DNA from: Allobosea sp.
GTDB taxonomy: Bacteria; Pseudomonadota; Alphaproteobacteria; Rhizobiales; Beijerinckiaceae
DNA length: 64,000 nt
Direction of reading: 5' to 3'
Assembly (NCBI RefSeq): GCF_017308075.1
Contig: NZ_JAFKFX010000036.1
Coordinates: 83,147-147,146 of the forward strand
Every line of letters begins with the position of its first letter. Positions within the stretch are counted from its first letter, which is position 1. The position numbers and the translations under genes are program-made. Shown piece by piece: positions 1 through 64,000 of this stretch. Under the pieces are notes generated by a model. It made no database searches. It was not told where the DNA came from and was given only the letters and a program-made list of their open reading frames with translations.

Positions 1-2
1 AC

Positions 3-548
3 GTTTATTGGGGCCTGCGGGTCGAGCAATGCCCCTGCGACGTGCATTTCGTCGAATGGCTCGAGGAAGCGGGCATCACCGGCAAGCGCATCTATCATTT
101 CGGCACCGGCGGCCACCACTATATCGGCATCCGCTGCGCCGAGCCCGAGCTCGACTGCACCGTGCTCGGGATCACCGCCTCGCCGAAGGAATATGACGCC
201 TTCGTCAAGCTGGCGATCGACAATCCGACCATCACCAAGAGCTATTCCGCCTATTTCGGCGACATCTACACCAGCAATGCCAAGCTGCTGCCGCGCTTCG
301 ACATCGTCACCCTGTTCCATTCCTGCGAGTTCCGCAGCGAGAAGAACGACGCCTATGGCGCGCTGACCGATCTCGAGGTCATGCAGCTCTTCACCGACCA
401 GACCGATGTCGGCGGCCATATCCTGTTCTATACCGGCTCCTTCGCCTATGAGACGGCCAAGCCGATCATCGCGGAATGGGCGAAATCGCGCCCGGTCGAG
501 GAAATTGGCGAGTTCAAGACGCTTCGGATCTTCCGCAAGACCGCCTGA
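3..548 (+). CDS. Hypothetical protein, 5' end outside the window
   Basis: The reading frame is already open at the left edge and runs to a TGA at 546-548, so the true start lies outside the window. The first in-frame candidate start visible is GTG at 42, but residues before it read as continuous protein. A glycine/histidine-rich turn (HFGTGGHHYIG) early on, followed by a beta-strand-like stretch ending LFHSCEF and another (GGHILFYTG), suggests a Rossmann-type, possibly SAM-dependent methyltransferase-like fold. I do not recognise the family and assign no function. A short hairpin follows the stop. Confidence 0.6.
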   Translation, partial: VYWGLRVEQCPCDVHFVEWLEEAGITGKRIYHFGTGGHHYIGIRCAEPELDCTVLGITASPKEYDAFVKLAIDNPTITKSYSAYFGDIYTSNAKLLPRFDIVTLFHSCEFRSEKNDAYGALTDLEVMQLFTDQTDVGGHILFYTGSFAYETAKPIIAEWAKSRPVEEIGEFKTLRIFRKTA

Positions 549-555
549 GGCGATT

Positions 556-583
556 GCGCCGTCCGAGAAACGGCGCTAATTCC
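556..583 (+). terminator. Probable terminator after the first gene
   Basis: A 7-bp perfect stem (556-562 with 570-576) and a 7-nt loop are followed by TAATTCCCTT. It sits just after the stop at 548 and before the leader of the ABC-F gene. Confidence 0.5.
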
Positions 584-616
584 CTTGCGTCGACCCACAC
601 GAGACAGGAGGGCTGC

Positions 617-676
617 GTGATCACGTTCTTTCGTCACCATCGTCAGCGCGGCCCCGTTCAGGCCCTGCAAGGCTAG
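617..676 (+). CDS. Putative 19-aa leader peptide upstream of the ABC-F gene
   Basis: A GTG at 617 is preceded by a near-perfect Shine-Dalgarno sequence (AGGAGGG, 606-612). It opens a 19-codon frame, MITFFRHHRQRGPVQALQG, ending in TAG at 674-676. The peptide is rich in Arg, His and Gln in its middle. Its stop codon lies in the loop of a perfect 10-bp hairpin (662-686), so a ribosome translating it must disrupt that hairpin. Translated leaders are known upstream of antibiotic-resistance ABC-F genes, where drug-stalled ribosomes relieve attenuation. That role here is inference from position, the strong RBS and the overlap with the hairpin. Confidence 0.55.
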   Translation: MITFFRHHRQRGPVQALQG

Positions 677-686
677 CTTGCAGGGC
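662..686 (+). promoter_or_regulatory. Hairpin overlapping the leader-peptide stop, candidate attenuator
   Basis: Perfect inverted repeat GCCCTGCAAG (662-671) / CTTGCAGGGC (677-686) with a 5-nt loop that contains the leader peptide's TAG. No T-run follows directly, so it may be one arm of a larger switch. The right arm core CAGGGC could also pair with GCCCTG at 772-777. A second, looser stem (803-809 with 831-837) lies nearer the ABC-F start. Confidence 0.5.
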
Positions 687-883
687 TGACCTCAGAGCCT
701 CCTTTACGGTTCTCTCTCCGGTCTGCCCTTCGTGGTGGCGCAGCATCTGGCCTCATCGCCGGATGTCCTGCGCCCTGTTCCACTCAATCGAGCCGACGCC
801 AACCCGGCGTTTCGCATTCGAGGCAAGGGGCGCCGGGGTGCGTCCCGCCGAATGACGGCTCGGGCAGTCCAGAGACCTGAACC

Positions 884-2407
884 ATGACCATGATCAATCT
901 GCGGAAGCTCGGCACCACGCTGGGGGCGCCGCTGTTCTCCGATCTCACGCTCGCGATCGGCCAGGGCGACCGGCTCGGCCTCGTCGCCGCCAATGGCCGG
1001 GGCAAGTCGACCCTGCTGCGCTGCCTTGCCGGCACGGCGGAGCCCGGCAGCGGCGAGATCACCCGTGCGCGCGGCCTGCGTATCGGCCATGTCGAGCAAA
1101 ACGTCCCGCCGCAGTTCGGCCATCTGGCGTTCCGCGAGCTGGTACTCGGCGCGCTGCCGGCCGAGCAGGCGCAGAGCGAGCACTGGCGCGTCGAGGTCGT
1201 GCTCGATTCACTCGACGTGCCCGAAGCGCTGCGCCAGCGGCGGCTCGGAGAGCTGAGCGGCGGTTGGCAGCGGCTCGCCATGCTCGCCCGCGTCTCCGTC
1301 ACCGAGCCCGATCTCCTGCTGCTCGACGAGCCGACCAACCATCTCGATCTCGGACGCATCGGCCAGCTCGAAAACTGGCTCGCCGCGCTGCCACGCGACA
1401 TGGCCGTGGTCGTCGCCAGCCATGACCGCGCCTTCCTCGACGCCGTCACCAACCGGACGCTGTTCCTGCGCCATGAGCGGTCGCAAATATTCCCGCTGCC
1501 CTATTCGCGGGCGCGTATCGCCCTCGACGAGATCGACGCCGCCGATGCGCGACGCTACGAGCGCGACATCAAGACCGTCCAGCAATTGCGGCGCCAGGCG
1601 GCCAAGCTCAACAATATCGGCATCAATTCCGGCAGCGACCTCCTGCTCAGCAAGACGAGGCAGCTCCGGCAGCGGGCCGAGACGCTGGAGGAGGCGGCGC
1701 GGCCGGCGCATCGCGAGCGCTCGGCCGGCGCGATCAGGCTCGCCCATGCCGGCACGCATGCGCGCGCCCTGCTGACGCTTGAGGACCTTCCGGTCGCGAC
1801 GCCGGACGGAACCATGCTGTTCAGGACCGGCAAGCGCTGGATCAACCCGGGCGACCGCATCGTGCTGCTCGGCGGCAACGGCGCCGGCAAAACCTGCCTG
1901 ATCGGCCTGATCCAGGCGGCGATCGCCGGGCGGGAGATTGCCGGTGTGAGGGCGACGCCCTCGCTGGTCCCCGGCTTCGCCAGCCAGCAACTGAGCGAGT
2001 ATCCCGATGACGAGACGCCGCACCGGCTGATCAGCCGCCGCTTCGATGTCGGCGACCAGCCGGCGCGCAGTCTGCTCGCCGGCGCCGGCATCGCGATCGA
2101 GCTGCAGGAAAATCCGATCCGGGCGCTGTCGGGCGGCCAGAAGGCGCGCCTCGCCATGCTGGCGCTGCGCCTCGCCCGGCCGAACTTCTACCTGCTCGAC
2201 GAGCCGACCAATCATCTCGACATCGAGGGCCAGGAGGCGCTCGAGGCCGAGCTCACCGCGCAGGACGTCAGCTGTCTCCTGGTCTCGCATGATCGCAGCT
2301 TCGTCCGGGCGGTCGGCAATCGTTTCTGGCAGATCGAGAACCGGCGCCTGCACGAGGTCGACGGGCCGGAGGCCTTCTTCGCGCGCGCAGCGGCCGGGCG
2401 GGGCTAG
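884..2407 (+). CDS. ABC-F family ATPase (duplicated ATP-binding cassettes)
   Basis: A soluble 507-residue protein with two ABC ATPase domains and no membrane segments, the architecture of ABC-F translation factors and ribosome-protection proteins. The first cassette has Walker A ending GRGKST (about 38-43; the first Gly of the motif is Ala), signature LSGGW and Walker B LLLLDEPTNHLDL. The second has GGNGAGKT, LSGGQ and YLLDEPTNHLD. The start is ATG at 884; ATG at 890 is an alternative, and no strong RBS is visible. The upstream leader with a translated short ORF and hairpin suggests antibiotic-responsive control. Whether it is a housekeeping factor or a resistance protein cannot be told from sequence. 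Confidence 0.9.
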   Translation: MTMINLRKLGTTLGAPLFSDLTLAIGQGDRLGLVAANGRGKSTLLRCLAGTAEPGSGEITRARGLRIGHVEQNVPPQFGHLAFRELVLGALPAEQAQSEHWRVEVVLDSLDVPEALRQRRLGELSGGWQRLAMLARVSVTEPDLLLLDEPTNHLDLGRIGQLENWLAALPRDMAVVVASHDRAFLDAVTNRTLFLRHERSQIFPLPYSRARIALDEIDAADARRYERDIKTVQQLRRQAAKLNNIGINSGSDLLLSKTRQLRQRAETLEEAARPAHRERSAGAIRLAHAGTHARALLTLEDLPVATPDGTMLFRTGKRWINPGDRIVLLGGNGAGKTCLIGLIQAAIAGREIAGVRATPSLVPGFASQQLSEYPDDETPHRLISRRFDVGDQPARSLLAGAGIAIELQENPIRALSGGQKARLAMLALRLARPNFYLLDEPTNHLDIEGQEALEAELTAQDVSCLLVSHDRSFVRAVGNRFWQIENRRLHEVDGPEAFFARAAAGRG

Positions 2408-2426
2408 CCCGGCAGGCTGTGTCATT

Positions 2427-2460
2427 GTCACCGGACCGTCGCAAAGGGCGGTCCGGTGAC
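2427..2460. terminator. Strong hairpin after the ABC-F gene
   Basis: A perfect 12-bp stem (2427-2438 with 2449-2460) closes a 10-nt loop, 20 nt after the ABC-F stop. No T-tract follows on the plus strand, so it may act as a weak or Rho-assisted terminator or as an mRNA 3' stabiliser. Confidence 0.6.
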
Positions 2461-2605
2461 CCTGCGCCGGCCACATGGTGCGCATTCGCCGCGCGGCGCG
2501 CGCTTGTGGTTCGCCGCCGAGGCGCTATCTCTCGGGTCCGGGCGGTTCCGCCCCGCAATCCGCATCGCCCGCCGAGACCAGGGCATCAACACGACAAGAG
2601 CCTGC

Positions 2606-3580
2606 ATGTCTTTCGGCCCGCACGAGCCAGGTATGCCGCTGCGCAAGCGCAGCCGCTGGTGGTGGCTCGGCCCGCTCGCCAGCACGATCATCTTCGCGGC
2701 CTCGCTGGTGGTGCTCTATTTCATCGCTCGCGAGATCGAGCCCGGCGAGCTGGCCAAGGCCTTCGCCAATGCCAGCCTCCGGCAGCTCTCTCTGGCGCTC
2801 GCCTTCACCGCGCTGAGCTATCTCCTGCTCACCGGCTATGACGCGCTCGCCTTGCGTCGGCTCGGCCTCTCGATCCCCTATCGCACGACGGCACTCGGCT
2901 CCTTCACCAGCTATTCGGTTTCCTTCACCCTCGGCTTCCCGATCGTTACCGGCGGCACGGTGCGCTACTGGGTCTATGCCGCCAAGGGCGTGCGCGCCTC
3001 GGAGGTCGCGAGCCTCACGGTGATCGCCGGCCTGACCTTCTGGCTCGGTCTCGGCATGATCTTCTGCGTCAGCCTGTTCTATGCGACGGAATCGGTCGCG
3101 CAGCTGGCGCGAACCTCGCCCCTGGTGATCCAGGCGGTCGGCGCCGTCACCGGCCTCGGCATCCTCGGCTATCTCTTCTGGGTCGCGACCGACGAACGGA
3201 CCTTGCGGGTGCGCGGCTGGAACCTGCCGCTGCCCGGCCTCGGCGTGACGCTGGGCCAGATGCTGCTCGGCGCCTGCGAGGTCTCGGCCGCCGCGGCCGT
3301 GCTCTTCGTGCTGCTGCCGGGCGGCTACAACCTCTCCTATGAGAGTTTCCTCGCCGCCTATATCTTCGCCTGCCTGATCGGCATCGCCAGCCATGCGCCG
3401 GGCGGGCTCGGCGTCTTCGAGGCGACGATGCTGATCGCGCTCAGCCGCATGCCCTTCGAGCAGGTGCTCGGAGCGCTGCTGCTGTTCCGGATCATCTACT
3501 ACATCCTGCCCTTCATCCTGGCGCTGGTGCTGCTGGCGCTGAACGAGATGGGACGGCGGATCAGGCGCCACGAAATCTAG
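2606..3580 (+). CDS. UPF0104 / YbhN-like integral membrane protein (LPG synthase transmembrane fold)
   Basis: About 324 residues with many hydrophobic segments, beginning RSRWWWLGPLASTIIF. It carries hallmarks of the lysylphosphatidylglycerol synthase transmembrane/UPF0104 family: a polar start to a helix in GFPIVTGGTVRYW, and the motif SHAPGGLGVFEA near residue 270. The catalytic aminoacyl-transferase domain of MprF is absent, so lysyl-PG synthesis is not implied; a flippase-like role is only a family-level guess. The start at ATG 2606 was chosen because the upstream in-frame stretch reads as non-coding and an AAGAG lies at 2594; ATG 2633 is possible. Confidence 0.8.
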   Translation: MSFGPHEPGMPLRKRSRWWWLGPLASTIIFAASLVVLYFIAREIEPGELAKAFANASLRQLSLALAFTALSYLLLTGYDALALRRLGLSIPYRTTALGSFTSYSVSFTLGFPIVTGGTVRYWVYAAKGVRASEVASLTVIAGLTFWLGLGMIFCVSLFYATESVAQLARTSPLVIQAVGAVTGLGILGYLFWVATDERTLRVRGWNLPLPGLGVTLGQMLLGACEVSAAAAVLFVLLPGGYNLSYESFLAAYIFACLIGIASHAPGGLGVFEATMLIALSRMPFEQVLGALLLFRIIYYILPFILALVLLALNEMGRRIRRHEI

Positions 3581-3593
3581 GGAAGGGCGCAGC

Positions 3594-3692
3594 ATGCCGC
3601 AGGATCAGACGGGATCGCGCCTTGCGCGAGCGACCCTCGCAGCCGGCGCCGCGGCCCGGCACCTTGTCGTCCCGGCTCGCTGCGCGCGCTAG
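3594..3692 (+). CDS. Small ORF immediately upstream of phoR, possibly the remnant of its N-terminus
   Basis: A 32-codon ATG frame preceded by a purine-rich GGGAAGGG, ending with TAG at 3690-3692, two bases before the phoR ATG. Its first 21 residues (MPQDQTGSRLARATLAAGAAA) look like the start of a membrane-anchored PhoR: a short polar head, then an Ala-rich run. It then changes to basic, non-hydrophobic sequence. It could be a translational coupler, a disrupted former N-terminus, or chance. Confidence 0.35.
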   Translation: MPQDQTGSRLARATLAAGAAARHLVVPARCAR

Positions 3693-3694
3693 TC

Positions 3695-4744
3695 ATGCAC
3701 GAGCTGGTCGACCCCCGAGCCCCCGTCACTGCGGCGCTGATCGAGGCGACCGGCGTCGCCGTGATCCTGCTCGACGAGCAAGGCGCCATCCAGGCCCTGA
3801 GCCCGGCCGCCCGCTCGCTGATCGCCGGGCTGGAAAAGGGCAAGCAGCTCGCGCTGGTGATGCGCGACCCCGACCTGATCGACGCGATCGACCAGGTCTC
3901 GCGCCAGGGCGGCCGGCGGGCCATCGAGCTGATCGAAAGGGTGCCGATCGAGCGCACCTTCCGCATTCATATCGTCGCGCTCGCCGGCCCTGGTGCCCGA
4001 AGCGCCGTGCTGCTGACCTTCGAGGATCTGAGCGAGCAGCGCCTGACTGAGCGCATGCGCGTCGACTTCGTCGCCAATGCCAGCCATGAATTGCGCACGC
4101 CGCTCGCCTCCGTGCTCGGCTTCATCGAGACCCTGCAGGGGCCCGCCCGCAATGACGAGGCGGCCCGCGAGCGCTTCCTGCAGATCATGCGCCAGCAGGC
4201 CCTGCGCATGGCGCGCCTGGTCGACGACCTGCTCTCGCTCTCGCGCATCGAGCTCAAGGCGCATCTGGCGCCGCAGACCCCGGTCGATCTCGGCGAGATC
4301 GCGCGCACCATCCTCGATGCGCTCGTCCTGATGGCGCGCGAGCGAGACGTCTCCCTGAGGCTCGATCTGCCGCCGCGGCCGGTCGTGGTGGCAGGAGACC
4401 GCGACGAATTGCTGCGGCTGATGGAGAACCTCGTCGAGAACGCGATCAAATACGGCAAGCCCGGCGGCGAGGTCGTGATCAGGATCGAAGGCGGTGCCGA
4501 GGCCAGCTTCAGCGTGCGCGATGACGGGCCGGGCATCGCCGCCGAGCATCTGCCGCGCCTGACCGAGCGCTTCTACCGCGTCGACAACGCCGCCAGCCGC
4601 GAGGCGGGCGGCACCGGGCTCGGCCTCGCCATCGTCAAGCACATCGTGCTGCGCCATCGCGGCAGGCTGACGATCGAGAGCGTCGTCGGCGAGGGCGCGA
4701 CCTTCAAGGCGATCCTGCCGCTGCTGGCCGAGGCAGGCCGTTAA
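3695..4744 (+). CDS. phoR: Phosphate-regulon sensor histidine kinase PhoR, lacking a membrane anchor
   Basis: A 349-residue kinase with an N-terminal PAS-like domain (about 15-110), HisKA with phospho-acceptor His131 in NASHELRTPL, and HATPase with the N box (ENLVENAIKYG), G1 (DDGPGI), F box (ERFYRVD) and G2 (GGTGLGLAIV). It phosphorylates PhoB under phosphate limitation and receives the Pst/PhoU signal. PhoR proteins usually carry one or two N-terminal membrane helices; none is present here, and the frame upstream has no convincing start. It heads the phoR-pstSCAB-phoU-phoB cluster, the usual order in Hyphomicrobiales. Confidence 0.9.
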   Translation: MHELVDPRAPVTAALIEATGVAVILLDEQGAIQALSPAARSLIAGLEKGKQLALVMRDPDLIDAIDQVSRQGGRRAIELIERVPIERTFRIHIVALAGPGARSAVLLTFEDLSEQRLTERMRVDFVANASHELRTPLASVLGFIETLQGPARNDEAARERFLQIMRQQALRMARLVDDLLSLSRIELKAHLAPQTPVDLGEIARTILDALVLMARERDVSLRLDLPPRPVVVAGDRDELLRLMENLVENAIKYGKPGGEVVIRIEGGAEASFSVRDDGPGIAAEHLPRLTERFYRVDNAASREAGGTGLGLAIVKHIVLRHRGRLTIESVVGEGATFKAILPLLAEAGR

Positions 4745-4781
4745 CGAAATGTGACGGCTGCCGCTGCGGCTTGATGACGAT

Positions 4782-4799
4782 CTGTCATCTGGCTGTCAT
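4782..4799 (+). promoter_or_regulatory. Pho box (PhoB binding site) upstream of pstS
   Basis: Two direct CTGTCAT heptamers (4782-4788 and 4793-4799) repeat with an 11-bp period, matching the classic Pho box. They lie 54 bp before the pstS ATG and 37 bp after the phoR stop, so phosphate starvation should induce pstS onward separately from phoR. Confidence 0.85.
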
Positions 4800-4852
4800 A
4801 TCGCGGGTGTTTTTGCGCGCCGCTAGACCTTGCGACCCAGAGAGGACATCTC

Positions 4853-5878
4853 ATGCGCAAACTTCTCATTCTCGCGGCTGCGGCTGTCGGGTTCTCGGGC
4901 GCCGTCCAGGCCGCCGACATCACCGGCGCCGGCGCGACCTTCCCCTTCCCGATCTACGCCAAATGGGCCGAGGCCTATAAGAAGGAGACCAATATCGGTC
5001 TCAACTACCAGTCGATCGGCTCGGGTGGCGGCATCCGCCAGATCAAGGCCAAGACGGTCGCCTTTGGCGCCACCGACGCCCCGCTCAAGGGCGAGGACCT
5101 GGCCAAGGACGGTCTCGTCCAGTTCCCGACCGTGATGGGCGGCGTCGTCCCGGCGATCAACGTTCCCGGCATCGAGGCCGGCAAGCTGAAGCTGACTGGC
5201 CCGCTGATCGCCGAGATCTATCTCGGCACGATCAAGAAGTGGAACGATCCGAAGATCGCCGCTCTGAACCCCGGCCTGACCCTTCCCGAGGCCAATATCA
5301 GCCCGGTCTACCGCTCGGACGGCTCGGGCACGACCTTCGTCTTCACCGATTATCTCTCGCGCGTCTCGCCGGAGTGGAAGTCGAAGATCGGCACCAACAC
5401 CGCCGTGCAGTGGCCGGTCGGCATCGGCGGCAAGGGCAATGAGGGCGTCTCCGCCTCGGTCAAGCAGGTCGCCAACTCGATCGGCTATGTCGAATACGCC
5501 TATGCCAAGCAGAACAAGCTCGCCCATGCGCTCGTCCAGAACGCCGACGGCAACTTCCCGGCCCCGGACGACAAGTCCTTCCAGGCCGCCGCGGCCAATG
5601 CCAACTGGAACGAGGCGCCCGGCTTCGGCATCTCGCTGAACAACCAGAAGGGCGCCCAGGCCTGGCCGATCACCTCCGCCACCTTCCTGCTGGTCCATGC
5701 CAAGCCGGAGAAGCCGGAAGAGACCCAGGCCGCGCTGAAATTCGTCGACTGGGCCTATAAGAACGGCGACCAGCTGGCGCTCGGTCTCGACTATGTGCCG
5801 CTGCCGGCGGGCGTCAAGGACCAGGTCCGCAACGCCTGGAAGGGCGTCACCGACCCGGCCGGCAAGCCGATCTTCTGA
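4853..5878 (+). CDS. pstS: Phosphate ABC transporter substrate-binding protein PstS
   Basis: A 341-residue periplasmic phosphate-binding protein. A Sec signal peptide (positive start RK, hydrophobic core, cleavage near VQA-AD at about 22-23) precedes the mature start ITGAGATFPFPIYAKW, a PstS hallmark. Phosphate-contacting motifs are visible: SIGSGGGI, FGATDAPL and YRSDGSGTTFVFTDYL. It delivers phosphate to PstCAB. A GAGAGG ribosome site precedes the ATG and a Pho box lies upstream. A strong hairpin after the stop may raise pstS expression relative to the permeases. Confidence 0.97.
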   Translation: MRKLLILAAAAVGFSGAVQAADITGAGATFPFPIYAKWAEAYKKETNIGLNYQSIGSGGGIRQIKAKTVAFGATDAPLKGEDLAKDGLVQFPTVMGGVVPAINVPGIEAGKLKLTGPLIAEIYLGTIKKWNDPKIAALNPGLTLPEANISPVYRSDGSGTTFVFTDYLSRVSPEWKSKIGTNTAVQWPVGIGGKGNEGVSASVKQVANSIGYVEYAYAKQNKLAHALVQNADGNFPAPDDKSFQAAAANANWNEAPGFGISLNNQKGAQAWPITSATFLLVHAKPEKPEETQAALKFVDWAYKNGDQLALGLDYVPLPAGVKDQVRNAWKGVTDPAGKPIF

Positions 5879-5900
5879 TCGCCCTGCGACCACGTTAAAG

Positions 5901-5924
5901 GAAGGGGCCGGCTCCGGCCCCTTC
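5901..5924 (+). terminator. Hairpin between pstS and pstC (partial terminator or mRNA stabiliser)
   Basis: An 11-bp GC-rich inverted repeat (5901-5911 with 5914-5924) with a tiny loop and no T-run. Such structures after a binding-protein gene commonly reduce downstream readthrough or protect the upstream mRNA. Confidence 0.55.
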
Positions 5925-5955
5925 GACCCGCCTGAAACCGACCGGAGTTCTTCGG

Positions 5956-6924
5956 ATGGCCGCCGTGACTGACCAGATGGCATCGGGAATGCCCGCCGTT
6001 CGCCGGACCCCGAAAGGTACCTTCGACCTCGTCTTCCGCAATGCCAGCTTCCTGGCGGCGCTCTTCGTCCTGGTGCTGCTTGCCGGCATCATCGCGGCAA
6101 TGGTCGCCGGCGGCTGGCCGGCCTTCCGCGAATTCGGGTTCGGCTTCCTGACCTCGAGCGTCTGGGACACCCAGAACGAGCAATACGGCGCCTTTCCGGC
6201 GATCGTCGGCACCTTGTCGACCGCGCTGATCGCCCTCGTCGTCGGCGTGCCGCTCTCGCTCGGCATCGCCGTCTTCCTGACCCAGCTCGCCCCGCCCTGG
6301 TTCAAGCGGCCGGTCTCGACCGCGATCGAGCTGCTCGCCGCCGTGCCCTCGATCATCTACGGCATGTGGGGGCTCTTCGTCTTCGTGCCGCTCTTTGCGG
6401 CCTATGTGCAGATCCCGCTCTCGAACATCGTCGAGGGCATGCCGATCGTCGGCACCATCCTGTACTCGCGCTCGCCCTCGGGCCTCGGCATCCTGACCGC
6501 CGGCATCATCCTGGCGTTCATGATCATCCCGTTCATCGCCTCGATCACCCGCGACATGCTCGAGCAGATCCCCTCGGTGCTGCGCGAGAGCGCCTATGGC
6601 ATCGGGGCGACGACCTGGGAGGTCGTGCGCTACGTGCTCGTGCCGCAGGCCGGCGTCTCGATCATCGGCGCGGTCATGCTCGGCCTCGGCCGCGCCCTCG
6701 GCGAGACCATGGCGGTGACCTTCGTGGTCGGCAATGCCAACCGCCTCTCGGCCTCGGTGATGGATCCGGGCTCGACCATCGCCTCGCGCATCGCCAACGA
6801 GTTCAACGAGGCGCTCGGCCTGCAGCTCCACGCGCTGATCGCGCTCGGCTGCATCCTGTTCTTCGTCACCTTCGTCGTCCTGGTCATCGCGCGTATCCTC
6901 GTCGCGCGCGTCAAGTCCTTCTGA
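5956..6924 (+). CDS. pstC: Phosphate ABC transporter permease PstC
   Basis: A 322-residue inner-membrane permease with about six transmembrane helices and the BPD_transp_1 fold. The first helix is at about residues 33-52, and the EAA-type cytoplasmic loop ([23 protein letters not shown]) is followed by [16 protein letters not shown], characteristic of PstC. It forms the channel with PstA. It is followed after 14 nt by pstA. Confidence 0.95.
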
Positions 6925-6938
6925 GGGAAGCGCAACCG

Positions 6939-7829
6939 ATGAACCAGACGCCTCCTGCCGCCCCCGCGATGACCCCGGAAGTGCCCTGGGGCCGCGTCCG
7001 CCCGGCGCGCCGCAATGCGGACCGGCTGATGAAGATCATCGCCACGGCGTTCACCCTCGTCGCCATCACCGTGCTGTTCTGGATCCTCGGCATGCTGGTG
7101 GTGAAGGGCATCGGCGGGCTTTCGGCCGGTACCTTCACGCAGGTGACGCCCGGCCCCGGTTCCGAGGGCGGCGGCCTAGCCAACGCCATCGTCGGCTCGG
7201 CCGTGCTGACCTTCCTCGGCATCGCGCTGGCGACGCCGATCGGCGTGCTCGCCGGGACCTATCTCGCCGAGTACGGCCGGGGCTCGAAGCTCGCCAACCT
7301 GATCCGCTTCATCAACGACATCCTGCTCTCGGCGCCCTCGATCCTGATCGGCCTGTTCGTCTACGTCATCCTGGTCGAGCCCTTCCGCGGCTATTCCGGC
7401 TGGGCCGGCGGCGTCGCGCTCGGCATCATCGCGATCCCGGTGATCGTGCGCACCACCGAGGACATGCTGCGCCTCGTGCCGGCGCCGCTGCGCGAGGCCG
7501 GCTCGGCGCTCGGCGCCCCGCCTTCGGTGGTCATCACCGCGATCACCTGGCGTGCCGCGAAGTCCGGCATGGTCACCGGCATCCTGCTGGCGCTAGCGCG
7601 CATCGCCGGCGAGACGGCGCCGCTGCTCTTCACCGCGCTGAACAATAATTTCTGGTTCTCGCCGACCCTGGTCGGCGGCGTCTCCAACCTGCCGGTGACG
7701 ATCTATCAGTTCGCCTCGGCCCCTTATGAGAACTGGCAGCAGCTCGCCTGGGCCGGTTCGCTGATCATCACCGTCTCGATCCTTTTGCTCTCGCTTATCG
7801 CCCGGCGCATCGTGCGCGGCGGCAAGTGA
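6939..7829 (+). CDS. pstA: Phosphate ABC transporter permease PstA
   Basis: A 296-residue permease, partner of PstC, with about six membrane helices. Motifs include the [20 protein letters not shown] loop and [15 protein letters not shown], typical of PstA. ATG at 6939 was chosen because a GAGGGAAG ribosome site lies about ten bases upstream and the frame further upstream overlaps pstC. It is separated from pstB by 24 nt. Confidence 0.95.
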
Positions 7830-7853
7830 GCACCACGTCCGATCGGAAGGAAC

Positions 7854-8660
7854 ATGTCGATGCTCTCGACCCTGGAACTCAGCCCGCAGGTCCTCGACGC
7901 CCAGGCGCCGATCCGGATCGCGGTGAAGAACCTCGATTTCTACTATGGCGAGCACAAGGCGCTGAAGAACGTCAATCTCAGCTTCCGTGACCGCCACGTC
8001 ACCGCGCTGATCGGCCCCTCCGGCTGCGGCAAGTCGACCCTGCTGCGCATCTTCAACCGGATCTACTCGCTCTATCCCGAGCAGCGCGCCACCGGCGAGG
8101 TGCTGCTCGACGGCCGCAACGTCATCTCCAACGATGTCGACGTCAACGAGCTGCGCTCGCGCATCGGCATGGTCTTCCAGAAGCCGACGCCCTTCCCGAT
8201 GTCGATCTACGACAATGTCGCCTTCGGCATCCGCCTCTACGAGAAGCCGCCGAAGTCGGAGCTCGACGACCGCGTCGAGGGCGCGCTGCGCCGCTCCGCT
8301 CTCTGGGACGAGGTCAAGGACAAGCTGAAGAGCTCCGGCATGGGCCTCTCCGGCGGCCAGCAGCAGCGCCTGTGCATCGCCCGCACCATCGCCCAGAAGC
8401 CCGAAGTGATCCTGTTCGACGAGCCGACTTCGGCCCTCGACCCGATCTCGACCGGCAAGATCGAGGACCTGCTGGAGCAGCTGAAGAGCGACTTCACCAT
8501 CGTCATCGTCACCCACAACATGCAGCAGGCGGCGCGCGTCTCGCAGTACACCGCCTTCATGTATCTCGGCGAGGTCGTCGAGTTCGACGCGACCAACACC
8601 ATCTTCATGAACCCCAACAAGAAGCAGACGCAGGACTACGTCACCGGCCGCTTCGGCTGA
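7854..8660 (+). CDS. pstB: Phosphate ABC transporter ATP-binding protein PstB
   Basis: A 268-residue ABC ATPase. Walker A is GPSGCGKST, the Q loop is [17 protein letters not shown] (a PstB hallmark), the signature is [16 protein letters not shown], Walker B is [13 protein letters not shown] and the H loop is [17 protein letters not shown]. It energises phosphate import. The start ATG at 7854 follows GGAAGGAAC. Confidence 0.97.
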
Positions 8661-8698
8661 GCCCTGCCGTTCCGCTCGCCCTCGAAGGATTCGCCCCG

Positions 8699-9421
8699 AT
8701 GTCCGACCATATCGTCCGCTCCTATGATGCCGACCTCGAAGGGCTGCGCCGCAGCCTGGCCGAGATGGGCGGCATGTCCGAGCGCATGCTCGGCGACTCC
8801 ACCGTGGCGCTGGTGCGCCGCGACACGGCGCTGGCCCAGAAGGTCATCACCGCCGACCAGCGGCTCGACAATCTCCAGCGCGATGTCGAGGAGAAGGCGG
8901 TGCTGACCATCGCCCGGCGCCAGCCGCTCGCCAACGACCTGCGCGAGCTGATCTCGGCGATCCGCATCGCCGCTGACATCGAGCGCGTCGGCGACCTCGC
9001 CAAGAACATCGCCAAGCGCGCGGTCGCGATCTCCGGCCAGTTCTCGCCGCCGCACCGCGCCGTGGTCGGGCTCGAGCATATGAGCCGCCTGGTGCAGGCT
9101 CAGCTCAAGGACGTGCTCGATGCCTATGCCGCCAGCAACGAGCAGAAGGCGATGGAGGTCTGGCGCCGCGACGACGAGATCGACGCGCTCTACACCTCGC
9201 TCTTCCGCGAGCTCCTGACCTATATGATGGAAGATCCGCGCAACATCACCTTCTGCACGCATCTTCTGTTCTGCGCCAAGAACGTCGAGCGCATCGGCGA
9301 CCACACCACCAACATCGCCGAGACGATCCATTACCTGATCACCGGCCAGTCGGTGGAGGAGAGCCGGCCCAAGCTCGACACCACCAACATCCTGGTTGAC
9401 CTGCCCGCGGCCAATGGCTGA
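8699..9421 (+). CDS. phoU: Phosphate signalling protein PhoU
   Basis: A 240-residue all-helical protein made of two repeated PhoU domains. The repeats contain the metal-site motifs IRIAADIERVGDLAKNIAKR and LLFCAKNVERIGDHTTNIAE. It links Pst activity to PhoR/PhoB and represses the regulon when phosphate is abundant. ATG 8699 gives the usual family length and begins MSDHIVRSYD, the standard start. It lies 38 nt after pstB and 29 nt before phoB. Confidence 0.96.
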   Translation: MSDHIVRSYDADLEGLRRSLAEMGGMSERMLGDSTVALVRRDTALAQKVITADQRLDNLQRDVEEKAVLTIARRQPLANDLRELISAIRIAADIERVGDLAKNIAKRAVAISGQFSPPHRAVVGLEHMSRLVQAQLKDVLDAYAASNEQKAMEVWRRDDEIDALYTSLFRELLTYMMEDPRNITFCTHLLFCAKNVERIGDHTTNIAETIHYLITGQSVEESRPKLDTTNILVDLPAANG

Positions 9422-9450
9422 GCGGATGGGCGCCTGAGCGGAGGCTCGAC

Positions 9451-10149
9451 ATGCCTGCACGCATCCTGATCGTCGAGGATGAGGAGCCGCTGACCCTGCT
9501 GCTCCGCTATAATCTCGAGGCCGAGGGCTTCGAGGTCGACACCGTCGCGCGCGGCGACGATGCCGAGCTGCATTTGCGCGACCATACCCCCGACCTCGTC
9601 CTGCTCGACTGGATGCTGCCCGGCCTTTCCGGCATCGAGCTCTGCCGGCGCCTGCGCGCCCGGCGCGACACGGAGCGGGTGCCGATCATCATGCTGACGG
9701 CGCGTGGCGAGGAGACCGAGCGGGTGCGCGGCCTCGCCACCGGCGCCGACGATTATGTCGTCAAGCCGTTCTCGCTGCCGGAGCTGATCGCCCGCATCCA
9801 GGCGCTGCTGCGCCGGGTCAAGCCCGGCCATGTCGTCGGCATGCTGACCGCCGGCGATCTCGAGCTCGACCGGACGACGCGGCGAGTGCGCCGGGCCGGC
9901 GCCGAATTGCATCTCGGTCCGACCGAGTTCCGCCTGCTCGAATTCCTGATGCAGGCCCCGGGCCGGGTCTATTCGCGGGCCCAGCTGCTCGACGCCGTCT
10001 GGGGCCGCGACGTCTATATCGACGAGCGCACCGTCGACGTCCATGTCGGGCGCCTGCGCAAGGCGATCACCCCCGACGACGCCAAGGACCCGCTGCGCAC
10101 CGTGCGCGGCGCCGGCTACGCCTTCGACGAGACGTTCGCGCGAAGCTGA
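9451..10149 (+). CDS. phoB: Phosphate regulon response regulator PhoB
   Basis: A 232-residue OmpR-family regulator. The receiver domain has acidic residues near 10-11, phospho-acceptor Asp53 in LLDWMLPG and the conserved Lys105 in VVKPF. The C-terminal winged helix includes GPTEFRLLEFLM and DERTVDVHVGRLRKAI. Phosphorylated by PhoR, it binds Pho boxes such as the one at 4782-4799. Last gene of the operon; it ends only 4 bp from the convergent ynfA gene with no terminator between. Confidence 0.96.
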   Translation: MPARILIVEDEEPLTLLLRYNLEAEGFEVDTVARGDDAELHLRDHTPDLVLLDWMLPGLSGIELCRRLRARRDTERVPIIMLTARGEETERVRGLATGADDYVVKPFSLPELIARIQALLRRVKPGHVVGMLTAGDLELDRTTRRVRRAGAELHLGPTEFRLLEFLMQAPGRVYSRAQLLDAVWGRDVYIDERTVDVHVGRLRKAITPDDAKDPLRTVRGAGYAFDETFARS

Positions 10150-10153
10150 GGCC

Positions 10154-10474
10154 TCAGCGCGGCGCGGCGACGATCACCGCTGCGCCGGCGAGGCAAAGGG
10201 CTGCGCCCGTGAGGTCGAAACGGTCCGGCGGCACCTTCTCGACCAGCCACATCCAGCCCAGCGACGCGACGATGTAGACCCCGCCATAGGCGGCGAAGGC
10301 CCGGCCGGCGGCGGCGCTGTCGATCAGCGTCAAGAGCCAAGCGAAGAGCGCCAGCGCCAGAAGCCCCGGCAGCAGCCACCAGGCCGATTTGCCGAGCTTG
10401 AGCCAGGCCCAGAACGAGAAGCAGCCGGCGATCTCGGCCAGCGCGGCCCCCAGATAGATCGCGAAACTGGTCAT
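10154..10474 (-). CDS. ynfA: YnfA family (UPF0060) membrane protein
   Basis: A 106-residue protein with four predicted helices and the family motifs [17 protein letters not shown] and [21 protein letters not shown]0060/YnfA proteins resemble small multidrug resistance transporters; substrate here is unknown. Its ATG overlaps the stop of the upstream nudix gene by 4 nt, so the two are co-translated. Confidence 0.9.
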
Positions 10475-10911
10475 GGCGCTGCGGCGAAGCTGGCCGCGAG
10501 CCGGGCGAAGACCGGACGGTAGGCTTCCGAGGCGAGCGGCGACAGCTCGCGGGCCTCGGCGAGGTCGAACCAGCGGATCTCGCTGTGCTCGTCATTGCTG
10601 ATCCGGGCTTCGCCCACCCAGCCGGTCACCGCGAACAGATGCCACAGAGCCGGGATGACGCCGTCGCTCTCGGTCGTCTCGATGGTGGTCAAGCGCGTGA
10701 AGCTGGTCGGCTCGATACCGATCTCCTCCTGCAATTCGCGTCTCAGTGCCTGCTCGATCGTCTCGTCGGGCTCGACATGCCCGCCGATCGTGTCCCAGCA
10801 GGACGGCCTGTTGCGGCGATGCGGGGCTCTCAGTCCGAGCAGGATGTCTCCGCCCCGGATCGCCAGGGCGCAGGCATATTCGACAGGCGCGGGACGTTCT
10901 GCGGTGCGCAT
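10471..10911 (-). CDS. NUDIX hydrolase
   Basis: A 146-residue protein with a complete Nudix box, G-x5-E-x7-REUxEExGU, seen as [19 protein letters not shown] followed by EEIGI (about residues 43-66). Nudix enzymes hydrolyse nucleoside diphosphates linked to another group; substrate cannot be assigned. The ATG at 10911 was chosen over a longer frame because the upstream part overlaps the gcrA terminator and lacks a conserved look. Confidence 0.88.
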
Positions 10912-10931
10912 CGGCGTCTCTCCACCAATGG

Positions 10932-10955
10932 AAAAGCCGGCCCGAGGGCCGGCTT
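10932..10955 (-). terminator. Intrinsic terminator of gcrA
   Basis: A 9-bp GC-rich stem (10934-10942 with 10947-10955) with a 4-nt loop. On the minus strand it is followed by TTTTCC, a typical Rho-independent terminator 27 nt after the gcrA stop. Confidence 0.8.
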
Positions 10956-10981
10956 CAATTCTTCTACACAGGGGTGCCGGG

Positions 10982-11536
10982 TCAGGCGCGCACCTTGCTG
11001 CGGTCGCGGCGCCGGTCGGCCGCCGGCTGGTAGGCGATGCGGGCATGATAGCCGCAATAGGGCATGCCGGTCAGCGAGCGGCCGCCGCAGAAGCGGAATT
11101 CCGGCGAGGTCGGGTCGCCCATCGGCCAGCGGCACATATATTCGCGCAGGTCCATGATGGTGACGCGCTCGGAGAACGGGATCACCACCTCCTCGGCCGG
11201 GGCCGCCGGGACGTGCTCCGCTTCCGGTTCCGCCTCGATCTCCGGGACGAATTGCGGGGCGAGCGCCGTGTTGCCGCGGGTCATGCCGCCGCTCGCGGCG
11301 GCAGGGCTCGCCATTGGATGGGCCGGCGGGCGCGTCGTCGGCTTGCGCGGGCGCGGCGCGGCCGAGCCGGGATTCTTGGCGCGGCCCGAAAGGCCGAGGC
11401 GGTGGACCTTGCCGATGACAGCATTGCGGGTGACGCTGCCGAGTTCGCCGGCGATCTGGCTGGCGCTCAGTCCGTCATTCCAGAGCTTCTTGAGCAGTTC
11501 GACGCGTTCGTCGGTCCAGGCTCCAGCTTCGCTCAT
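10982..11536 (-). CDS. gcrA: GcrA cell cycle regulator
   Basis: A 184-residue homologue of GcrA, a sigma70-associated regulator that activates promoters carrying CcrM-methylated GANTC sites. The N-terminal helix-turn-helix shows WTDERVELLKKLW and GLSASQIAGELG. A proline/alanine-rich linker follows, then the conserved C-terminal sigma-interaction domain (LREYMCRWPMGDP, FCGGRSLTGMPYCGYHARIAY). ATG 11536 was preferred to the in-frame GTG at 11545 because AGGTG is well spaced from it. Five GANTC sites lie just upstream. Confidence 0.95.
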   Translation of the reverse strand: MSEAGAWTDERVELLKKLWNDGLSASQIAGELGSVTRNAVIGKVHRLGLSGRAKNPGSAAPRPRKPTTRPPAHPMASPAAASGGMTRGNTALAPQFVPEIEAEPEAEHVPAAPAEEVVIPFSERVTIMDLREYMCRWPMGDPTSPEFRFCGGRSLTGMPYCGYHARIAYQPAADRRRDRSKVRA

Positions 11537-11600
11537 CGATTTCACCTGTCTTCGTCATGCCTCGCCATAGCCCGGCGACGCATAGGAAAAGATCATGGCG

Positions 11601-11794
11601 GAATCCGATATCGGCAGCGCCCGTCGAAGAACGGAAACCGCTACGCTCGGAACTGACGATACTGGAGACGCCGCACGAGATGTCGTATCTGACGAGGCCG
11701 ACCATACAAGATGGCTTGACTCGGCCACAAGAGTCGCCGAATCGGAAATCGTCTTTTCCCCAGACAAAGCTTCGATCCGGCAGTCAGGTGAGTC
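11601..11794. promoter_or_regulatory. Cluster of five GANTC (CcrM) sites in the gcrA/argD intergenic region
   Basis: GANTC occurs at 11601-11605, 11718-11722, 11731-11735, 11739-11743 and 11790-11794, three of them within 26 bp. GANTC is the CcrM methylation target in Alphaproteobacteria, and GcrA acts at methylated sites. Position upstream of gcrA suggests cell-cycle-dependent or self-regulated transcription. The 540-bp gap (11537-12076) holds no convincing gene. Confidence 0.6.
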
Positions 11795-11825
11795 TATTTG
11801 GCAACGCTGCGGCGCCCGGCCGGAA

Positions 11826-11854
11826 TTGACAGTGCCGGACCGCTTTTGCATAGT
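11826..11854 (+). promoter_or_regulatory. Candidate sigma70 promoter for argD-argF-hslO
   Basis: TTGACA (11826-11831) is a perfect -35 box. After a 17-bp spacer, CATAGT (11849-11854) matches the -10 consensus at 4 of 6. It would give a 5' leader of roughly 215 nt before argD. Confidence 0.55.
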
Positions 11855-11866
11855 CTTCTCAATGCG

Positions 11867-11894
11867 GCCGCCCTTGGGGCGGCGCTTATGTTTT
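11867..11894 (+). promoter_or_regulatory. Terminator-like hairpin in the argD leader
   Basis: A 7-bp perfect GC stem (11867-11873 with 11877-11883) and 3-nt loop are followed by GCTTATGTTTT. It lies about 15 nt downstream of the candidate promoter, so it could attenuate the arg operon or terminate a short RNA. Confidence 0.4.
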
Positions 11895-12076
11895 GAGCGA
11901 TCCGGACTTTCGAGCGATGCGGCTGACGGCGCGACGAGAAAACGGGAAAGGCCTGCGACGATAACGTCGCCGCGGGGTCGCATCGTGCTGGCAGATCGCC
12001 GCCGCGCCCCGAACCACCGCTTCACACCCCGGCGCCCAGCGCTTTCCGTTACGTTCCGTCGCGAGGACCTCGCTCC

Positions 12077-13297
12077 ATGAGCTCCGCTTCCGTTTCCGCC
12101 AATGCCTCCGTTCTGCTGCCGACCTATGCGCGCGCACCCGTCGCCTTCGAGCGCGGCGAAGGTGCCTGGGCGATCACCGCCGATGGCCAGCGCTATCTCG
12201 ATTTCGGCGCCGGCATCGCCGTCAACGCGCTCGGCCACGCCCATCCGCATCTGGTCAAGGCGCTGACCGAGCAGGCCCAGCGCATCTGGCACACCTCCAA
12301 TCTCTACGCGATGCCGGACGGCGAGAAGCTCGCCCGCCGGCTCTGCGAGGCGACCTTCGCCGAGCGCGTCTTCTTCACCAATTCGGGCGCCGAGGCGAAC
12401 GAATGCGCGATCAAGATGGCGCGCAAATACCATGCGGCGCAGGGCCATCCCGAGCGCTACCGCATCGTCACCTTCGAGGGCGCTTTCCACGGCCGCACGC
12501 TGGCGACCATCGCCGCCGGCGGCCAGCAGAAATACATCGACGGCTTCGGCCCCAAGGTCGACGGCTTCGACCAAGTGCCCTTCGACGACGAGGCGGCGCT
12601 GCGCGCGGCGATCACGCCGGAGACCGCGGCGCTGATGATCGAGCCGATCCAGGGCGAGGGCGGCCTGCGCTCGGTGCCGATGCGCTTCCTCAAGCTGCTG
12701 CGCCAGCTCTGCGACGAGCACGGCCTGCTCCTGATCTTCGACGAGATCCAGACCGGCGTCGGCCGCACCGGCAAGTTCTTCGCCTATGAGCACAACGGCG
12801 TCGCGCCCGACATCATGTCGATCGCCAAGGGCATCGGTGGCGGCTTTCCGATGGGCGCCTGCCTCGCCACCGAGGCGGCGGCGGCCGGCATGGTGCTCGG
12901 TACGCATGGCACCACCTTCGGCGGAAATCCGCTGGCCATGGCGGTCGGCAACGCCGTGCTCGACGTCATTCTCGAGCCCGGCTTCATCGAACACGTCGCC
13001 CAGACCAGCCTCCGGCTGAAGCAGTCGCTCGCCGAACTCAAGGACAAGCATCCCGACGTGATCGAGGAGATCCGCGGCCAGGGCCTGATGCTCGGCCTCA
13101 AGCTGCGCACCCCGAACACCGATTTCGTCGCCGAGGCGCGCGCTGCCGGCCTGCTCGTCGTCGCTGCCGGCGACAATGTCGTGCGCCTGCTGCCGCCGCT
13201 GATCATCGGCGATGCCGAGGTCGGCGAGGCGCTCGCGCGGCTCGACAAGGCCGCCGGCGCCGTCGAGGCGACGCTGGCCCGGCCGGCGGCGGAATGA
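12077..13297 (+). CDS. argD: Acetylornithine aminotransferase ArgD
   Basis: A 406-residue class III PLP aminotransferase that converts N-acetylglutamate semialdehyde to N-acetylornithine in arginine synthesis. Visible motifs are [24 protein letters not shown], the PLP-contacting [11 protein letters not shown] and the Schiff-base Lys251 in [14 protein letters not shown]. Length is normal for the family. It overlaps argF by 4 nt (ATGA), so the two are translationally coupled. Confidence 0.95.
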
Positions 13298-14229
13298 GCA
13301 TGGGGACTCCAGTGCGTCACTTCCTCGACCTGTCCGATTTCTCAAGCGAGCAGCTGCAGGCGATCCTGCGCGCCGGCAACGAGATCAAGGCGCGGCGCCG
13401 CACGCCGGCCGCTGCGGGCGATCGCCTGCTCGAGGGCAAGGTCATCGCCATGATCTTCGAGCAGCCCTCGCTGCGCACCCGCGTCTCCTTCGATGTCGGC
13501 ATCCGCGAGCTCGGCGGCTCGCCGATGATGGTGACCGGCCAGGAGATCGAGCTCGGCGAGCGCGAGACCATCGCCGACACGGCGCGGGTGCTCTCGCGCT
13601 ATGTCGACGCGATCATGATCCGCATGCTCGACCATGATTCCGTGGTTGAGATGGCGAAATACGCGACCGTCCCGGTGATCAACGGCCTGACCAAGCGCCA
13701 GCATCCCTGCCAGGTCATGGCCGACGTCATGACCTTCGAGGAGCGCAAGGGGTCGATCAAGGGCAAGCGCATCGCCTGGACCGGCGACACCAACAATGTC
13801 CTGACCTCCTGGGTGCACGCCGCCGGCCGGCTCGATTTCGAGCTCGCCATCGCGACGCCCGAGGAGCTGGCGCCGCCGCCGGCGCTGATCGACTGGGCCC
13901 GCAAGCAGGGCGCCAAGCTCTCCCTGACCAACCGGCCCGAGGCCGCCGTCGAGGGCGCCGATTGCGTCATCACCGATTGCTGGGTCTCGATGGGCGACGA
14001 GGAAGGCACGCGCCACAACCTGTTGCGCCCCTATCAGGTCGACGAGCGTCTGCTCGGCCGCGCCGGGAAGGATGCGATCTTCATGCATTGCCTGCCGGCA
14101 TCGCGCGGCGAGGAAGTCACAGACGCGGTGATGGACGGTCCGCAATCGGCAGTGTTCGACGAGGCCGAGAATCGGCTGCATGCCCAGAAGGGCATTCTGG
14201 CCTGGTGCTTCGGCGCGGTGGCGACGTGA
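13294..14229 (+). CDS. argF: Ornithine carbamoyltransferase ArgF
   Basis: A 311-residue enzyme forming citrulline from ornithine and carbamoyl phosphate. The carbamoyl-phosphate site reads PSLRTRVSF (the usual first Thr is Leu, a variation seen in the family), followed by HPCQVMAD, the ornithine-loop WVSMGDE and the catalytic [11 protein letters not shown]. The start ATG overlaps the argD stop. It shares one base with the hslO start. Confidence 0.95.
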
Positions 14230-15233
14230 TGGCCGACAACGCTGCCGTCGGTGCTGCGGCGCCGGACGACCGGGTTCTGCCTTATGCGGTGCCGGCGCTC
14301 GACATCCGTGGCCGCGTCGTCAGGCTCGGTCTCTCGCTCGACCAGATCCTCGACCGCCATCGCTATCCCGAGCCCGTCGCGCGGGTGCTCGGCGAGGCTG
14401 CGGCGCTGACCGTGATGCTCGGCACGACCCTGAAATCGGAGAGTCGTTTCCAGCTCCAGACCAAGAGCGACGGGCCGATCTCGATGCTGGTCGTCGATTT
14501 CAACGCGCCGGACAGCTATCGCGCCATGGCGCATTACGATGCCGACCGGCTGGCGCAGGCGATCGATGCCGGAGCCGTTTCGACCGGCGAACTGCTCGGC
14601 CGCGGCCATCTCGCCATGACCGTCGACCAGGGCTCGGAAGCGACGCGCTATCAGGGCGTCGTCGCGCTCGACGGCCAGAGCCTGGAAGAGGCGGGCCACC
14701 AGTATTTCCGCCAGTCCGAGCAGATTCCGACCCGGATCCGGCTCGGCGTCGGCTCGGTCCTGACCGGTGGCGGACTCGCCTGGCGTGCCGGCGGGCTGAT
14801 CGTGCAGTTCATGCCGAACTCGCCGGATCGGATGCGCGCCGCCGAGCTCTCGCCCGGCGATGCGCCGGAGGGGCACGAGATCCTGGCGGGCGGCGATCAT
14901 GACGGCATCGCCGACGATGCCTGGGCCGAGACGCGTTCGCTGGTCGGCACGATCGAGGACCATGAGCTGCTCGACCCGACGCTGGAGAGCGAGCGGCTGC
15001 TCTATCGGCTGTTCCACGAGCGCGGCGCCCATGTCTTCGAGCCGATTCCGGTGCGTGATGCCTGCCGCTGCTCGCGCGAGCGCGTGCTCGGCATGCTCAG
15101 AGGCTTCCCGCTCGAGGACCGCAAGGCAATGATCGCCGATGACGGCTCGCTGGTCGTCACCTGCGAGTTCTGCTCGCGACGCTACGGCTTCGACCCTGTC
15201 GAGGTCGAGGCGGAGATCGCGGCGGGGCAATAG
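14229..15233 (+). CDS. hslO: Redox-regulated chaperone Hsp33
   Basis: A 334-residue Hsp33. The C-terminal zinc-binding redox switch is present as CRC (in DACRCSRERV) and CEFC (VTCEFCSRRYGF). Under oxidative stress these cysteines form disulfides and activate the holdase. It is the third gene of the arg operon, with its ATG overlapping the argF stop (TGATG). Confidence 0.95.
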   Translation: MADNAAVGAAAPDDRVLPYAVPALDIRGRVVRLGLSLDQILDRHRYPEPVARVLGEAAALTVMLGTTLKSESRFQLQTKSDGPISMLVVDFNAPDSYRAMAHYDADRLAQAIDAGAVSTGELLGRGHLAMTVDQGSEATRYQGVVALDGQSLEEAGHQYFRQSEQIPTRIRLGVGSVLTGGGLAWRAGGLIVQFMPNSPDRMRAAELSPGDAPEGHEILAGGDHDGIADDAWAETRSLVGTIEDHELLDPTLESERLLYRLFHERGAHVFEPIPVRDACRCSRERVLGMLRGFPLEDRKAMIADDGSLVVTCEFCSRRYGFDPVEVEAEIAAGQ

Positions 15234-15308
15234 AAAGCGTCATGCTCGCCCTCGTGGCGAGCAGCCACGCCTTGAACGCCATATTCGATCAGTGAAGCAA
15301 AGACGGGG

Positions 15309-15331
15309 ATGGTCGGGACAAGCCCGACCAT
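15309..15331. terminator. Bidirectional hairpin between convergent hslO and argE
   Basis: A perfect 9-bp stem (15309-15317 with 15323-15331) and 5-nt loop lie between the two convergent genes. There is no clear T-run on either strand. Confidence 0.5.
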
Positions 15332-15342
15332 GACGGCATCGC

Positions 15343-16521
15343 TTACGCCCGGCACTGCTGCATCAGGCGCCGCATGAAGGCCTCGCCGGCCGAGAACTGC
15401 TCCAGCGTGATGTACTCGTCCGGCTGATGCGCCTGGTCGATCGAGCCGGGCCCGCAGACCACGGTCGGCAGGCCGGCGCGCTGGAAATGCCCGGCCTCGG
15501 TGGCATAGGCGACGGCGATGGTGCTGTTGCGGCCGGCGAGCCGCATCGCCAGCGTCTCGGCCTCCGAGCCGGGATCGGGCGCGAGGCCGGGGACGTCCGA
15601 GCTCATCACCGTCTCGATCGCAGCGCTCGGCGCGGTCTTCCGCATCCGGGCGAGCACCTCCTGCGACAGGGCGGCGAAGCGCGCCGGCACCGCCTCCGGA
15701 TCGGAGCCGGGCAGGGTGCGGACCTCCCAGGAGAGATCGCAGCGATCGGCCAGGATGTTGCGGGCGATGCCGCCCTGGAACTTGCCGACATGGATCGTGT
15801 CATAGGGCGGATCGAACCGGCCGCTCTCGTCGATCTGCGTCTCGCGCTCATCGGCGAGGCGCACCAGTTCGGCCGCCAGCCGCGTGCCGGCATGGACCGC
15901 GCTGGCGCCGAGATGCGGCTTGGAGGAATGCGCGGCGAAGCCGGTGATCCCGGTGAAGAAGGTGCGGATGCCCTTATGCGCATCGGCGATGTCGAGCGAG
16001 GTCGGCTCGCCGACGAGGACGGCGCGCGGCCGCGGCAGGCTCTTGCCCATCTCGGCGATGCCGTCGACGACGCCGAGGCAGGTGACCTCCTCGTCATAGG
16101 AGAAGAACAGGTGGATCGGCGTCTTGAGCCCGGCCGCCAGGAAGTCCGGTACCAGTGCCAGCGCCAACGCGACAAAACCCTTCATGTCGACAGCGCCGCG
16201 GCCATAGGCCCGGCCGTTCTCGACATGCAGGGTGAAGGGATCGCGCGACCAGGCCTGGCCCTCGACCGGAACCACGTCGGTATGGCCCGAGAGCAGCACG
16301 CCGCCGCGATCCTGTGGGCCGATCGTCGCGAACAGCGCGGCCTTGTCGCCGGTGGCATTGGGGAAGCGAGTCGACGCGACACCCCAGCCGGACAGATAAT
16401 CCTCGACGAAGTCGATCAGCGGCAGGTTGGATTTGTGGCTGACCGTGTCGAAGGCGACGAGCCGGGCGAGCATGTCGAGCGGCTGGTAGCGCTGCCTGGT
16501 CGGACGTGCGGAGGCGTTCAA
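15343..16521 (-). CDS. argE: Acetylornithine deacetylase ArgE
   Basis: A 392-residue M20 metallopeptidase-family enzyme that releases ornithine from N-acetylornithine. Motifs include the metal-binding LSGHTDVVPV, RGAVDMKGFVA, the catalytic YDEEVTCLGV and VGEPTSLD, and a C-terminal ATEAGHFQRAG. The length and the closeness of argD/argF support ArgE over other M20 members such as DapE. It overlaps apaG by 4 nt. Confidence 0.9.
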   Translation of the reverse strand: MNASARPTRQRYQPLDMLARLVAFDTVSHKSNLPLIDFVEDYLSGWGVASTRFPNATGDKAALFATIGPQDRGGVLLSGHTDVVPVEGQAWSRDPFTLHVENGRAYGRGAVDMKGFVALALALVPDFLAAGLKTPIHLFFSYDEEVTCLGVVDGIAEMGKSLPRPRAVLVGEPTSLDIADAHKGIRTFFTGITGFAAHSSKPHLGASAVHAGTRLAAELVRLADERETQIDESGRFDPPYDTIHVGKFQGGIARNILADRCDLSWEVRTLPGSDPEAVPARFAALSQEVLARMRKTAPSAAIETVMSSDVPGLAPDPGSEAETLAMRLAGRNSTIAVAYATEAGHFQRAGLPTVVCGPGSIDQAHQPDEYITLEQFSAGEAFMRRLMQQCRA

Positions 16522-16910
16522 TGCAGGACCTTCTTCACATAAGGTGAATCGAGCGGAAACAGCGGCACTGCGACCTCTAGGGTCGTGCCGTCATCGCCGA
16601 GCATGGCATAGGAGCCGCTCATGCTGCCGTCGGGCGTCATCAGCGGGCAGCCGGAGGTGTAGCTGAAGCTCTCGCCGGGCTGCAGGACCGGCTGCTTGCC
16701 GACGACGCCCTCGCCACGGACTTCATGGACCTCGCCGCGGCCATCGGTGATCACCCAGTGCCGCGTCATCAATTGCATGGCATGGTCGGAGAGGTTCACG
16801 ATCTCGATCGTATAGGCCCAGAAATAGCGGCCCTGCGCCGGCGTCGACTCCGCCTCCATGAATCTCGGCGAGACGGTGACCCGCACGCCATGGGTTTCGG
16901 CCTGGTACAT
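16518..16910 (-). CDS. apaG: ApaG protein (Co2+/Mg2+ efflux-associated)
   Basis: A 130-residue single-domain protein with the ApaG beta-sandwich signature: YFWAYTIEIVNLS, LMTRHWVITD, GEGVVGKQPVLQPGESFSYTSG and GSMSGSY. The family is linked to divalent-cation resistance and Ap4A metabolism, but biochemical function is poorly defined. It is translationally coupled to argE. A 7-bp hairpin (16978-16994) lies in the 214-bp region toward dcd. Confidence 0.93.
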   Translation of the reverse strand: MYQAETHGVRVTVSPRFMEAESTPAQGRYFWAYTIEIVNLSDHAMQLMTRHWVITDGRGEVHEVRGEGVVGKQPVLQPGESFSYTSGCPLMTPDGSMSGSYAMLGDDGTTLEVAVPLFPLDSPYVKKVLH

Positions 16911-17124
16911 GATCTGAGGCTCCGTGCCCGCAGGCGCGGTCTTCTCCCGCCGGATGTCGTTCAGCCGTTATGCCCCGGAGCCGGCTCCCGGCTCAAGCGC
17001 GAAGCGTGGGCACGGCGCTGCGCCGGCGCGTTTCCGGCGTGGACAACTGGCGCGAAAACGGTCTCGCACGCGCGAAGGCCGTGGGCTTGCTGTATGATCG
17101 CCGCCTGTTTAGAGGTTCGGTCCA

Positions 17125-18297
17125 ATGGTGACATCCTCCGACATGCCGACCGAGCTCGCGGAGCCGGCCTCCGCCTCGCTCAGCGGCAAGTCCGGCGTGC
17201 TGCCGCGCCAGGACATCCGCACCCTCGTCGGCCGCGGCATGGTGCGCTCGATCTCGGGCGTGATCGCCGAGAGCCAGTACCAGCCGGCGAGCCTCGATCT
17301 GCGCCTCGGCGACAAGGCCTATCGCGTCCGCGCCAGCTTCCTGCCCGGGCTGAACAAGAGCGTCGAGCAGGTGCTCGAGGATCTCGCCCAGGACGAGGTC
17401 TCGCTCGAGAACGGCGCCATCCTCGAGAAGAACTGCGTCTATGTCGTCGAGCTGATGGAGTCGCTTGTCGACCTGCCGGCAACGATCTCGGCCTTCGCCA
17501 ATCCGAAGAGTTCGACCGGGCGGCTCGACGTCTTCACGCGGCTGATCGCCGATCGCAGCGAGGTCTTCGACAGCGTCGCCGGCGGCTATTCCGGTAAGCT
17601 TTACGCCGAGATCTCGCCGTCGAGCTTCTCGATCAAGGTTCGCAAGGGCAGCCGGCTCAACCAGCTCCGCTTCCGCCGCCGTGGCGGGGGCCAGGAGGAG
17701 GCCTCGGGCTTTCGGGTTTCGGACCGGGATCTGCGCCTCGTCCATGAGCGCACGCCGCTGGTCGACGGACCGGCGACGATCCGCAACGGCCTCGTCTTTC
17801 GCATCCATCTCGCCGGCGCCAGCGATGACGAGATCATCGGCTACCAGGCTCAGCGCTTCACCGATGTGATCGATGTCGATCGCGTCGGCCAGTACGCCGT
17901 CGAGGATTTCTGGACGCCGCTCTACACCAGGGGCCGCAAGCGCCTGATCCTCGATCCCCACCAGTTCTACATCCTCGCCTCGAAGGAGCGCCTGCACATC
18001 CCGGCGGGCTTTGCCGCCGAGATGGCGCCGATCGATCCGAGCATGGGCGAGTTCCGGGTCCACTATGCCGGCTTCTTCGATCCCGGTTTCGGCGTCGGTG
18101 CCGATGGCGCGCCCGGCAGCCGCGGCGTGCTCGAAGTGCGCAGCCACGAGGTGCCCTTCGTGCTGGAGGACGGCCAGGTCGTCGGCCGCCTCGCCTTCGA
18201 GAAGATGGCGGCCGAGCCGGACGCGCTCTATGGCGATATCGGCACCTCGAATTACCAGGGCCAGGCCCTGAAGCTCTCCAAGCATTTCCGCAGCTAG
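17125..18297 (+). CDS. dcd: 2'-deoxycytidine 5'-triphosphate deaminase, long tandem-domain form
   Basis: A 390-residue protein of the Dcd/dUTPase fold, about twice the usual 190 residues. The first half carries QYQPASLDLRLGD and ANPKSSTGRLDVFTRLI. The second half repeats the fold with AAEMAPIDPSMGEFRVHYAG, FFDPGFG and GVLEVRSHEVPFVLEDGQ, where the Glu and the Asp-Pro-Gly-Phe motif match the catalytic region. This long form is typical of Alphaproteobacteria. It deaminates dCTP to dUTP for thymidylate synthesis. The start is ATG at 17125; ATG 17143 is an alternative. Confidence 0.88.
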   Translation: MVTSSDMPTELAEPASASLSGKSGVLPRQDIRTLVGRGMVRSISGVIAESQYQPASLDLRLGDKAYRVRASFLPGLNKSVEQVLEDLAQDEVSLENGAILEKNCVYVVELMESLVDLPATISAFANPKSSTGRLDVFTRLIADRSEVFDSVAGGYSGKLYAEISPSSFSIKVRKGSRLNQLRFRRRGGGQEEASGFRVSDRDLRLVHERTPLVDGPATIRNGLVFRIHLAGASDDEIIGYQAQRFTDVIDVDRVGQYAVEDFWTPLYTRGRKRLILDPHQFYILASKERLHIPAGFAAEMAPIDPSMGEFRVHYAGFFDPGFGVGADGAPGSRGVLEVRSHEVPFVLEDGQVVGRLAFEKMAAEPDALYGDIGTSNYQGQALKLSKHFRS

Positions 18298-18306
18298 AGC
18301 GGCGGA

Positions 18307-18331
18307 CCGAAAAGTGGGCTCCGCTTTTCGG
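18307..18331. repeat. Palindromic element after dcd, and description of the following gap
   Basis: CCGAAAAG (18307-18314) and CTTTTCGG (18324-18331) form an 8-bp stem around a 9-nt loop, just after the dcd stop, and may serve as its terminator. Similar GAAAAG/CTTTTC palindromes are, from general knowledge, dispersed in Hyphomicrobiales genomes. The rest of 18298-18648 holds no convincing gene; it contains two copies of AAATGGCG near 18495-18520 and presumably the promoter of the lipoprotein gene. Confidence 0.5.
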
Positions 18332-18648
18332 AGGGGCGTGATGCCTCGATAAGGCGAGGGATCGCCGGTTCGCGTCCGTTGGGACGTGCGGCGGTTCTGA
18401 CGAAAATGGCCGCTCCCCTGCACGGCCAGCCCAATCCTTTGTTAGCTGCGAATCCCGATCTCCTGTCCGATCCACGGGCGCGCTGGCGACAAAATGGCGA
18501 TTTCGTGTCAAATGGCGCCAAGTACCGCCTGCGACGTCGGTCTGCGATCGGCGGCGCGTTCATGTCCGTGTCACCGGCGGGGGCGTTTCTGACGCCCATC
18601 CGCTCCATGGCTTTCGTGGCCATCTATTTACAGAGGAAGGATTTTCTC

Positions 18649-18945
18649 ATGCGCGCGCTCATCATCGCCGGCGTTCTCGCGGCCGGGCTCGCCGGTTGCC
18701 AGACCGTCGAGCAATCGGCGGCCGAGGCCGACACCGTCTGCCTCGATGCCGGCCATCGTCCCGGCACGCGCGCTTTCGAGCGCTGCCGCAGCGACGTCTT
18801 CCAGAGCTTCCGCCGCTCCAACGCCCAGGCCAGCAACGCAGTCGCGGCCGGCGTCGTCGCCGGCGCCGTCGGCGGCGCGGTCATCGCCGCCTCGTCGCGC
18901 CGCCATTACGGCTATTACGGCTGCGGCTATTACGGCTGCTGGTAA
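18649..18945 (+). CDS. Small lipoprotein with Tyr/Gly-rich tail
   Basis: A 98-residue protein with a lipoprotein signal peptide: hydrophobic n-region and lipobox LAGC (Cys17). A polar middle with a Cys pair follows, then a glycine/alanine-rich hydrophobic stretch (AVAAGVVAGAVGGAVIAA) resembling a glycine-zipper segment, and a tail of Tyr, Gly and Cys ending GYYGCW. The start ATG 18649 follows AGAGGAAGG. Probably an outer-membrane or periplasmic small lipoprotein; function unknown. Confidence 0.75.
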   Translation: MRALIIAGVLAAGLAGCQTVEQSAAEADTVCLDAGHRPGTRAFERCRSDVFQSFRRSNAQASNAVAAGVVAGAVGGAVIAASSRRHYGYYGCGYYGCW

Positions 18946-19059
18946 GCCCGTCATGCAGGCGTGCCGGATCGCCCGGCGCGCCTGCCTCTCGCAAATGTCG
19001 AGAATGTTGTGCCTGCCCGCTTGCGGCCGGCACATAGGCCCGGCTATATCGACGGGCGC

Positions 19060-19134
19060 GCGGGCGTAGTTCAGTGGTAGAACGTCAGCTTCCCAAGCTG
19101 AATGTCGTCGGTTCGATCCCGATCGCCCGCTCCA
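19060..19134 (+). tRNA. tRNA-Gly (anticodon CCC)
   Basis: A complete cloverleaf: acceptor GCGGGCG (19060-19066) pairs with CGCCCGC (19124-19130); the D-arm carries AGTTCAGTGGTAGAA; the anticodon stem TCAGC/GCTGA encloses loop TTCCCAA with anticodon CCC at 19092-19094; the T-arm has GGTTCGATCCC. Discriminator T and an encoded CCA end the gene. Confidence 0.97.
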
Positions 19135-19414
19135 TCTTCCCTTCCTCAGACCGATCTATCCCGAGCCTCGTCATTGCGGGCGCGGAACGCCGTGGCGCTC
19201 TGGATGTCGCCGGGGGCGGTCCGGCGATCCCCGGAACAACCGCGGCGGTGCGATCGGATCGCGGTCGGACCTGCGGCCTGTTCCGCCCTCAAGCGCATTT
19301 GTCGAGCCAGGGGCAGTGCCGGCTCGCGTCAAGCTCATGCGACAGCACGGATGATGGCGGCCCTTCCGCGCTTCGAGGCAGCGCGGAAAGGCTCTGGCTG
19401 GCAATCAGCCCGCC

Positions 19415-20404
19415 CTATTGCGCTTGCAGGGTCACGCCGGCCTTGCCGGCCACGTCCTTCCAGCGCGCGATGTCGGCGGCCAGGAAGGCCTTGAACTCGG
19501 CCGGCGAGTTGCAGACCGTCTCGCCGCCGAGCACGGCGAGCTTTTCCTGGATCTGCGTGTCGGCGCAGGCCTTGACGATCTCGGCATGCATGCGCTCGAC
19601 GATCGCCGGTGGCACGCCCTGCGGGCCGAGCAGGCCGAACCAGGCGACGGTCTCATAGCCGGCAAAGCCCGACTCGGCGACGGTCGGCACGTTCGGCAAA
19701 GCGGGCGCGCGCTTGGCCGTGGTGACGGCGAGCGGCGTGACCTGGCCGCTGGTGACGAGGCCGATCGCCGGCGGCAGGTTCACCGCCATGAACTCGACCT
19801 GGCCGGAGACGATGTCGTTCAGCGCCGGGCCGGCGCCGCGATAGGGCACATGCGTCGCCTCGATCCCGGTCAGGACCTTGAGATATTCGCTGTTCATATG
19901 CGCCGAGGAGCCGCTGCCGCCCGAGGCGTAGCTGAGCTTGCCCGGATTGGCCTTCGCATAGCTGATCAGCTCGGCCATCGACTTCACCGGCAGCTTGGTG
20001 CTGGCGATGAAGATGTTCGGCGCCTTGTAGACCAGCGAGACCGGCGTGAAGTCGCGCATCACATCGTAGGGGATGTTGGCATAGGTCGCGGCGTTGATCC
20101 CGTGCGAGCCGGCATTGCCCATGATGAAGGTGTAGCCGTCGGGCGCAGCCCGGGCCGCCGCCGCCGAGCCGACGACGCCGCCGGCGCCGAGCCGGTTCTC
20201 GATCACGAAGGGCTGGCCGAGCGCGCTCTTCAGCTTCTCGGCGATCAGCCGGGCGGCGATGTCCGAGCCGTCGCCAGGCGCGCTCGGCACGATGATCGTC
20301 ACCTGGCGTTCCGGCCATTGCTGGGCCGAGGCGGAGCCCGCCATGCTGGTGCAGCCGAGGGCCGCGACCAGCCCGAATGCCATACCGATGCCGATCCTTC
20401 TCAT
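19415..20404 (-). CDS. Tripartite tricarboxylate transporter substrate-binding protein (Bug family)
   Basis: A 329-residue periplasmic binding protein. The signal peptide ends near SASA-QQ; a lipobox-like LGC lies inside but is not well placed. Mature sequence starts WPERQVTIIVPSAPGDGSD, the Bug hallmark, with PDGYTFIMGNAGSH and GPALNDIVSGQVEFM following. Bug proteins bind carboxylates for TctAB permeases or for sensing; no TctA/B is nearby, so it may use a permease encoded elsewhere. It is divergent from the GntR-enolase-SDR operon, and GGAGGAG precedes its ATG. The 280-bp region between it and the tRNA shows nothing recognisable. Confidence 0.93.
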   Translation of the reverse strand: MRRIGIGMAFGLVAALGCTSMAGSASAQQWPERQVTIIVPSAPGDGSDIAARLIAEKLKSALGQPFVIENRLGAGGVVGSAAAARAAPDGYTFIMGNAGSHGINAATYANIPYDVMRDFTPVSLVYKAPNIFIASTKLPVKSMAELISYAKANPGKLSYASGGSGSSAHMNSEYLKVLTGIEATHVPYRGAGPALNDIVSGQVEFMAVNLPPAIGLVTSGQVTPLAVTTAKRAPALPNVPTVAESGFAGYETVAWFGLLGPQGVPPAIVERMHAEIVKACADTQIQEKLAVLGGETVCNSPAEFKAFLAADIARWKDVAGKAGVTLQAQ

Positions 20405-20420
20405 TGCGCTCCTCCAAATA

Positions 20421-20481
20421 TGATCAAAGGCAAAGCTATTTATTGGATTGACAGGATACGTAACTCACTCTTTTGATCAAA
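20421..20481. promoter_or_regulatory. Paired TGATCA operators in the divergent promoter region
   Basis: TGATCA occurs at 20421-20426 and again within the perfect palindrome TTTGATCAAA at 20472-20481. Centres are 53 bp apart, about five helical turns. A TTGACA lies between them at 20448-20453. The region separates the Bug gene from the GntR gene, so both sites are good candidates for binding by the adjacent GntR regulator. Confidence 0.5.
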
Positions 20482-20484
20482 TCA

Positions 20485-21147
20485 ATGCAGACCACCCAAA
20501 GCCGCGCTGACTCGGTCAAGGACTGGATCCGGGACGACATCGTCGCCGGCGGCCTCGCCTTCGGCGCCCGCCTGCGCATCGACGAGCTCGCCAGCCGCTA
20601 CAGATCGAGCCATATGCCGGTCCGCGAGGCGCTGCGCAGCCTCGCCGGCGAAGGCCTCGTCGTCTCCGAGACCAACAAGGGCGCACGCGTCGTCACGGTC
20701 GACCGGCGCCTTGTCGAGCATCTCTTCACGGTCCGCATCGCGGTCGAGGTCGCACTCGCCCGCCAGGCGACCCAGGCGATGACGCGCGATCGGCTGGCCG
20801 AGGTCGCGGCGCTGGAGGAGGCCCGGCTGGCCTGCGTGCGGCGCGGCGACTACGCGCAGGGCGTCGAGATCAACCAGCGCTTCCACCGCCGGATCTATGA
20901 GGCGGCGGGCAATGGCGAGGGCCTTGCGGTGCTCGATCGCCACTGGCTGCTGCTGGCGGCGCTCTGGTCGCGGCTGGGCTATCGTCCGGAGCGCCTCGGC
21001 GGCGTCGCCAGCGACCACGAGCATATTCTGCGGGCGCTGCGCGACGGCGATGCCGAAGCCTGCGGGATCATGACCGCGGCCCATGTCACCAAGACGCGCC
21101 AGGACCTGCTGGACCTGATGGCGCAGCGCGGAGAAAGCCTGGCGTGA
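20485..21147 (+). CDS. GntR-family transcriptional regulator (FCD type)
   Basis: A 220-residue regulator with an N-terminal winged helix (DSVKDWIRDDIVAGGL, ELASRYRSSHMPVREALRSL) and an all-helical C-terminal FCD ligand domain. Metal/ligand-binding positions are seen in RFHRRIYEAAGN and DHEHILRALRDGDAEA. ATG 20485 is preferred to the TTG at 20473, which lies in the operator palindrome. It likely represses itself and the divergent Bug gene until a sugar acid or derived metabolite binds. Its stop overlaps the enolase-family start. Confidence 0.9.
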   Translation: MQTTQSRADSVKDWIRDDIVAGGLAFGARLRIDELASRYRSSHMPVREALRSLAGEGLVVSETNKGARVVTVDRRLVEHLFTVRIAVEVALARQATQAMTRDRLAEVAALEEARLACVRRGDYAQGVEINQRFHRRIYEAAGNGEGLAVLDRHWLLLAALWSRLGYRPERLGGVASDHEHILRALRDGDAEACGIMTAAHVTKTRQDLLDLMAQRGESLA

Positions 21148-22274
21148 TGCAAGTTCTCGACGATCCGATCAGGCAGGTGCGGCTCAGCATCGCCCGGATC
21201 ACCGACAAGACGCTCTGGTCCTTTGTCGAGATCCGCTGTGCCTCGGGCGCCGAGGGCGTCGGCGAGGCGAGCCTTGCCGGGCGCGAGCGGGCGCTGCTCG
21301 ATGCCGCCGTCGAAAACCTGCCGCGCTGGCTCGCCGGCGCGCCGCTGCCCGGCCTCGACACGCCGCCGCCGCTGCCGGTCGCGGCTTTGCGCACCGCGCT
21401 CGACGTCGCGCGCTGCGATGCCGCCGCACGGGCCGAAGGCGTTGGCCTTGCGCGCCGGCTCGGCGGCGATGCGGCGGCGCGCATCCCGCTCTATGCCAAT
21501 ATCAACCGGCGCACCCGCGACCGTTCGCCCGCCGGCTTCGCGGCGAGTGCCGCCCATGCCATCGCCCGCGGCTTTCAGGCGGTGAAAATCGCGCCCTTCG
21601 ACGAGGTCGGCCCCGCTTTGCGCGACGATGCCGAAGGTCGGAAGGCGCTGGATGCGGGCATCGCCCGGATCGCCGCCGTCCGGGAGGCGCTCGGCCCGGA
21701 CCGGCGCCTGATGGTCGATTGCCATTGGCGCTTCGGCGAGGCCCTGTCGGCGCGGCTCGTCGAGGCCATCCGCCCCTTCGGGCTCTACTGGCTCGAATGC
21801 CCGGTGGTCGAGGAACCCCGGCAGATCCCGGCACTCGCAGCGATGCGCAAGACGCTGAATGCGCGCGATACGCTGCTCGCCGGGCTCGAGGAGTTCACCG
21901 GCGCCCCGGCCTTCCTCGCCTATGCCGACGCCTATGACGTGATGATGCCGGACATGAAATATGTCGGTGGCGTCGACGAGATGCTGCGCACCGCCGAACG
22001 GCTCGCCGAACGCGGCATCGCCGTCTCCCCGCATAATCCGACCGGGCCGATCTGCCACGCGGCAAGCCTCCAGCTCTGCGCCGCCCTGCCGGGCTTCAGC
22101 ATGCTGGAAATGCAGCTCGACGAGACGCCGCTGTTCTGGTCGCTGGCGCAGCCCGGTCTGCCGCCGGTCGATGGCGGGTCATCCGCTTTGCCGGCCGGCG
22201 CCGGGCTCGGCGTCACCCTCGACCAGCAGGCGATCGGCGAGCTCTCGACGGTCGATCTGCGCTTCTCGGCCTGA
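21147..22274 (+). CDS. Mandelate racemase/muconate lactonizing (enolase) superfamily enzyme
   Basis: A 375-residue enolase-superfamily protein, typically an acid-sugar dehydratase or racemase using Mg2+ to abstract the proton alpha to a carboxylate. The second-strand Lys region is AVKIAPFD, metal ligands appear in MVDCHWRFG, WLECPVVEEP and AGLEEF, and the C-terminal acid/base region is SPHNPTGPICHAA. The substrate is unknown. Start ATG shares a base with the GntR stop. The operon with GntR, an SDR and a divergent Bug protein fits catabolism of a hydroxy or sugar acid. Confidence 0.87.
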   Translation: MQVLDDPIRQVRLSIARITDKTLWSFVEIRCASGAEGVGEASLAGRERALLDAAVENLPRWLAGAPLPGLDTPPPLPVAALRTALDVARCDAAARAEGVGLARRLGGDAAARIPLYANINRRTRDRSPAGFAASAAHAIARGFQAVKIAPFDEVGPALRDDAEGRKALDAGIARIAAVREALGPDRRLMVDCHWRFGEALSARLVEAIRPFGLYWLECPVVEEPRQIPALAAMRKTLNARDTLLAGLEEFTGAPAFLAYADAYDVMMPDMKYVGGVDEMLRTAERLAERGIAVSPHNPTGPICHAASLQLCAALPGFSMLEMQLDETPLFWSLAQPGLPPVDGGSSALPAGAGLGVTLDQQAIGELSTVDLRFSA

Positions 22275-22449
22275 GGCGAGGTCGCGGAACCAGCGGAGCG
22301 TTCCGGTCGGAGCTCTACGATGGATCTCTGTATGCTTGAGATGTGCGTAGGTTTCGCGGCGGGCATGCGTGCTCATGCGTGCGCGTGGTCCGTTCACCAC
22401 CTATCTTCCCTGCTCGCGCCGGATGCGCCTGCCTGATGGAGACCGAACC

Positions 22450-23235
22450 ATGGATCTTGGACTCAAGGGAAAACGCGCGCTCGTCCTTGGTGCCAGCCGC
22501 GGGCTCGGTGCCACGATCGCGGCGACGCTGGCGGCCGAGGGGGCGAGCGTCGTCGCGGCGGCCCGCAATCTTGACGCGATCACCGGCTGGGTCGCCGAAT
22601 TGCCGGCCGAGAGGCGCGGACGGGTCGTCGCCGCCAGGCTCGATCTCGCCGATCTCGCTTCGGTCGAGGCACTGGCGGAGCAGCTGATCGCCGAGGGCGG
22701 CGTCGACATCCTGATCGGCAATTCCGGTGGCCCGCCGCCCGGCGAGGCGCGCGAAGCCAGGCGCGCCGACTGGCTGCTGCATTTCGAGGCCATGGCCGCC
22801 AATCTCTTCCACCTCGCCCAACGCCTGCTGCCGGGCATGATCGAGCGCCGCTGGGGCCGCATCGTCACCATCGTCTCCTCCGGCGTCGAGCAGCCGATCC
22901 CGCGCCTCGCACTCTCCAACGGCATCAGGGCCGCCGTCGTCGGCTGGTCGAAGACCCTGTCGACCGAAGTCGCCGGGCAGGGCGTGACCGTGAATGTCGT
23001 GCTGCCCGGCCGCATCCATACCGAACGCGTCGACCAGCTTGACGATGCCGCGGCGGCGCGGGCGGGGGCGACGCGTGATGCCATCGCCAAGGCCTCGATG
23101 GCCTCGATCCCGGCCGGGCGCTATGGGCTGCCGCAGGAATTCGCCGACGTCGTCGCCTTTCTCGCCAGCGAGCGCGCCTCCTATGTCACCGGTGCCAAGA
23201 TCCGCATCGATGGCGGGCTGATCCGCGGAATCTGA
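22450..23235 (+). CDS. Divergent SDR-family oxidoreductase lacking the canonical Tyr-Lys pair
   Basis: A 261-residue short-chain dehydrogenase-like protein. The cofactor motif GASRGLGATIA is intact (about 15-25), and GNSGGPPPGE replaces the usual NNAG region. At the active site, VSSG is followed by LALSNGIRAAVVG where YxxxK is expected, so Tyr and Lys are replaced by about Ser and Arg. The C-terminal VLPGRIHT and GAKIRIDGGL are SDR-like. Such divergent FabG-like SDRs are known, but chemistry is uncertain. The gap to the enolase gene is 175 bp, so co-transcription is possible, not certain. Confidence 0.85.
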   Translation: MDLGLKGKRALVLGASRGLGATIAATLAAEGASVVAAARNLDAITGWVAELPAERRGRVVAARLDLADLASVEALAEQLIAEGGVDILIGNSGGPPPGEAREARRADWLLHFEAMAANLFHLAQRLLPGMIERRWGRIVTIVSSGVEQPIPRLALSNGIRAAVVGWSKTLSTEVAGQGVTVNVVLPGRIHTERVDQLDDAAAARAGATRDAIAKASMASIPAGRYGLPQEFADVVAFLASERASYVTGAKIRIDGGLIRGI

Positions 23236-23299
23236 GCGGCGGGCACTGCGGCGCGATGGCCGCTTCCGGCTGAGGCTGCGAGACGCTAGATTGCGAGCC

Positions 23300-23476
23300 A
23301 TGGAGATGTCACCACAGACCGAGATCCATGACGAGGCGCCCGCCTCGAAGGTTATCCTCTGGCTGTTGGCCGGTGGCGTCGGCCTGCTGCTGCTCGCCGG
23401 GCTCCTGCTCTGGTGGCGCGAGGGCGATCGCCTGTTCACCGACGGGCTGATCGCCGCCATCCTTGCCTGCTTCTGA
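23300..23476 (+). CDS. Small single-pass membrane protein upstream of an SCO gene
   Basis: About 58 residues: a short acidic N-terminus, one long hydrophobic helix (VILWLLAGGVGLLLLAGLLL), WWREGDR, then a second mildly hydrophobic stretch ending LACF. Start is ATG 23300 or 23306. It sits 31 nt before the SCO gene and is probably co-transcribed. I do not recognise the family; a role in membrane redox or copper handling would be guesswork from position. Confidence 0.55.
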   Translation: MEMSPQTEIHDEAPASKVILWLLAGGVGLLLLAGLLLWWREGDRLFTDGLIAAILACF

Positions 23477-23507
23477 CCGGCCTCGCCGGTCGACCGAGGG
23501 ATTTGCC

Positions 23508-24101
23508 TTGAACCGCCGCCTGATCCTGCCTCTCGTCGTGTTCCTGCTCGGCGCCGCCGCGCTTGCGGCAGCCGCCTTCATCACCTTCGCCCCGGGTGGA
23601 CGCCAGGCCGGGCAAAGCCAGGCATCGAGCGTCGGCGGGCCCTTCGCGCTGACCACGACCGAGGGCAAGACCCTGACCGACAAGGATCTGCGCGGCGCGC
23701 CCTTCCTGGTCTTCTTCGGCTTCACCCATTGCCCCGATATCTGCCCGACCAAGCTGTTCGAGATCTCGGAGGTGCTGCGCGCCGCCGGGACGAAGGGCGA
23801 GAAGCTGCGGGCGCTGTTCATCAGCGTCGATCCCGAGCGTGACACGGTCGAGACGCTGAAGAGCTATCTCGGCTCCTTCGACCCGCGCATCATCGGTCTC
23901 ACCGGCGACCGCGCCGCGATCGACGCCGCCATCAAGGCCTATCGCGGCTATTCCAAGAAGGTGCCGCTCAAGGATGGCGACTACACCATGGACCACACCG
24001 CGCTGGTCTATCTGATGGACAAGAATGGCGGCTTCGTCGGCGCCTTCAACATCGAGCGCCCGCCGGCGGAAGCGGCGCAGGAATGGCTGCGGCATCTCTG
24101 A
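23508..24101 (+). CDS. SCO1/SenC family copper chaperone-like protein
   Basis: A 197-residue membrane-anchored thioredoxin-fold protein. One N-terminal helix (RRLILPLVVFLLGAAALAA) precedes the domain. The copper-binding CxxxC is CPDIC in FFGFTHCPDIC, and the third ligand His is in MDHTALVY. SCO proteins help assemble the CuA site of cytochrome oxidase. The TTG at 23508 was chosen because GAGGG lies 7 nt upstream and the helix then begins at once. A paralogue lies at 32243-32863. Confidence 0.9.
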   Translation: MNRRLILPLVVFLLGAAALAAAAFITFAPGGRQAGQSQASSVGGPFALTTTEGKTLTDKDLRGAPFLVFFGFTHCPDICPTKLFEISEVLRAAGTKGEKLRALFISVDPERDTVETLKSYLGSFDPRIIGLTGDRAAIDAAIKAYRGYSKKVPLKDGDYTMDHTALVYLMDKNGGFVGAFNIERPPAEAAQEWLRHL

Positions 24102-24188
24102 CGCCGGTTCTCGCGGCGCGCTGCCAGCTCCGATGCGATAATACTAGGATAAATCACCGTGACCGTGTCCGAACGGACGCGCGGCGAT

Positions 24189-26051
24189 CTAGGCTGGCGG
24201 CTTGCGATAGCGCGAGGAGCGGGCGAGGCCATGCTCCGTCTTGTTCCAGGCGAAGGGGCGGTTGCTATACTCGATGAGCGCGAGCCAGGCTGCCAGCGAA
24301 ACCAGCATGTAATAGAGCGGCAGGCCCGGTAGCCAGCGCAGGAGGTCGATGGCGCCGCGTCGCCAGGCCCCGAGCGCCGGCACCAGGAAAACGACGCAGA
24401 CCCCGGCACCGGTCAGCGTCAGCGCGGTGGCCGAGAGCAACAGTTCGAGAGCGCTGTCCGGGTTCAGCAGCGAGCCGTTCAGAATCGCGAAGATGAAACC
24501 GAGCGCGAAGAACGGGTATCCGAGCGTGCCGAGCAGCGTGCCGAACGCCAGCACCAGGAAGGTCAGCGTCGCGACCGGCCCGGCTTCGCGCAGCAGCCGA
24601 TGCGGCGCCAGCAAATGGCTGATCAGCGTCTGCAGATAGCCCTTCAGCCATCGCGTGCGCTGCTTCATCCAGGCGTTCAGAAAGCGTGGCGCTTCCTCCA
24701 AGGTCGCTGAGGGCAGGTCGGCGATGCGGCCGCCGGCCCGCACCAGGCGAAAGCCGATATCGGCATCTTCGGTGACGTTCCAGGCGTCCCAGCCGCCGAC
24801 CTTGCGCAGTGCCTCGGTTCGGAAATGGTTCGAGGTCCCGCCAAGCATGATCGGCAGGCCGCAGCGCAGCAGGCCCGGATTGAAGACGTCGAAGAGCCCG
24901 GCATATTCCAGTGCGAAGAAGCCGGCGAGCCAGCCATCCCCGGTGTTGTCGATCACGAGTCGCGCCTGCAGGCAGACCAGATCCGCGTCGTCGCGCAGGA
25001 AGCGCGCGGCGGCGAGGCGCAGTTGCTGCGGGTCGGGCACGTCCTCGGCGTCGAAGATCGTGAACAGCTCGCCCTGGGCTTCGGCCAGCGCGACGTTGAG
25101 CGCGCGCGGCTTGGTCCGCGGCACGCCGCACGGCACGATCACGACCTGCATGAAAGGCGGCAGCCGCCGCGCTGCCAGCAAACGCTGCATGCCCAGGTCG
25201 GTTTCCTCGACGAGGATGCGGATGTCGAGCTTGGCGGGCGGGTAGTCGAGCGCCGAGAGGGCGCCAATGAGCTGGTTCAGGACCCTCTCTTCGCCGAGGA
25301 GCGGCACGGCGACGGTATAGACCGGCAGGCGACTGTCATCGACGCGCCAGCGCTGCTCGCGCCAGAGGTTGGCCGGAGGTTTCTCCATCAGGCTCGCGAG
25401 GCGCAGCACGACCGCGCCGAAGAAGACCGGCCCCAGGGCCAGCGCCACACCGATCAGCGTGCCGACCGGCGCGAGCGTCGTCAGCGCGGCGAGCAGGCCG
25501 ACCATCAGAAGCGCGAGCCCCTTCTGCGAGATGCTGCTGCCGGTGCGGGCGCTAAAGCGGGCAAGGCCGGGCTCGTCGAGGCCGGCGGCCCGGCGGGCGA
25601 GCATGCGGGCGTTGCTCACGCGCAAGCCCGCAGCCAGCGCCGAGGGCGTCACGATCACGAGGTCGTCGCGGCGCTGCGGTTTGCCCGCCATGAAGCGCCG
25701 CAACGGCGCGCCGGCTGGCGGTGCACAGGCGAAGCGGGTGGGGCTGCCGGGCTCGTTCGCGATCCGTGCCACGCCCTCGCGCATGATCGCCGCGAGGTCG
25801 CCCCCCGGCAGGAGCGGCGGAACCTGGGCCGAGAAGCGCAGGTCGAACTCCGTGGCGAGGCTCCGGTAGAACGCCTCTTCGCCGACGAGGCCGGACGCGA
25901 TGACCTGTTTTGCCGGCGACACGCCCAGACGAGCGGCAGCGACCGCGGCCTGTCGCAGCTCAGCGGGAGGAACGCCATGGCTCGCGAGGAAGGCGATCTC
26001 GACCGGCAGGCTCGCTTCGGCCACGCCGCTCACGCAACGACACGGCCACAA
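24189..26051 (-). CDS. Processive GT2 family glycosyltransferase with N-terminal type II secretion-E-like domain
   Basis: About 620 residues. The first 150 resemble the N-terminal domain found in GspE/PilB-type proteins (GVSPAKQVIASGLVGEEAFYR). Two helices follow (about 185-240), then a GT-A domain with VAVPLLGEE, DAED (UDP/metal), TEDADIGFRLVRAGG and the KQRTRWLKG motif of processive beta-glycosyltransferases, and about four C-terminal helices. It probably makes or exports a surface polysaccharide. The 5' end is uncertain: the longest frame begins with TTG at 26051, with GTG at 26033 or 26024 as alternatives and no clear RBS. Confidence 0.85.
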   Translation of the reverse strand: MWPCRCVSGVAEASLPVEIAFLASHGVPPAELRQAAVAAARLGVSPAKQVIASGLVGEEAFYRSLATEFDLRFSAQVPPLLPGGDLAAIMREGVARIANEPGSPTRFACAPPAGAPLRRFMAGKPQRRDDLVIVTPSALAAGLRVSNARMLARRAAGLDEPGLARFSARTGSSISQKGLALLMVGLLAALTTLAPVGTLIGVALALGPVFFGAVVLRLASLMEKPPANLWREQRWRVDDSRLPVYTVAVPLLGEERVLNQLIGALSALDYPPAKLDIRILVEETDLGMQRLLAARRLPPFMQVVIVPCGVPRTKPRALNVALAEAQGELFTIFDAEDVPDPQQLRLAAARFLRDDADLVCLQARLVIDNTGDGWLAGFFALEYAGLFDVFNPGLLRCGLPIMLGGTSNHFRTEALRKVGGWDAWNVTEDADIGFRLVRAGGRIADLPSATLEEAPRFLNAWMKQRTRWLKGYLQTLISHLLAPHRLLREAGPVATLTFLVLAFGTLLGTLGYPFFALGFIFAILNGSLLNPDSALELLLSATALTLTGAGVCVVFLVPALGAWRRGAIDLLRWLPGLPLYYMLVSLAAWLALIEYSNRPFAWNKTEHGLARSSRYRKPPA

Positions 26052-26196
26052 GACCGCGCTTCCATTGCCGCCCCCCAGTGGCGGCGGTCCATTTTACCGT
26101 CGCCGGCAACCTATGGTTGCCGGTTCGGGGCTGGGAGTCGAGCAGAATTCTAGATCTCGCGGCGTTCTCGGCCATTCCGGCCGGAACCGGCCGGGT

Positions 26197-26664
26197 CTAG
26201 CGCCAGGCTTCGGCGACACCGCCCTGGTGATGAGCGCATTGCGAGTGGTCGGCGAGCGCCTCGATGATCGCGCAATCGCAGGCGCTGACCCCACCGGAAC
26301 AGGTCGCGGCGATCCGTTCCAGTTCCTTCTCGAGCGAACGCAGCCGCGCGATCTTGTGGCGGACCTCGTCGAGATGGGCGACCGAGATCGCATGCGCCTG
26401 GTCGCAGGGCAGGTCGGGATTGTCCGAGAGCTTCAGCAGGGTGCGGATGCTGTCGACCGAGAAGCCGAGATCGCGCGCATGCTTGATGAAGGCGAGCCGC
26501 TCGACATGGCGCCTGCCATAGCGGCGCTGGTTGCCTTCGGTCCGCTCCGGCGGCGGCAGCAATTCGACCTGCTCGTAATAGCGGATGGTCTCGACCTTGA
26601 CGCCGGTCTGCTCCGCCAGCACGCCGATCGGAACGACGCGTTCCAGATTCTTCCGGTCGGACAT
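26197..26664 (-). CDS. MerR-family heavy-metal regulator (ZntR/CadR/PbrR-like)
   Basis: A 155-residue MerR-type activator. The winged helix shows IGVLAEQTGVKVETIRYYEQ and GNQRRYGRRHVERLAFI, a dimerisation coiled coil follows, and the metal site includes a Cys near residue 87 (DLPCDQAH) and the C-terminal loop CSGGVSACDCAIIEAL. This Cys pattern is that of Zn/Cd/Pb sensors rather than CueR or mercuric MerR. It is divergent from the P-type ATPase operon, with a MerR-type promoter between them. Confidence 0.93.
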   Translation of the reverse strand: MSDRKNLERVVPIGVLAEQTGVKVETIRYYEQVELLPPPERTEGNQRRYGRRHVERLAFIKHARDLGFSVDSIRTLLKLSDNPDLPCDQAHAISVAHLDEVRHKIARLRSLEKELERIAATCSGGVSACDCAIIEALADHSQCAHHQGGVAEAWR

Positions 26665-26675
26665 CGATTTTCCTC

Positions 26676-26706
26676 TTGAACCTCTAGTCGCTTCAGCTTG
26701 TATCTA
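26676..26706 (+). promoter_or_regulatory. MerR-type promoter with 19-bp spacer and dyad operator
   Basis: TTGAAC (-35, 26676-26681) and TATCTA (-10, 26701-26706) are separated by 19 bp, the over-long spacer typical of promoters that MerR regulators underwind. The spacer holds an imperfect dyad (AACCTCTAG/CTTCAGCTT around a TCG centre). It reads toward the P-type ATPase gene. Confidence 0.75.
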
Positions 26707-26740
26707 GGGTGTCTCTGGACGCCGTCAAGCGGAGACAAAC

Positions 26741-29086
26741 ATGCGCGAATCTGATTCCGACCCCGCAAACCCGCTGTCCTGGCAGGTCACGGGCATGGAT
26801 TGCGCGAGCTGCGCCGCCAAGATCCGCAGTGCCGTCGAGCGCCTGCCTGGTGTCAGCGATGTCCGCCTCTCGGTGATGTCGGAGACGTTGTCCCTCTCGC
26901 TCGCCGCAGGGGGAACGACGGCGGCGGAGGTCGAGCGCCGCGTCGCCGGCCTCGGCTATGCCCTGGCGCCGGCCAAGCCCGCGGCCGCTGCGCCCATGCC
27001 GGAATCGCCTTCCTGTGGCTGCGGTCATGATCATGATCACGGCCACGAGGCCGGCCACCGGCATGCCTCGCAGGATGGTCACGGCCACGCTCATGATCAC
27101 TCTCGTGAAGGCCACGGCCAGGCGCATTCGCATGGCGGCACGGGCAAGAAGGCCGATGCAAAGGCCGATGCCGGGCACGGTCTGCCCGGCCATGTCCATG
27201 AGACGACGCCCGAAGGTATGAGCTGGTACCAGACCGGCAAGGGCCGGCTGGTGCTGCTCACCGGCGCGCTGCTCGCCGGCGCCTGGCTGGCGAGCCTCGC
27301 CTGGCCCGCTGGTTCCTATTGGCTCTTCGTCGCCGCCTGTCTGATCGGCGTCGTGCCGGTGGCGCGGCGCGCCTTCGCTGCTGCTGCGGCCGGCGTGCCC
27401 TTCACCATCGAGATGCTGATGACCATCGCCGCCGCCGGCGCGCTCGTCATCGGCGCGGCCGAGGAGGCGGCGCTCGTCGTCTTCCTGTTCGCGGTCGGCG
27501 AGGTGCTGGAGGGCGTCGCCGCCGACCGGGCGCGCGCCTCGATCCGGGCGCTCGGCGATCTCGTGCCCAAGACCGCGCTGGTCGAGGAGGACGGTGCGAC
27601 GCGGCAGGTCGACGCGGCCGCGCTGGCGATCGGCCAGATCGTGCTGATCCGCCCGGGCGACCGGGTACCGGCCGATGGCGAGATCGTCTCCGGCATTTCC
27701 GGCATCGACGAGAGCCCGGTGACCGGCGAATCGGTGCCGAAGACCAAGGGCGTCGGCGATCCCGTCTTCGCCGGCTCGGTCAACCGCGAGGCGGCCTTGC
27801 GCGCCCGCGTCACCAGGGCGGCGCAGGACAACACCATCGCTCGCATCATCCGCCTGGTCGAGGAGGCGCAGGAGGCCCGTGCCCCGACCGAGCGCTTCAT
27901 CGACCGGTTCTCGCGCGTCTACATGCCGGCGATCGTGGCGCTCGCCGTCGCCGTCGCGTTGGTGCCGCCGCTGTTCTTCGGTGGCGAATGGTCGGTCTGG
28001 ATCTATCGCGCGCTGGCGCTGCTGCTGATCGGCTGTCCTTGCGCCCTCGTCATCTCGGTGCCCGCCGCTATCGCCGCCTCGCTCTCCGCCGGTGCCCGGC
28101 AGGGCCTGCTGTTGAAGGGTGGCGTCGTCATCGAAGCCGCCGCCAAGACCGGTACAGTCGCCTTCGACAAGACGGGGACGCTGACCGAGGGCACGCCGCG
28201 GGTCACCGAGGTGGTGGCGCTTGGCCGGAGCGAGCGCGAGGTCGTGGAGCTCGCCGCCGCGGTCGAGACCGGCTCGAGCCATCCGCTGGCCGAGGCGATC
28301 CTCGCCCGGGCCGAGACGGACAGCATCCCGATGCGCCCGGCTTCGGAAGCTGCCGCCATCGCTGGCCAGGGTGTCACCGGCAAGCTCGACGGCGTCGCGA
28401 TCTTCGTCGGTGCGCCGCGCCATGCCATGAGCCGCGCCGCCTTCGACGCCACGGCCAAGGCAGCGGTCGAGCGGCTGGAAACCGACGGCAAGACGGTTGC
28501 CGCCGTCATCGCCGACGGCGTCCTCGTCGGGTTGATCGCGCTGCGCGACGAGCCGCGTGCCGATGCGGCCGCCGCGGTCGCCGAGCTCAAGGCGCTGGGC
28601 GTGCGCTCGGTGATGCTGACCGGAGACAATGCCCGCACCGGTGCGGCGATCGCCGGCTCGCTCGGCATGGACCACAAGGCCGAGCTGATGCCGGACGACA
28701 AGGTCGCGGCGATCCGCGAGCTCTCGGCGCAGGCGCCGGTGATGATGGTCGGCGACGGCATCAACGATGCGCCGGCGCTGGCCGCGGCCGGGATCGGCGT
28801 CGCCATGGGCTCGGGCACCGATGTCGCGCTCGAGACGGCCGACGGCGCCGTGCTGAAGAGCCGCGTCCGCGACATCGCGGCGATGATCCGGCTGGCGCGC
28901 GCCACCATGGCGAATATCCGCGTCAACATCGCGCTCGCGCTCGGGCTGAAGGCGGTCTTCCTGGTGACAAGCGTGCTCGGTTACACCGGGCTCTGGGTCG
29001 CGATCATGGCCGATACCGGCGCGACCGTGCTGGTCACCGCGAATGCGCTGCGGCTGCTGCGCTTCGACGCCGGCAAGACGAGCTGA
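26741..29086 (+). CDS. zntA: Heavy-metal translocating P-type ATPase (Zn/Cd/Pb exporter)
   Basis: A 781-residue P1B ATPase. It has one HMA domain with GMDCASC (about 15-21), then a long His-rich segment (about 85-155) likely to bind metal, about eight membrane helices, actuator TGES, the CPC ion-site motif (C432-P-C434), phosphorylation Asp476 in DKTGT, the HP motif SSHPLAEA and the hinge GDGINDAP. CPC with MerR/ZntR-type control points to Zn, Cd or Pb export rather than Cu. The start ATG follows a GGAGAC site. First gene of an operon with the ICMT-like protein and lspA. Confidence 0.93.
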   Translation: MRESDSDPANPLSWQVTGMDCASCAAKIRSAVERLPGVSDVRLSVMSETLSLSLAAGGTTAAEVERRVAGLGYALAPAKPAAAAPMPESPSCGCGHDHDHGHEAGHRHASQDGHGHAHDHSREGHGQAHSHGGTGKKADAKADAGHGLPGHVHETTPEGMSWYQTGKGRLVLLTGALLAGAWLASLAWPAGSYWLFVAACLIGVVPVARRAFAAAAAGVPFTIEMLMTIAAAGALVIGAAEEAALVVFLFAVGEVLEGVAADRARASIRALGDLVPKTALVEEDGATRQVDAAALAIGQIVLIRPGDRVPADGEIVSGISGIDESPVTGESVPKTKGVGDPVFAGSVNREAALRARVTRAAQDNTIARIIRLVEEAQEARAPTERFIDRFSRVYMPAIVALAVAVALVPPLFFGGEWSVWIYRALALLLIGCPCALVISVPAAIAASLSAGARQGLLLKGGVVIEAAAKTGTVAFDKTGTLTEGTPRVTEVVALGRSEREVVELAAAVETGSSHPLAEAILARAETDSIPMRPASEAAAIAGQGVTGKLDGVAIFVGAPRHAMSRAAFDATAKAAVERLETDGKTVAAVIADGVLVGLIALRDEPRADAAAAVAELKALGVRSVMLTGDNARTGAAIAGSLGMDHKAELMPDDKVAAIRELSAQAPVMMVGDGINDAPALAAAGIGVAMGSGTDVALETADGAVLKSRVRDIAAMIRLARATMANIRVNIALALGLKAVFLVTSVLGYTGLWVAIMADTGATVLVTANALRLLRFDAGKTS

Positions 29087-29096
29087 GGGGGCTGCG

Positions 29097-29717
29097 ATGA
29101 GCGGCATGGAGATCGCCAGCTATCTGATGGTCGTGGTCTATGTGATCAGCTTCCTCGCCATGAGCGCCATCCTGGCGAAGGAAGCCGGCCGCCCGGTCTG
29201 GCTGTTCGGCAAGGGTGGCGAGAAGCAGGCCCTGCCGGCGCTTCTGTTCAAGCTCGCCTTTGCCGGGGCGGTGATCTGGCCGCTGCTGCTCGCCGCCTTC
29301 GGCAACCCGGTCGCGGATGACCCGCTGCACGCCGCGCTGGACGGGCCCTGGTACGATGTGCTCGGCCATCTCCTCGTCGTCCTCGGCGCCTGCGTCGCGC
29401 TTTTGTCGCAGCGCTATATGGGCACGTCCTGGCGCATTGGCGCGGCCGAGGGCGAGCAGGGCGCGATCGTCGACAGCGGCCCCTTCGCGATCTCGCGCAA
29501 TCCGGTGTTCGTCGGCCAAGCAGTCCTCTTCATCGGCCTGTTCATCGTGCTGCCGAGCCTGATCCAGGCCGGCCTGACCTTCGCGCTTCTGGTCGCGATC
29601 CGCCTGCAGGTCGCGATCGAGGAGCGCGTGCTCGCCGCCTCGCTCGGCCAGCCCTATCTCGCCTATCGCGCCCGCGTCCGGCGCTGGCTCGGCGTCATCA
29701 GGCAGCTCCCGGCATGA
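29097..29717 (+). CDS. Isoprenylcysteine carboxyl methyltransferase (ICMT/PEMT) family membrane protein
   Basis: A 206-residue membrane protein with about five helices and the C-terminal ICMT-family signature: DSGPFAISRNPVFVGQ, then EERVLAASLGQPYLAYRARVRRWL. Such CzcN/NnrU-like proteins often accompany heavy-metal P-type ATPases, but their role in resistance is unclear. It lies 10 nt after the ATPase gene and overlaps lspA by 4 nt. Confidence 0.85.
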   Translation: MSGMEIASYLMVVVYVISFLAMSAILAKEAGRPVWLFGKGGEKQALPALLFKLAFAGAVIWPLLLAAFGNPVADDPLHAALDGPWYDVLGHLLVVLGACVALLSQRYMGTSWRIGAAEGEQGAIVDSGPFAISRNPVFVGQAVLFIGLFIVLPSLIQAGLTFALLVAIRLQVAIEERVLAASLGQPYLAYRARVRRWLGVIRQLPA

Positions 29718-30241
29718 CGATCGCCAGGAACGTCGCCGGCGTCCTCGTCGTGAGCGCGTTTGCCGCCGGCCTCGATCAGGCCAGCAAATGGCTGATGCTG
29801 GCCGTCGTCCTGGACCCTCCCCGGGTGATCGAGCTCGCGCCCTTCCTGAATCTCCGACTCGGCTTCAACACCGGTATCAGCTTCGGCCTGTTCCGCGACA
29901 CGCTGGAGCGCTGGCCCGAAGCGCTGGGGCTGTTCAAGTTCCTGGTCGGCCTCGGCCTCATCATCTGGGCGGCGCTGTCGCGGCATCGTCTCGAGCGCAT
30001 CGGTCTTGCCCTGATCGCCGGTGGCGCCTTCGGCAATGCGATCGATCGCTGGCGCCAGGGTGCGGTCACCGATTTCATCGACCTGCATTGGGGCGGCTGG
30101 CATTGGCCGACCTTCAACGGCGCCGATATCGCGATCACGCTCGGCGTCGTGCTGATGCTGCTCGCCAGCCTGCCGCTCGCCGAGCGTTTCGCCGGCCCCG
30201 GAGCCGGCGCGCGAAGGATCGGGCCGGGGACGCCGCGGTGA
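29714..30241 (+). CDS. lspA: Signal peptidase II (metal-operon LspA paralogue)
   Basis: A 175-residue four-helix aspartyl protease that cleaves lipoprotein signal peptides. Family motifs are LDQASKW, NLRLGFNTGISFG, the first catalytic Asp in GGAFGNAIDRW with VTDFIDLHW, and FNGADIAITLG with the second Asp. Its place after an ATPase and ICMT gene under MerR control resembles PbrC in lead-resistance operons, so it is probably an accessory copy beside a housekeeping LspA. It ends 1 bp from the convergent DsbA-like gene. Confidence 0.9.
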   Translation: MTIARNVAGVLVVSAFAAGLDQASKWLMLAVVLDPPRVIELAPFLNLRLGFNTGISFGLFRDTLERWPEALGLFKFLVGLGLIIWAALSRHRLERIGLALIAGGAFGNAIDRWRQGAVTDFIDLHWGGWHWPTFNGADIAITLGVVLMLLASLPLAERFAGPGAGARRIGPGTPR

Positions 30242-30242
30242 C

Positions 30243-30872
30243 CTATTTTCCGGCCTTGGCCAGGAGCGGCGCCAGGATCGCGTCGAACTGCGCGAGCGTC
30301 AGCGCCCCGGCATGCTTCTCGCCATCGACGAAGAAGGTCGGCGTCGAGTCGACGCCAAAGCTCTTGCCGCGCTCGGAAACCTGCCGGATGCCCAGGTAGA
30401 GGTCCTCGCGCTTCAGGCAGGCCTCGACGCCGTCCTTGCCCATGCCGGCCTGGCGCATCGCCTGGGTCAGCCCGTCCAGCGGCTTGTCGGAATGGGCCCA
30501 GCCTTCCTGCGTCCGGTAGAACATGTCGACCACCGCATACCATTTCTCCTCGCCGGCGCAGCGCGCGAGCATGAAGCCGGCCATGGCGAGCGGATCGAGC
30601 GGGAATTCGCGGATGATGAAGCGTACCTTGCCGGTGTCGACATATTTTGCCTTGAGGTCCGGCCAGGTCCTGGTGTGGAAGTTCATGCAGTGATGGCAGG
30701 TGAGCGAGGCGTATTCGATCACCGTCACCGGCGCATCGGCCGCTCCGAAGCTCTTCTCGGGCAGCGGGCCGGCTTCGAGCAGGCCGGAAGGGCCTTGTGC
30801 GAAGGCTGTCGCTGATAGCGAGCCGGCAAGGCCGAGGGCGATGGTCTGGACGATGAGACGGCGGTCGAGCAT
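30243..30872 (-). CDS. Periplasmic DsbA-family thiol-disulfide oxidoreductase
   Basis: A 209-residue secreted thioredoxin-fold protein. A signal peptide ends near AFA-QG; the redox centre is CHHC in YASLTCHHCMNFH, and a cis-Pro is in DSTPTFFVDGE, all typical of DsbA-like proteins. It probably introduces or isomerises disulfides in exported proteins. ATG 30872 has AAGGGG upstream; TTG 30890 is a less likely start. Divergent from the L,D-transpeptidase gene. Confidence 0.9.
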   Translation of the reverse strand: MLDRRLIVQTIALGLAGSLSATAFAQGPSGLLEAGPLPEKSFGAADAPVTVIEYASLTCHHCMNFHTRTWPDLKAKYVDTGKVRFIIREFPLDPLAMAGFMLARCAGEEKWYAVVDMFYRTQEGWAHSDKPLDGLTQAMRQAGMGKDGVEACLKREDLYLGIRQVSERGKSFGVDSTPTFFVDGEKHAGALTLAQFDAILAPLLAKAGK

Positions 30873-31058
30873 GGCGTGTTTCCCCTTCAACCCCGGGCTT
30901 GTGCAACCTCAAGCGACCTCAGGTTCAAGGGGGCAGACGCATGGCGCCGCCTGCTATTCTTCACGAAACTGTCAAGTCCGACCTCGATCGGCATGAGCCT
31001 GCGTGGTTACCGGCGCCCCGTTCACCAGCCGTTAGCGATACGCTCCGACAATCCCGCA

Positions 31059-32114
31059 ATGTCCATCCGCTCCCTCGCCCGCAATCTCCGCCGCCATGCG
31101 CTGCTTCTCGCCGGAGCCGTGCTTCTGTCCTCCTGCGTGGCGATGGAGGGCGATGACCGCCATCTGCAGCCGCTTCCGGTTGCGCTGGTCTCGCAGATGT
31201 CGGCCAAGGGCATGTCTCCCGGCGATCCGATCCTGGTCCGCATCTTCAAGAAGGAGAGCGAGCTGGAGGTCTGGAAGCGCGACCGCTCGGGCCGCTATGC
31301 GCTGCTGAAGACCTATCCGATGTGCCGCTGGTCGGGCCAGCTCGGCCCGAAGAAGCGCGAGGGCGACCGGCAGGCGCCGGAAGGGTTCTATACGGTCACG
31401 GCCGAGCTGATGAACCCGAAGTCGCAGTTCTATCTGTCGTTCAATCTCGGCTATCCGAATGCGCTGGAGCAGGCGCAGGGCTTCACCGGCTCGGCGCTGA
31501 TGGTCCATGGCGCCTGCACCTCGGCCGGCTGCTATGCGATGACCGACGAGGGCGTTACCGAGATCTACGGCCTCGCCCGCGAGGCCTTCGTCGGCGGCCA
31601 GCGCAGCTTCCAGGTCCAGGCCCTGCCCTTCCGCATGACGCCGGAGAACATGGCGGCGCATCGCAACAATCCGAACATCGTCTTCTGGCGCAATCTCAAG
31701 GAAGGCTACGATCACTTCGAGGCGACCCGCCGCCCGCCCCGCCTCGCCTATTGCGAGCGCCGCTACGTCTTCGATCCGGCCGAGGGCGCCGGTCCCTTCG
31801 TGCCGGGCGCGGCCTGCCCAATCTACGAGGTCGAGCAGGACAGCCGCGATCTCGTCGCCCAGAAGCGTGCCCGCGACGAGGAACGCACCGCCGGGCTGGT
31901 CGCCTCCGGCACGCCGGCGCTGAGCTACGCGCTACGCGATGGCGGCATGCATGAGAGTTTCCGCAGCCTGCTCAGGAAGATGGGGCCTGAGCGGATGCAG
32001 ACCATGGTCGCCGGCAAGGTCGCGATCAGCAATCCCGACGCCGCTCTCGCCGACCCCTTCGTCGCCGATCCCGGCGACCGCGCCCAGTTCACCGGTTCAT
32101 TGCCAGCCCAGTAA
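31059..32114 (+). CDS. L,D-transpeptidase (YkuD/YafK-like) lipoprotein
   Basis: A 351-residue protein with a lipoprotein signal (LLLAGAVLLSSC, lipidated Cys about residue 25) and a YkuD catalytic domain. The active-site motif is MVHGACTSAGCYAMTD with the nucleophilic Cys in SAGC. These periplasmic enzymes crosslink peptidoglycan 3-3 or attach or cleave proteins on it; YafK-type members share this length and the C-terminal extension seen here. ATG 31059 places the signal peptide correctly. Confidence 0.88.
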   Translation: MSIRSLARNLRRHALLLAGAVLLSSCVAMEGDDRHLQPLPVALVSQMSAKGMSPGDPILVRIFKKESELEVWKRDRSGRYALLKTYPMCRWSGQLGPKKREGDRQAPEGFYTVTAELMNPKSQFYLSFNLGYPNALEQAQGFTGSALMVHGACTSAGCYAMTDEGVTEIYGLAREAFVGGQRSFQVQALPFRMTPENMAAHRNNPNIVFWRNLKEGYDHFEATRRPPRLAYCERRYVFDPAEGAGPFVPGAACPIYEVEQDSRDLVAQKRARDEERTAGLVASGTPALSYALRDGGMHESFRSLLRKMGPERMQTMVAGKVAISNPDAALADPFVADPGDRAQFTGSLPAQ

Positions 32115-32242
32115 GGGCACGCTTCGATCCCGTTCGCGGAGTGGCGATTGCGCCGGGTGCGACGCTAGGCCGGTTTGATTCCGTCCCGGCTTTTGCCGAG
32201 AAGCGGCGGCGCGCCCGAGCGCCTCAGTTTCAGGATAGTCCG

Positions 32243-32863
32243 ATGCCGCTCCTCCGCTGGATACGCTACACCGCCTGGACGGTGCTGGCCGTGCTCGCCT
32301 TCGTCGTCGCGGCGATCCTGCTCGGCTGGTGGCAGGTCGACGGGCCGGGCGCGCCCGCGCGAACGGTTCAGACGGCCGCGGCGCCGATCGATGTCGGCGG
32401 CCCGTTCAGCCTGATCGATCATACCGGACGCAGGGTCACCGAGGCGGAGTTCCGTGGCCGGCCGATGCTGGTCTTCTTCGGCTTCACCCATTGCCCCGAG
32501 GTCTGTCCGACGACCCTGCTGGACATCACCGAGCAGCTCAAGGCGCTCGGTCCCGAAGCCGAGCGGCTGCAGGTACTCTTCATCACCGTCGATCCCGAGC
32601 GTGATACGCCGGCGCAGCTCGCGCTCTACCTGCAGTCCTTCGATCCGCGCATTGTCGGCCTCTCCGGCACGCCCCTGGAGGTCGAGTCGGTGGTAAAGGC
32701 CTACAAGGCCTATGCGAAGAAGATCCCGACCGAGGGCGGCTACACCATGGACCATACCGCTTCGGTCTATGTGATGGATGCCGAAGGCCGCTACCGCACC
32801 CTGATCGATTATCACGAGGACAGGCAGGCGGCGCTGGCCAAGATCAGGCTGGTGCTGAAATAG
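32243..32863 (+). CDS. SCO1/SenC family protein (second copy)
   Basis: A 206-residue SCO paralogue with one N-terminal helix (TAWTVLAVLAFVVAAILLGWW), copper motif CPEVC in FFGFTHCPEVCP and the distal His in MDHTASVY. It closely resembles the SCO protein at 23508-24101. It has no oxidase genes beside it, so a general copper or redox role is as likely as CuA assembly. Confidence 0.9.
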   Translation: MPLLRWIRYTAWTVLAVLAFVVAAILLGWWQVDGPGAPARTVQTAAAPIDVGGPFSLIDHTGRRVTEAEFRGRPMLVFFGFTHCPEVCPTTLLDITEQLKALGPEAERLQVLFITVDPERDTPAQLALYLQSFDPRIVGLSGTPLEVESVVKAYKAYAKKIPTEGGYTMDHTASVYVMDAEGRYRTLIDYHEDRQAALAKIRLVLK

Positions 32864-32913
32864 CGGCGTCGCCGGCTTTGTGCGCCCGCTTCTGACGGAG
32901 TAGACTTGCCGGC

Positions 32914-33306
32914 ATGCCTTCGCTCAGCCTGCGCATCGATCTCGATCGCGAAACCCGCATCGGTCCCGGTAAGATCGAACTGCTCGAAACCATCGCGGCT
33001 TGCGGTTCGATCTCGGCCGCGGGGCGCGAAATGGGCATGTCCTATCGTCGCGCCTGGGATCTCGTCGAGGCGCTCAACCGGGTCTTCGGCAAGCCGGTCG
33101 TCGTGCGCCAGGTCGGCGGCAAGAGCGGCGGTGGAGCCCATCTCACCGCGCTCGGCCTGGCACTGGTCGCGCATTATCGCGCCATCGAGCAGGCGGCCTC
33201 GGCCGCGGCGCAGCCCCATCTCGCCGCGATTCAGGCGGAGCTCGACCGATCGGGCGCGGACGAGCCGGACAACGCAACGGCAGGGGTGACGACCTCCGGC
33301 CCCTGA
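32914..33306 (+). CDS. ModE-like winged-helix regulator without molybdate-binding domain
   Basis: A 130-residue protein matching only the N-terminal DNA-binding domain of ModE: KIELLETIAACGSISAAGREMGMSY, RRAWDLVEALNRVFG and GGKSGGGAHLTALG. The C-terminal TOBE (Mop) domains are absent, and no mod transport genes are nearby. It may sense through another partner or regulate molybdenum genes elsewhere. The 109 bp to the next gene show nothing notable. Confidence 0.85.
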   Translation: MPSLSLRIDLDRETRIGPGKIELLETIAACGSISAAGREMGMSYRRAWDLVEALNRVFGKPVVVRQVGGKSGGGAHLTALGLALVAHYRAIEQAASAAAQPHLAAIQAELDRSGADEPDNATAGVTTSGP

Positions 33307-33415
33307 AGCAGGGCTGGCTGGAGGTTTTGGCGCCGGCCAGCGCATGAACGCCAGCGCTTCACCGGACGGTTTCCTGACCGCCGCCGGGCAGCCGCGCCGG
33401 ATGGTCCCCGACGGA

Positions 33416-34210
33416 TCAGTAGCCGGCGCTCTTGCCCGGCGCCGCGCGGAAGGGCTCGATCGCGGCCCGCAATTGCCGGATCATCAAGCCGACATCCGAG
33501 CCCAGCCCGATCATGCCGAACCCCTGTTCTCGGCGCCTGGCGATGTCGTCGGCGCTCGTGCCGATGACGCCGGAGGCGATGCCGCGCGCGGCCGCCAGCT
33601 GCTGCATGCGCAGGATGTCCTCGGCGATGCCCGGTCCTTCCCAGACGGCGAGATGGCCGAAGCTCTGCGACAGATCGGAAGGCCCGAAGAAGATCGCCTC
33701 CAGCCCCGGGACTGCGAGGATATCGGCGATGTTGCTGGAGGCGTCTGCGGTCTCGATGACCGGGATCACCATTGTCTCCTCGTTCGACGCTGCGACATAG
33801 CTCTCCATCGCCATGCCCCAGCGCAGCGCCCGCTCATGGCCGAGCCCGCGCTTGCCGGAGGGGGGATAGCGGGCATGGACGAACGCTTCGGCGAGTTCAT
33901 CGGCCGTGCGGATCAGCGGCAGCAAGACGCCATGGGCGCCGAGATCGAGCGCGCGCTTGATCGTGTCGACCGAGGCCGTTGGCACGCGCACGATCATGGC
34001 GAGATCGCTGCCTTTCGCGGCGCGGAGATGATCGACCACGTCGCGATAGCCGAGGCTGCCATGCTCCATGTCGACGCAGACCCAGTCGAGGCCGAGCTCG
34101 GCGGCGACCTCGGTGACGGTCGCGCTTTCGAGCGTGGCCCAGAGCCCGATCGTCGATCCGCCGGATTTCAGCTTCCGGCGCAGCGGATTCGAGAAAGACT
34201 GTGACGGCAT
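33416..34210 (-). CDS. HpcH/HpaI family aldolase
   Basis: A 264-residue class II (metal-dependent) 2-oxo acid aldolase. Motifs are LGLDWVCVDMEHG, GAHGVLLPLIRTADE, PVIETADASSNI and FGPSDLSQSFG, with metal-binding Glu and Asp. Relatives cleave 4-hydroxy-2-oxo acids to pyruvate or glyoxylate plus an aldehyde. It is the last gene of the leftward acid-sugar operon, 26 nt after dctM. GGAGG precedes ATG 34210; the longer open frame upstream reads through dctM in another frame and was rejected. Confidence 0.9.
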   Translation of the reverse strand: MPSQSFSNPLRRKLKSGGSTIGLWATLESATVTEVAAELGLDWVCVDMEHGSLGYRDVVDHLRAAKGSDLAMIVRVPTASVDTIKRALDLGAHGVLLPLIRTADELAEAFVHARYPPSGKRGLGHERALRWGMAMESYVAASNEETMVIPVIETADASSNIADILAVPGLEAIFFGPSDLSQSFGHLAVWEGPGIAEDILRMQQLAAARGIASGVIGTSADDIARRREQGFGMIGLGSDVGLMIRQLRAAIEPFRAAPGKSAGY

Positions 34211-34236
34211 GGTGGCCTCCGACGGTCCGGCTCTGC

Positions 34237-35526
34237 CTAATTCAGCAGGAGCCGCGGCAGGATCAGGGATATTTCCGGGAAGTAGGTGATCAGCAGCAAG
34301 GCGACCACCAGCGGCACATAATACGGTGCGACCGCCACCAGTGCCTTGTTGATCGGCACGTCCGCGACCTTCGCGACGGCGAAGAGCACCATGCCGACCG
34401 GAGGGGTCAGCAACCCGATCATCAGGTTCAGCACCATCATGATGCCGAAATGCACGGGATCGACGCCGACCGCGACCGCCAGGGGCAGCAGCATCGGCGT
34501 GAAGATGGTGATCGCGGCATTGGTCTCCATGAACAGGCCGATCACCAGGAGGAAGATGTTGATCGCCAGCAGCAGCGTGACCGGAGAGAGATCGAGCCCG
34601 CCGACGAGCGCGACCAGTTGCTGCGGGATCTGGGTGAAGACCAGCAGCCAGCCATAGAGCGCGGCGGCCGCGAGGATCATCATGATGACGGCCGTCTCGC
34701 GCATGGTCTCGCGCAGAACCTGGAACAATTGCGCCAGGGTGATCTCGCGATAGACCAGCATGGCGATGACGATCGCGTAGACGGCCGCGATGGCAGCGGC
34801 CTCTGTCGGGGTGAAGACGCCGCTCATCATGCCGCCGATGATGATGGCGGGCGTGAACAGCGGCGGGAGCGCCCTGAAGAAGCTGCGGACCAGCGCCGCG
34901 AAGCCAAGCCATTTCTGCGTCGGCAGCTGGCGGCGATGCGCCTGCCACCAGACCAGCATCATCAGCAGGACGCCCATCAGCAGGCCGGGCAGGATACCGG
35001 CGATCAGCAGCGCGGTCGCCGAGACATTGGCGACGACGGCATAGATGATCAGCGGGATGCTGGGCGGAATGATCGGGCCGATCGTCGCCGAGGCCGCCGT
35101 GACGCCGACCGAGAAATCGTCGGGGTAGCCGGCCTGCCGCATCGCCCGGATCTCGACCTGGCCGACGCCGACCGCGTCAGCGACCGCCGAGCCGGACATG
35201 CCGGAAAAGATGATCGAGGCGGCGATGTTGACCTGGCCGAGGCCGCCGCGCATGTGGCCGGCGATGCGATCGGCGAACTCGTAGATGCGGTCGGTGATGC
35301 CGCCGGTATTCATGATCTTGCCGGCCAGGATGAAGAACGGGATCGCCAGCAGTGGGAAGCTGTTGACGCCATAGACCATGCGCTGGGCCAGGATGGTGTA
35401 GGGGATGCCGTTGATGCCGCGCTCCACGAGCGTGACGATCAGCGAGGACAGGCCGAGCGCGAAGGCTGCGGGAATGCCGATGACGAAGAGAGCGAGCAGG
35501 CCGCCGATGAAAAGCGCCAGGATCAT
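34237..35526 (-). CDS. dctM: TRAP transporter large permease DctM
   Basis: A 429-residue, 12-helix TRAP permease. Signature stretches are VNSFPLLAIPFFILAGKIMN, GMSGSAVADAVGVGQVEI, GPIIPPSIPLIIYAV and GLLTPPVGMVLFAVAK. It imports a dicarboxylate, sugar acid or similar anion, driven by the Na+ or H+ gradient. ATG 35526 overlaps the dctQ stop (ATGA), so the two are coupled. Confidence 0.95.
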   Translation of the reverse strand: MILALFIGGLLALFVIGIPAAFALGLSSLIVTLVERGINGIPYTILAQRMVYGVNSFPLLAIPFFILAGKIMNTGGITDRIYEFADRIAGHMRGGLGQVNIAASIIFSGMSGSAVADAVGVGQVEIRAMRQAGYPDDFSVGVTAASATIGPIIPPSIPLIIYAVVANVSATALLIAGILPGLLMGVLLMMLVWWQAHRRQLPTQKWLGFAALVRSFFRALPPLFTPAIIIGGMMSGVFTPTEAAAIAAVYAIVIAMLVYREITLAQLFQVLRETMRETAVIMMILAAAALYGWLLVFTQIPQQLVALVGGLDLSPVTLLLAINIFLLVIGLFMETNAAITIFTPMLLPLAVAVGVDPVHFGIMMVLNLMIGLLTPPVGMVLFAVAKVADVPINKALVAVAPYYVPLVVALLLITYFPEISLILPRLLLN

Positions 35527-36026
35527 GATGTGGTTCCTTTGGCGCGGCCGGCCATGTGCATCGCCCGCTCGAACATGTCGAGCAGCAGCAGGAAGGTCAT
35601 GACGAGCATCGAAATGCCGACGGCTGCGTAGATGTAGCCCGTGCGAAACCAGTCCATGGTCGCCGTGTAGGTCTCCCAGGTCGCATTGGTCAGCAGCCAG
35701 CAGCCATAGGCGACCGAGAGCAGGAACCAGGAGATCAGAAGATCGACGAGCATGGCCACGGCATCGGCCGAGCGTCCGGAGACATAGCCGTCGATGATGT
35801 CGACCCGGATATGCTCGCGATTCATCAGGATGACGACGCCGCCGAAATAGGTGGTGAGCACGCAGGTGAGGCGTGCCAGCTCCTCCGTCCATTGCAGTGG
35901 CGCATTCAGGACATAGCGGAAGAAGACCTGCAGTACCGAAGACGTGATCATGATCAGGAATGCAGAAATCGCGAGTGTTTCAAAGACGAGATAGATCGTC
36001 CTTCGGATACCTTTTTCCGGGGCCAT
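35523..36026 (-). CDS. dctQ: TRAP transporter small permease DctQ
   Basis: A 167-residue four-helix protein with DctQ features: FFRYVLNAPLQWTEELAR and MNREHIRVDIIDGYV. It pairs with DctM. ATG 36026 follows GGAG; GTG 36029 is an alternative. Confidence 0.93.
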   Translation of the reverse strand: MAPEKGIRRTIYLVFETLAISAFLIMITSSVLQVFFRYVLNAPLQWTEELARLTCVLTTYFGGVVILMNREHIRVDIIDGYVSGRSADAVAMLVDLLISWFLLSVAYGCWLLTNATWETYTATMDWFRTGYIYAAVGISMLVMTFLLLLDMFERAMHMAGRAKGTTS

Positions 36027-36095
36027 CACATTCTCCAGGCTGCCTCAGATTCCGGGCCGCGACGAGAAGCAAGCGCCCCTCGCCGCGACGCGCGC

Positions 36096-37073
36096 TCATT
36101 TCAGGTATTTGGAGACGGCCTGGACGACGCTCGGTGCCCAGTTCTTCGAGAGTTCATCGATGGCGGGGCGAGCCTTGGCGATGAAGGGCGCGCGGTCGAC
36201 CTTGATCGCGGTCATCTTGTTCTTCTCCACTAGCGCGTTGCAGACGCCGTCGATCTGCTGCTTGGTGATCTCGTCGCCATATTTGGCGGCATCGACGGCC
36301 GAGCTGACGACGGCCTCGCGCAGTGCCGGGCTCAGGCTGTCGAGAAAGCGCGAGCTGATCGTCCAGTGCCAGACGGCCGGGACATGCGCCGTATAGATCA
36401 GGTGCGATTGGACCTCGTAGAGCTTGGCCTGGTTGATGTTGAAGCAGGGATTTTCCTGCGCCTCGATCACGCCCATCTGCAGGCCGCTGAATACTTCCGG
36501 CCAGGCGACGGGCGTCGGCCGGGCGCCGAGCTCGGACCAGACCCGGACCCAGGAGGGAATTTCCGGCACGCGCAGCTTCAGGCCCTTCAGGTCGTCGGGC
36601 GTCTTGATCGGCTTCTTGGCGGACAGGTGGCGGTCGCCGCGGCGGAAGAAGGCCACGAGGTCGAGCTTGGCCTTGTCCTTGATGAGCTTCTTGCCTTCGG
36701 CACCGGCCGAACTCGCCCAGAACTCGAAGATCTCTTCCGGTCCGGGGAACACGAAGGGCACGACGGTCGCGGCATAGGGCGGGGCGACGACATTCGGCAG
36801 CGTATCGCCGAACAGTGTCATCTGGACTTCGTTCACCGTCAGCTGTTCGAGATTGTCGCGCTCGCCGCCGAGCACGGCCGAATGGAAGATCTTGACGTTG
36901 ATCTCGCCCTTGCTGCGCTCCTTGACCAGTTCGACGAACTTGTCGACCGCCTGGAACTCGGGTCCCGGCGGCGAGGTGTGCATGGCGAAGCTGAGATCGA
37001 GGGCCTTTGCCGCCGGGGCGGCAAGCAGCATTCCGAGCACCAGGACAGATGCCGTCAGCTTGTTCTTGAGCAT
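36096..37073 (-). CDS. dctP: TRAP transporter substrate-binding protein DctP
   Basis: A 325-residue periplasmic binding protein with a signal peptide cleaved near AKA-LD. The family's carboxylate-binding Arg lies in LKGLKLRVPE, followed by PEVFSGLQMGVIEAQENP. The substrate is unknown; the gene neighbourhood suggests a four- or five-carbon sugar acid. An A-rich leader and GGAGG precede the ATG. A 92-bp gap to the previous gene may hold a separate promoter. Confidence 0.93.
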   Translation of the reverse strand: MLKNKLTASVLVLGMLLAAPAAKALDLSFAMHTSPPGPEFQAVDKFVELVKERSKGEINVKIFHSAVLGGERDNLEQLTVNEVQMTLFGDTLPNVVAPPYAATVVPFVFPGPEEIFEFWASSAGAEGKKLIKDKAKLDLVAFFRRGDRHLSAKKPIKTPDDLKGLKLRVPEIPSWVRVWSELGARPTPVAWPEVFSGLQMGVIEAQENPCFNINQAKLYEVQSHLIYTAHVPAVWHWTISSRFLDSLSPALREAVVSSAVDAAKYGDEITKQQIDGVCNALVEKNKMTAIKVDRAPFIAKARPAIDELSKNWAPSVVQAVSKYLK

Positions 37074-37165
37074 TGGTAGTCCTCCCTGTGTTGATTTTTC
37101 CTGCCTGTTTCGGCTTTTGCTCGCGTTTTCTTGTTTTTATCGGCCACGACGCTGCGATGGCCGGG

Positions 37166-37561
37166 TCATGTGCTGCCGGCGACCTCCGCGGCTTCCTTGA
37201 CGCTCTGGCCGACCGCGAGGCCCTTCTGCCGCGCGGTATTGCTGACGGCGCTGAGCACGCCGCTCAGCCAGGCATCCTGCGCGTCCCCGATCCGGGCCGT
37301 GTCATGCGAGGTGGTGGCGCAAGCGATGCCCTTGGCGTCGAGCATTGCGAGCGCGGCACGTCCGGCGCCGGCCTTGCCTCCGCCGGCGTCGCTGAAGACG
37401 ACCAGATGCGGCGGATGCAGCGCCGCGAAGGCACCCGAGATCAGCCCGCCATGCGAACCGCAAATGATGATCGCCCCCTTGTCCTGCGGTGCGATCAGCG
37501 AGATCGAATCCATCAGCACGACGCGATGGCCGGCGATATCGGCGACGGTCTCGTTCCTCAT
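37166..37561 (-). CDS. Conserved protein of unknown function, tandem paralogue B
   Basis: A 131-residue soluble protein. Key motifs are GSHGGLISG, VVFSDAGGGKAGAG and TTSHDTARIGDAQDAWLSG, then SAVSN near the C-terminus. The adjacent upstream gene encodes a paralogue with the same motifs in the same order. No signal peptide or membrane segment. The start ATG 37561 overlaps the upstream stop by 4 nt. Together they may form a heteromeric enzyme or binding protein for an acid-sugar intermediate; I recognise no named family. Confidence 0.8.
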   Translation of the reverse strand: MRNETVADIAGHRVVLMDSISLIAPQDKGAIIICGSHGGLISGAFAALHPPHLVVFSDAGGGKAGAGRAALAMLDAKGIACATTSHDTARIGDAQDAWLSGVLSAVSNTARQKGLAVGQSVKEAAEVAGST

Positions 37562-37986
37562 GGCCGGCCTCCGAAGATGCGGCGCACGGCCTGGCCGACC
37601 GGCTCGCCGAGTGCGAACCCGGCCTTTTCCGCCAAGGGATTGAGGGCTGACACCAGGCCCGATTGCCAGGTCTCGAGCGCGTTGCCGATCAGCGCGCTGT
37701 CGTGCGAGACGGTGCCGGCGATGATGCCGCGCGCCTCGAGATAGGGCAGCGAGGCGATGCCGGCATTCTCCTTGCCGATGCCGGCATCGTTGAAGAACAC
37801 GGCGGCGATCGGTACTTTGCCGGCATATTCGCCGGAGCTGATGCCGCCATGCGAGCCGGTCATCACCACCTGGCCGGCGTCCTCGGGCTTGAGATGCGCG
37901 ATCGTATCGACGGCGACGACGCGGCGGCTGCCGACCGTCGCGACGATCTCGCGCAGCATGACGAAATCGGGCTGTGCGGCGCTCAT
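37558..37986 (-). CDS. Conserved protein of unknown function, tandem paralogue A
   Basis: A 142-residue soluble protein sharing with its downstream neighbour the motifs GSHGGISSG, VFFNDAGIGKENAG, TVSHDSALIGNALETWQSG and SALN. The His in GSHGG, the Asp-Ala-Gly with a following Gly-Lys, and the SHD triad are identical in both and look functional. It overlaps genes on both sides by 4 nt (ATGA), so it is tightly built into the acid-sugar operon. Function unknown. Confidence 0.8.
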   Translation of the reverse strand: MSAAQPDFVMLREIVATVGSRRVVAVDTIAHLKPEDAGQVVMTGSHGGISSGEYAGKVPIAAVFFNDAGIGKENAGIASLPYLEARGIIAGTVSHDSALIGNALETWQSGLVSALNPLAEKAGFALGEPVGQAVRRIFGGRP

Positions 37987-38891
37987 GACCCGTACTCCCC
38001 GCCAAGGCCCGACATTTCCTGCATCAGGAGGGCGAGCGCGGAATTGTCGAGATCGGCGCGGCCGGTATTCGAAAGCACGCCGTAGAGCTGCTGGATCAGC
38101 GCCGTAGCCGGCAGGGCGGTGCCGGTCGCACTGCCGTTCTCCAGTGCCAGCTTCAGGTCCTTGCGCTGGAGCGTGACGCGAAAGCCGGCGGCGAAATTGC
38201 CGTCGAGCACGCGCTGACCGTGTAGGTCGAGCGCCTTGCTCTGGGCGAAGCCGCCGAGCAGCGCCGAGCGGATCTTGCCCGGGTCGACGCCGTTCTTGCG
38301 CGCCAGCGTCATCGCCTCGGCGACCGCCTGAATGTTGATGGCGACCGCGACCTGGTTGCAGACCTTGCAGACCTGGCCGGCACCGGGCCCGCCGATATGG
38401 CTGATGGTCTTGCCCATCGCCTCCAGGACCTTGCGGCAGCGTTCGAGTACCGCGGCGTCGCCGCCGATCATGATCGACAGCGTCGCGTTCTCGGCGCCCT
38501 GATAGCCGCCGCTGACCGGGGCATCGAGCATGGCGACACCCTTCGCCGCCAGCGTCTCGGCCATGGCCCGGGTTGCCATTGGCGAGATCGAGCTCATATC
38601 GATCAGCACGCTGCCCGGCCGCATGGCAGAGGCGAGCCCGCCCTCGCCAAGCACGACGGCTTCGACATCCGGCGTGTCGGGCAACATGGTGATGACGATG
38701 TCGGCAGCGCCGGCCGCCGCGGTGGAGCCGGCATCGCTCGCGCCTGCCGCGACCAGTTCGGCCACGGCGGCGCGGTCGAAGTCGTGCACGGCGAGGGGAA
38801 AGCCGGCCTTGCGTAGATTGAGCGCCATGCGGCGCCCCATGACGCCGAGGCCGATGAAGCCGATCTTCTGCGCTTGGGAGCTGGTCGTCAC
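37983..38891 (-). CDS. Beta-hydroxyacid dehydrogenase (3-hydroxyisobutyrate/L-threonate dehydrogenase-like)
   Basis: A 302-residue NAD(P)-dependent dehydrogenase. The dinucleotide motif is GFIGLGVMGRRMA; the substrate loop is DAPVSGGYQGAENATLS; the catalytic Lys lies in GAGQVCKVCNQ. Members adjacent to DUF1537 kinases, such as LtnD, oxidise tetronates at C2. The GTG at 38891 with AGGGG upstream gives a normal length; the longer frame overlaps the SDR gene. Confidence 0.9.
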   Translation of the reverse strand: MTTSSQAQKIGFIGLGVMGRRMALNLRKAGFPLAVHDFDRAAVAELVAAGASDAGSTAAAGAADIVITMLPDTPDVEAVVLGEGGLASAMRPGSVLIDMSSISPMATRAMAETLAAKGVAMLDAPVSGGYQGAENATLSIMIGGDAAVLERCRKVLEAMGKTISHIGGPGAGQVCKVCNQVAVAINIQAVAEAMTLARKNGVDPGKIRSALLGGFAQSKALDLHGQRVLDGNFAAGFRVTLQRKDLKLALENGSATGTALPATALIQQLYGVLSNTGRADLDNSALALLMQEMSGLGGEYGS

Positions 38892-38901
38892 GGCCCGCCC
38901 C

Positions 38902-39696
38902 TCAATGGGTCTTGCAGTGCAGGCCGCCATCGACGCAAAGGTCGATGCCGGTGATGTATTTGGATTCGTCCGAGGCCAGGAAGAGCGCGGCGTAGGCGAT
39001 GTCCCAGCCCTCGCCCATGCGCTTCATCGGCGTCACCTCGGCACGCTTGCGCTGCATCTCCGTGAAGTCGGTGTAATGCGCCTTCATCGCCTCGTAGATG
39101 TGCGGCGTGTCCATCAGACCGGGCAGCACGGTATTCGCCCGGATGCCCTTCTCGGCATATTGCATCGCAATCGCCCGGGTGAAGTGATTCACCGCCGCCT
39201 TCGAAGCGTAATACGAAATATAGTTGAAGTGCATCCAGCGGATCGAGGCCAATGACGATATGTTGACGATCGAACCGGAGCCCTGCGCTTCCATGATCGG
39301 CAGGACGCATTTGCAGGTGAAGAACATGCTCTTCAGGTTCACGTCCATGACGCGATCCCATTGTTCTTCCGTCATATCGACCGGGCCGCCTTCGATATTC
39401 ATGCCGACATTGTTGTGCAGCACATCGATGCGGCCCCAGGTCGACTTCACGGTGTCGACGACTTCGCGCACGCGATCGAGATTGACGACATCGGCCTGGA
39501 GCGCCAGCGCGGTGCCGCCCTCGCTCTCGATGATCTCCTTGGTGCGCTCGGCGGCGGCGAGATTGAGGTCGACGCAGGCGACCTTGGCGCCTTCGCGGGC
39601 GTAGAGCACGGCAGAGGCCTTGCCGTTGCCCCAGCCCTCGCCCACCGAGCCTGCGCCGAATACGAGCGCGATCTTGTTCTCCAGGCGCCTAGACAT
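38902..39696 (-). CDS. SDR-family NAD(P)-dependent dehydrogenase
   Basis: A 264-residue classical SDR. The cofactor site is FGAGSVGEGWGNGKA (an expanded variant of GxxxGxG), followed by LHNNVG and the catalytic ISSLAS...YYASK (Tyr-x3-Lys). The C-terminal YITGIDLCVDGG is standard. It likely oxidises a hydroxyl of the sugar acid or its lactone. It lies 10 nt before the beta-hydroxyacid dehydrogenase gene and 36 nt after the RLP gene. Confidence 0.92.
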   Translation of the reverse strand: MSRRLENKIALVFGAGSVGEGWGNGKASAVLYAREGAKVACVDLNLAAAERTKEIIESEGGTALALQADVVNLDRVREVVDTVKSTWGRIDVLHNNVGMNIEGGPVDMTEEQWDRVMDVNLKSMFFTCKCVLPIMEAQGSGSIVNISSLASIRWMHFNYISYYASKAAVNHFTRAIAMQYAEKGIRANTVLPGLMDTPHIYEAMKAHYTDFTEMQRKRAEVTPMKRMGEGWDIAYAALFLASDESKYITGIDLCVDGGLHCKTH

Positions 39697-39732
39697 CTGC
39701 TTTTCGTCTCCGATGAGTTCCAGAACCAGCGG

Positions 39733-40989
39733 TCATTTGGCGTGCCGCTCGAAGGTCTCGACCGCGCGTTTCAGCGCGGGCATCTCCTTGGCGGCCGTCG
39801 CGAGCGGAATGCCGGCGCGTGCCGCTTCCCAGGCGGCGCGCAGCGCACGGGTGCCGGCGGCGATGCCGTCGGGATGGCCGACGATGCCGCCGCCGCAGGC
39901 GTAGATCAGGTCGGTGGTGCGCAGCGCGGCGTAGGTGTCGTGGACCTGGAGCACGGTCTGCGCGCTCGACAGCACCGGCATGATGCGCGGATCGGCTTCG
40001 TTCAGCGGCGTCAGGCAGGCGCGGGCCGAGGCCAGAACCGATTCGTCGCTCTCGGCGAACTTGTTGCGCAGGCCGTTGACATGGATGTGGTCGACGCCGG
40101 CGAGACGGTGGATGAGCTGGTAGACGCGATAGTCGAAGCCGAGCATCGGCGCGCGCGAGAACAATGCCCAGCCATTGCGATGGCCATGGATGAAGAGCGG
40201 GAACTCGCGGCGCAGCGCCAGCACGGCCGGCGTTCCGACCCAGTTGAGGCTGAGCATGGCGCAGTCGCCGCCGGCCTTCAGGATCGCCTCGGCACCGCGG
40301 CGCATCTGGTCAAGGTCGCCGGTGATGTTGAAGGCGAACATGATGCGCTTGCCGGTGCGGTCGGCATGGCGCTCGATTGCGCCCATCACTGCCGCGATGC
40401 GCTGCTCCAGCGGGGCGAAGAGCGGGTTCGCGCTGAGTTCGTCATCCTTGATGAAGTCGATGCCGCCCTCGGCGAACTCCGCGACGACCTGAGCTGTGTC
40501 CTCCGGCAGCAGGCCGATGCTCGGCTTGACGATGGTGCCGATGGCTGGAAGCCCGTCGAGGCGCAGGCGTTCGTGCGTGCCGGCGATGCCGAAGCGCGGG
40601 CCGGGAAAGGCGTGGACGAAATCGTCGGGCAGCTCCAGATCGAGGAGGCGGATGCCGGAGAGCTCGCTCAACTCGCCGAGATTGCCGCAGATCGTCGCCA
40701 TCAGGGTCTGCAGATCCGGCCCGACATTGGCATAGGGCCAGGCGATCTCGACGCGCGCCTGCGTGTAGCGCGCCCGGCCGGAGGCCCGCGCGCCCGGCAG
40801 GCTCGGTACGGGGACCTCGGCCAGGCGTTCGATCCTTGCGACGCGGGCGCCGGCCCGCGCCGTCACCGCATCGGTCTCGGAGGCGAGCTTCATGAAGGTG
40901 CCGGTCGATTGCTCGCTGGCGATGGCGGCGGCCGTCTGCTCGACGGGCAGCGGCGTCTCGATCAGGTAATGGGCGCGAATCTCGGTCAT
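39733..40989 (-). CDS. RuBisCO-like protein (RLP), probable acid-sugar phosphate decarboxylase or hydrolase
   Basis: A 418-residue form IV RuBisCO-like protein. The active-site motif is GGIDFIKDDE with the carbamylatable Lys181 and metal ligands Asp183 and Glu184, all retained as in true RuBisCO. TIVKPSIGL replaces the catalytic TIIKPKLGL, with Lys155 kept. FIHGHRNGW (about 267-274) and a phosphate-loop-like GGGIVGHP follow. RLPs with intact KDDE in acid-sugar operons act on 3-oxo acid phosphates, for example in D-apiose catabolism; here the DUF1537 kinase would supply that substrate. ATG 40989 gives MTEIRAHYL, but a GTG at 41034 overlaps the upstream stop and cannot be excluded. Confidence 0.9.
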   Translation of the reverse strand: MTEIRAHYLIETPLPVEQTAAAIASEQSTGTFMKLASETDAVTARAGARVARIERLAEVPVPSLPGARASGRARYTQARVEIAWPYANVGPDLQTLMATICGNLGELSELSGIRLLDLELPDDFVHAFPGPRFGIAGTHERLRLDGLPAIGTIVKPSIGLLPEDTAQVVAEFAEGGIDFIKDDELSANPLFAPLEQRIAAVMGAIERHADRTGKRIMFAFNITGDLDQMRRGAEAILKAGGDCAMLSLNWVGTPAVLALRREFPLFIHGHRNGWALFSRAPMLGFDYRVYQLIHRLAGVDHIHVNGLRNKFAESDESVLASARACLTPLNEADPRIMPVLSSAQTVLQVHDTYAALRTTDLIYACGGGIVGHPDGIAAGTRALRAAWEAARAGIPLATAAKEMPALKRAVETFERHAK

Positions 40990-41001
40990 GATATTGATAT
41001 G

Positions 41002-41014
41002 AGGTATGATGTCT
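41002..41014. promoter_or_regulatory. Candidate GntR operator, copy 1 (upstream of the RLP)
   Basis: AGGTATGATGTCT, an imperfect palindrome centred on G41008 (8 of 12 flanking positions symmetric), lies 13 bp before the RLP ATG. The same 13-mer occurs at 41847-41859. Confidence 0.35.
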
Positions 41015-41030
41015 CTGGTGCGATGAAGGC

Positions 41031-41792
41031 TCACGGTTCCATGACGTCGCCGCCGCTCACCACCAGCGTGTGGCCGGTGATGAAGGCGGCGCGCTCGGAG
41101 AGCAGGAAGGCGACGCTCTCGGCGATCTCGGCCGGCTGGCCGAAGCGTCCCAGCGGCATCGCCGCGAGCCGCGTCGGCAGCAGGGTCTGGTCGAGGCGAC
41201 CGAGCATGTCGGTGTCGGTGAGCCCTGGCGCGACGGCGTTCACCCGCACATGCGGCGCCAGCGCCTCGGCGAAGCAGCGCATCATCGCGACGACCCCGGC
41301 CTTGGCGGCGGAATAGTCGATCTGGCGCGAGCGCGGTCGCAGTGCCGCGATCGAGCTCAGGCAGACAATGCTGCCGAAGCCCTGCGCCAGCATCTGGTCC
41401 TTGACCTGCTGGATGGCGATGAAGACCCCGTCGAGATTGACGCGAACCGTTTCGCGGAACTGGTCGAGCGTCAGTTCGGAGTGGTGGCGCGGGCCGGTGG
41501 TGCCGGCATTGGCGACGAGATAGGAGATCGGCCCCAGCCGTTCATTTGCGGCGTTCACGGCTGCGGCAAAGGCGGCCTCGTCGCCGACATCGGCCTGGAA
41601 CAGCTCGCAGATGCCGCCCGCCGCCTCCACCATCGCTTTGGTCTCGGCTGCGGCCGCATGATTGGCGGCGTAGTTGAGCGCGATCTTCGCGCCACCCGCT
41701 GCGAGCCGCAGGCAGCAGGCACGGCCGATGCCTCGCGCTCCACCGGTGACCAAGGCAAGCCGACCGGCAAATTCCGGCGCGATCTCCGTCAT
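41031..41792 (-). CDS. SDR-family oxidoreductase, first gene of the leftward acid-sugar operon
   Basis: A 253-residue classical SDR with TGGARGIGRA, VANAGTT, the catalytic Ser in CLSSIAAL, Tyr-x3-Lys in DYSAAKAG and GHTLVVSGGD at the end. It is the gene nearest the GntR regulator and divergent from it, so it probably starts the operon. Substrate unknown; an oxidation feeding the kinase/RLP steps is likely. Confidence 0.92.
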   Translation of the reverse strand: MTEIAPEFAGRLALVTGGARGIGRACCLRLAAGGAKIALNYAANHAAAAETKAMVEAAGGICELFQADVGDEAAFAAAVNAANERLGPISYLVANAGTTGPRHHSELTLDQFRETVRVNLDGVFIAIQQVKDQMLAQGFGSIVCLSSIAALRPRSRQIDYSAAKAGVVAMMRCFAEALAPHVRVNAVAPGLTDTDMLGRLDQTLLPTRLAAMPLGRFGQPAEIAESVAFLLSERAAFITGHTLVVSGGDVMEP

Positions 41793-41846
41793 TGCGTCTC
41801 CAACCCTGTCCGCTTGCCGCTCATTGACGGCTCGTCTTTTCGTTAA

Positions 41847-41859
41847 AGGTATGATGTCT
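41847..41859. promoter_or_regulatory. Candidate GntR operator, copy 2 (between SDR and GntR genes)
   Basis: The second copy of AGGTATGATGTCT, in the divergent promoter region. It contains TATGAT (41850-41855), a good -10 element for the rightward GntR-kinase transcript, so binding would block transcription. A TTGACG at 41824-41829 is a possible -35 with a rather long 20-bp spacer. Confidence 0.45.
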
Positions 41860-41931
41860 TGCCTTTTGAAAGGCTGTCAAGCTAAGTCTTGGCGAAAGAG
41901 CGGGCCGGTCAGCCCGCAGGCAGGTGAGACC

Positions 41932-42696
41932 ATGGACGCCGGAACAGGCCGCCAGGACATGATGAACGGCAGGGGCAAGAAGCAGCTCAGCCGCCTCGAA
42001 CTCGTCCTCGAACACATCAAGCAGCGCATCGCCGACGGCTCGCTCAGGCCGGGCGACCAGCTGCCGCCGGAGCTGGAACTGGCGCGGGAGCTGGGCTTGA
42101 GCCGCACGCCGGTGCGTGAGGCGGTCAAGGTGCTCGCGGCGGCCGGCGTCCTGATCGTGAAGCACGGCCACGGCACCTTCGTCAGCGCCGGCGCCCAGGC
42201 TTCCCTCGGCCAGCTTCTGCTGTTCGAGATCTACATGAAAGATACGACGCCGCAGAAGCTGATGGAGGTGCGGCTGCTCTTCGAGCGCGCCTGCGCCGAA
42301 CTCGCCGCTCAGCGACGGACCGAGGCGGATCTCGCGGAGATGCGTGCCTGTATCGAGCGGCTGCGCCCGCTCGCCGGCGCCGATCCGATCGATTTCGACG
42401 CGACGGTCGAGGCCGACCTCGCCTTCCACCGCGCGATCTACCGCGCCGCCAAGAACGAGCTGGTTGAGACGCTGGCGAACTTCGTGCTGACCATGGTCTC
42501 GGGCTGGCTGCGCCGCTCGCACGCCCATGGCGGGCTCGCCGACACGGTGCGGCTGCACGAGATCATGTACACGATGATCGAGACGCGCAATTCCGGCGGC
42601 GCGCGCGAGGCCTATGGCGCCGAGGTCAATATGGAGCATTTCCGCAGGATTCTCGAGCAGATGGGAGCCCGAGAGGACGAGGCTGATCGCGGATGA
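41932..42696 (+). CDS. GntR-family regulator (FCD type) of the acid-sugar cluster
   Basis: A 254-residue regulator: winged helix (LSRLELVLEHIKQRIADGSL, RPGDQLPPELELARELGLS, RTPVREAVKVL) and a FCD domain (EADLAFHRAIYRAAKN with metal-binding His, LHEIMYTMIETRN). ATG 41932 has AGGTGAG upstream; the further in-frame sequence overlaps the divergent promoter. It likely represses both the leftward operon and its own kinase operon. Its stop overlaps the kinase start by 4 nt. Confidence 0.92.
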   Translation: MDAGTGRQDMMNGRGKKQLSRLELVLEHIKQRIADGSLRPGDQLPPELELARELGLSRTPVREAVKVLAAAGVLIVKHGHGTFVSAGAQASLGQLLLFEIYMKDTTPQKLMEVRLLFERACAELAAQRRTEADLAEMRACIERLRPLAGADPIDFDATVEADLAFHRAIYRAAKNELVETLANFVLTMVSGWLRRSHAHGGLADTVRLHEIMYTMIETRNSGGAREAYGAEVNMEHFRRILEQMGAREDEADRG

Positions 42697-44003
42697 GCGG
42701 GCCGGCCATCTGCTTCTACGGCGACGATTTCACCGGCGCCTCCGAGAACCTCGCGCAGTTCCACAAGCACGGCCTGCGCTGCCGGCTCTACTTCGAGCCT
42801 GCCGATCCGCAGCGTGTCCGCGCCGAGGCGGCGGAGCTCGATGTCATCGGCATCGCCGGCGTCGCCCGCTCGCGCGCACCCGACCAGATGCGCTTGCTGC
42901 TCGGCGATGCGTTCCGGCTGTTCGGGTCGCTCGGCACCCGGCTCAACCAGTTCAAGATCTGCTCGACTTTCGATTCCGCGCCGCAAACCGGCAATTTTTC
43001 CGTCGCGATCGCCGAAGCGCTCAAGGTCTGGCCGGAGGCCTTGCTGCCGGTGCTGCCCGCCACGCCGGATTTCGGCCGCTACACCGCCTTCGCCAATCAT
43101 TTTTCGCGACATCGCGGCGAGATTCTGCGGCTCGATCGCAATCCGGCGCTGGTCGAGCATCCCTCGACACCGATGAACGAGGCTGATCTGCGCCGCCATC
43201 TCGCCAATCTTGGCGTCGAGGCGACGGCCGCGATCATGCTGCCGGAGCTCGGCCAGGATCGCGAGGCGCTCGCCCGGCTGATCGAGCAGCGCGGGGCCGG
43301 CGCCGTCCCGGTCGTGCTCGACACCGTCGACAATGCTCAGCTCGGCCATGTCAGCCGCGCGATCTGGCAGCTCGCGGCGAGGCGCGATGTGTTCAGCCTG
43401 GCGGCGCAGGGGCTCCCGCAAGGCCTCGGCGGCGCGGTTGCCGCCCACCTCGGCCGCAGCGCGGAACTGTCGTCTGGCCGGGTGCAGGACGGTCCGGGGC
43501 TCGTACTCTCGGGTAGTTGCTCCGCCCAGACCGCCGTCCAGCTCGCGGCGGCGGAAGCGGCGGGCTGGACCCTGATGCATCTGCCGATCGAGCGGCTCAC
43601 CTCAAGCGACGACGCGCAGCGCGCCGTCGCGGCCGTGGCTCCCACGATGGTCGCGGCCCTGCGCGCCGGCCGCTCGACCGCGGTCTTTACTGCGCGCGGC
43701 GAGGTCACGCAGGCTTTCGACCTCGCCCGCGCGCCCAGCGTTGGCCTCGCGCTCGCCGAGCTGTTCCGGCAGGCCGTGGGCGAAGCGGGGCTGCGGCGCG
43801 TCATCTTTGCCGGCGGTGACAGTTCGAGCTTTGCGATGCGCAGCTGCGGGGCCTATGCGCTCGAGATCGCGGCCTCCAGCGGCCAGCAGGCCAGCCATGT
43901 CTGCGCCCTGCTGGCCGATGACGAACTCAATGGCGTCGAGGTCGTCCTCAAGGGGGGGCAGGCGGGCAGCGACCGCTTCTTCCTCGATCCGATGTCAGGC
44001 TGA
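42693..44003 (+). CDS. Four-carbon acid sugar kinase family protein (DUF1537)
   Basis: A 436-residue kinase of the DUF1537 family, which phosphorylates 3-oxo-tetronates, D-threonate/erythronate, or 3-oxo-isoapionate. The N-terminal substrate domain starts ICFYGDDFTGASENL and includes CSTFDSAPQTGNF; the C-terminal nucleotide domain has VLSGSCSAQT, FAGGDSSSFAM and VVLKGGQAGSDRFF. It is coupled to GntR by an ATGA overlap and faces the RLP operon, whose substrate it probably makes. Confidence 0.92.
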   Translation: MSGPAICFYGDDFTGASENLAQFHKHGLRCRLYFEPADPQRVRAEAAELDVIGIAGVARSRAPDQMRLLLGDAFRLFGSLGTRLNQFKICSTFDSAPQTGNFSVAIAEALKVWPEALLPVLPATPDFGRYTAFANHFSRHRGEILRLDRNPALVEHPSTPMNEADLRRHLANLGVEATAAIMLPELGQDREALARLIEQRGAGAVPVVLDTVDNAQLGHVSRAIWQLAARRDVFSLAAQGLPQGLGGAVAAHLGRSAELSSGRVQDGPGLVLSGSCSAQTAVQLAAAEAAGWTLMHLPIERLTSSDDAQRAVAAVAPTMVAALRAGRSTAVFTARGEVTQAFDLARAPSVGLALAELFRQAVGEAGLRRVIFAGGDSSSFAMRSCGAYALEIAASSGQQASHVCALLADDELNGVEVVLKGGQAGSDRFFLDPMSG

Positions 44004-44032
44004 GGCGCGCCGGCGCATAGGCGGTCTGCTCC

Positions 44033-44052
44033 GGCCCGCATCAATGCGGGCC
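44033..44052. terminator. Hairpin between convergent kinase and B12-mutase genes
   Basis: An 8-bp GC-rich stem (44033-44040 with 44045-44052) closes a TCAA loop in the 62-bp space between the two convergent genes. Confidence 0.5.
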
Positions 44053-44065
44053 CGGATCCCGCGTG

Positions 44066-45862
44066 TCACATCGTCCGCCGGTCAGGTCGAGCCCGGTTGG
44101 GGCCGGCCAAGGCGCTCAGCTCCGCGACCAGGCGCTCTGGCGAGATGCAGGGAATGGCCCCGATCCTGGCGAGATCATCGGTGACGTCGACCGGCAGGCC
44201 GGAGTTCGAATCCTCGGGGATTTGGTTGAGGCGCCCGCCGATGCAGACCGGCAGGCTGGCGCCGGCGCGTTCGAGCGCCGCCAGCACCTCGGTCGCGAAG
44301 CGCAGGGCGATGCCATTATAGGTGCTGATCGCGATCACGTCGCAGCCATTCGCCAGGGCGATGGCGACGAGGTCGTCGGGATCGGCCGAGGTGCCACCAT
44401 CGACCGGCTCGGCCTTGAGCTGGGTCAGGAGATGCTCGATCAGGCTCTTGCCGTGCTCATGCACGTCGCTGCTGGCGACGCAGACCTTGAGCCCCGCCTG
44501 GCCGATGCCGCTGCGAACCGGCGCCGCGACCTTGTCGAGCCAGGCTTCGGTCTCATGGCGGAGCTCCTCGACCCATTCGGCCTCGACGAGCGCTCGGCGT
44601 CCGCCCCAGGCGGCGCGGTCCTGCGTCCCGACGCCGTAGAGCGCTTCCAGCCGTCGTGGGCCGATACGGCGCAGAGCCAGCATGGTGGCGGCGGGATCGC
44701 GGATGTCGACGCCGATCTGCGCAAGCCCGGCAAGGACACGGTCGCGGAACTGGCGTGCACCGGCGACGAGCTTTGCCGCCATCGCATCGACCGGCGCGAG
44801 ATCGATCAGGCCGAGGCTGGCGGAGGCATGCTCGACCAGCTTTCCAGCGAAGGTCTGGGCGTCGATGATCTCGTCGGTGTCGGGAATGCGCTCGTTCTCG
44901 GTGACCGGCACCGGGTTGATGGCGTGGCCGCTGTGCTGCCGGCGCAGCGACCAGATATCGGCCTGGAGATAGCTGGCGAGGCTGGCGAAATTGCCGGCCG
45001 GGGTCGACTTGTAGCTGACCGTGTTGCCGAAGATCATGCTGCCGGGCGTGTCGGTCACCTGCATCAGTGCGTGATGGAAGGCGAGCCGCACCAGCGGCGC
45101 CGTGAAATGATGGCCGTAGCAATGCGAGGCGCGGGCGCCGATCAGTTCCTCGACGATGTATTTCTCGACCAGCACCATGCCGAGCGCCGAGCTCATGTCG
45201 GAGAAAAGGCCGGCGAAGCCGTCGTCGAGATTGGAATGGACGAGAACCTCGACCGGCTGGGCCGCGATCAGGCCGAGCGCGGTCACGGTCGCCTCGGTCG
45301 TCGCGACGTCGTCGTCCCAGTCGGGCAGGCGGAAGGTGAAGTACTGGCCGAGATTGCCGACCGTGGTGACGCCCGCCGCTAGGGCCGCACGCGTATTCTC
45401 GACGGCCCCGGGAAGCCCGAGCATGAAATCGCCGAAATGCGCCGCGGCTGGGACGACGCCGGTGATGCGGGCGAAATCCTCCGGCCCGGTCAGCACGATG
45501 CCGGTGCCGCGCGGGCGCTTGTCGCGCTCGGCGATAGGATAGCCCATCGACCAGTCGAGGGTGATGCCGAAGCGGTCGACGGTGACGCCGCGCCCGGCAC
45601 AGCTCTCATACACGCTGCGGATCGCCTCCAGCGTGCGTTCGACGCTGCGAAAGCCGATATGGGCGTGCTGCATGATCCGGCCTTCGGCGGCCGTGCGGCG
45701 CTTGTAGTCGGCCTCGCAGGCGACCCGCGCCGTATCGAGGAAGAGATTGCGGCCGACCTGCCAGTCGCGCGCCATTACGGCGCCTTCGGTGAGCAGCTCA
45801 TGGCCCGGTCGCAGCCGCGGCGGGACGAGGTCGGCGAGCGGTGGCAAGACAGGCACGGTCAT
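44066..45862 (-). CDS. Fused cobalamin-dependent mutase-like protein (barrel plus B12-binding domain)
   Basis: A 598-residue protein. Residues about 1-440 resemble the catalytic barrel of glutamate (methylaspartate) mutase epsilon subunit, with GFRSVERTLEAIRSVYES and GHHFTAPLVRLAFHHAL. The C-terminal 140 residues are a B12-binding domain: DVHEHG (466-471) is the DxHxxG motif whose His replaces the lower ligand of cobalamin, followed by AISTYNG and CIGG (542-543). In glutamate mutase these are two chains; here they are fused. It probably catalyses a radical carbon-skeleton rearrangement. Substrate unknown; the adjacent aspartate-dehydrogenase-like gene hints at an amino acid. Confidence 0.8.
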   Translation of the reverse strand: MTVPVLPPLADLVPPRLRPGHELLTEGAVMARDWQVGRNLFLDTARVACEADYKRRTAAEGRIMQHAHIGFRSVERTLEAIRSVYESCAGRGVTVDRFGITLDWSMGYPIAERDKRPRGTGIVLTGPEDFARITGVVPAAAHFGDFMLGLPGAVENTRAALAAGVTTVGNLGQYFTFRLPDWDDDVATTEATVTALGLIAAQPVEVLVHSNLDDGFAGLFSDMSSALGMVLVEKYIVEELIGARASHCYGHHFTAPLVRLAFHHALMQVTDTPGSMIFGNTVSYKSTPAGNFASLASYLQADIWSLRRQHSGHAINPVPVTENERIPDTDEIIDAQTFAGKLVEHASASLGLIDLAPVDAMAAKLVAGARQFRDRVLAGLAQIGVDIRDPAATMLALRRIGPRRLEALYGVGTQDRAAWGGRRALVEAEWVEELRHETEAWLDKVAAPVRSGIGQAGLKVCVASSDVHEHGKSLIEHLLTQLKAEPVDGGTSADPDDLVAIALANGCDVIAISTYNGIALRFATEVLAALERAGASLPVCIGGRLNQIPEDSNSGLPVDVTDDLARIGAIPCISPERLVAELSALAGPNRARPDRRTM

Positions 45863-45887
45863 CTGGCGTTCTCCACCTGCCTGCCGG

Positions 45888-46682
45888 CTAGATCGCGATG
45901 CGATCGAACTGGCGGCGGATCGCGGCGGTCAGGCTCGCCGCCGTCAGGGCCGAGGTCTTCGGGTTGGCGGGTGAGGGCAGGTTGACGAAGCTCATCCGCG
46001 CGGTGCCGAGCGCGCTCGTCGCCTCGACCTCATGCGTGTTGCCAGCCGCGGCCGGGTCGGAGACGATCCTGACCGAGAGCCGGTCATGGCCGACGGCGAG
46101 CGCGATCGTCAGCCCGACATTGAGGTTCTTCGGATAGCGCCTGGCGGCTTCGCGCGCCGTGCCTTCGTAGAGCACGATCTCCGCCTGCGCGGCCTTCTCG
46201 GCGAGGCCGGCCGCCGCGAGCTCCGGAGCCCAGGCTGCCGGCGGCTTGCGCGAGGTGTAGCGGATTTCAGCGTCCTGCGTCTCGCGCAGCGCCGCGAGAT
46301 AGTCGAGGCCGCCGACCGCGCCGGAGGGAACGATCAGCCGGGCATTTCCGGTTTGCGCAGCCTCGGCGAGGCACAAGAGTAGGGCATCGTCGGCGAGCGC
46401 ACCGGTCGAGGCCGGCAGCGCCGGGATGCCGGCGGCGAGCACCTGCGGCAGGGTCTCGGCGACGGCGGCATGGCCCGCGGCCTCGACCACGAGGTCGGGG
46501 CGCCAGGCCAGCAGCTCGCCAAGGCTATCGAGCGCAGCGACGCCGGCAGGCAGGCTCGCCCGGCTCGGCGAGCCCGGTCGCAGCAGGCAGGCGAAGCCGA
46601 AGCCCTCGCCGCCGAGGCGGGCGTGAATGTCGCGCGCGATCGTGCCGAAGCCGATCAGCGCGAGGCGCCGCTCGCTCGCCAT
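45888..46682 (-). CDS. L-aspartate dehydrogenase-like (NadX family) oxidoreductase
   Basis: A 264-residue protein with an N-terminal Rossmann domain (ALIGFGTIARDIHARL), VVEAAGHAAV, and the aspartate dehydrogenase signature IVPSGAVGGLDYLAALRE and RYPKNLNVGLTIALAVG. The family oxidises L-aspartate to iminoaspartate with NAD(P)+. No nadA/nadC is nearby, so a catabolic role with the B12 mutase is more likely than NAD synthesis. It lies 25 nt before the mutase gene. Confidence 0.87.
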   Translation of the reverse strand: MASERRLALIGFGTIARDIHARLGGEGFGFACLLRPGSPSRASLPAGVAALDSLGELLAWRPDLVVEAAGHAAVAETLPQVLAAGIPALPASTGALADDALLLCLAEAAQTGNARLIVPSGAVGGLDYLAALRETQDAEIRYTSRKPPAAWAPELAAAGLAEKAAQAEIVLYEGTAREAARRYPKNLNVGLTIALAVGHDRLSVRIVSDPAAAGNTHEVEATSALGTARMSFVNLPSPANPKTSALTAASLTAAIRRQFDRIAI

Positions 46683-46693
46683 TCCAGCCTCCG

Positions 46694-47206
46694 TCAGGGC
46701 TTGCGCTGGTCGGCGGGCTGGGCCGCGAAGACCGTCTGGCGCTCGATCTCGAGCACGTTTTCGGGCCGCGGGAAATTCTCCGGCGCGGGCTCACCGGCCG
46801 AGCGCGGGCGGCCGATCAGGCGGAAGAAGTCCTCGAGACCGTTCGGCACGATCAGCCAGACCCAGTGCAAATCCTCGGTGCCGTCGTTGATGAACATGTG
46901 GCGGCGGCTCTTGCCGACGAAGATCGCCGTGCCGGGCACGGCCGGGACGTCCTTGCCGTCGAGCACGGCGCGGCCCTTGCCCTTGATGAAGTAGATGACC
47001 TCCTCATGGCGGTCATGGCTGTGTTCGCGCACATAGCCGCCGGGCGGCACGGTCTGGGTGCCGAAGGCCAGCGGGTTGTCCATCTTGACCTTGGACGGGT
47101 CGAGCGCGACCTCGATATGGCCGTTGGCCGGCACGGGCTGCCAGAAGCTGGTGGCGGTGCCGGGCTGGACGACGAAGGTCTCGCCGGGTTCGTGGACTTC
47201 GCTCAT
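46694..47206 (-). CDS. Cupin domain protein
   Basis: A 170-residue single cupin. Metal ligands lie in REHSHDRHEEVIYFIKGKG (HxH and Glu) and the second motif in KSRRHMFINDGTEDLHWVW. The family includes isomerases, dioxygenases and sugar-binding proteins; no reaction can be assigned. It is 11 nt before the aspartate dehydrogenase gene in one operon. Confidence 0.85.
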   Translation of the reverse strand: MSEVHEPGETFVVQPGTATSFWQPVPANGHIEVALDPSKVKMDNPLAFGTQTVPPGGYVREHSHDRHEEVIYFIKGKGRAVLDGKDVPAVPGTAIFVGKSRRHMFINDGTEDLHWVWLIVPNGLEDFFRLIGRPRSAGEPAPENFPRPENVLEIERQTVFAAQPADQRKP

Positions 47207-47220
47207 GGCGCAAGGCTCCG

Positions 47221-48849
47221 TCAGTTGGCTCGTCCCGGCACGGCCGAGAGCAGCCTTTGGGTGTAGGGGTGCTGGGGCGCGGCGAAGATCTCGGCCGTCA
47301 CGCCGTGCTCGACGACCTCGCCGCGCTGCATGATCGCGATCCGGTCGCAGATCTGCGCCGCGACGCGCAGGTCATGAGTGATGAAGATCATCGAGAGCGA
47401 GAGCTTGTCGCGCAGTTCGACCAGCAGCTTGAGCACCTGCGCCTGCACGGAGACGTCGAGCGCCGACACGGCTTCGTCCGCGACCAGCACCTTGGGTTCG
47501 AGCGCCAGGGCCCGGGCGAGGCCGATGCGCTGGCGCTGCCCGCCGGAGAATTCGTGCGGCAGCCGGTCGGTGGCGCTGGGGTCGAGGCCGACGAGCGCGA
47601 AGAGCTCCTTGGCCCGCGCCATTGCCACGCCATGCTTCGTGCCGCGCGCGATCAGGCCCTGGGTGACGAGGTCGCCGACCGTGCGGCGCGGATTGAGCGA
47701 GGCGTAGGGGTCCTGGAAGACCATCTGGACGAGATGGCGGTGGCGCCGCAGGCTCTCGCCTTGGAGCTTGCCGAAATCGACGCCGTCGAGTTCGATCGCG
47801 CCCTGGTCCGGGTCGAGCAGGCGCACGATGCAGCGGGCCAGCGTCGACTTGCCCGAGCCGGACTCGCCGACGATGCCGAGGGTCGCCTGGCTCGGCAATG
47901 CGATGCTCGCCGACTTCACCGCATAGGTCACGCGCTGCTTGCGGCCGAACCAGCCTCCGCCGCTGCGATAGGTCTTGGAGAGGTCGCTCACCGTCGCGAT
48001 GCTGCGGTCGGGCAGCGTGCGCGGCGGCGGCGGCGTCAGGCTCGGCACGGCCGCGATCAGCGCCTTGGTATAGGGGTGCTGCGGGTTCTCCAGCACGGCC
48101 GCGGCGCTGCCGCTTTCGACCACCTTGCCGTGCTGCATCACCATCACCCGATCGGCGATCTCGGCGACCACGCCGAAATCATGGGTGATGAACAGCACCG
48201 ACATGCCGGTGCGCCGCTGGATGTCGCGGATCAGCTTGAGGATCTGCGCCTGGATGGTGACGTCGAGCGCCGTCGTCGGCTCGTCGGCGATCAGGATCTT
48301 CGGCTCGAGCGCCAGCGCCATCGCGATCATCACGCGCTGGCGCTGGCCACCGGAGAGCTCGTGCGGATAGGCGCGATAGGCGGAGGCCGGTTCGGGAATG
48401 CCGACCTCGTCGAGCAGCTTGAGGGCGCGCGCCTCGATCTCGGCCTTCGGCAGATCGGTATGGGCGCGGAACATCTCGGCGATCTGGTCGCCGGCGGTCC
48501 GCAGCGGGTTCAGAGCCGTCATCGGCTCCTGGAAGATCATGCCGATCTCGGGGCCGCGGATCGCCCGCATCTCGTCCTCGGACAGGCGGACGATGTCGCG
48601 CTCGCCGAGCATGATCCTGCCGCCGCGGATCGGCAGCATCGGCGGCAGCAGCCCCATCAGGGCCGAGGCGGTCATCGACTTGCCCGAGCCGCTTTCGCCG
48701 ACCACGCAGACGATCTCGCCGGCGTTCAGGGTCAGCGCCAGGTTCTCGACCGCATGGGGGCGGTCGGCGCCCTTGGGCAGGGCGATGGTGAGGTCCTCGA
48801 TCCGGACGAGCGGAGCCGGGGCGGAGGCGTTCATCTCAGCGGCGCTCAT
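47221..48849 (-). CDS. Dipeptide/oligopeptide-type ABC transporter, fused DppD-DppF ATPase
   Basis: A 542-residue protein with two full ABC cassettes. Each has Walker A GESGSGKS, a Q loop, a signature ([10 protein letters not shown] and [10 protein letters not shown]) and Walker B ([26 protein letters not shown], where the usual Pro is Ala). QHPYTKAL and QHPYTQRL tails identify the peptide/nickel class. ATG 48849 overlaps the permease stop. It energises the permeases encoded upstream. Confidence 0.95.
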
Positions 48850-49676
48850 CGGTTGCGAAGCCTCGGATTGAGCGCGTCGTTCAGCCCCTGGCCGACCAGC
48901 GAGACCGAGAGGATGGTCAGGAGGATGGCGACGCCGGGGATCGCCGAGACATACCATTCGCTGCGCAGCACCTTGCGGCCCTGGCCGATCAGATTGCCCC
49001 AGGAGGCGATGTTCGGATCGGAGAGATCGAGAAAGGCGAGGGCGCTTTCCAGCAGGATCGCGGTCGCCATCACGACGCTGCCATAGACGATGATCGGGGC
49101 GAGCGCGTTCGGCAGCACCTCGCGGAAGATGATCCAGCGATTGGTCAGGCCGAGCGTGCGGCAGGCCTGGACGAATTCGCGGTTGCGCAGCGTCAGGAAC
49201 TCGGCGCGGGTCAGCCGCGCCACCGCCGGCCAGGAGACGACGCCGATCGCTATCGTCACCGCCGTGATGTTGGAGCCGACCACGACGACGAGGACGAGCA
49301 GCAGGATGAAGTTCGGCAGGGTCTGGAAGGCCTCGGTCAGGCGCATCAGCACATCGTCCGTCAGCCCGCCATAGAAGCCGGCGACGGCGCCGACCACGAT
49401 GCCGATCGCGATCGCGATCAGGGTCGAGACGACGCCCATCAGCAGGGTGGTGCGGGCGCCATGGGCGATCTGGGCGGCGATGTCGCGGCCCGAGGCGTCG
49501 GTGCCGAGCAGGAAGCGGCCGGCGGGATTGGGCCATTGCAGCGGCCGGCCGGCGAGACCGAGCGGATCACGCGGATAGAGCAGGTCGGCGAAGAGGGCGA
49601 GGCCGACGATGCCGACGAGGAGCAGAAGGCCGAACATCGCGGCCGGGCTCATCAGGAAATGCTTGAGGGCCTTCAT
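48846..49676 (-). CDS. Peptide-type ABC transporter permease (DppC-like)
   Basis: A 276-residue permease: N-terminal helix, HPC-type region PLQWPNPAGRFLLGTDASGRDI, and the permease loop EFVQACRTLGLTNRWIIFREVLPN. It forms the channel with the DppB-like protein. It overlaps the ATPase gene and lies 3 nt after the partner permease. Confidence 0.95.
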   Translation of the reverse strand: MKALKHFLMSPAAMFGLLLLVGIVGLALFADLLYPRDPLGLAGRPLQWPNPAGRFLLGTDASGRDIAAQIAHGARTTLLMGVVSTLIAIAIGIVVGAVAGFYGGLTDDVLMRLTEAFQTLPNFILLLVLVVVVGSNITAVTIAIGVVSWPAVARLTRAEFLTLRNREFVQACRTLGLTNRWIIFREVLPNALAPIIVYGSVVMATAILLESALAFLDLSDPNIASWGNLIGQGRKVLRSEWYVSAIPGVAILLTILSVSLVGQGLNDALNPRLRNR

Positions 49677-49679
49677 GGC

Positions 49680-50657
49680 TCAGGCTCCCGCCGCGATGCG
49701 TGGGTCGAGCCGCGCATAGATCAGGTCGACGATGAAGTTCACGAGGATGACCATGATGGCGGAGACGAAGACGATGCCGAGCAGCGTGTTGAGATCGCGC
49801 TGCACCACGGATTCATAGGCGAGGCGGCCGATGCCGGGCAGCGAGAACACGCTTTCGATCACCACCGAGCCGCCGAGCATGGTGCCGGCCTGCAGGCCGA
49901 TCAGCGTCACCATCGGCAGGAGCGCGTTGCGCAGCACATGCTTGCGGACGATCTCGCCGCGGGTCAGGCCCTTGGCCCGCGCCGTGCGCACGAAGTCGAG
50001 GGTCGAGACCTCGAGCATCGAGGCGCGCATGATGCGCAGATAGATGGCGAGGAAGATCAGCGCCAGCGTGATCGTCGGCTGGACGAGATGGCGGGCGATG
50101 TCGAGCACCAGCCAGATGCCGGTCGCGCCGGAACCGATCTCGTAGAACCCGCCCGGCGGCAGCCAGGCCAGCCAGATCGAGAACACGACGATGCTCATCA
50201 GGCCGAGCCAGAAGGAGGGCGTCGCGTAGAACAGCAGGCCGAGCAGCGAGATCACCGTATCGGCCCAGCCGTTGACGCGCTGCGCCGAGACGATGCCGAG
50301 CACCATGCCGGCGAAGAAGGCGAAGCTCAGCGCCGAGAACATCAGCATCAGCGTCGCCGGCAGCCGCTCCAGGATCACGGTGGCGACGGGCTTGTTGTAG
50401 ATGGCGGAAAAGCCGAGATCGAGCCGGACCAGCCGCCAGAGATAGTCGAGCAGGCGCACCGCGGCGCTGCCTTCCAGCCCGTAGAAGCGCCGCAGTTCCG
50501 CCGCCTGCGCCGGGTCGCCGCCGCCCATCTGCGCCATCAGCGCGTCGACCGTGTCGCCGGGCGCGAACTGCAGGAGGATGAACAAACCGGCGAGCAGGAT
50601 GAGCAGCGTCGGCACGCTGCTCATCAGCCGTCGTCCGGCCAGCTTCAGAATTTGCAT
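49680..50657 (-). CDS. Peptide-type ABC transporter permease (DppB-like)
   Basis: A 325-residue six-helix permease with the DppB features RRLMSSVPTLLILLAGLFIL at the N-terminus, LLFYATPSFWLGL, and the loop DFVRTARAKGLTRGEIVRKH. ATG 50657 was chosen because it starts at the first membrane helix; the longer frame runs into the intergenic hairpin region. It is separated from the binding-protein gene by 141 bp. Confidence 0.94.
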   Translation of the reverse strand: MQILKLAGRRLMSSVPTLLILLAGLFILLQFAPGDTVDALMAQMGGGDPAQAAELRRFYGLEGSAAVRLLDYLWRLVRLDLGFSAIYNKPVATVILERLPATLMLMFSALSFAFFAGMVLGIVSAQRVNGWADTVISLLGLLFYATPSFWLGLMSIVVFSIWLAWLPPGGFYEIGSGATGIWLVLDIARHLVQPTITLALIFLAIYLRIMRASMLEVSTLDFVRTARAKGLTRGEIVRKHVLRNALLPMVTLIGLQAGTMLGGSVVIESVFSLPGIGRLAYESVVQRDLNTLLGIVFVSAIMVILVNFIVDLIYARLDPRIAAGA

Positions 50658-50753
50658 GGCGTGCTCTTCCAGCGCCGAGCAAGCCGGGATGGCCGCACAA
50701 GGCGGGCCATCCGAGATCGCCAAGCGGTGCTTGTCAAAAGGCGTTCGTCAGGC

Positions 50754-50789
50754 CCGGAGCGACCTGTCGCCAGGGACAGGCCGCTCCGG
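50754..50789 (-). terminator. Strong hairpin between the binding-protein gene and its permeases
   Basis: A 15-bp stem with one mismatch (50754-50768 with 50775-50789) and 6-nt loop follows the binding-protein stop on the minus strand; a TTTT comes about 14 nt later. It likely lowers downstream transcription or protects the binding-protein mRNA, giving excess binding protein over permease. Confidence 0.65.
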
Positions 50790-50798
50790 TGCGTCCGC

Positions 50799-52403
50799 TC
50801 AGGACTCGATCCACAGATCCGCCCAGTGGCTCGACGGCCAGCGCGGATTGTTGTGGTGGTTCTTCAGCTTCTTGCTGGTGACCGAGATGAACTGGCGTTC
50901 CGTCGCCATCCACAGCGGCACTTCGGTGTTGAGCAGCTTGACGATCTCCGGATACGCCGCCTTGCGCTTGGCGGGATCGATCTCGAAGGCCGCATCGTCC
51001 ATCATCTTGTCGGCCTTGGGGTCGACCCAGCCCCACTGGTTGGTGAAGGCGGTGCCCTTCGGGCTGCCCGAGCGGTACCAGACCATGGTGCTGATCGCCG
51101 GGTCGGCGCGATAGATGTGCCAGCCGGTCGAGAGGTCGTAATCCCAGTCGCGGTAGACCGCGGTGAGATAGGTCGCGGCGTCCGGGCGCTGGAGCTCGAC
51201 CTTGATGCCGACCTGCTGCAGCGACTGCTGGATGAAGGTCGACCAGAGCGGGATGTCCTCGCCGAAGGGCGGGCTCAGCATCTTCAGCGAGAAGCGTACC
51301 CCGCCGGCGCCGCGCTTGAAGCCGGCCTCGTCGAGCAGCGCGTTCGCCTTCTTGACGTCGAAGGCATAGTCCGGCGCGCCCGGCTTGTAGAAATTGGTCG
51401 AGACGGACGGGATCGGCCCATGGGCGCGCTTGCCGTTGCCGTACAGGAAGTTCTCGATGAAGAAGTCGGTGTCGACCGCGTGGATGATGGCGCGGCGCAC
51501 GCGCACATCCGCGAGCTGCTTGCGGCGCAGGTTGAACTCGATCGTGTTCTGGAAGGGCTGGCGCTCATTGCCGCGCGAGGAGACCTCGAAGCGCGGATCC
51601 TTGCCGAGCCGGTCGATATCGGCCAGCGGCAGCGAGGAGTAGTTGCTCATATGGACCTGGCCGGCCTCGATCGCGGCGGTCGCGGCGGCCTTGTCGGTGA
51701 TGAAGCGCCAGACGATCTTGTCGAGATAGGGATAGCCCTTGCGCCAGTAGTCCGGGTTGCGCTCGGCGATGACGTATTGGCCGCGCTCATACTGCGCGAA
51801 CTTGAACGGCCCGGTCCCGATCGGCGCGACGTTTGCCGGGTTGTCGAGGATGTTGGTGCCCTCGTAGATGTGCTTGGGCGCGATGTAGCCGAGGTCCGGC
51901 GCCGCGCCCATGAACAGGTCCATCGGCATCGGGCGGCTGTAGCGGAAGATCGCGGTATGCGCGTCCGGCGTGTCGACCGCCTCGAGGGCCGAATGCAGCG
52001 CCGTGCCGTAGTTCAGGTGCTTCTTCCACAGCTCCATCGCCGTGTACTGGACGTCGGCCGAGGTGAAGGGCTTGCCGTCATGCCACTTCACGCCTTCGCG
52101 CAGCTTGATGGTGATGGTCTTGCCGTCCGGCGAGCCTTCCCAGCTCGTCGCCAGCATCGGCTCGAGCTCGCCCTTCTCGTTGAGGTCGACCAGCGGCTCC
52201 ATGATCTTGGAGGCGATGACATAGACGCCCGTCGAGGCGCGCAGGGCCGGGTTCAGGATGCGCTGCTCCTGCGGCATGTGCACCGTGATCGTGCCGCCGC
52301 GCTTCGGCTCCTGGGCGAAGGCGCCGGCGGGCAAGGCGGCCGCCAGCGCAAGGGCGCCGGCGCTGGCGAGCAGATGGCGCCGGGTCGGATGTCCTGCAGT
52401 CAT
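50799..52403 (-). CDS. Peptide-type ABC transporter substrate-binding protein (SBP family 5)
   Basis: A 534-residue periplasmic binding protein. A twin-arginine-like start (TRRHLLASAGALALAAALPAG) leads to cleavage near AFA-QE. The family 5 core shows LRASTGVYVIASKIMEPLV, LREGVKWHDGKPFTSADV and VDTDFFIENFLYGNGKRAHGPI. Ligands of the family include peptides, opines and glycosides, so peptide import is not certain. ATG 52403 follows GGAGGGG. Confidence 0.94.
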   Translation of the reverse strand: MTAGHPTRRHLLASAGALALAAALPAGAFAQEPKRGGTITVHMPQEQRILNPALRASTGVYVIASKIMEPLVDLNEKGELEPMLATSWEGSPDGKTITIKLREGVKWHDGKPFTSADVQYTAMELWKKHLNYGTALHSALEAVDTPDAHTAIFRYSRPMPMDLFMGAAPDLGYIAPKHIYEGTNILDNPANVAPIGTGPFKFAQYERGQYVIAERNPDYWRKGYPYLDKIVWRFITDKAAATAAIEAGQVHMSNYSSLPLADIDRLGKDPRFEVSSRGNERQPFQNTIEFNLRRKQLADVRVRRAIIHAVDTDFFIENFLYGNGKRAHGPIPSVSTNFYKPGAPDYAFDVKKANALLDEAGFKRGAGGVRFSLKMLSPPFGEDIPLWSTFIQQSLQQVGIKVELQRPDAATYLTAVYRDWDYDLSTGWHIYRADPAISTMVWYRSGSPKGTAFTNQWGWVDPKADKMMDDAAFEIDPAKRKAAYPEIVKLLNTEVPLWMATERQFISVTSKKLKNHHNNPRWPSSHWADLWIES

Positions 52404-52452
52404 AGTCCCCTCCATTATTGCGGTTGCTTGTGAAATTCTGTCTGGCCGCCGG

Positions 52453-53295
52453 TCAGTCGGGCCGGCGTGGTGCCGTTTCCCAGCCGATCAGAGCCCCGTC
52501 GACGGCGGCGCAGGGCAGGCCCCCCGGTCCGGTCCATTCCGCGAAGGGCTGCGCGCGGGCGAAGTCGTCGCAGGCGAGCACGACGCCGCAGGGTGGCAGC
52601 GCGTCGCCGGGATTGCGGCCCCAGCGCTGCGCGAACCGCGTGGCATCGACGAAGACGAAATCCGCTCCGCGTGGCCGCATCGCGACCGTGCAGGCGCCGT
52701 CGCGCTCTCCGACCGAAAGCGACAGCAGCCGGGCGCAGAGCTCGGCCTCGGTACGCGGATCGGCGGCGACGATCTCGATGCGCTTCAGGGCGCGGGCGCC
52801 GTTGCGATGTTCGACCAGGCTCGGCAGCCAGACCGTTTCGCGGGTGAGATGCTGGCAGGCGAACAGGCGTGCCCCACCCGGCGCCGGTTCAAGCGGCCAT
52901 TGGAAGATGCGGAAGCCGGCCTCGCCGGTGCGGCCGCCCTCGAGATCGACGGGGCGGCGGAACTCGAAGGGCCCGGTGCTGCCCTCGAAGCCGTCGCGCT
53001 TTAGCGCGGCGAGCCCGGCCTCGGCGTCGTCGGTCCGCATGGCGAGGCGTTCCAGCCCCGCGCCGTCGGCCAGGAAGGCGCGCGTCGGTGCGTTGAATTC
53101 GGTCGCGGCGAGCACGCCGAGGAGTTCGACATAGTCGTCCTCGAACATGATCGTGTGGTTGGCGGTGCCGAGATAGTCGCTGTGCAGGCCGCGTGGCGAG
53201 ACCGTGAAGCCGAGGGCCTGCCAGCGCTCGGCCGACACCGTGAGATTGCTCACGGCGATGACGATGTGGTCGAGCCCAAGGACGTGGTCGCGCAT
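52453..53295 (-). CDS. VOC-family (glyoxalase-like) protein
   Basis: A 280-residue protein with a vicinal-oxygen-chelate start (GLDHIVIAVSNLTVSAERWQ) and FEDDYVELLG. A second related half (about 160-260) is more divergent. VOC proteins act as isomerases, lyases or dioxygenases. It is the first gene of the leftward transporter/B12-mutase operon, 66 bp from a candidate GntR operator. Confidence 0.85.
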   Translation of the reverse strand: MRDHVLGLDHIVIAVSNLTVSAERWQALGFTVSPRGLHSDYLGTANHTIMFEDDYVELLGVLAATEFNAPTRAFLADGAGLERLAMRTDDAEAGLAALKRDGFEGSTGPFEFRRPVDLEGGRTGEAGFRIFQWPLEPAPGGARLFACQHLTRETVWLPSLVEHRNGARALKRIEIVAADPRTEAELCARLLSLSVGERDGACTVAMRPRGADFVFVDATRFAQRWGRNPGDALPPCGVVLACDDFARAQPFAEWTGPGGLPCAAVDGALIGWETAPRRPD

Positions 53296-53348
53296 CCGGC
53301 AAAGGTTCCATGCGAGGCGGGATTTCCCCGATGGCTAGACCGTGTCAT

Positions 53349-53378
53349 AAGTGCATGCAGTTGTACAGGCACTTTTGG
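53349..53378. promoter_or_regulatory. Candidate GntR operator upstream of the VOC/ABC/B12 operon
   Basis: AAGTGC (53349-53354) and GCACTT (53369-53374) form an inverted repeat flanking a TGTACA. The stretch 53361-53378 matches 59212-59229 at 13 of 18 positions. The remaining gap to the GntR gene (53379-53598) shows no gene. Confidence 0.4.
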
Positions 53379-53598
53379 CGATCTCTTGCTCAGCTTCTGC
53401 GCAAGGCTTGGTCCCGGTTGGTGAAATGCGGAGCAAAGCCATGTCAGCCCTGTCTCGGCCAGCCATGATGGAATGAAGAAAAGCGCTTTGAATTCAATGC
53501 CTGGACAGAGTGCGGCAACGAAAGGGACGTGGCGGGCGCCAGCCTTGGCCGGGGCCTGCCGTCACCGTCCGGAATATGGCGAGGCCGAGGGCGTCGGA

Positions 53599-54372
53599 CT
53601 ATTTCCGGGCGCGGGAACGTCCGCGGCGCGGCGTGGACTGCTCGGGCAGGAAGATCTTGAGCAGGGCTTCCTTGAGCACGGCGCGGGCTTCGGCGAAGGT
53701 CAGCGAGATGTGGCTGCGCAGGATCTCGATGCCGCGGTCGCGGTCGCGGTCGACGATCGCCTGGACGATGCGGCTGTGATCCTCGACCAGGCTCCAGTGC
53801 TGCGGCCCGTTCTCGATCTGGACGCGGCGGACGAAGCGGATGCGCGCATTGACGCCGATCAGCTGGCGGACGATCTCGGGATTGTTGGCGAGCTCGGCGA
53901 GATGGACGTGAAAGCCTTCGTCGAGTTCGAGAATCTCGTCGGGATCCTTGTTCTCGTAGCGGACGCGGGCATCGGCCCAGAAGGCCTGGAGCCGGGCGAT
54001 CCCGGCCTCGTCGGCGCGCTCGCAGGCGAGGGCGAAGGCCCCGGTCTCGATGATCGAGCGCATCTCGAACAGGTCGAGCAGGTCGTCGATGTCGACGCCG
54101 CGGAAGCAGAAGCCGCGATTGGGCGTGAACACCACGAAGCCTTCGGAGGCGAGCCGATTCAGCGCCTCGCGGACCGGCGTGCGCGACAGATCGAGCATCT
54201 GCGCGAGATGGACCTCGTTGATTCGCTCCGCGGGTCGCATCTTGAATTCGACCAGCTGCTGCCGGATCGCCTTGTAGGCGCGTTCAGCGCTGTCGGCCGC
54301 GCGGCGCGGCGCGATGGATTTCGCGCCCGTCTTGTCGGGGTCGACGCTGGGAGCCTTTGCGGTGTCCGGCAT
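53599..54372 (-). CDS. GntR-family regulator (FCD type) of the second catabolic locus
   Basis: A 257-residue regulator. After a basic, disordered N-terminus of about 30 residues come the winged helix (AERAYKAIRQQLVEFKMRP, LAQMLDLSRTPVREALNRL) and an FCD domain with metal-ligand positions in DEGFHVHLAELANN and VEDHSRIVQAI. The C-terminus is basic (RRGRSRARK). ATG 54372 follows AGAGAGGCGGA; the longer frame has no RBS. It is divergent from the ProC-like gene and lies between the two leftward operons it may control. Confidence 0.91.
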   Translation of the reverse strand: MPDTAKAPSVDPDKTGAKSIAPRRAADSAERAYKAIRQQLVEFKMRPAERINEVHLAQMLDLSRTPVREALNRLASEGFVVFTPNRGFCFRGVDIDDLLDLFEMRSIIETGAFALACERADEAGIARLQAFWADARVRYENKDPDEILELDEGFHVHLAELANNPEIVRQLIGVNARIRFVRRVQIENGPQHWSLVEDHSRIVQAIVDRDRDRGIEILRSHISLTFAEARAVLKEALLKIFLPEQSTPRRGRSRARK

Positions 54373-54509
54373 TCCGCCTCTCTTTACGGCCGATCTGCTG
54401 CCGCGACGTTCGCGGCCGCACGACCATCGACGTTTCAAATGGTGTCGCGGCCAAAAATCAACCACCGATCGCAAACCCGCCCGGTGGTGTGTGCACTCAT
54501 GGATGCATT

Positions 54510-55289
54510 ATGACCAGAATAGGCTTTCTCGGCGTCGGCCATCTCGCGCAGGAGATCATCGCCGGTCTCCTGCGTAGCGGGTTGCCGGCGTCGGAACTCA
54601 TCCTGTCGTCGCGCGGCTATGGCCCGGAACTGGCGGCGCGGCACGGGATCGATCTCGCAACCGACAATCTGGAGCTCGTGGCGGTGGCCGATATCGTCCT
54701 GCTGGCGACGCGCCCCTGCGACGCTGTCGCAGCGGTTACCGGCCTTGGCTGGCGTTCCGGGCAGATTCTGGTCTCGGCCTGTGCCGGCGTGCAGTTGAAC
54801 GCGCTTCGGGCGGCCGCGGCGCCGGCGCAGGTCGCGCGGATCATGCCGCTGACCGCCTCCTCGCTCGGGGCGAGCCCGACGACCGTCTATCCCGATCTGC
54901 CGGCGCTCCGGCCGTTGCTGGAGCGGCTCGGCTCGGTGATTCCGCTCTCGCACGAGGCCGAGTTCGAGACCGCGACCGTCAGCGCCGCGATCTATGGCTG
55001 GGCGCAGATGCTGATCGGCCTCGGCCGCGACTGGTCTGTCGCGCACGGCATGCAACCGGACGCGGCAAGGCGCCTGGCGGCGGAGACTTTCGTCGCCGCG
55101 GGGCGGATGATCGCCGAGCGGCCGGAAACGGGCGAGGCGTTGCTGCAGAGTCTGGTGACGCCGGGCGGCATCACCGAATGCGGATTGAAGGTGCTCGCGG
55201 CCGAGGGTGTCGAAGCTGGCTGGAACCGGGCCTGCGACGCCGTACTGGCGAAGCTGACCGACGGCGCCCCGGTCGACCGGGACGCCTGA
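54510..55289 (+). CDS. Pyrroline-5-carboxylate reductase (ProC)-like oxidoreductase
   Basis: A 259-residue protein with an N-terminal Rossmann motif (GFLGVGHLAQEIIAGLL) and a C-terminal helical dimerisation domain ending LVTPGGITECGLKVL, as in ProC. The usual GSGPAY is replaced by SAAIYGW, and the early NRT/NAGR region is SSRGYG, so cofactor and substrate preference may differ from proline synthesis. A reduction or oxidation of an imine in this catabolic locus is plausible. The 137-bp gap to GntR contains GTGCAC and TGCATTAT elements. Confidence 0.82.
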   Translation: MTRIGFLGVGHLAQEIIAGLLRSGLPASELILSSRGYGPELAARHGIDLATDNLELVAVADIVLLATRPCDAVAAVTGLGWRSGQILVSACAGVQLNALRAAAAPAQVARIMPLTASSLGASPTTVYPDLPALRPLLERLGSVIPLSHEAEFETATVSAAIYGWAQMLIGLGRDWSVAHGMQPDAARRLAAETFVAAGRMIAERPETGEALLQSLVTPGGITECGLKVLAAEGVEAGWNRACDAVLAKLTDGAPVDRDA

Positions 55290-55302
55290 ACGCTTCTGCG
55301 GC

Positions 55303-56055
55303 TCAGCCCTGCACGGACTTGAAGACATGGCCGCCCACGGCCTGGTCGGTTGGCGAGATCTCGATCTCGGTGACGTCGACATGCTGCGGCAGGCTGAGCA
55401 CGGCGGCGATGGTCTCGGCGATGTCCTGCGGCTGCAGGGCCCGGACATTCCCGTACATCGTGTCGTGCAGCTTGCTGCGGTCGCCGCCGAAGGCGCGCAG
55501 ATAGATCTCGGTCTCGACGCGTCCCGGTGCGAGATCGGTGATCCGGACATTGCTGCCGGCCAGATCGTAGCGCAGCGAGCGGCAGGCATGGGACAGGCCT
55601 GCCTTGGCGCCGCCATAGGCCGAGGTTCCCGCCAGCACGCCGCGCGCCGCGGTGGTGGTGATGTTGACGACATGGCCGCGCCGGCGCGCGACCATGCCGC
55701 CGAGCAGGGCGCGCATCAGCAGCATCGGCGCGGTCAGGTTGACCGCGATCGTCTCGGCGATCTCCTCGGCGCTCTGCTCGTAGAGCGGCTTCACCGTCGC
55801 GACCATGCCGGCATTGTTGACGAGGACGTCGATCTCGGCGCCGGCGAGGCTGGCGACGATCGCGTCGGGGTCGCGCACATCGGCGATGACGGGCAGGACG
55901 CCGAGCTCGTCGACGACGCCGTCGAGCGCCTCGCGGCTGCGGGCGACGCCGTAGACGCTCATGCCGAGCCCGGTCAGGCGGCGGCAGATCGCGGCTCCGA
56001 TGCCGCGCGAGGCGCCGGTGACGAGGGCTGTACGGTAGGGAAAGTCCGTGGCCAT
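55303..56055 (-). CDS. SDR-family NAD(P)-dependent oxidoreductase
   Basis: A 250-residue SDR with VTGASRGIGAAI, VNNAGM, NITTTAARG and Tyr-x3-Lys in SAYGGAKAG. It resembles YdfG/serine or 3-hydroxy acid dehydrogenases (DLAPGRVETEI, a C-terminal VTEIEISPT). Last gene of the leftward NIPSNAP operon, convergent with the ProC-like gene 13 bp away. Confidence 0.9.
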   Translation of the reverse strand: MATDFPYRTALVTGASRGIGAAICRRLTGLGMSVYGVARSREALDGVVDELGVLPVIADVRDPDAIVASLAGAEIDVLVNNAGMVATVKPLYEQSAEEIAETIAVNLTAPMLLMRALLGGMVARRRGHVVNITTTAARGVLAGTSAYGGAKAGLSHACRSLRYDLAGSNVRITDLAPGRVETEIYLRAFGGDRSKLHDTMYGNVRALQPQDIAETIAAVLSLPQHVDVTEIEISPTDQAVGGHVFKSVQG

Positions 56056-56077
56056 GCGGGGGCTCCCGTTGCTGTCC

Positions 56078-57019
56078 TCAGAGGGCGGCGCGCTGCGTCA
56101 TCACGCGCAGCAGGTCGACGAGCCCGGCATCGCGCTGGTCGCGCAGTTCGGCATCGCTGCGTTCGCCGATCGCCTCGCGGACCTCGCGCGAGACGCGCGT
56201 GATCGTCTCCGGCTGCAGCTTCGCATTACCGAGATCGTCCCAGATGTCCTGATAGGTCTTGCCGTATTTGGTCAGGAAGGACTCGATGCCGTCGGCGTTG
56301 AGGTGGTTCGAGATGAACGAGCCCTGTAGCGTCCATTTCGGGCCCGGCCCGTAGCAGAAGGCGCGGTCGACATCCTCGGCGCTGGCGACGCCGCTCTCGA
56401 CCAGCGCGATCGCCTCACGCCACATCGCGCCCATCAGGCGCAGCGCCAGATGCCCGGTGACCTCCTTGCGCAGCACGGCCGGCTTCTTGCCGAGCGCCTC
56501 GTAGAAGGCGCGCGTCTGCTCGACGACCTCAGGAGAGGTCTCGCGCCCGCCGACGATCTCCACCAGCGGCATCAGATGGACCGGGTTGAACGGGTGGGCG
56601 AGGACGACGCGCTGCGGCCGCGTGCATTTCGCCTGCATCTCCGAGACCAGCAGCGCCGAGGAGGAGGAGGCGATCACCACGTTCTCGCCGACATGCCGCT
56701 CGATCCCTGCCAGCAGATCCTGCTTGAGGTCGAGGCGTTCGGGGCCGGATTCCTGAACGAAGGCGGTTCCGGCCAGCGCCTTGCCGAGATCGGTCGAGAA
56801 GCGGATAGGGCCGCGCGCGGCCCGCGCCGGCGCCAGGCGCTCGAGATCGTCGATCAGGGCCGGGTGCAGCGCCTGGAACGCCTCCCAGCGTGCCGGGTCG
56901 GGATCGTAGCAGGAGACCTCGTAGCCGTGATGGGCGAAGGTCGCCGCCCAGCGCTGGCCGATCGTGCCGAGCCCGACGACGCCGATCGGCCCGCGCTCAG
57001 GGGTGATGTCCATGATCAT
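56078..57019 (-). CDS. 3-hydroxyacyl-CoA dehydrogenase-family enzyme (carnitine/L-gulonate dehydrogenase-like)
   Basis: A 313-residue protein: NAD site VVGLGTIGQRWAATFAHHG, FVQESGPERLDLKQDLL, and catalytic His with Glu in LAHPFNPVHLMPLVEIVGG, followed by a single C-terminal helical domain. The short form without hydratase partner resembles carnitine or L-gulonate 3-dehydrogenases, which act on free 3-hydroxy acids rather than CoA esters. Start at 57019 overlaps the hydrolase stop by 4 nt; ATG 57013 is possible. Confidence 0.88.
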   Translation of the reverse strand: MIMDITPERGPIGVVGLGTIGQRWAATFAHHGYEVSCYDPDPARWEAFQALHPALIDDLERLAPARAARGPIRFSTDLGKALAGTAFVQESGPERLDLKQDLLAGIERHVGENVVIASSSSALLVSEMQAKCTRPQRVVLAHPFNPVHLMPLVEIVGGRETSPEVVEQTRAFYEALGKKPAVLRKEVTGHLALRLMGAMWREAIALVESGVASAEDVDRAFCYGPGPKWTLQGSFISNHLNADGIESFLTKYGKTYQDIWDDLGNAKLQPETITRVSREVREAIGERSDAELRDQRDAGLVDLLRVMTQRAAL

Positions 57020-57846
57020 GTCCTCGTCTCGGCGGCGGGGAGCCCGTCGCGCAGAAAATCCAGCACCGCGTCGCGGTAGAGCGCGGGCTCCGCCCGCATG
57101 GCGTAATGGCCGCCGCGCGGCAGCAGCCGCAGCTCGGCCTGTGGGATCACGTCCGCGAGGCGCTGCGACAGATAGGCGGGCGTCACGATGTCGTCGGCCG
57201 CGACCACGACGCGCACCGGGGCGGCGATCTGCGCCAGCCGGTCATCGGCGTCGTGGCCGAGCACGGCGAGCATACGTTCGCGCACCACCGCCGCATCCGT
57301 CGGCTTCGAGCGCGCTGCGGCCGCCTGAAGCTCGGCTTCGACGACGGCGTCGTTGGCGTCGAGCCAGTAGGGGGCGTTGAGCAGCGTCACCGCATGGCGG
57401 CGATAGGCGTCGATGCCGAGCTGGTCGAGCAATTCGATCCGCCCGGCGAAGAGGCGGCGCATATAGGCGCAAGGGCGGCCGAAGGTCGCCGACAGCACCA
57501 GCCGCGAGACGCGTTCGGGATGAGCGAGCGCCAGGCTCTGCGCGATCGCGCCGCCGGTGGAATGGCCGAGGATGGCGGCGCGGGCGATGCCGAGATGGTC
57601 GAGCAGGCCGACGAGGTCCTCGCGCATCGCGGCGATGCTGGTCGGCCCTTCCAGAGCCGAGGAGGCGCCGACGCCGCGATGGTCATAGGTGACGACCCGG
57701 AAATGCGGGGCGCAGATCTCGGCGAAGGCGTTCCAGAACGAGGCCAGCCCGCCGAGGCCCGAGATCAGCACGAGCGCCGGGCCTTCGCCGCGGACCGTGT
57801 AGGCGAGGGCCCCGCCATCGGGAAGGGAGGCGAGCCCGGTATTCAT
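57016..57846 (-). CDS. Alpha/beta hydrolase
   Basis: A 276-residue alpha/beta-hydrolase. The oxyanion region is ISGLGGLASFW, the nucleophile elbow GHSTGG with Ser about residue 95, the acid in AADDIVTP and the base in RGGHYAM. Resembles 3-oxoadipate enol-lactonase and similar esterases or lactonases. Its ATG overlaps the upstream stop and its stop overlaps the downstream ATG, so it is tightly coupled. Confidence 0.9.
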   Translation of the reverse strand: MNTGLASLPDGGALAYTVRGEGPALVLISGLGGLASFWNAFAEICAPHFRVVTYDHRGVGASSALEGPTSIAAMREDLVGLLDHLGIARAAILGHSTGGAIAQSLALAHPERVSRLVLSATFGRPCAYMRRLFAGRIELLDQLGIDAYRRHAVTLLNAPYWLDANDAVVEAELQAAAARSKPTDAAVVRERMLAVLGHDADDRLAQIAAPVRVVVAADDIVTPAYLSQRLADVIPQAELRLLPRGGHYAMRAEPALYRDAVLDFLRDGLPAAETRT

Positions 57847-58730
57847 GGCGCGTTCGCCTCGGTGCCGGCCTCGTCGAGAGCCGATCTCGCGGCCTCGTTC
57901 ACCGCCGACCACGGAATGCGCAGGTCGAGCCAGGCCGCCAGCCGGCCGGCGCAGAGGATTGCCTCGTCGGTCAGTTCGGCGAGCGGAATCTCCTCGCGGC
58001 CGAACGCCGCCTCCAGGGCGAAGATCGCCGCCGCGCTCTCGCCGAGATGGCAGAAATCGCGCAGCCTCGTTGCGGCCTTGTTGCAGGCGACAGCGGCGAT
58101 GCGGCGCGAGACGCGCGCCTCTTCCGTCGCAAGGCCGCCGCGCACCCACCAGAGCAATTCGTGCAGGATGCGGGCCTCGGACTCGGCGAGGAAGAGCGGT
58201 CCGGCCGGGTGCATGGTGGCGCGCGAGGCCAGCAGGGTCTCGATATCGGCCGGTGAGGCGCTCCAGAGCCTTTGCCTGATGGCGACGAGGTCTGCCGGCA
58301 GCGGCGAGGCAGCGGCGCTCACCGGCGGGGCGGTTTCGGCATGCGTCAGGCTGCCGGAGAACAGCCTGCGCCCGTGCTGCTCGCGCAGGCGCAGGCCGAG
58401 CGCCTGCAGTTCGGGCAGCCCGCCCTCGATCTGGCCGAGCAATGTCACCTCGGCCGTCTCGGCCTGGAGCGGTGCGAAGATCAGCTCGAGGAATTGCCGG
58501 GCGGGCCAATACAGGAAGGCGCCCGGTTGCGCCTCCATCACGTCGACGCCGCCCTCGGCGTCCTCGACAAAGGGGGCGTGCCAGTAGATGTGCTGGCCGG
58601 CGATCTTCGGCGTGTGCAGTTGCAGCGCCGCCGGCAGCGTCGCGCTCAGCGCCGCGAGGGTTCGCGGCGCCCGGGCCGCGTCACAGGCGATCCGCCAGCA
58701 CGTATCGCCGATGTGGAAATCGAGTTTCAT
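57843..58730 (-). CDS. Cyclophilin-like DUF3830-related protein with C-terminal helical extension
   Basis: A 295-residue protein. The first 130 residues look like the cyclophilin-like DUF3830 fold (LDFHIGDTCWRIACD start, TPKIAGQHIYWHAPF, QPGAFLYWPARQFLELIF). The remaining 165 residues are mostly helical, with LLWWVRGGLATEEARVSRR, and I do not recognise them. The combined length is about twice that of a lone DUF3830 protein. No signal peptide. Function unknown; it lies between NIPSNAP and hydrolase genes. Confidence 0.7.
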   Translation of the reverse strand: MKLDFHIGDTCWRIACDAARAPRTLAALSATLPAALQLHTPKIAGQHIYWHAPFVEDAEGGVDVMEAQPGAFLYWPARQFLELIFAPLQAETAEVTLLGQIEGGLPELQALGLRLREQHGRRLFSGSLTHAETAPPVSAAASPLPADLVAIRQRLWSASPADIETLLASRATMHPAGPLFLAESEARILHELLWWVRGGLATEEARVSRRIAAVACNKAATRLRDFCHLGESAAAIFALEAAFGREEIPLAELTDEAILCAGRLAAWLDLRIPWSAVNEAARSALDEAGTEANAP

Positions 58731-58757
58731 GAATGGCGTCCGGCGCGGCGCGTGGGC

Positions 58758-59081
58758 TCAGCCCTTCGGGTTGAAGAACGAGACCGGCTTGAGGATCTGG
58801 TTGCGCATGTCGAGCAGCGGGTCGGCCTCCACGACCTGCCGGCGATAGGCCTGCCAGGCGGGATCGGCCTCCATGGCGTCGCGGCGCGCCTCGCGATCGG
58901 CCAGGCTGTCGTATTTCCAGAGGTGAACGACCCGGCTGAGCTCGCCGATATGGGTCTGGAAGAAGCCGAAGGGCTCGCCGAGATACTGGCGCTGCATCGG
59001 CAGGCCGACATCCTCGTAGAGTTTCAGGAAGTCGTTCAGGCGGTTTGGGCGGGCCGTATAGACGCGGTGGTCGAAGATCAT
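58758..59081 (-). CDS. NIPSNAP family protein
   Basis: A 107-residue ferredoxin-like alpha/beta-barrel protein with the NIPSNAP pattern: DHRVYTARPNRLNDFLKLYE, GEPFGFFQTHIGELSRVVHLWKYDSLADRE. Often encoded in catabolic operons; biochemical role undefined. First gene of the leftward operon, next to the candidate operator at 59212-59229. Confidence 0.9.
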   Translation of the reverse strand: MIFDHRVYTARPNRLNDFLKLYEDVGLPMQRQYLGEPFGFFQTHIGELSRVVHLWKYDSLADREARRDAMEADPAWQAYRRQVVEADPLLDMRNQILKPVSFFNPKG

Positions 59082-59211
59082 CGTGCTTCTCCATGCTCCG
59101 GCGGAAGGCCGCCCGTTCTGTCCGATGGTGCCGCCGCCCGCTGCTCGCGATCGGAGGGCGTCCGTGCCGCCCTGCGGTTGGTTCCGCCGTGCGTTTCAAG
59201 ACTGCATTATC

Positions 59212-59229
59212 TTGTGTAGACACTTATAG
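59212..59229. promoter_or_regulatory. Candidate GntR operator between NIPSNAP and E1-alpha genes
   Basis: TTGTGTAGACACTTATAG, matching 53361-53378 at 13 of 18 positions in the same orientation. It holds TGT/ACA half sites around a GTAG core and lies in the 260-bp divergent region, where it could control both transcripts. Confidence 0.4.
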
Positions 59230-59341
59230 CGCTGTGCCGCCGACTGCGCTAGGGTCCCCGTCGGCAAAAGGCACGGCGCGCCGGAGCCGCGCTTGCCCTC
59301 GAGGGCGGGCGATGCTGCGCGGCGCGGGGAGAAGGGTGGCG

Positions 59342-60328
59342 ATGAAGAACTCACCGACGGTCGAGGAGCAGCTGGAGATGCTGCGGCGTATGGTGGCGGT
59401 TCGCCATCTCGAGGAGCGCCTGGGCGAATTGCACAAGGCCGGCAAGACGCGCGGGCCGATCCATCGCTGCGACGGCCAGGAGGCGGTCGGCATCGGTGCG
59501 ACCGCGATGCTCGACGACGAGGACCTGCTGACCAGCACGCATCGCGGCCACGCGCATTATGTCGGCAAGGGCGTCGGCATGCATCCGATCGTCGCCGAGA
59601 TCCTCGGCCGCGCCACCGGCGCCTGCGCCGGCCGCGCCGGGCATATGCTGATCGCCGACATGCAGAAGGGCCTGCTCGGCGGCAACGCCATCGTCGGCGG
59701 CGGCATTCCGGCGGCGACGGGCTTCGCCGTCTCGCTGCAGATGAAGAACCGGGCCGATGGCGGCCAGCGCGTCGCCATGTGCATCTTCGGCGACGGCGCC
59801 GCGCAGACCGGCATCTGCCACGAATCGATGAATATCGCGGCGCTGTGGAAGCTGCCTGTGGTCTTCGTGCTCGAGCACAATCAGTACGGGCTGACCGCGC
59901 ATCACTCGACGCAATCCTCCGTGCCCGACCTTTCGGTCCGTGCGGCGGGCTACGGCATGCCGAGCGAGATCGTCGACGGCAATGACGTGATCGCCGTCCA
60001 CCGCGCCGTCGGCACCGCCGTCGAGCGGGCGCGCCGCGGCGAGGGGCCGTCCCTCGTCGAGGCCAAGACCTATCGCATGGTCGGCTTCTCGACGAGCGAT
60101 GTCGGCGGCTACCAGAAGGACGAGGACCTCGCCATCTGGCGCGAGCGCGACCCGATCGTGCTGGCGCGCGCCATGCTGGCCGACAGCGTCCCGGCCGAGC
60201 GTCTCGACGCCCTTGCGAACGAGGCGCGCGCCGAGGTCGATGCCGCGGTCGAGCGGGCGCTGAACGACCCCCTGCCCACCTTCACCGACCATGCGCCGAG
60301 CGCGCCCTACACCGTCGCGGGAGCCTGA
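59342..60328 (+). CDS. Thiamine-diphosphate-dependent dehydrogenase E1 alpha (acetoin dehydrogenase-like)
   Basis: A 328-residue E1 alpha subunit. The thiamine diphosphate/Mg2+ motif is GDGAAQTGICHESMNIA with EHNQYG, and GAGRAGHMLIAD-type residues are present as CAGRAGHMLIAD. It begins a 2-oxo acid or acetoin-type dehydrogenase complex. The substrate could be acetoin, a 2-oxo acid or another diketone-like product. ATG 59342 has GAGAAGG upstream. E1 beta follows after 2 nt. Confidence 0.9.
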   Translation: MKNSPTVEEQLEMLRRMVAVRHLEERLGELHKAGKTRGPIHRCDGQEAVGIGATAMLDDEDLLTSTHRGHAHYVGKGVGMHPIVAEILGRATGACAGRAGHMLIADMQKGLLGGNAIVGGGIPAATGFAVSLQMKNRADGGQRVAMCIFGDGAAQTGICHESMNIAALWKLPVVFVLEHNQYGLTAHHSTQSSVPDLSVRAAGYGMPSEIVDGNDVIAVHRAVGTAVERARRGEGPSLVEAKTYRMVGFSTSDVGGYQKDEDLAIWRERDPIVLARAMLADSVPAERLDALANEARAEVDAAVERALNDPLPTFTDHAPSAPYTVAGA

Positions 60329-60330
60329 CC

Positions 60331-61305
60331 ATGGCGATGATGCGTTATGCCGAGGCGCTGCGTGCGGCGCTGCGCGAGGAGATGCAGCGCGATCCATCCG
60401 TCTGGCTGATGGGCGAGGACATCGCCGTCTATGGCGGCGTCTTCAAGGTCTCCAGGGACCTGCTGGAGGAGTTCGGGCCGGAGCGCGTGCGCGATACGCC
60501 GATCTCCGAGCAGACGCTGACCGCGATGGCGGTGACCGCGGCCATGGCCGGCACCCGGCCGGTGCTCGAGATCATGTATGCCGACTTCCTGCCGCTCAGC
60601 GTCGACGCGCTGATTAACCAAGCCTCGATCTACAACTACATCTGGAACGGGCAGGTCACGATGCCCTTCGTGCTGCGCACGCAAGGCGGCGGCGGCGCTG
60701 GCGCCGGCGCGCAGCATTCCAAGAGTCTCGACGCGCTCGTCGCGCACATCCCCGGCATCAAGGTCGTCGCGCCGGCGACGGCGGCCGACGCCAAGGGGCT
60801 GCTAAAGGCGGCGATCCGTGACGACCACCCGGTGGTCTTCCTCGAGCACAAGCTGCTCTACAACACGCGCGACGAGGTGCCCGAGGGCGAGCATCTCGTC
60901 GAGATCGGCAAGGCGCGCATTGCCCGCGCCGGGACGGACGTCTCGATCATCGCCTCCTCGAAGATGGTGGTCGACGCGCTGAAAGCCGCCGAGGAGCTGG
61001 CGAAGGAGGGTGTCTCGGTCGAGATCGTCGACCTGCGCACGCTACGCCCGCTCGACCGCGACACGATCCGAGCCTCGATCGCCAAGACGCACCACGCCGT
61101 CGTGGTGAACGAGGGCTGGCGCTTCTGCGGCTATGCCGCCGAGCTCAGCGCGACGATCATGGAGTGCTGCTTCGACGAGCTCGATGCGCCGGTCGAGCGC
61201 GTCGCGACCCACGACATCCCGATTCCCTACAGCGAGCCGCTGGAAAGCACCGTGCTGCCCGATGCCGCCAAGATCGCGGCGGCGGCGCGCCGGGCGCTGG
61301 CCTGA
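60331..61305 (+). CDS. Thiamine-diphosphate-dependent dehydrogenase E1 beta (acetoin dehydrogenase-like)
   Basis: A 324-residue E1 beta subunit with the transketolase pyrimidine domain (GEDIAVYGGVFKVSRDLLEEFG, DTPISEQTLTAMAVTAAMAG) and C-terminal domain (EIVDLRTLRPLDRDTI, HAVVVNEGWRFCG). It forms an alpha2beta2 E1 with the upstream product. Confidence 0.95.
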   Translation: MAMMRYAEALRAALREEMQRDPSVWLMGEDIAVYGGVFKVSRDLLEEFGPERVRDTPISEQTLTAMAVTAAMAGTRPVLEIMYADFLPLSVDALINQASIYNYIWNGQVTMPFVLRTQGGGGAGAGAQHSKSLDALVAHIPGIKVVAPATAADAKGLLKAAIRDDHPVVFLEHKLLYNTRDEVPEGEHLVEIGKARIARAGTDVSIIASSKMVVDALKAAEELAKEGVSVEIVDLRTLRPLDRDTIRASIAKTHHAVVVNEGWRFCGYAAELSATIMECCFDELDAPVERVATHDIPIPYSEPLESTVLPDAAKIAAAARRALA

Positions 61306-61314
61306 GGAGTGGAC

Positions 61315-62592
61315 ATGTCTGGTGACATCACGCTCGCCGGGGGTGCCGGCGAATATATGGAAAGCGCGACCGTCGTCTCCTGGTCGGCCGGGGTCGGCGA
61401 CCCCGTCAAGGCGGGCGAGGTCGTCGTCGTCGTCGAGACCGCCAAGGCTGCGACGGAGATCGAAGCGGAGCGCGACGGCATCCTCGTCGAAATCCTGACG
61501 CCCGAGGGTGCGGAGGTCGGCATCGGTGCCGTGCTCGGCCGCATCGCCGACAGTCTTCCGGCGCCTGCGCCGCAGGCTGCGGCCCAGCTGCCGGTGCCGG
61601 CTCCGGACATGCCGGTCGCACCGGCCGGCCCGGCCTCTGCGACCATCGCCGGCGAGGCCGGCCGGCGCATCAGCATCTCGCCGCTCGCACGCCGCCTCGC
61701 GCGCCAGGCCGGTCTCGATCCGGCGGGCCTCACCGGCAGCGGGCCGGGCGGGCGGATCAAGAGCCGCGACGTGGAGCGGGCCTTGCGCGAGCAGGGGCCG
61801 GTACCGGCCGCCGTGACTGCGGCACCGGCCCGGCCGGTTTCCGCGATACCGGCGACGACCGCCGCCCCGCTCGTCCTGATCCACGGCTTCGGCGCCAATG
61901 CGGCGGCCTGGAACATGCTCCGGCCGCATCTCGATGGCGGGCGCCAGGTCCTGACCCCGGAACTGCCGGGCCATGGCCGCGCCGCGGCCCTGTCGAGGCC
62001 CTCGCTGGACGATCTCGCCGAGGCGGTGCTCGCGCAGATCGAAGCGAGCGGCGCGCGCGAATGCGATCTCGTCGGCCATTCGCTCGGCGGCGCCGTCGCG
62101 GCGGTCCTGTCGGGCAATCTTTCTGTGCGAGTCCGCTCGCTCACCCTGATCGCCCCGGCCGGCCTCGGCCCGGAGATCGACGGGGCCTTTCTCGCCGGCT
62201 TCCTCGCGGCCGGTACCCCGGAAAGCCTGCAGCCCTGGCTCGAGCGCCTGGTCGGCGATGCCGCAACGCTGCCGCGCGGCTATGCGCAGGCCGTGCTGCG
62301 GGAGCGCGAGCGTTTTGGCGTCGGTGCGGCCCAGGCCGAGCTGGCGCAGTCGCTCTTTCCGGACGGCACGCAGGCGCTCCGGATCGCCGCCGATCTCGAA
62401 CGCTTCACAGGACCGCTCAAGGTCATCTGGGGCCGAGGCGACCGCATCATTCCGCAGGGCCATCAGAGCGATCTGCCTGGTCATGCCGCCTGCCACCGGC
62501 TCGCCGGCACCGGGCACATGCCCCATATCGAAGCGTCCGCTCTGGTCGCGCGGCTGGTCATGCAGAACCTGCGCAGCGCCGAGCCGAATTGA
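61315..62592 (+). CDS. acoC: Dihydrolipoyl acyltransferase-like E2 with alpha/beta-hydrolase catalytic domain (AcoC-type)
   Basis: A 425-residue protein with a lipoyl domain (lipoyl Lys44 in VVETAKAATEIE), a Pro/Ala linker, a peripheral-subunit-binding domain (ISPLARRLARQAGLDP, GSGPGGRIKSRDVE) and a C-terminal alpha/beta hydrolase (GFGANAAAWNM, VGHSLGGAV, GRGDRIIPQGH, GTGHMPHIE). This replaces the usual CAT acyltransferase domain and is the hallmark of acetoin dehydrogenase E2. The start ATG follows GAGGAG. No E3 gene is adjacent; a shared lipoamide dehydrogenase is presumably used. A small 6-bp hairpin follows at 62600-62616. Confidence 0.88.
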   Translation: MSGDITLAGGAGEYMESATVVSWSAGVGDPVKAGEVVVVVETAKAATEIEAERDGILVEILTPEGAEVGIGAVLGRIADSLPAPAPQAAAQLPVPAPDMPVAPAGPASATIAGEAGRRISISPLARRLARQAGLDPAGLTGSGPGGRIKSRDVERALREQGPVPAAVTAAPARPVSAIPATTAAPLVLIHGFGANAAAWNMLRPHLDGGRQVLTPELPGHGRAAALSRPSLDDLAEAVLAQIEASGARECDLVGHSLGGAVAAVLSGNLSVRVRSLTLIAPAGLGPEIDGAFLAGFLAAGTPESLQPWLERLVGDAATLPRGYAQAVLRERERFGVGAAQAELAQSLFPDGTQALRIAADLERFTGPLKVIWGRGDRIIPQGHQSDLPGHAACHRLAGTGHMPHIEASALVARLVMQNLRSAEPN

Positions 62593-63286
62593 GCCGAGAG
62601 GCCGAAAACATCGGCCGCGCAGCAGAAGTCGCTCTTCGGACGAAGCCGATGCATAGACAATGGCCTGGATCGCCGGCCCGCGACCCGTAGGGTGCTCGGC
62701 GATCCAGCGGCGACGTCATGCGATGACGCGTTGCGAATGCCCGCGGCATCGTCGCCGCCGCGTCGGGCGTGCGCCCGGCCTGTACCTACAGTGCGGGTAC
62801 CCCTTTCCCTCGGATCGCATGGAAAGTACCCGGCGACATCAACGGCCCCACGGTTGGAGGCGTTAGACCAGCCGGCATTTTGTCAGGGCACGAGACGCCG
62901 CGGGCAGCTGAGCCTAGCCTTGATATCCGTTGATTGTTTTTCAGAGCGGGCCGCGGTCCTGAACTATGTTATTCCTTGTCGCGGCGCTTGCGGCTCCCGC
63001 GCGCGTATTGCTCCCGAATCCGCCCCATACGGCTTACGCATAGCTGGCCGAGTTCCTGTGAAATCTCGCAAAATTTCAGATATTTCGGTTGGTATAGTAT
63101 TTTTAAAATATTCTGATTGCGTTTCTCAAATATAGCATTATATGTATCGATATCGAGATTGCTTGGACGGCCGTTGTTATTTTCGCGCTTTGGCGCGGCT
63201 CTGATAATTCCCCCTTTCGAAATCGTTCTGAACTCGTCGAACATTCTGTCGGCGAGCGACAGGTCTTGCCAAAAGGAGGGTTATCA
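62593..63286. other. Long intergenic region with GC-rich palindromes and an AT-rich island before cspA
   Basis: The left part is GC-rich with inverted repeats at 62665-62728. From about 63040 to 63200 the sequence turns markedly AT-rich, probably the promoter and long 5' leader of the cold-shock gene. A 91-codon minus-strand frame at 62969-63244 rich in Lys, Asn and Ile lacks a ribosome site and was not called. Confidence 0.5.
62665..62728. repeat. Inverted-repeat pair downstream of the E2 gene
   Basis: Arms CTGGATCGCCG (62665-62675) and CGGCGATCCAG (62697-62707) are an 11-bp perfect inverted repeat with a 21-nt loop. A second palindrome, CGTCAT-GCG-ATGACG, follows at 62714-62728. Possibly the operon terminator or a protein-binding site. 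Confidence 0.5.
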
Positions 63287-63496
63287 ATGACCACCGGCAC
63301 AGTGAAATGGTTCAATTCCACCAAGGGCTTTGGCTTCATTCAGCCTGACGACGGCAGCCAGGATGTGTTCGTACACATCTCCGCAGTCGAGCGCGCAGGC
63401 ATGCGCGATCTGCAGGAAGGCCAGAAGCTCGGCTTCGAGGTCGCCCGCGACAGCAGGTCCGGCAAGATGGCCGCGGAACAGCTCCAGGCTGCGTGA
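63287..63496 (+). CDS. Cold-shock domain protein (CspA family)
   Basis: A 69-residue single cold-shock domain. RNA-binding motifs RNP1 (KGFGFI) and RNP2 (VFVHIS) are intact, with the family start [12 protein letters not shown]. It binds single-stranded nucleic acid and acts as an RNA chaperone. ATG 63287 follows a strong AAAAGGAGGG; the in-frame TTG at 63266 is rejected. It is preceded by an AT-rich leader and followed by a strong terminator, so it is monocistronic. Confidence 0.96.
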
Positions 63497-63555
63497 TTTT
63501 GGCAATCGTCGCCGTTGACCACGGATGTACTGGCACCAGCGACTTTAGCCACTCG

Positions 63556-63589
63556 AAAGGCCGGGCATCTGCTCGGCCTTTTTGCTTTT
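63556..63589 (+). terminator. Rho-independent terminator of the cold-shock gene
   Basis: An 8-bp stem (63556-63563 with 63574-63581), 10-nt loop and trailing TTTGCTTTT form a textbook intrinsic terminator. Confidence 0.9.
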
Positions 63590-63615
63590 CAAGCTAAGCA
63601 AGAACGGAAATCGTA

Positions 63616-63849
63616 ATGTTCGAACTCTCAAAGCAGCGCTTAACGGCCGACAATCAATTTTTGAAGCTTCAGACCCGATCGCTCTCTCACGCAAGAATTA
63701 TCTCCGAAACGGAAAAGCTGATCCAGCATCGTGAAGAGAACATGCTGAAACTGCGCGGGCTTCGTCTGGCGAAAGAGGCCAATGTTAAGCAGGCTGGGCT
63801 TGCAGCACAGATCAACACGAAATCGCGGCGACGTCCGGGCTTCAAATAG
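63616..63849 (+). CDS. Small hypothetical protein
   Basis: A 77-residue, Lys/Arg/Gln-rich soluble protein, mostly predicted helical (HARIISETEKLIQHREENML) and ending RRRPGFK. Base composition is less GC-rich than the neighbours. Only a weak ribosome site (ACGGAAA) precedes ATG 63616. No recognisable domain; it may bind nucleic acid through its basic tail, but that is a guess. The sequence from 63850 to the window end shows no gene I can support. Confidence 0.5.
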   Translation: MFELSKQRLTADNQFLKLQTRSLSHARIISETEKLIQHREENMLKLRGLRLAKEANVKQAGLAAQINTKSRRRPGFK

Positions 63850-64000
63850 ACCTAGTTGTTTGATCCCAGGCTTTGATGGTGCAGTCTTTTCGCGCGAGTG
63901 GAAGGAAGCGCTATGGGACAGGTTCTGCACGGGAGCGCCCGCACGACAGAGGCGGTCCGTCGAGCGATACAGCATAGTCAAGAGAGCCTGAGGCAACTCG

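Follow-up and report, generated by a model that had tools for sequence, protein, structure and literature searches.

The window (the whole 64,000-nucleotide stretch of Allobosea sp. DNA that was analyzed) contains, at positions 33416 to 44003, a leftward operon of 10 genes, running from 41.8 to 33.4 kb, together with a divergently transcribed GntR-DUF1537 kinase gene pair, as determined from open reading frames (ORFs) and from Pfam and NCBIfam profiles. The ORF list and profile searches recovered every gene named in the initial annotation, in the order and on the strands given there. Pfam scores were far above cut-off for the RuBisCO-like protein (RLP), the dehydrogenases, DctP, HpcH, GntR, and the kinase; DctQ and DctM were identified by similarity and position.

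All ten operon genes lie on the minus strand. The first gene encodes a FabG-like SDR dehydrogenase (SDR1, 41031–41792; PF13561, 189 bits) that scored at most 155 bits against any comparison locus. It is followed by the RLP gene (39733–41034; PF00016, 226.7 bits), annotated as 433 amino acids from a GTG codon; comparison of starts favored an ATG at 40989 as agreeing better with the homologues. A second SDR dehydrogenase (SDR2, 38902–39696; PF13561, 217.6 bits), the conserved one of the two, precedes a β-hydroxyacid dehydrogenase (37983–38930) that resembles tartronate semialdehyde reductase (TIGR01505, 333.2 bits, slightly below the cut-off of 340.75; PDB 9rb2 and 1vpd). Then come two genes for small SHGG proteins, of 142 amino acids (SHGG 1, 37558–37986) and 131 amino acids (SHGG 2, 37166–37561), which overlap at an ATGA. 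The TRAP transporter consists of the substrate-binding protein DctP (36096–37073; PF03480, 208.5 bits), the small permease DctQ (35523–36029), an ORF placed between DctP and DctM, and the large permease DctM (34237–35529), an ORF matching the annotated large permeases in loci L185 and L187. A GarL/HpaI-like HpcH/HpaI aldolase gene (33416–34213; PF03328, 121.8 bits; PDB 4mf4 and 1dxe) ends the operon.

On the plus strand, a GntR/FCD regulator gene (41932–42696; PF00392 and PF07729), whose start was read from the sequence, overlaps by 4 bases the gene for a kinase of the DUF1537, or four-carbon acid sugar kinase, family (42693–44003). The divergent intergenic region (41793–41931) contains a promoter-like TTGACA-18-CATCAT at 41880–41851 on the minus strand and, between the SDR1 and GntR genes, a palindrome, GCCTTTTGAAAGGC, at 41861–41874, which from its sequence is a possible operator. 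Because two promoter-like sites were found in 33200–44150 compared with a mean of 1.1 in shuffled sequence, the promoter assignment is weak.

An RLP and a DUF1537 kinase form the core of the published D-apiose and D-apionate pathways. We retrieved 20 loci from the 35 other places with an RLP, comprising 19 family relatives and the genome's own second copy, and found a DUF1537 gene beside the RLP in all 20. Among 100 comparison loci, 94 had a DUF1537 match (91 of them above 100 bits); the six that had none were L077, L084, L085, L108, L123, and L125, with L108 ending at the RLP. The genome-neighborhood check proposed in the initial annotation thus revealed a near-universal pairing, and the view taken there that the combination was unfamiliar needs dividing: RLP plus DUF1537 is the rule in this RLP family, whereas the larger set with HpcH and SHGG is less usual and recurs as a unit. 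The pairing itself is known chemistry, and it is this version of the cluster that looks new. Our literature searches found no paper on the cluster, and "undescribed" is used here within the scope of those searches. RLPs that decarboxylate, or transcarboxylate and hydrolyze, 3-oxo-isoapionate 4-phosphate were published in 2018 (PMC6302742).

Both DUF1537 domains of the kinase scored above the gathering threshold (PF07005, 140.1 bits vs. 25; PF17042, 79.4 bits vs. 28.3). Its best NCBIfam model was OiaK (NF042436), at 246.9 bits against a cut-off of 700 that none of the kinases scanned passed, the highest score being 584.8 in L098. The best model for the RLP was OiaX (NF042437), the 3-oxo-isoapionate-4-phosphate decarboxylase of Agrobacterium radiobacter K84. 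OiaK and OiaX catalyze consecutive steps, and these matches support placing the kinase and the RLP in the families responsible for successive reactions on 3-oxo acid sugars. In a quick tree, the kinase clustered with those of OiaX-bearing loci (SH-aLRT 100) and apart from those of apionate-linked loci; its nearest relatives found were the kinases of OiaX-bearing loci and of Halomonas. This grouping pulls toward OiaX-type substrates. The kinase subtype looks rare, because at E 1e-62 orthologues were found, besides its own genome, in one of 398 phylum-sample genomes and in none of 385 class-sample genomes. The kinase and regulator genes are divergent from the RLP gene in the window and in both closest relatives.

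The RLP scored 439.5 bits with the OiaX model, which was also the best-scoring model for the other RLPs scanned; the cut-off of 700 was passed by L188 (759.0) and L189 (731.3). A methionine-salvage identity, named at the outset as an outcome that would overturn the proposal, was ruled out by the MtnW score (TIGR03332, 149.9 bits; cut-off 513.6). A RuBisCO carboxylase identity was rejected because serine replaces K177 and PRK04208 gave 222.8 bits against a cut-off of 438. The phylogeny, a check specified beforehand, placed the window RLP with those of L053 (Halomonas sp. A40-4) and L165 (support 95/84), in a group nearer to the apionate-linked clade than to OiaX. That clade, which accompanies ApnO and ApnL, we take to be OiaT. 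The quick tree did not resolve the placement of the window RLP, which sits on a long branch (1.17 and 0.98); grouping it with OiaX was rejected by the AU test (p-AU 7e-36 for the RLP alone and 0.001 together with the Halomonas pair). We know of no activity for any member of its subclade.

Active-site residues were compared across 117 RLPs, including an OiaX clade of seven (two above the OiaX cut-off and five assigned by the tree) and a remainder of 95. The KDDE motif, reported as intact in the initial annotation, is so, and aligns with RuBisCO K201–E204. All seven OiaX-clade members had D60, G123, A177, and Q327, and thus lacked the RuBisCO residues E60, N123, and H327; this signature was derived in the present analysis and is not taken from a published definition. 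The window RLP has E60, N123, K175, K201, D203, E204, H294, R295, H327, K334, S379, G403, and G404, together with S177, which is shared by 94 of the 95 remaining RLPs. It differs from the OiaX clade at positions 60, 123, 177, 327, and 379 and is identical to the apionate-linked clade at the 14 positions compared. That residue set (E60, N123, K175, S177, KDDE, HR, H327, K334, S379, GG) is not specific to OiaT, because it is common to nearly all non-OiaX RLPs.

These results bear on whether the RLP is a simple OiaX-like decarboxylase that would convert a phosphorylated 3-oxo acid to a ketose phosphate or, with a linear tetronate, stand in for OtnC and yield dihydroxyacetone phosphate. The top-scoring model, the kinase grouping, and the lack of a class II aldolase on the contig all point in that direction, but the score below cut-off, the exclusion from the OiaX clade, and the retention of residues absent from all seven of its members rule out OiaX membership and make this reading unlikely. 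Because the window RLP keeps E60, N123, and H327, which the OiaX clade lacks, OiaT-type hydrolytic C–C cleavage is a better guess than decarboxylation. Of the two activities suggested initially, decarboxylation or hydrolysis, the second is therefore favored, and the split at positions 60, 123, and 327 turns the choice between them into a testable sequence rule. Retention of the RuBisCO residues would also suit an oxygenase carrying out an O2-dependent split of a phosphorylated keto sugar, as reported for an RLP of the D-hamamelose pathway (PMC8914248 and PMC10176493); no hamamelose-specific gene was recognized, however, and we regard this activity as very unlikely.

The OiaT-type D-apionate pathway of Xanthobacter autotrophicus comprises ApnO, OiaK, and an RLP transcarboxylase/hydrolase (Carter et al. 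2018, as reported in PMC6302742). The window shares with it an RLP and a DUF1537 kinase, but in place of ApnO and ApnL the cluster carries SDR and hydroxyacid dehydrogenases along with HpcH and SHGG; its kinase belongs to another subclade and its RLP to a long branch with two relatives. Neither ApnO nor ApnL was matched within 19 kb around the window RLP, whereas ApnO (>200 bits) or ApnL (>150 bits) was present in 61 of the 100 comparison loci. Relatives of SDR2 above 250 bits occurred in 13 of these loci (two entries being one Alsobacter locus), and in three of the 13 (L044, L047, and L048) they were alongside ApnO, so SDR2 is not simply a substitute for it. Alternatively, the pathway could be the usual D-apionate catabolism, in which the cluster would provide transport, kinase, and OiaT-type RLP while ApnO would come from another contig. 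The genome does have one ApnO-like PF16896 gene, on contig C20; an ApnO-like gene is present in three of the four haloarchaeal clusters read, and SHGG occurs together with ApnO in L044, L055, and L105. But the C20 gene lies beside a peptide-type ABC transporter with neither RLP nor kinase, it could be used by the genome's second RLP-kinase-TRAP locus on contig C30, and both the missing ApnL match and the position of the window kinase outside the apionate-linked group speak against the idea, which we consider improbable.

Tetronate pathways involving OtnK, OtnC, and OtnI, with DUF1537 kinases, were reportedly described by Zhang and coworkers in 2016. As in the window, a DUF1537 kinase follows a hydroxyacid dehydrogenase in them, but the window kinase scored only 120.9 bits with the 3-oxo-tetronate kinase model (cut-off 350). 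The absence of a class II aldolase was confirmed for the window's contig; the four PF00596 matches in the genome are on contigs C12, C28, C52, and C61. Judged by the appearance of the genes, none in the operon resembles OtnI. An OtnC-type route was rejected on the basis of the missing aldolase, although a linear tetronate could still be the substrate. The nearest PDB chains to DctP were 4pc9/4pcd, 4p47, and 4pdh, presumably aldonate or tetronate binders.

The two small paralogues noted previously are 44% identical and belong to an unnamed family whose members usually have two domains, represented here by two separate genes. No Pfam match above cut-off was found for the family, and SHGG 1 had no match in Pfam or NCBIfam; four relatives gave DUF1805 (PF08827) scores of 18.3 to 27.2 bits (cut-off 29.5), and the window pair gave no match to it. 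A Foldseek search of PDB with the model (pLDDT 87.5 for SHGG 1) found nothing at E 0.001 or better, query TM-scores being at most 0.35 among the 50 matches listed, and a sequence search of PDB with a two-domain relative gave one match (E 0.11). Of 289 class genomes, 31 contain the family, the genome studied here included; its other main neighbors are TPP enzymes resembling acetolactate synthase and E1 subunits. The cluster gives a context to a family found recurrently with acid-sugar and TPP enzymes, in roughly one in ten of the class genomes sampled.

SHGG occurred in just five of the 100 RLP loci and HpcH in six (both figures include one Alsobacter locus twice), as might be expected if a TRAP-HpcH-dehydrogenase operon and an unrelated RLP/kinase pair were neighbors by chance. 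From the 31 of 289 genomes, a rough figure based on one class, about 0.05 of 100 19-kb loci would contain SHGG by chance, against four independent loci found besides the window. In addition, the RLP gene is within the operon, flanked by both SDR genes, and the set of TRAP, HpcH, SDR, SHGG, RLP, and kinase genes recurs in Alsobacter and on three haloarchaeal plasmids. Chance is therefore a highly improbable explanation.

The HpcH relative in Alsobacter scored 402 bits. The haloarchaeal clusters (Haloterrigena pHTS220, Haloarcula JP-L23, and Natrinema SYSU A 869) carry the six types of gene within about 10 kb, as in the window; they differ in having a single two-domain SHGG gene, an IclR rather than a GntR regulator, an ApnO-like gene, and, for L185 and L187 (two of the three tested), an RLP on another branch of the tree. 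The haloarchaeal HpcH and SDR proteins scored only 111–127 bits against those of the window, and the Alsobacter hydroxyacid dehydrogenase 159 bits; with such low scores, they need not be orthologues.

RLPs represent CO2-fixing chemistry reused for sugar-acid breakdown, and few of their reactions have been assigned. From the gene content, family membership, kinase-RLP linkage, tree positions, active-site residues, and recurrence of the set, all directly observed, we infer the reactions, their order, and the class of substrate, and we favor, with moderate confidence, a cluster that imports and degrades an aldonic-type acid sugar by way of the kinase followed by OiaT-like RLP cleavage. The TRAP system would take up the acid sugar, and SDR2, perhaps with SDR1 and the hydroxyacid dehydrogenase, would oxidize it to a 2-hydroxy-3-oxo acid, which the kinase would phosphorylate at the far hydroxyl. 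Equipped with a Mg-carbamate site and a near-complete set of RuBisCO residues, the RLP would then carry out OiaT-like decarboxylation/recarboxylation and hydrolysis of the 3-oxo-acid phosphate. Its predicted products are 3-phosphoglycerate and a small hydroxy acid; with 3-oxo-isoapionate 4-phosphate or a near relative as substrate, the latter would be glycolate. Processing of the small fragment probably falls to HpcH and the reductase-like enzyme, and SHGG may act on some intermediate of the pathway. A bolder proposal, which we offer tentatively and with considerable doubt, is an undescribed RLP pathway common to Proteobacteria and haloarchaea, in which SHGG, as a new enzyme family with a new fold, would process the 2-hydroxy-3-oxo acid before phosphorylation and RLP cleavage through release and recapture of CO2. 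Such a role for SHGG would also explain its acetolactate-synthase-like TPP and E1 neighbors.

No Rfam match above the gathering score was found in 33.0–47.5 kb. The right boundary of the cluster is real: the block beyond 44.07 kb, which contains genes for a B12-domain protein, a NadX-like protein, a cupin, and ABC components, was found in three same-genus genomes with the cluster genes absent from about 8 kb beside it, and was for this reason excluded from the cluster. A SCO1-like gene is located at 32141, left of the HpcH gene.

The run of genes described in the initial annotation is present, and the cluster is real. On contig C6 of the 5.55-Mb genome, a tight leftward operon (41792 down to 33416, minus strand) contains the genes for the short-chain dehydrogenase SDR1, the RuBisCO-like protein (RLP; 39733–41034), a second short-chain dehydrogenase (SDR2), a beta-hydroxyacid dehydrogenase (HADH), the small paralogues SHGG1 and SHGG2, the TRAP transporter DctP, DctQ, and DctM, and an HpcH/HpaI aldolase. 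Genes for a GntR/FCD regulator (41932–42696) and a DUF1537 kinase (42693–44003) lie divergently on the plus strand, and several adjacent cluster genes overlap by a few bases. HADH is tartronate-semialdehyde-reductase-like and scored just below the cut-off for that enzyme. The 139-base divergent gap contains one promoter-like site, with a perfect 14-base palindrome, GCCTTTTGAAAGGC, within its spacer region. Because two such sites were found in the 11 kb scanned vs. 1.1 in shuffles, the site and palindrome are only suggestive of a regulatory signal.

On its right side the cluster is a separate unit. The right-hand block (B12-domain protein, NadX-like protein, cupin, and ABC transporter) was found in three of 20 other genomes of the genus, with 90% identity for the B12-domain protein, and the cluster genes were absent from the approximately 8 kb read beyond the block in those three. 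The B12-domain protein (44066–45862, minus strand) has 598 amino acids, and its sole recognized domain is a C-terminal B12-binding domain (31.7 bits; cut-off 32.1); its gene adjoins the NadX-like and cupin genes and the peptide-type ABC transporter (named by eye).

The pairing of an RLP with a DUF1537 kinase, part of a combination regarded as unfamiliar in the initial annotation, proved to be general in a neighborhood comparison of the kind proposed there. Twenty of 35 other RLP places were fetched (19 from relatives plus the genome's own second copy), and in all 20 a DUF1537 kinase gene adjoined the RLP gene. When these were combined with the best 80 of 554 confirmed stretches, 94 of the 100 loci had a DUF1537 match (>100 bits in 91); they came from Proteobacteria, Acidobacteria, Verrucomicrobia, Bacteroidota, Chloroflexota, Bacillota, haloarchaea, and others. 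The two genes thus generally belong together. An ApnL-like gene or an ApnO-like gene (PF16896, whose members we take to be ApnO) was near the RLP gene in 61 of the 100 loci, by which most of the RLP sample is predicted to be tied to D-apionate use; ApnL exceeded its curated cut-off of 750 in Ancylobacter (859.3) and Bosea (838.2). The Xanthobacter RLP is presumably the transcarboxylase/hydrolase OiaT. Five of six other same-genus genomes compared had an RLP, all of another type (47–48% identical) that grouped in the quick RLP tree with the copy on contig C30 of the same genome. This second RLP is 47% identical to the window RLP, adjoins a DUF1537 kinase gene and TRAP genes of its own, and has N at residue 177, as do its six nearest relatives. 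At E 1e-62 the window kinase had no match in this thinly sampled genus outside its own genome.

The RLP phylogeny, another check proposed at the outset, placed the window RLP with those of Halomonas sp. A40-4 and G776 (support 95/84) in a careful tree of 59 chosen rows, and a test on that tree rejected its grouping with the 3-oxo-isoapionate-4-phosphate decarboxylase OiaX. Its placement was without resolution in the quick 110-row tree, from which the G776 locus was left out, and its end branch was long in both trees. The window RLP scored 439.5 bits for OiaX and the window kinase 246.9 for OiaK (cut-off 700 for each); even the highest-scoring of the kinases scanned, that of Ancylobacter (584.8), fell short of the OiaK cut-off. 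In a quick kinase tree of 99 rows, the window and both Halomonas-type kinases formed a five-row group with those from OiaX-bearing plasmid loci of Rhizobium phaseoli (L188) and Agrobacterium (L189); SH-aLRT support for its separation from the remaining 94 rows was 100. Kinase and regulator genes are divergent from the RLP gene in the window and both Halomonas-type loci. By sequence, the window RLP–kinase pair is assigned to a distinct subtype. The R. phaseoli plasmid (L188, 1629–17307) carries its OiaX-annotated RLP in one run with the DUF1537 kinase, a beta-keto acid cleavage enzyme, and an ABC transporter, adjoining plasmid copies of transketolase, FBPase, FBP aldolase, TIM, and an RpiB-like isomerase.

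A form I RuBisCO from a family relative served as the alignment reference for the active-site residues, for which spinach numbering and established roles are used. The window RLP retains E60, N123, K175, K201, D203, E204, H294, R295, H327, K334, S379, G403, and G404; the sole replacement among the 14 positions is K177 to S. Among 117 RLPs surveyed, all seven members of the OiaX clade (assigned by a score above the cut-off for L188 and L189 and by tree position for L028–L032) have D60, G123, A177, and Q327, with C or G at 379, whereas the other 110 keep E60 in 109, N123 in 109, and H327 in 110. A reading suggested by this split is that residues serving hydration and cleavage were lost in the simple decarboxylase, with the window RLP still able to perform those steps. 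Where the initial annotation had the RLP decarboxylate or hydrolyze its substrate, residues and tree now favor an OiaT-type outcome, and the decarboxylase side is weakened by the rejected OiaX grouping.

In the proposed pathway, the TRAP transporter would import an aldonate, as suggested by the nearest solved SBPs to DctP (4pc9/4pcd, 4p47, and 4pdh), several of which presumably bind aldonates or tetronates. The dehydrogenases would oxidize it to a 3-oxo acid; judging from their families, the kinase would phosphorylate this product and the RLP would cleave a C–C bond. Closest to the HpcH aldolase are enzymes of the GarL/HpaI type, which yield pyruvate plus an aldehyde; it and HADH could both act on two- and three-carbon fragments. 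The central chemistry is of a known kind, and the gene combination is a new variant that includes one unexplained family (SHGG). Against this simple pathway, SDR2 relatives co-occur with ApnO in three of 13 loci, a second RLP–kinase–TRAP locus is present on C30, and the single ApnO-like gene of the genome lies on contig C20. There it adjoins a peptide-type ABC transporter, in a stretch (36500–56000) with no RLP or kinase match over 19.5 kb.

Thirteen plasmid records contained SHGG, five of them haloarchaeal. SHGG adjoined RLP and kinase genes in all four haloarchaeal records read; in the fifth (Haloterrigena KLK7), an SHGG domain precedes the RLP by 0.55 kb, judging from coordinates. TRAP, HpcH, SDR, and ApnO-like genes accompanied them in three of the four records read; the fourth (Natronosalvus) had an SDR and no TRAP, HpcH, or ApnO match within the stretch. 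The haloarchaeal RLP plasmids of Halalkalicoccus and Natronococcus, among 40 of 304 matches listed, had no SHGG match. In Alsobacter soli, HADH-like, HpcH, DctPQM, RLP, kinase, SHGG, and two SDR genes lie within approximately 10 kb (HpcH 402 bits and SDR2 316 bits against the window). The RLPs of these sets lie apart in the RLP tree; apparently, then, the gene set was put together, or exchanged, with more than one kind of RLP. On a Natrinema plasmid (L190, 9912–12557), RLP and kinase occupy one 882-residue open frame, possibly a natural fusion, although the annotation covers just a short piece of the RLP.

At E 0.01, neither window SHGG copy matched any Pfam or NCBIfam family. Of 289 genomes of the class, 31 contained relatives (counting this genome), 30 of them with at least two matches; the relatives that were translated are for the most part a single gene of approximately 270 amino acids containing two tandem copies. 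SHGG, NDAG, and RIGD are common motifs. Four relatives matched DUF1805 weakly (18.3–27.2 bits; cut-off 29.5). A structure model built from five sequences (mean pLDDT 87.5) gave no PDB match in Foldseek at E 0.001 or better. SHGG was present in six of 101 RLP loci (the window, L035 and L117 from one Alsobacter locus, L044, L055, and L105), compared with approximately 0.05 of 100 expected by chance (~11% of genomes with SHGG; 19 kb as ~0.5% of a genome), a rough base rate from one class only. Among 19 SHGG loci of other class genomes (L166–L184), two-domain SHGG genes were repeatedly beside an acetolactate-synthase-like TPP enzyme (near in 12) and an E1 alpha/beta pair (13), and four had a TRAP large permease (>190 bits). 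That TPP enzyme was in none of the RLP-linked SHGG loci, and the TPP–E1 loci are interpreted as another pathway. The window's own E1-like genes are at 58.9–61.3 kb, far from the cluster.

Follow-up and report, generated by a model that had tools for sequence, protein, structure and literature searches.

A RuBisCO-like protein and a DUF1537 kinase in a putative acid-sugar gene cluster without ApnO in Allobosea sp.

Introduction

RuBisCO-like proteins (RLPs) reveal the origin and spread of RuBisCO chemistry, and few of them have a known reaction. According to a review (PMC6302742), the same compound, 3-oxo-isoapionate-4-phosphate, undergoes decarboxylation by the RLP of Agrobacterium radiobacter K84 and transcarboxylation/hydrolysis by that of Xanthobacter autotrophicus. 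Here, a stretch of 64,000 nucleotides from Allobosea sp. (the window) carries an RLP gene close to a gene for a DUF1537 kinase, and raises the question of which of these reactions the RLP catalyzes, and on which substrate. A first-pass annotation had proposed that the RLP decarboxylates or hydrolyses a 3-oxo acid phosphate made by the kinase.

Results

The gene run and its recurrence

ORF checks and Pfam and NCBIfam profiles place 12 genes, all open, at 33416-44003. The leftward run with a divergent GntR regulator and DUF1537 kinase described by the first-pass annotation is thus present gene for gene, in the following arrangement:

33416-34210, minus strand: HpcH/HpaI-type aldolase (GarL/HpaI-like); PF03328, 121.9 bits
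about 34237-35526, minus strand: TRAP large permease DctM; PF06808, 427.2 bits
35523-36029, minus strand: TRAP small permease DctQ; PF04290, 78.5 bits
36096-37073, minus strand: TRAP solute-binding protein DctP; PF03480, 208.5 bits
37166-37561, minus strand: SHGG2, small paralogue of 131 aa; may hold a domain distantly like DUF1805
37558-37986, minus strand: SHGG1, small paralogue of 142 aa; AlphaFold2 model
37983-38930, minus strand: beta-hydroxyacid dehydrogenase, tartronate-semialdehyde-reductase-like; PF03446 and PF14833, TIGR01505
38902-39696, minus strand: SDR2, short-chain dehydrogenase; PF13561, 217.6 bits; unusual motif GAGSVGEGWGNGKA
39733-41034, minus strand: RLP; PF00016, 226.7 bits; NF042437 (OiaX), 439.5 bits
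41001-41015, plus strand: second copy of an operator-like palindrome, lying between SDR1 and the ATG of the RLP
41031-41792, minus strand: SDR1, short-chain dehydrogenase that opens the leftward run; PF13561, 189.0 bits
41840-41861, plus strand: 22-base block in the divergent promoter, with AAGGTATGATGTCTT at 41846-41860; alignment of four regions
about 41959-42696, plus strand: divergent GntR/FCD-family regulator; PF00392, 71.6 bits, and PF07729, 72.2 bits
42693-44003, plus strand: DUF1537 acid-sugar kinase; PF07005, 140.1 bits, and PF17042, 79.4 bits; NF042436 (OiaK), 246.9 bits

A profile search of the 12 cluster proteins returned no match to the class II aldolase family, in agreement with the earlier remark that OtnC is absent.

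A core of this cluster is common to four genomes. The same 12 genes are found in genome G010 (locus L098; 82-97% identity) and in a Bosea MAG (L003; 77-94%), and 10 of the 12 in Stella vacuolata (L004; 65-88%), with the window's DctP 87-95% identical to those of these three loci. This recurrence indicates that the gene order is not due to chance. As the beta-hydroxyacid dehydrogenase and the aldolase are missing from the Stella cluster, both are accessory and lie outside the core; the aldolase therefore loses the defining role that had been assigned to it. The right-hand neighbours of the run (a B12-binding protein, an aspartate-dehydrogenase-like protein and a cupin) were rejected as members of the system, being unmatched in L003, L004 and L098. 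Peptide-type ABC genes lie further right, beyond these three.

The RLP

The likely true start of the RLP is the ATG at 40989, which gives a protein of 418 aa. The RuBisCO_large domain retains the KDDE motif reported in the first pass (K196, D198 and E199), together with N118, H285, R286, H318, K325 and S356. It is no true RuBisCO: the type III RuBisCO model scores 235.4 bits against a cut-off of 497.45, and the residue table has Ser and Trp at the positions that we take to be K177 and H298 of RuBisCO. The best curated model is OiaX (NF042437), for which 439.5 bits amount to 63% of the cut-off of 700, leaving the protein outside OiaX by score. The methionine-salvage model MtnW (TIGR03332) gives 149.9 bits, below its cut-off of 513.6. 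Set against the OiaX score, this upholds the original placement of the RLP with the acid-sugar RLP/DUF1537 group and not with methionine salvage.

In the RLP tree, the window-type proteins form a long-stemmed clade of four rows (100/100). A five-row Halomonas group, without ApnO (as we name the usual first enzyme, found beside related RLP/kinase pairs), joins this clade at 96/86, and the two together are sister (96/93) to a 50-row group that holds most ApnO-linked RLPs. Xanthobacteraceae RLPs, represented in the tree by three of five loci, lie in a neighbouring clade and not in that of the window. In a search of 99 genomes of the family, three RLPs exceeded the OiaX cut-off; they group in a clade of their own (100/100), to which the window RLP does not belong.

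Comparison of 20 RuBisCO positions bears on the chemistry. All four window-clade RLPs agree with the majority among 58 ApnO-linked RLPs, with the exception of G381A; the three OiaX proteins depart from this majority at six positions (E60D, N123G, K177A, H325Q, H327Q and S379G/C). Because the letters changed in the OiaX decarboxylases stay RuBisCO-like in the window RLP, the transcarboxylase/hydrolase branch is favoured. The predicted reaction, from these residues, is transcarboxylation/hydrolysis, rather than decarboxylation, of a 3-oxo acid-sugar phosphate made via an SDR. Of the two activities first proposed, decarboxylation is thereby weakened, and hydrolysis agrees with the residues. Retention of these residues does not prove the reaction, as they are also kept in other RLP clades (the second RLP of the same genome and the SDR clade described below), and H325Q is also seen in 4 of the 9 rows of the SDR clade and in 2 of the 58 ApnO rows. 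The equation of ApnO-linked RLPs with the Xanthobacter type is based on the five Xanthobacteraceae loci. The known transcarboxylase/hydrolase yields 3-phosphoglycerate and a small hydroxy acid; the X. autotrophicus protein is presumably the one named OiaT.

The DUF1537 kinase

The kinase passes the gathering score on both Pfam domains (140.1 against 25 for PF07005; 79.4 against 28.3 for PF17042). Its best curated model is OiaK (NF042436), at 246.9 bits or 35% of the cut-off of 700, followed by 3-oxo-tetronate kinase at 120.9 bits (cut-off 350). The OiaK cut-off is strict, since even the ApnO-linked kinase of locus L058 reaches only 465.6 bits. The window kinase lies below this cut-off and is also apart from the ApnO-linked kinases in the kinase tree, where a group of 10 rows (SH-aLRT 100), comprising the window clade, the Halomonas group and L008, is separated from the 59 rows to which every ApnO-linked and OiaX-linked kinase of the tree belongs. 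OiaX-linked kinases fall among the other ApnO-linked kinases although the corresponding RLPs are far apart; kinase clades therefore seem, on this sequence evidence, to follow substrate. Locus L025 speaks against a strict correspondence between clade and neighbouring genes: although its stretch lacks ApnO and carries epimerase, LacI and TRAP genes of the Halomonas type, its RLP and kinase fall in the ApnO-linked groups. Loci L045 and L059, from the same ApnO-linked RLP group, are likewise without ApnO in their stretches.

A DUF1537 gene is present in 73 of the 80 nearest RLP loci. The combination as such, first described as unfamiliar, is thus already known and of the OiaX/OiaK kind. The version without ApnO in the cluster is a distinct variant, and the genes around the pair are, as had been noted, unlike those of apionate clusters.

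Distribution of ApnO

ApnO adjoins the RLP and kinase in 54 of 80 related loci, and ApnL in 19. There is no curated model named ApnO. Neither ApnO nor ApnL had a match in the four window-type clusters, which thus lack these marks of the D-apionate pathway; two SDRs and the small DUF1805-like pair occupy the place of ApnO. At the level of genomes, the ApnO search gave no match in the complete Stella genome or in Halomonas G397 and G399, and one partial match (E 5e-4), none full-length, in Halomonas G398. An unlinked homologue is present in the window's own genome (68%) and in G010 (67%), so in these two genomes 3-oxo-isoapionate could still reach the RLP/kinase pair. The own-genome copy adjoins a peptide-type ABC transporter, with no RLP or kinase match in 19.5 kb. 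The same genome also has, on contig C30, a second RLP/DUF1537 pair and, on contig C38, a third DUF1537 gene.

Four groups of RLP/DUF1537 loci are without ApnO in the fetched stretch: the window type; Halomonas; an SDR clade comprising L031, L127, L023, L050, L053, L065 and kin; and the own second RLP in L083, with relatives L115-L117 seen in short stretches only. Several acid-sugar routes may therefore still await assignment. A literature search turned up no report of RLP/DUF1537 clusters lacking ApnO, a weak result because most subscription papers, including the two primary ones, fell outside the search.

The SHGG pair

SHGG1 and SHGG2 are 42-44% identical to each other. At an E-value of 0.001, SHGG2 matches nothing in Pfam or NCBIfam. 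Four fused two-domain homologues score against DUF1805 at 23.7-24.7 bits (three) and 14.2 bits (one), all below the cut-off of 29.5, which leaves the pair outside DUF1805 as curated. The AlphaFold2 model of SHGG1 (mean pLDDT 89.1, pTM 0.84) has no PDB match at E<=0.001; SteA takes ranks 1 and 2 (E 0.076 and 0.11, probability 0.38 and 0.72), followed at rank 3 by 1qw2 (E 0.15, probability 0.84), which we take to be a DUF1805 protein. Searches by sequence or profile, in PHROGs and in viral contigs likewise gave nothing significant for SHGG.

The pair was earlier named as a defining part of the variant. It is indeed in all four window-type clusters, but relatives elsewhere show no association with RLPs, an RLP being present in 0 of 25 other SHGG stretches (20 of 23 other genomes of one set and 5 of 6 others of another, 10-19.5 kb each). 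SHGG genes also occur in three ApnO-bearing clusters (L010, L058 and L075). Genes for TPP enzymes, named by eye, recur nearby (an E1-beta-like cluster in 13 of 25 stretches, an E1-alpha-like one in 9 of 25); no clear function emerged from these neighbours. The two proteins probably form a heterodimeric accessory enzyme of DUF1805-like type.

Regulation

Alignment of the four intergenic regions shows the 22-base block at 41840-41861 to be identical in all clusters. Its 15-mer, AAGGTATGATGTCTT, has a single occurrence in the genome when up to 1 mismatch is allowed, and is the probable GntR operator. The second copy at 41001-41015 departs from the main site at 2 bases. With up to 3 mismatches allowed, the window holds 2 operator-like sites against 0.14 expected, and 1 of 100 shuffles has as many. 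At the second-copy place of L098, L003 and L004 the 15-mer was not found at up to 3 mismatches; read by eye, ATCATACCTC stands there in all four clusters.

SDRs, dehydrogenase and aldolase

A scan of the loci found the SDR2 motif GAGSVGEGWGNGKA, exact or slightly changed, in 8 ORFs, including the window's SDR2. Relatives of SDR2 at 57-62% adjoin other RLPs (L031, L119 and L127), and one at 65% adjoins a fused SHGG gene without an RLP (L099). Forcing the window and SDR clades of the RLP tree together, as a single origin of the SDR2-RLP link would require, is 22.7 log units worse and not rejected (p-AU 0.102, for groups chosen with the tree already in view).

For the dehydrogenase, the best model is that of tartronate semialdehyde reductase, with 333.0 bits against a TIGR01505 cut-off of 340.75; the L-threonate dehydrogenase model gives 169.4 bits (cut-off 350). 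A role from glycolate to glycerate is unsupported, as the own genome has no glyoxylate carboligase over the cut-off (best 340.5 of 711.2). The aldolase is far under the cut-offs of its best NCBIfam models, and carries the stretches VDMEH, RVP, IET and GPSDL, which we read as catalytic.

Discussion

Taken jointly, the data point to an inducible acid-sugar operon in which an SDR, the DUF1537 kinase and a transcarboxylase/hydrolase RLP act in turn on a substrate that is probably not apionate, a reading to which we give an even chance. The TRAP transporter would import the acid sugar, and one or both SDRs would oxidise its C3 hydroxyl to the 3-oxo acid, in place of ApnO. The kinase would phosphorylate this acid at C4, as is known for its family. 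The resulting beta-keto acid phosphate would be similar to RuBisCO's own six-carbon intermediate; with its retained residues, the RLP could shift the carboxyl within the bound enediol and hydrolyse the C-C bond, giving 3-phosphoglycerate and a small hydroxy acid rather than a simple decarboxylation product. A candidate substrate would be an acid with a directly oxidisable C3, such as a 2-C-branched tetronate or pentonate. GntR may govern both arms via the conserved site, with the SHGG pair as the putative accessory enzyme. A bolder version, offered tentatively and at less than even confidence, combines three parts: a non-isoapionate 3-oxo acid phosphate from an SDR-oxidised branched acid sugar; an RLP with an internal RuBisCO cycle (CO2 release, recapture, and hydrolysis to 3-phosphoglycerate and a new hydroxy acid); and SHGG as a two-subunit enzyme, from a new family related to DUF1805, for the preparation or clearance of one of these compounds.

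The substrate could instead be apionate, with the unlinked ApnO making 3-oxo-isoapionate for a diverged OiaK and a transcarboxylase/hydrolase RLP, and the SDRs serving apiose or lactone steps. The ApnO homologues of the own genome and G010, the OiaK and OiaX models as best NCBIfam matches, and the SHGG genes of three ApnO clusters are consistent with this. We nevertheless hold it unlikely: the complete Stella genome has no ApnO and the three Halomonas genomes of the sister pair none full-length, the window kinase does not fall among the 59 rows that include every ApnO-linked kinase of the tree, and the own ApnO neighbours peptide-type ABC transporter genes, with no RLP or kinase match in 19.5 kb. 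The C30 pair and the C38 DUF1537 gene could serve this ApnO instead.

Less probable again is replacement of OtnC by the RLP, with linear 3-oxo-tetronate 4-phosphate decarboxylated to dihydroxyacetone phosphate. The lack of a class II aldolase among the 12 proteins and the second-best kinase model fit such a route, and PMC7325909 and PMC9833052 cite Zhang 2016 for RLPs in the breakdown of four-carbon or other sugars. Against it, the dehydrogenase is nearer tartronate semialdehyde reductase (333 bits) than L-threonate dehydrogenase (169.4) and is missing from the Stella cluster, and the RLP keeps residues lost in the OiaX decarboxylases. Very little credence can be given to a methionine-salvage or related thio-sugar enolase/isomerase with an incidental kinase neighbourhood. 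Some RLPs do have such activity, according to PMC6302742, but the MtnW and OiaX scores nearly refute it here, and RLP and DUF1537 occur together in most of the nearest loci.

Should the transcarboxylase/hydrolase type have a second substrate, residues that set substrate could be compared with those that set chemistry. The rule to test is that kinase clade follows substrate, and RLP residues, N123, H327 and S379 above all, follow reaction.

Comparison with known systems

OiaX/OiaK of D-apionate breakdown (3-oxo-isoapionate-4-phosphate decarboxylase, an RLP, and 3-oxo-isoapionate kinase, a DUF1537 protein) places the same two superfamilies side by side and supplies the best NCBIfam models. In contrast, both window proteins are far under these curated cut-offs, the cluster has no ApnO/ApnL match, and the RLP differs from OiaX at E60, N123, K177, H325, H327, S379 and 381. 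With the X. autotrophicus-type RLP, for which the five Xanthobacteraceae loci are stand-ins, the window shares RuBisCO-type letters, as do nearly all 58 ApnO-linked rows; its RLP is 52-53% identical to those five and outside their clade (three in the tree), its kinase is in a different clade, and ApnO and ApnL are missing.

The DUF1537 tetronate/threonate pathways share the kinase superfamily, a TRAP transporter and a dehydrogenase with the window. In these, OtnK/DtnK work with an OtnC (class II aldolase) or PdxA partner, whereas the window has an RLP and a kinase far under their cut-offs. DUF1805 (PF08827) resembles SHGG through a weak profile match of the fused homologues and the weak fold match to 1qw2, under the Pfam cut-off and with the window proteins themselves unmatched.

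The Halomonas RLP-DUF1537-TRAP clusters (L005, L006, L007, L019 and L009) have a sister RLP clade (96/86), the same kinase clade (100) and, like the window, no ApnO in their stretches and none full-length in three genomes. They carry an NAD-dependent epimerase-like protein (not in the short stretch of L009) and LacI, where the window has two SDRs, the SHGG pair and GntR.

Cluster composition and conservation

All of the genes that the first-pass annotation named at 33416-44003 are present in Pfam and NCBIfam scans. The RuBisCO_large domain of the RuBisCO-like protein (RLP) is complete, both DUF1537 domains are found in the kinase, and the small paralogues SHGG1 and SHGG2 match no family at E 0.001 in either scan. 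The gene set is conserved as a unit: a second genome of the genus (G010; locus L098) and a Bosea MAG (G396; L003) keep 12 of 12 cluster genes, and Stella vacuolata (G395; L004) has all but the beta-hydroxyacid dehydrogenase and the aldolase. Because Stella lacks them, these two genes are accessory; the core is SDR1-RLP-SDR2-SHGG1-SHGG2-TRAP plus the divergent GntR-DUF1537 pair (SDR, short-chain dehydrogenase). Among RLP/DUF1537 acid-sugar modules, this one is genuine, conserved and a variant in its own right.

Three genes adjoin it:
44066-45862, minus strand: 598-aa B12-binding-type protein
45888-46682, minus strand: aspartate-dehydrogenase-like protein
46694-47206, minus strand: cupin
None is conserved with the RLP cluster. 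The B12-binding domain scores 31.7, just below the Pfam cut-off of 32.1; peptide-type ABC transporter genes, judged by eye, follow the cupin.

Relation to apionate modules

The pairing of an RLP with a DUF1537 kinase is of an already known kind, since the best curated NCBIfam models are OiaX (3-oxo-isoapionate-4-phosphate decarboxylase) for the RLP and OiaK (3-oxo-isoapionate kinase) for the kinase, both of D-apionate catabolism, and most RLP loci sampled carry DUF1537. The sample, from a scan of genome contigs, comprises the best 80 of at least 571 relatives and leans to near ones; within the fetched stretches, 73 of these 80 loci contain a DUF1537 gene, 54 an ApnO-like gene (a label we presume for that enzyme) and 19 an ApnL-like gene. 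Among the 57 of at least 19 kb, the counts are 55 for DUF1537 and 42 for ApnO. For the protein of one locus, L058, ApnL is the sole NCBIfam match (376.2 bits vs a cut-off of 750).

A carefully searched tree of 76 RLPs places the four window-type proteins together in one clade (100/100) on a long stem (0.81). Five Halomonas-type RLPs, whose stretches are without ApnO, join this clade (96/86), and together they are sister to a 50-row group with most ApnO-linked RLPs (96/93). A quick kinase tree (69 rows, no bootstrap) likewise sets the window clade, the Halomonas group and locus L008 apart as a set of 10 (SH-aLRT 100). We read the kinase clades as probably following substrate and the RLP clades reaction, because OiaX-linked kinases fall inside the ApnO-linked kinase group while their RLPs are remote from other ApnO-linked RLPs. 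Locus L025 counts against a strict rule: its epimerase, LacI and TRAP genes are of Halomonas type, yet its RLP and kinase belong to ApnO-linked groups.

Other RLP/DUF1537 loci were also noted. Halomonas-type loci L005, L006, L007 and L019, another variant, combine RLP, DUF1537, TRAP, LacI and an NAD-dependent epimerase-like protein without ApnO. Loci L023, L050, L053, L065, L031 and L127 make up one more RLP/DUF1537 group in whose stretches ApnO is absent; they carry genes for SDRs or zinc-type alcohol dehydrogenases and, mostly, a TRAP transporter. Topology testing neither favours nor rejects a common origin of this SDR clade and the window clade (p-AU 0.102). The window's own genome (G000) encodes a second RLP, 46% identical, at 9492-10760 of L083 (G000:C30:22500-42400), accompanied by its own DUF1537 kinase, a TRAP transporter and, by eye, a glyoxalase-like protein; it falls in a basal RLP clade with L115-L117.

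The variant probably serves a compound other than apionate. In a nine-genome search with an ApnO-like query, full-length matches occurred in the positive controls G400 (80%) and G401 (55%) and in G010 (67%); Stella and Halomonas G397 and G399 gave none, and Halomonas G398, the Bosea MAG and G101 gave only partial, weak matches. Counting against a non-apionate substrate, the window's own genome contains an unlinked ApnO homologue (68%; G000:C20:45730-46554, L186). This gene adjoins, by eye, a peptide-type ABC transporter and an RpiR-type regulator, with no RLP or kinase within the surrounding 19.5 kb.

Dehydrogenases, SHGG proteins and regulation

Both SDR1 and SDR2 have Ser-Tyr-Lys motifs, and the 3-oxo acid would most obviously come from them. 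An unusual feature of SDR2 is its GAGSVGEGWGNGKA motif; relatives of this protein adjoin three other RLPs (57-62%; L031, L119, L127) and a fused SHGG gene without RLP (65%; L099). The beta-hydroxyacid dehydrogenase lies near tartronate semialdehyde reductase in NCBIfam, and a profile search of the window's own genome found no glyoxylate carboligase over cut-off.

SHGG1 and SHGG2 are 42-44% identical. Relatives were identified in 7 of 61 genomes, and in 24 of 240 of the class, with the window's own genome included in both counts; 23 of these 24 have at least two matches. The fused cases inspected hold both copies in one reading frame, single genes were seen in L010, L075 and G355, and only the window-type clusters showed SHGG as two separate genes. 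SHGG genes lie in 5 of the best 80 of at least 571 RLP loci, and none of 25 other SHGG stretches contains an RLP. The SHGG1 model is confident (pLDDT 89.1) with no significant match in a PDB structure search; DUF1805 is weakly indicated by fused homologues and by 1qw2, ranked third for the model. Fused proteins in L100, L101, L166, L168, L175, L176 and L179 often lie near TPP-enzyme-like genes (by eye, E1 alpha/beta-like and acetolactate-synthase-like), which hints at a broader carboxylic-acid pathway.

In the divergent promoter, a 22-base block is identical in all four clusters, with flanks strongly different in Stella. It contains AAGGTATGATGTCTT, for which a whole-genome search allowing up to 1 mismatch gave no other site; the window has one further copy, differing at two positions, between SDR1 and the RLP start codon (ATG). 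Together, these suggest that GntR controls both arms through the predicted site and perhaps the RLP separately too. At the place of the further copy, the other three clusters lack the 15-mer at up to 3 mismatches and keep ATCATACCTC; 12 other RLP loci have no AAGGTATGATGTCTT copy at up to 2 mismatches.

Active site and reaction

Twenty RuBisCO positions, in what we take to be spinach numbering, were assigned by motif on an alignment of 102 RLPs. All four window-type RLPs have E60, T65, N123, K175, K201, D203, E204, H292, H294, R295, H325, H327, K334, S379, G403 and G404, and deviate at four sites: K177 to S, H298 to W, G380 to S and G381 to A. A distant row, L123, has all 20 RuBisCO letters and is taken by eye as true RuBisCO. 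The 58 ApnO-linked rows without OiaX share the window-type letters at nearly all sites, with G381 in 53. Most of these residues are kept also in RLP clades without an assigned reaction, and Q325 recurs in 4 of 9 SDR-clade and 2 of 58 ApnO-linked rows.

Because these letters agree and those of OiaX differ, the window RLP appears to resemble the group holding the Xanthobacteraceae loci (L060, L062, L070, L074, L081), unlike the decarboxylase OiaX, and its chemistry is probably transcarboxylation/hydrolysis. A review (PMC6302742) reports that the RLP of Agrobacterium radiobacter K84 decarboxylates 3-oxo-isoapionate-4-phosphate and that the one of Xanthobacter autotrophicus performs transcarboxylation/hydrolysis with this compound. 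The three OiaX proteins over cut-off have D60, G123, A177, Q325 and Q327, with G (two) or C (one) at 379, whereas the window-type RLP has E60, N123, S177, H325, H327 and S379.
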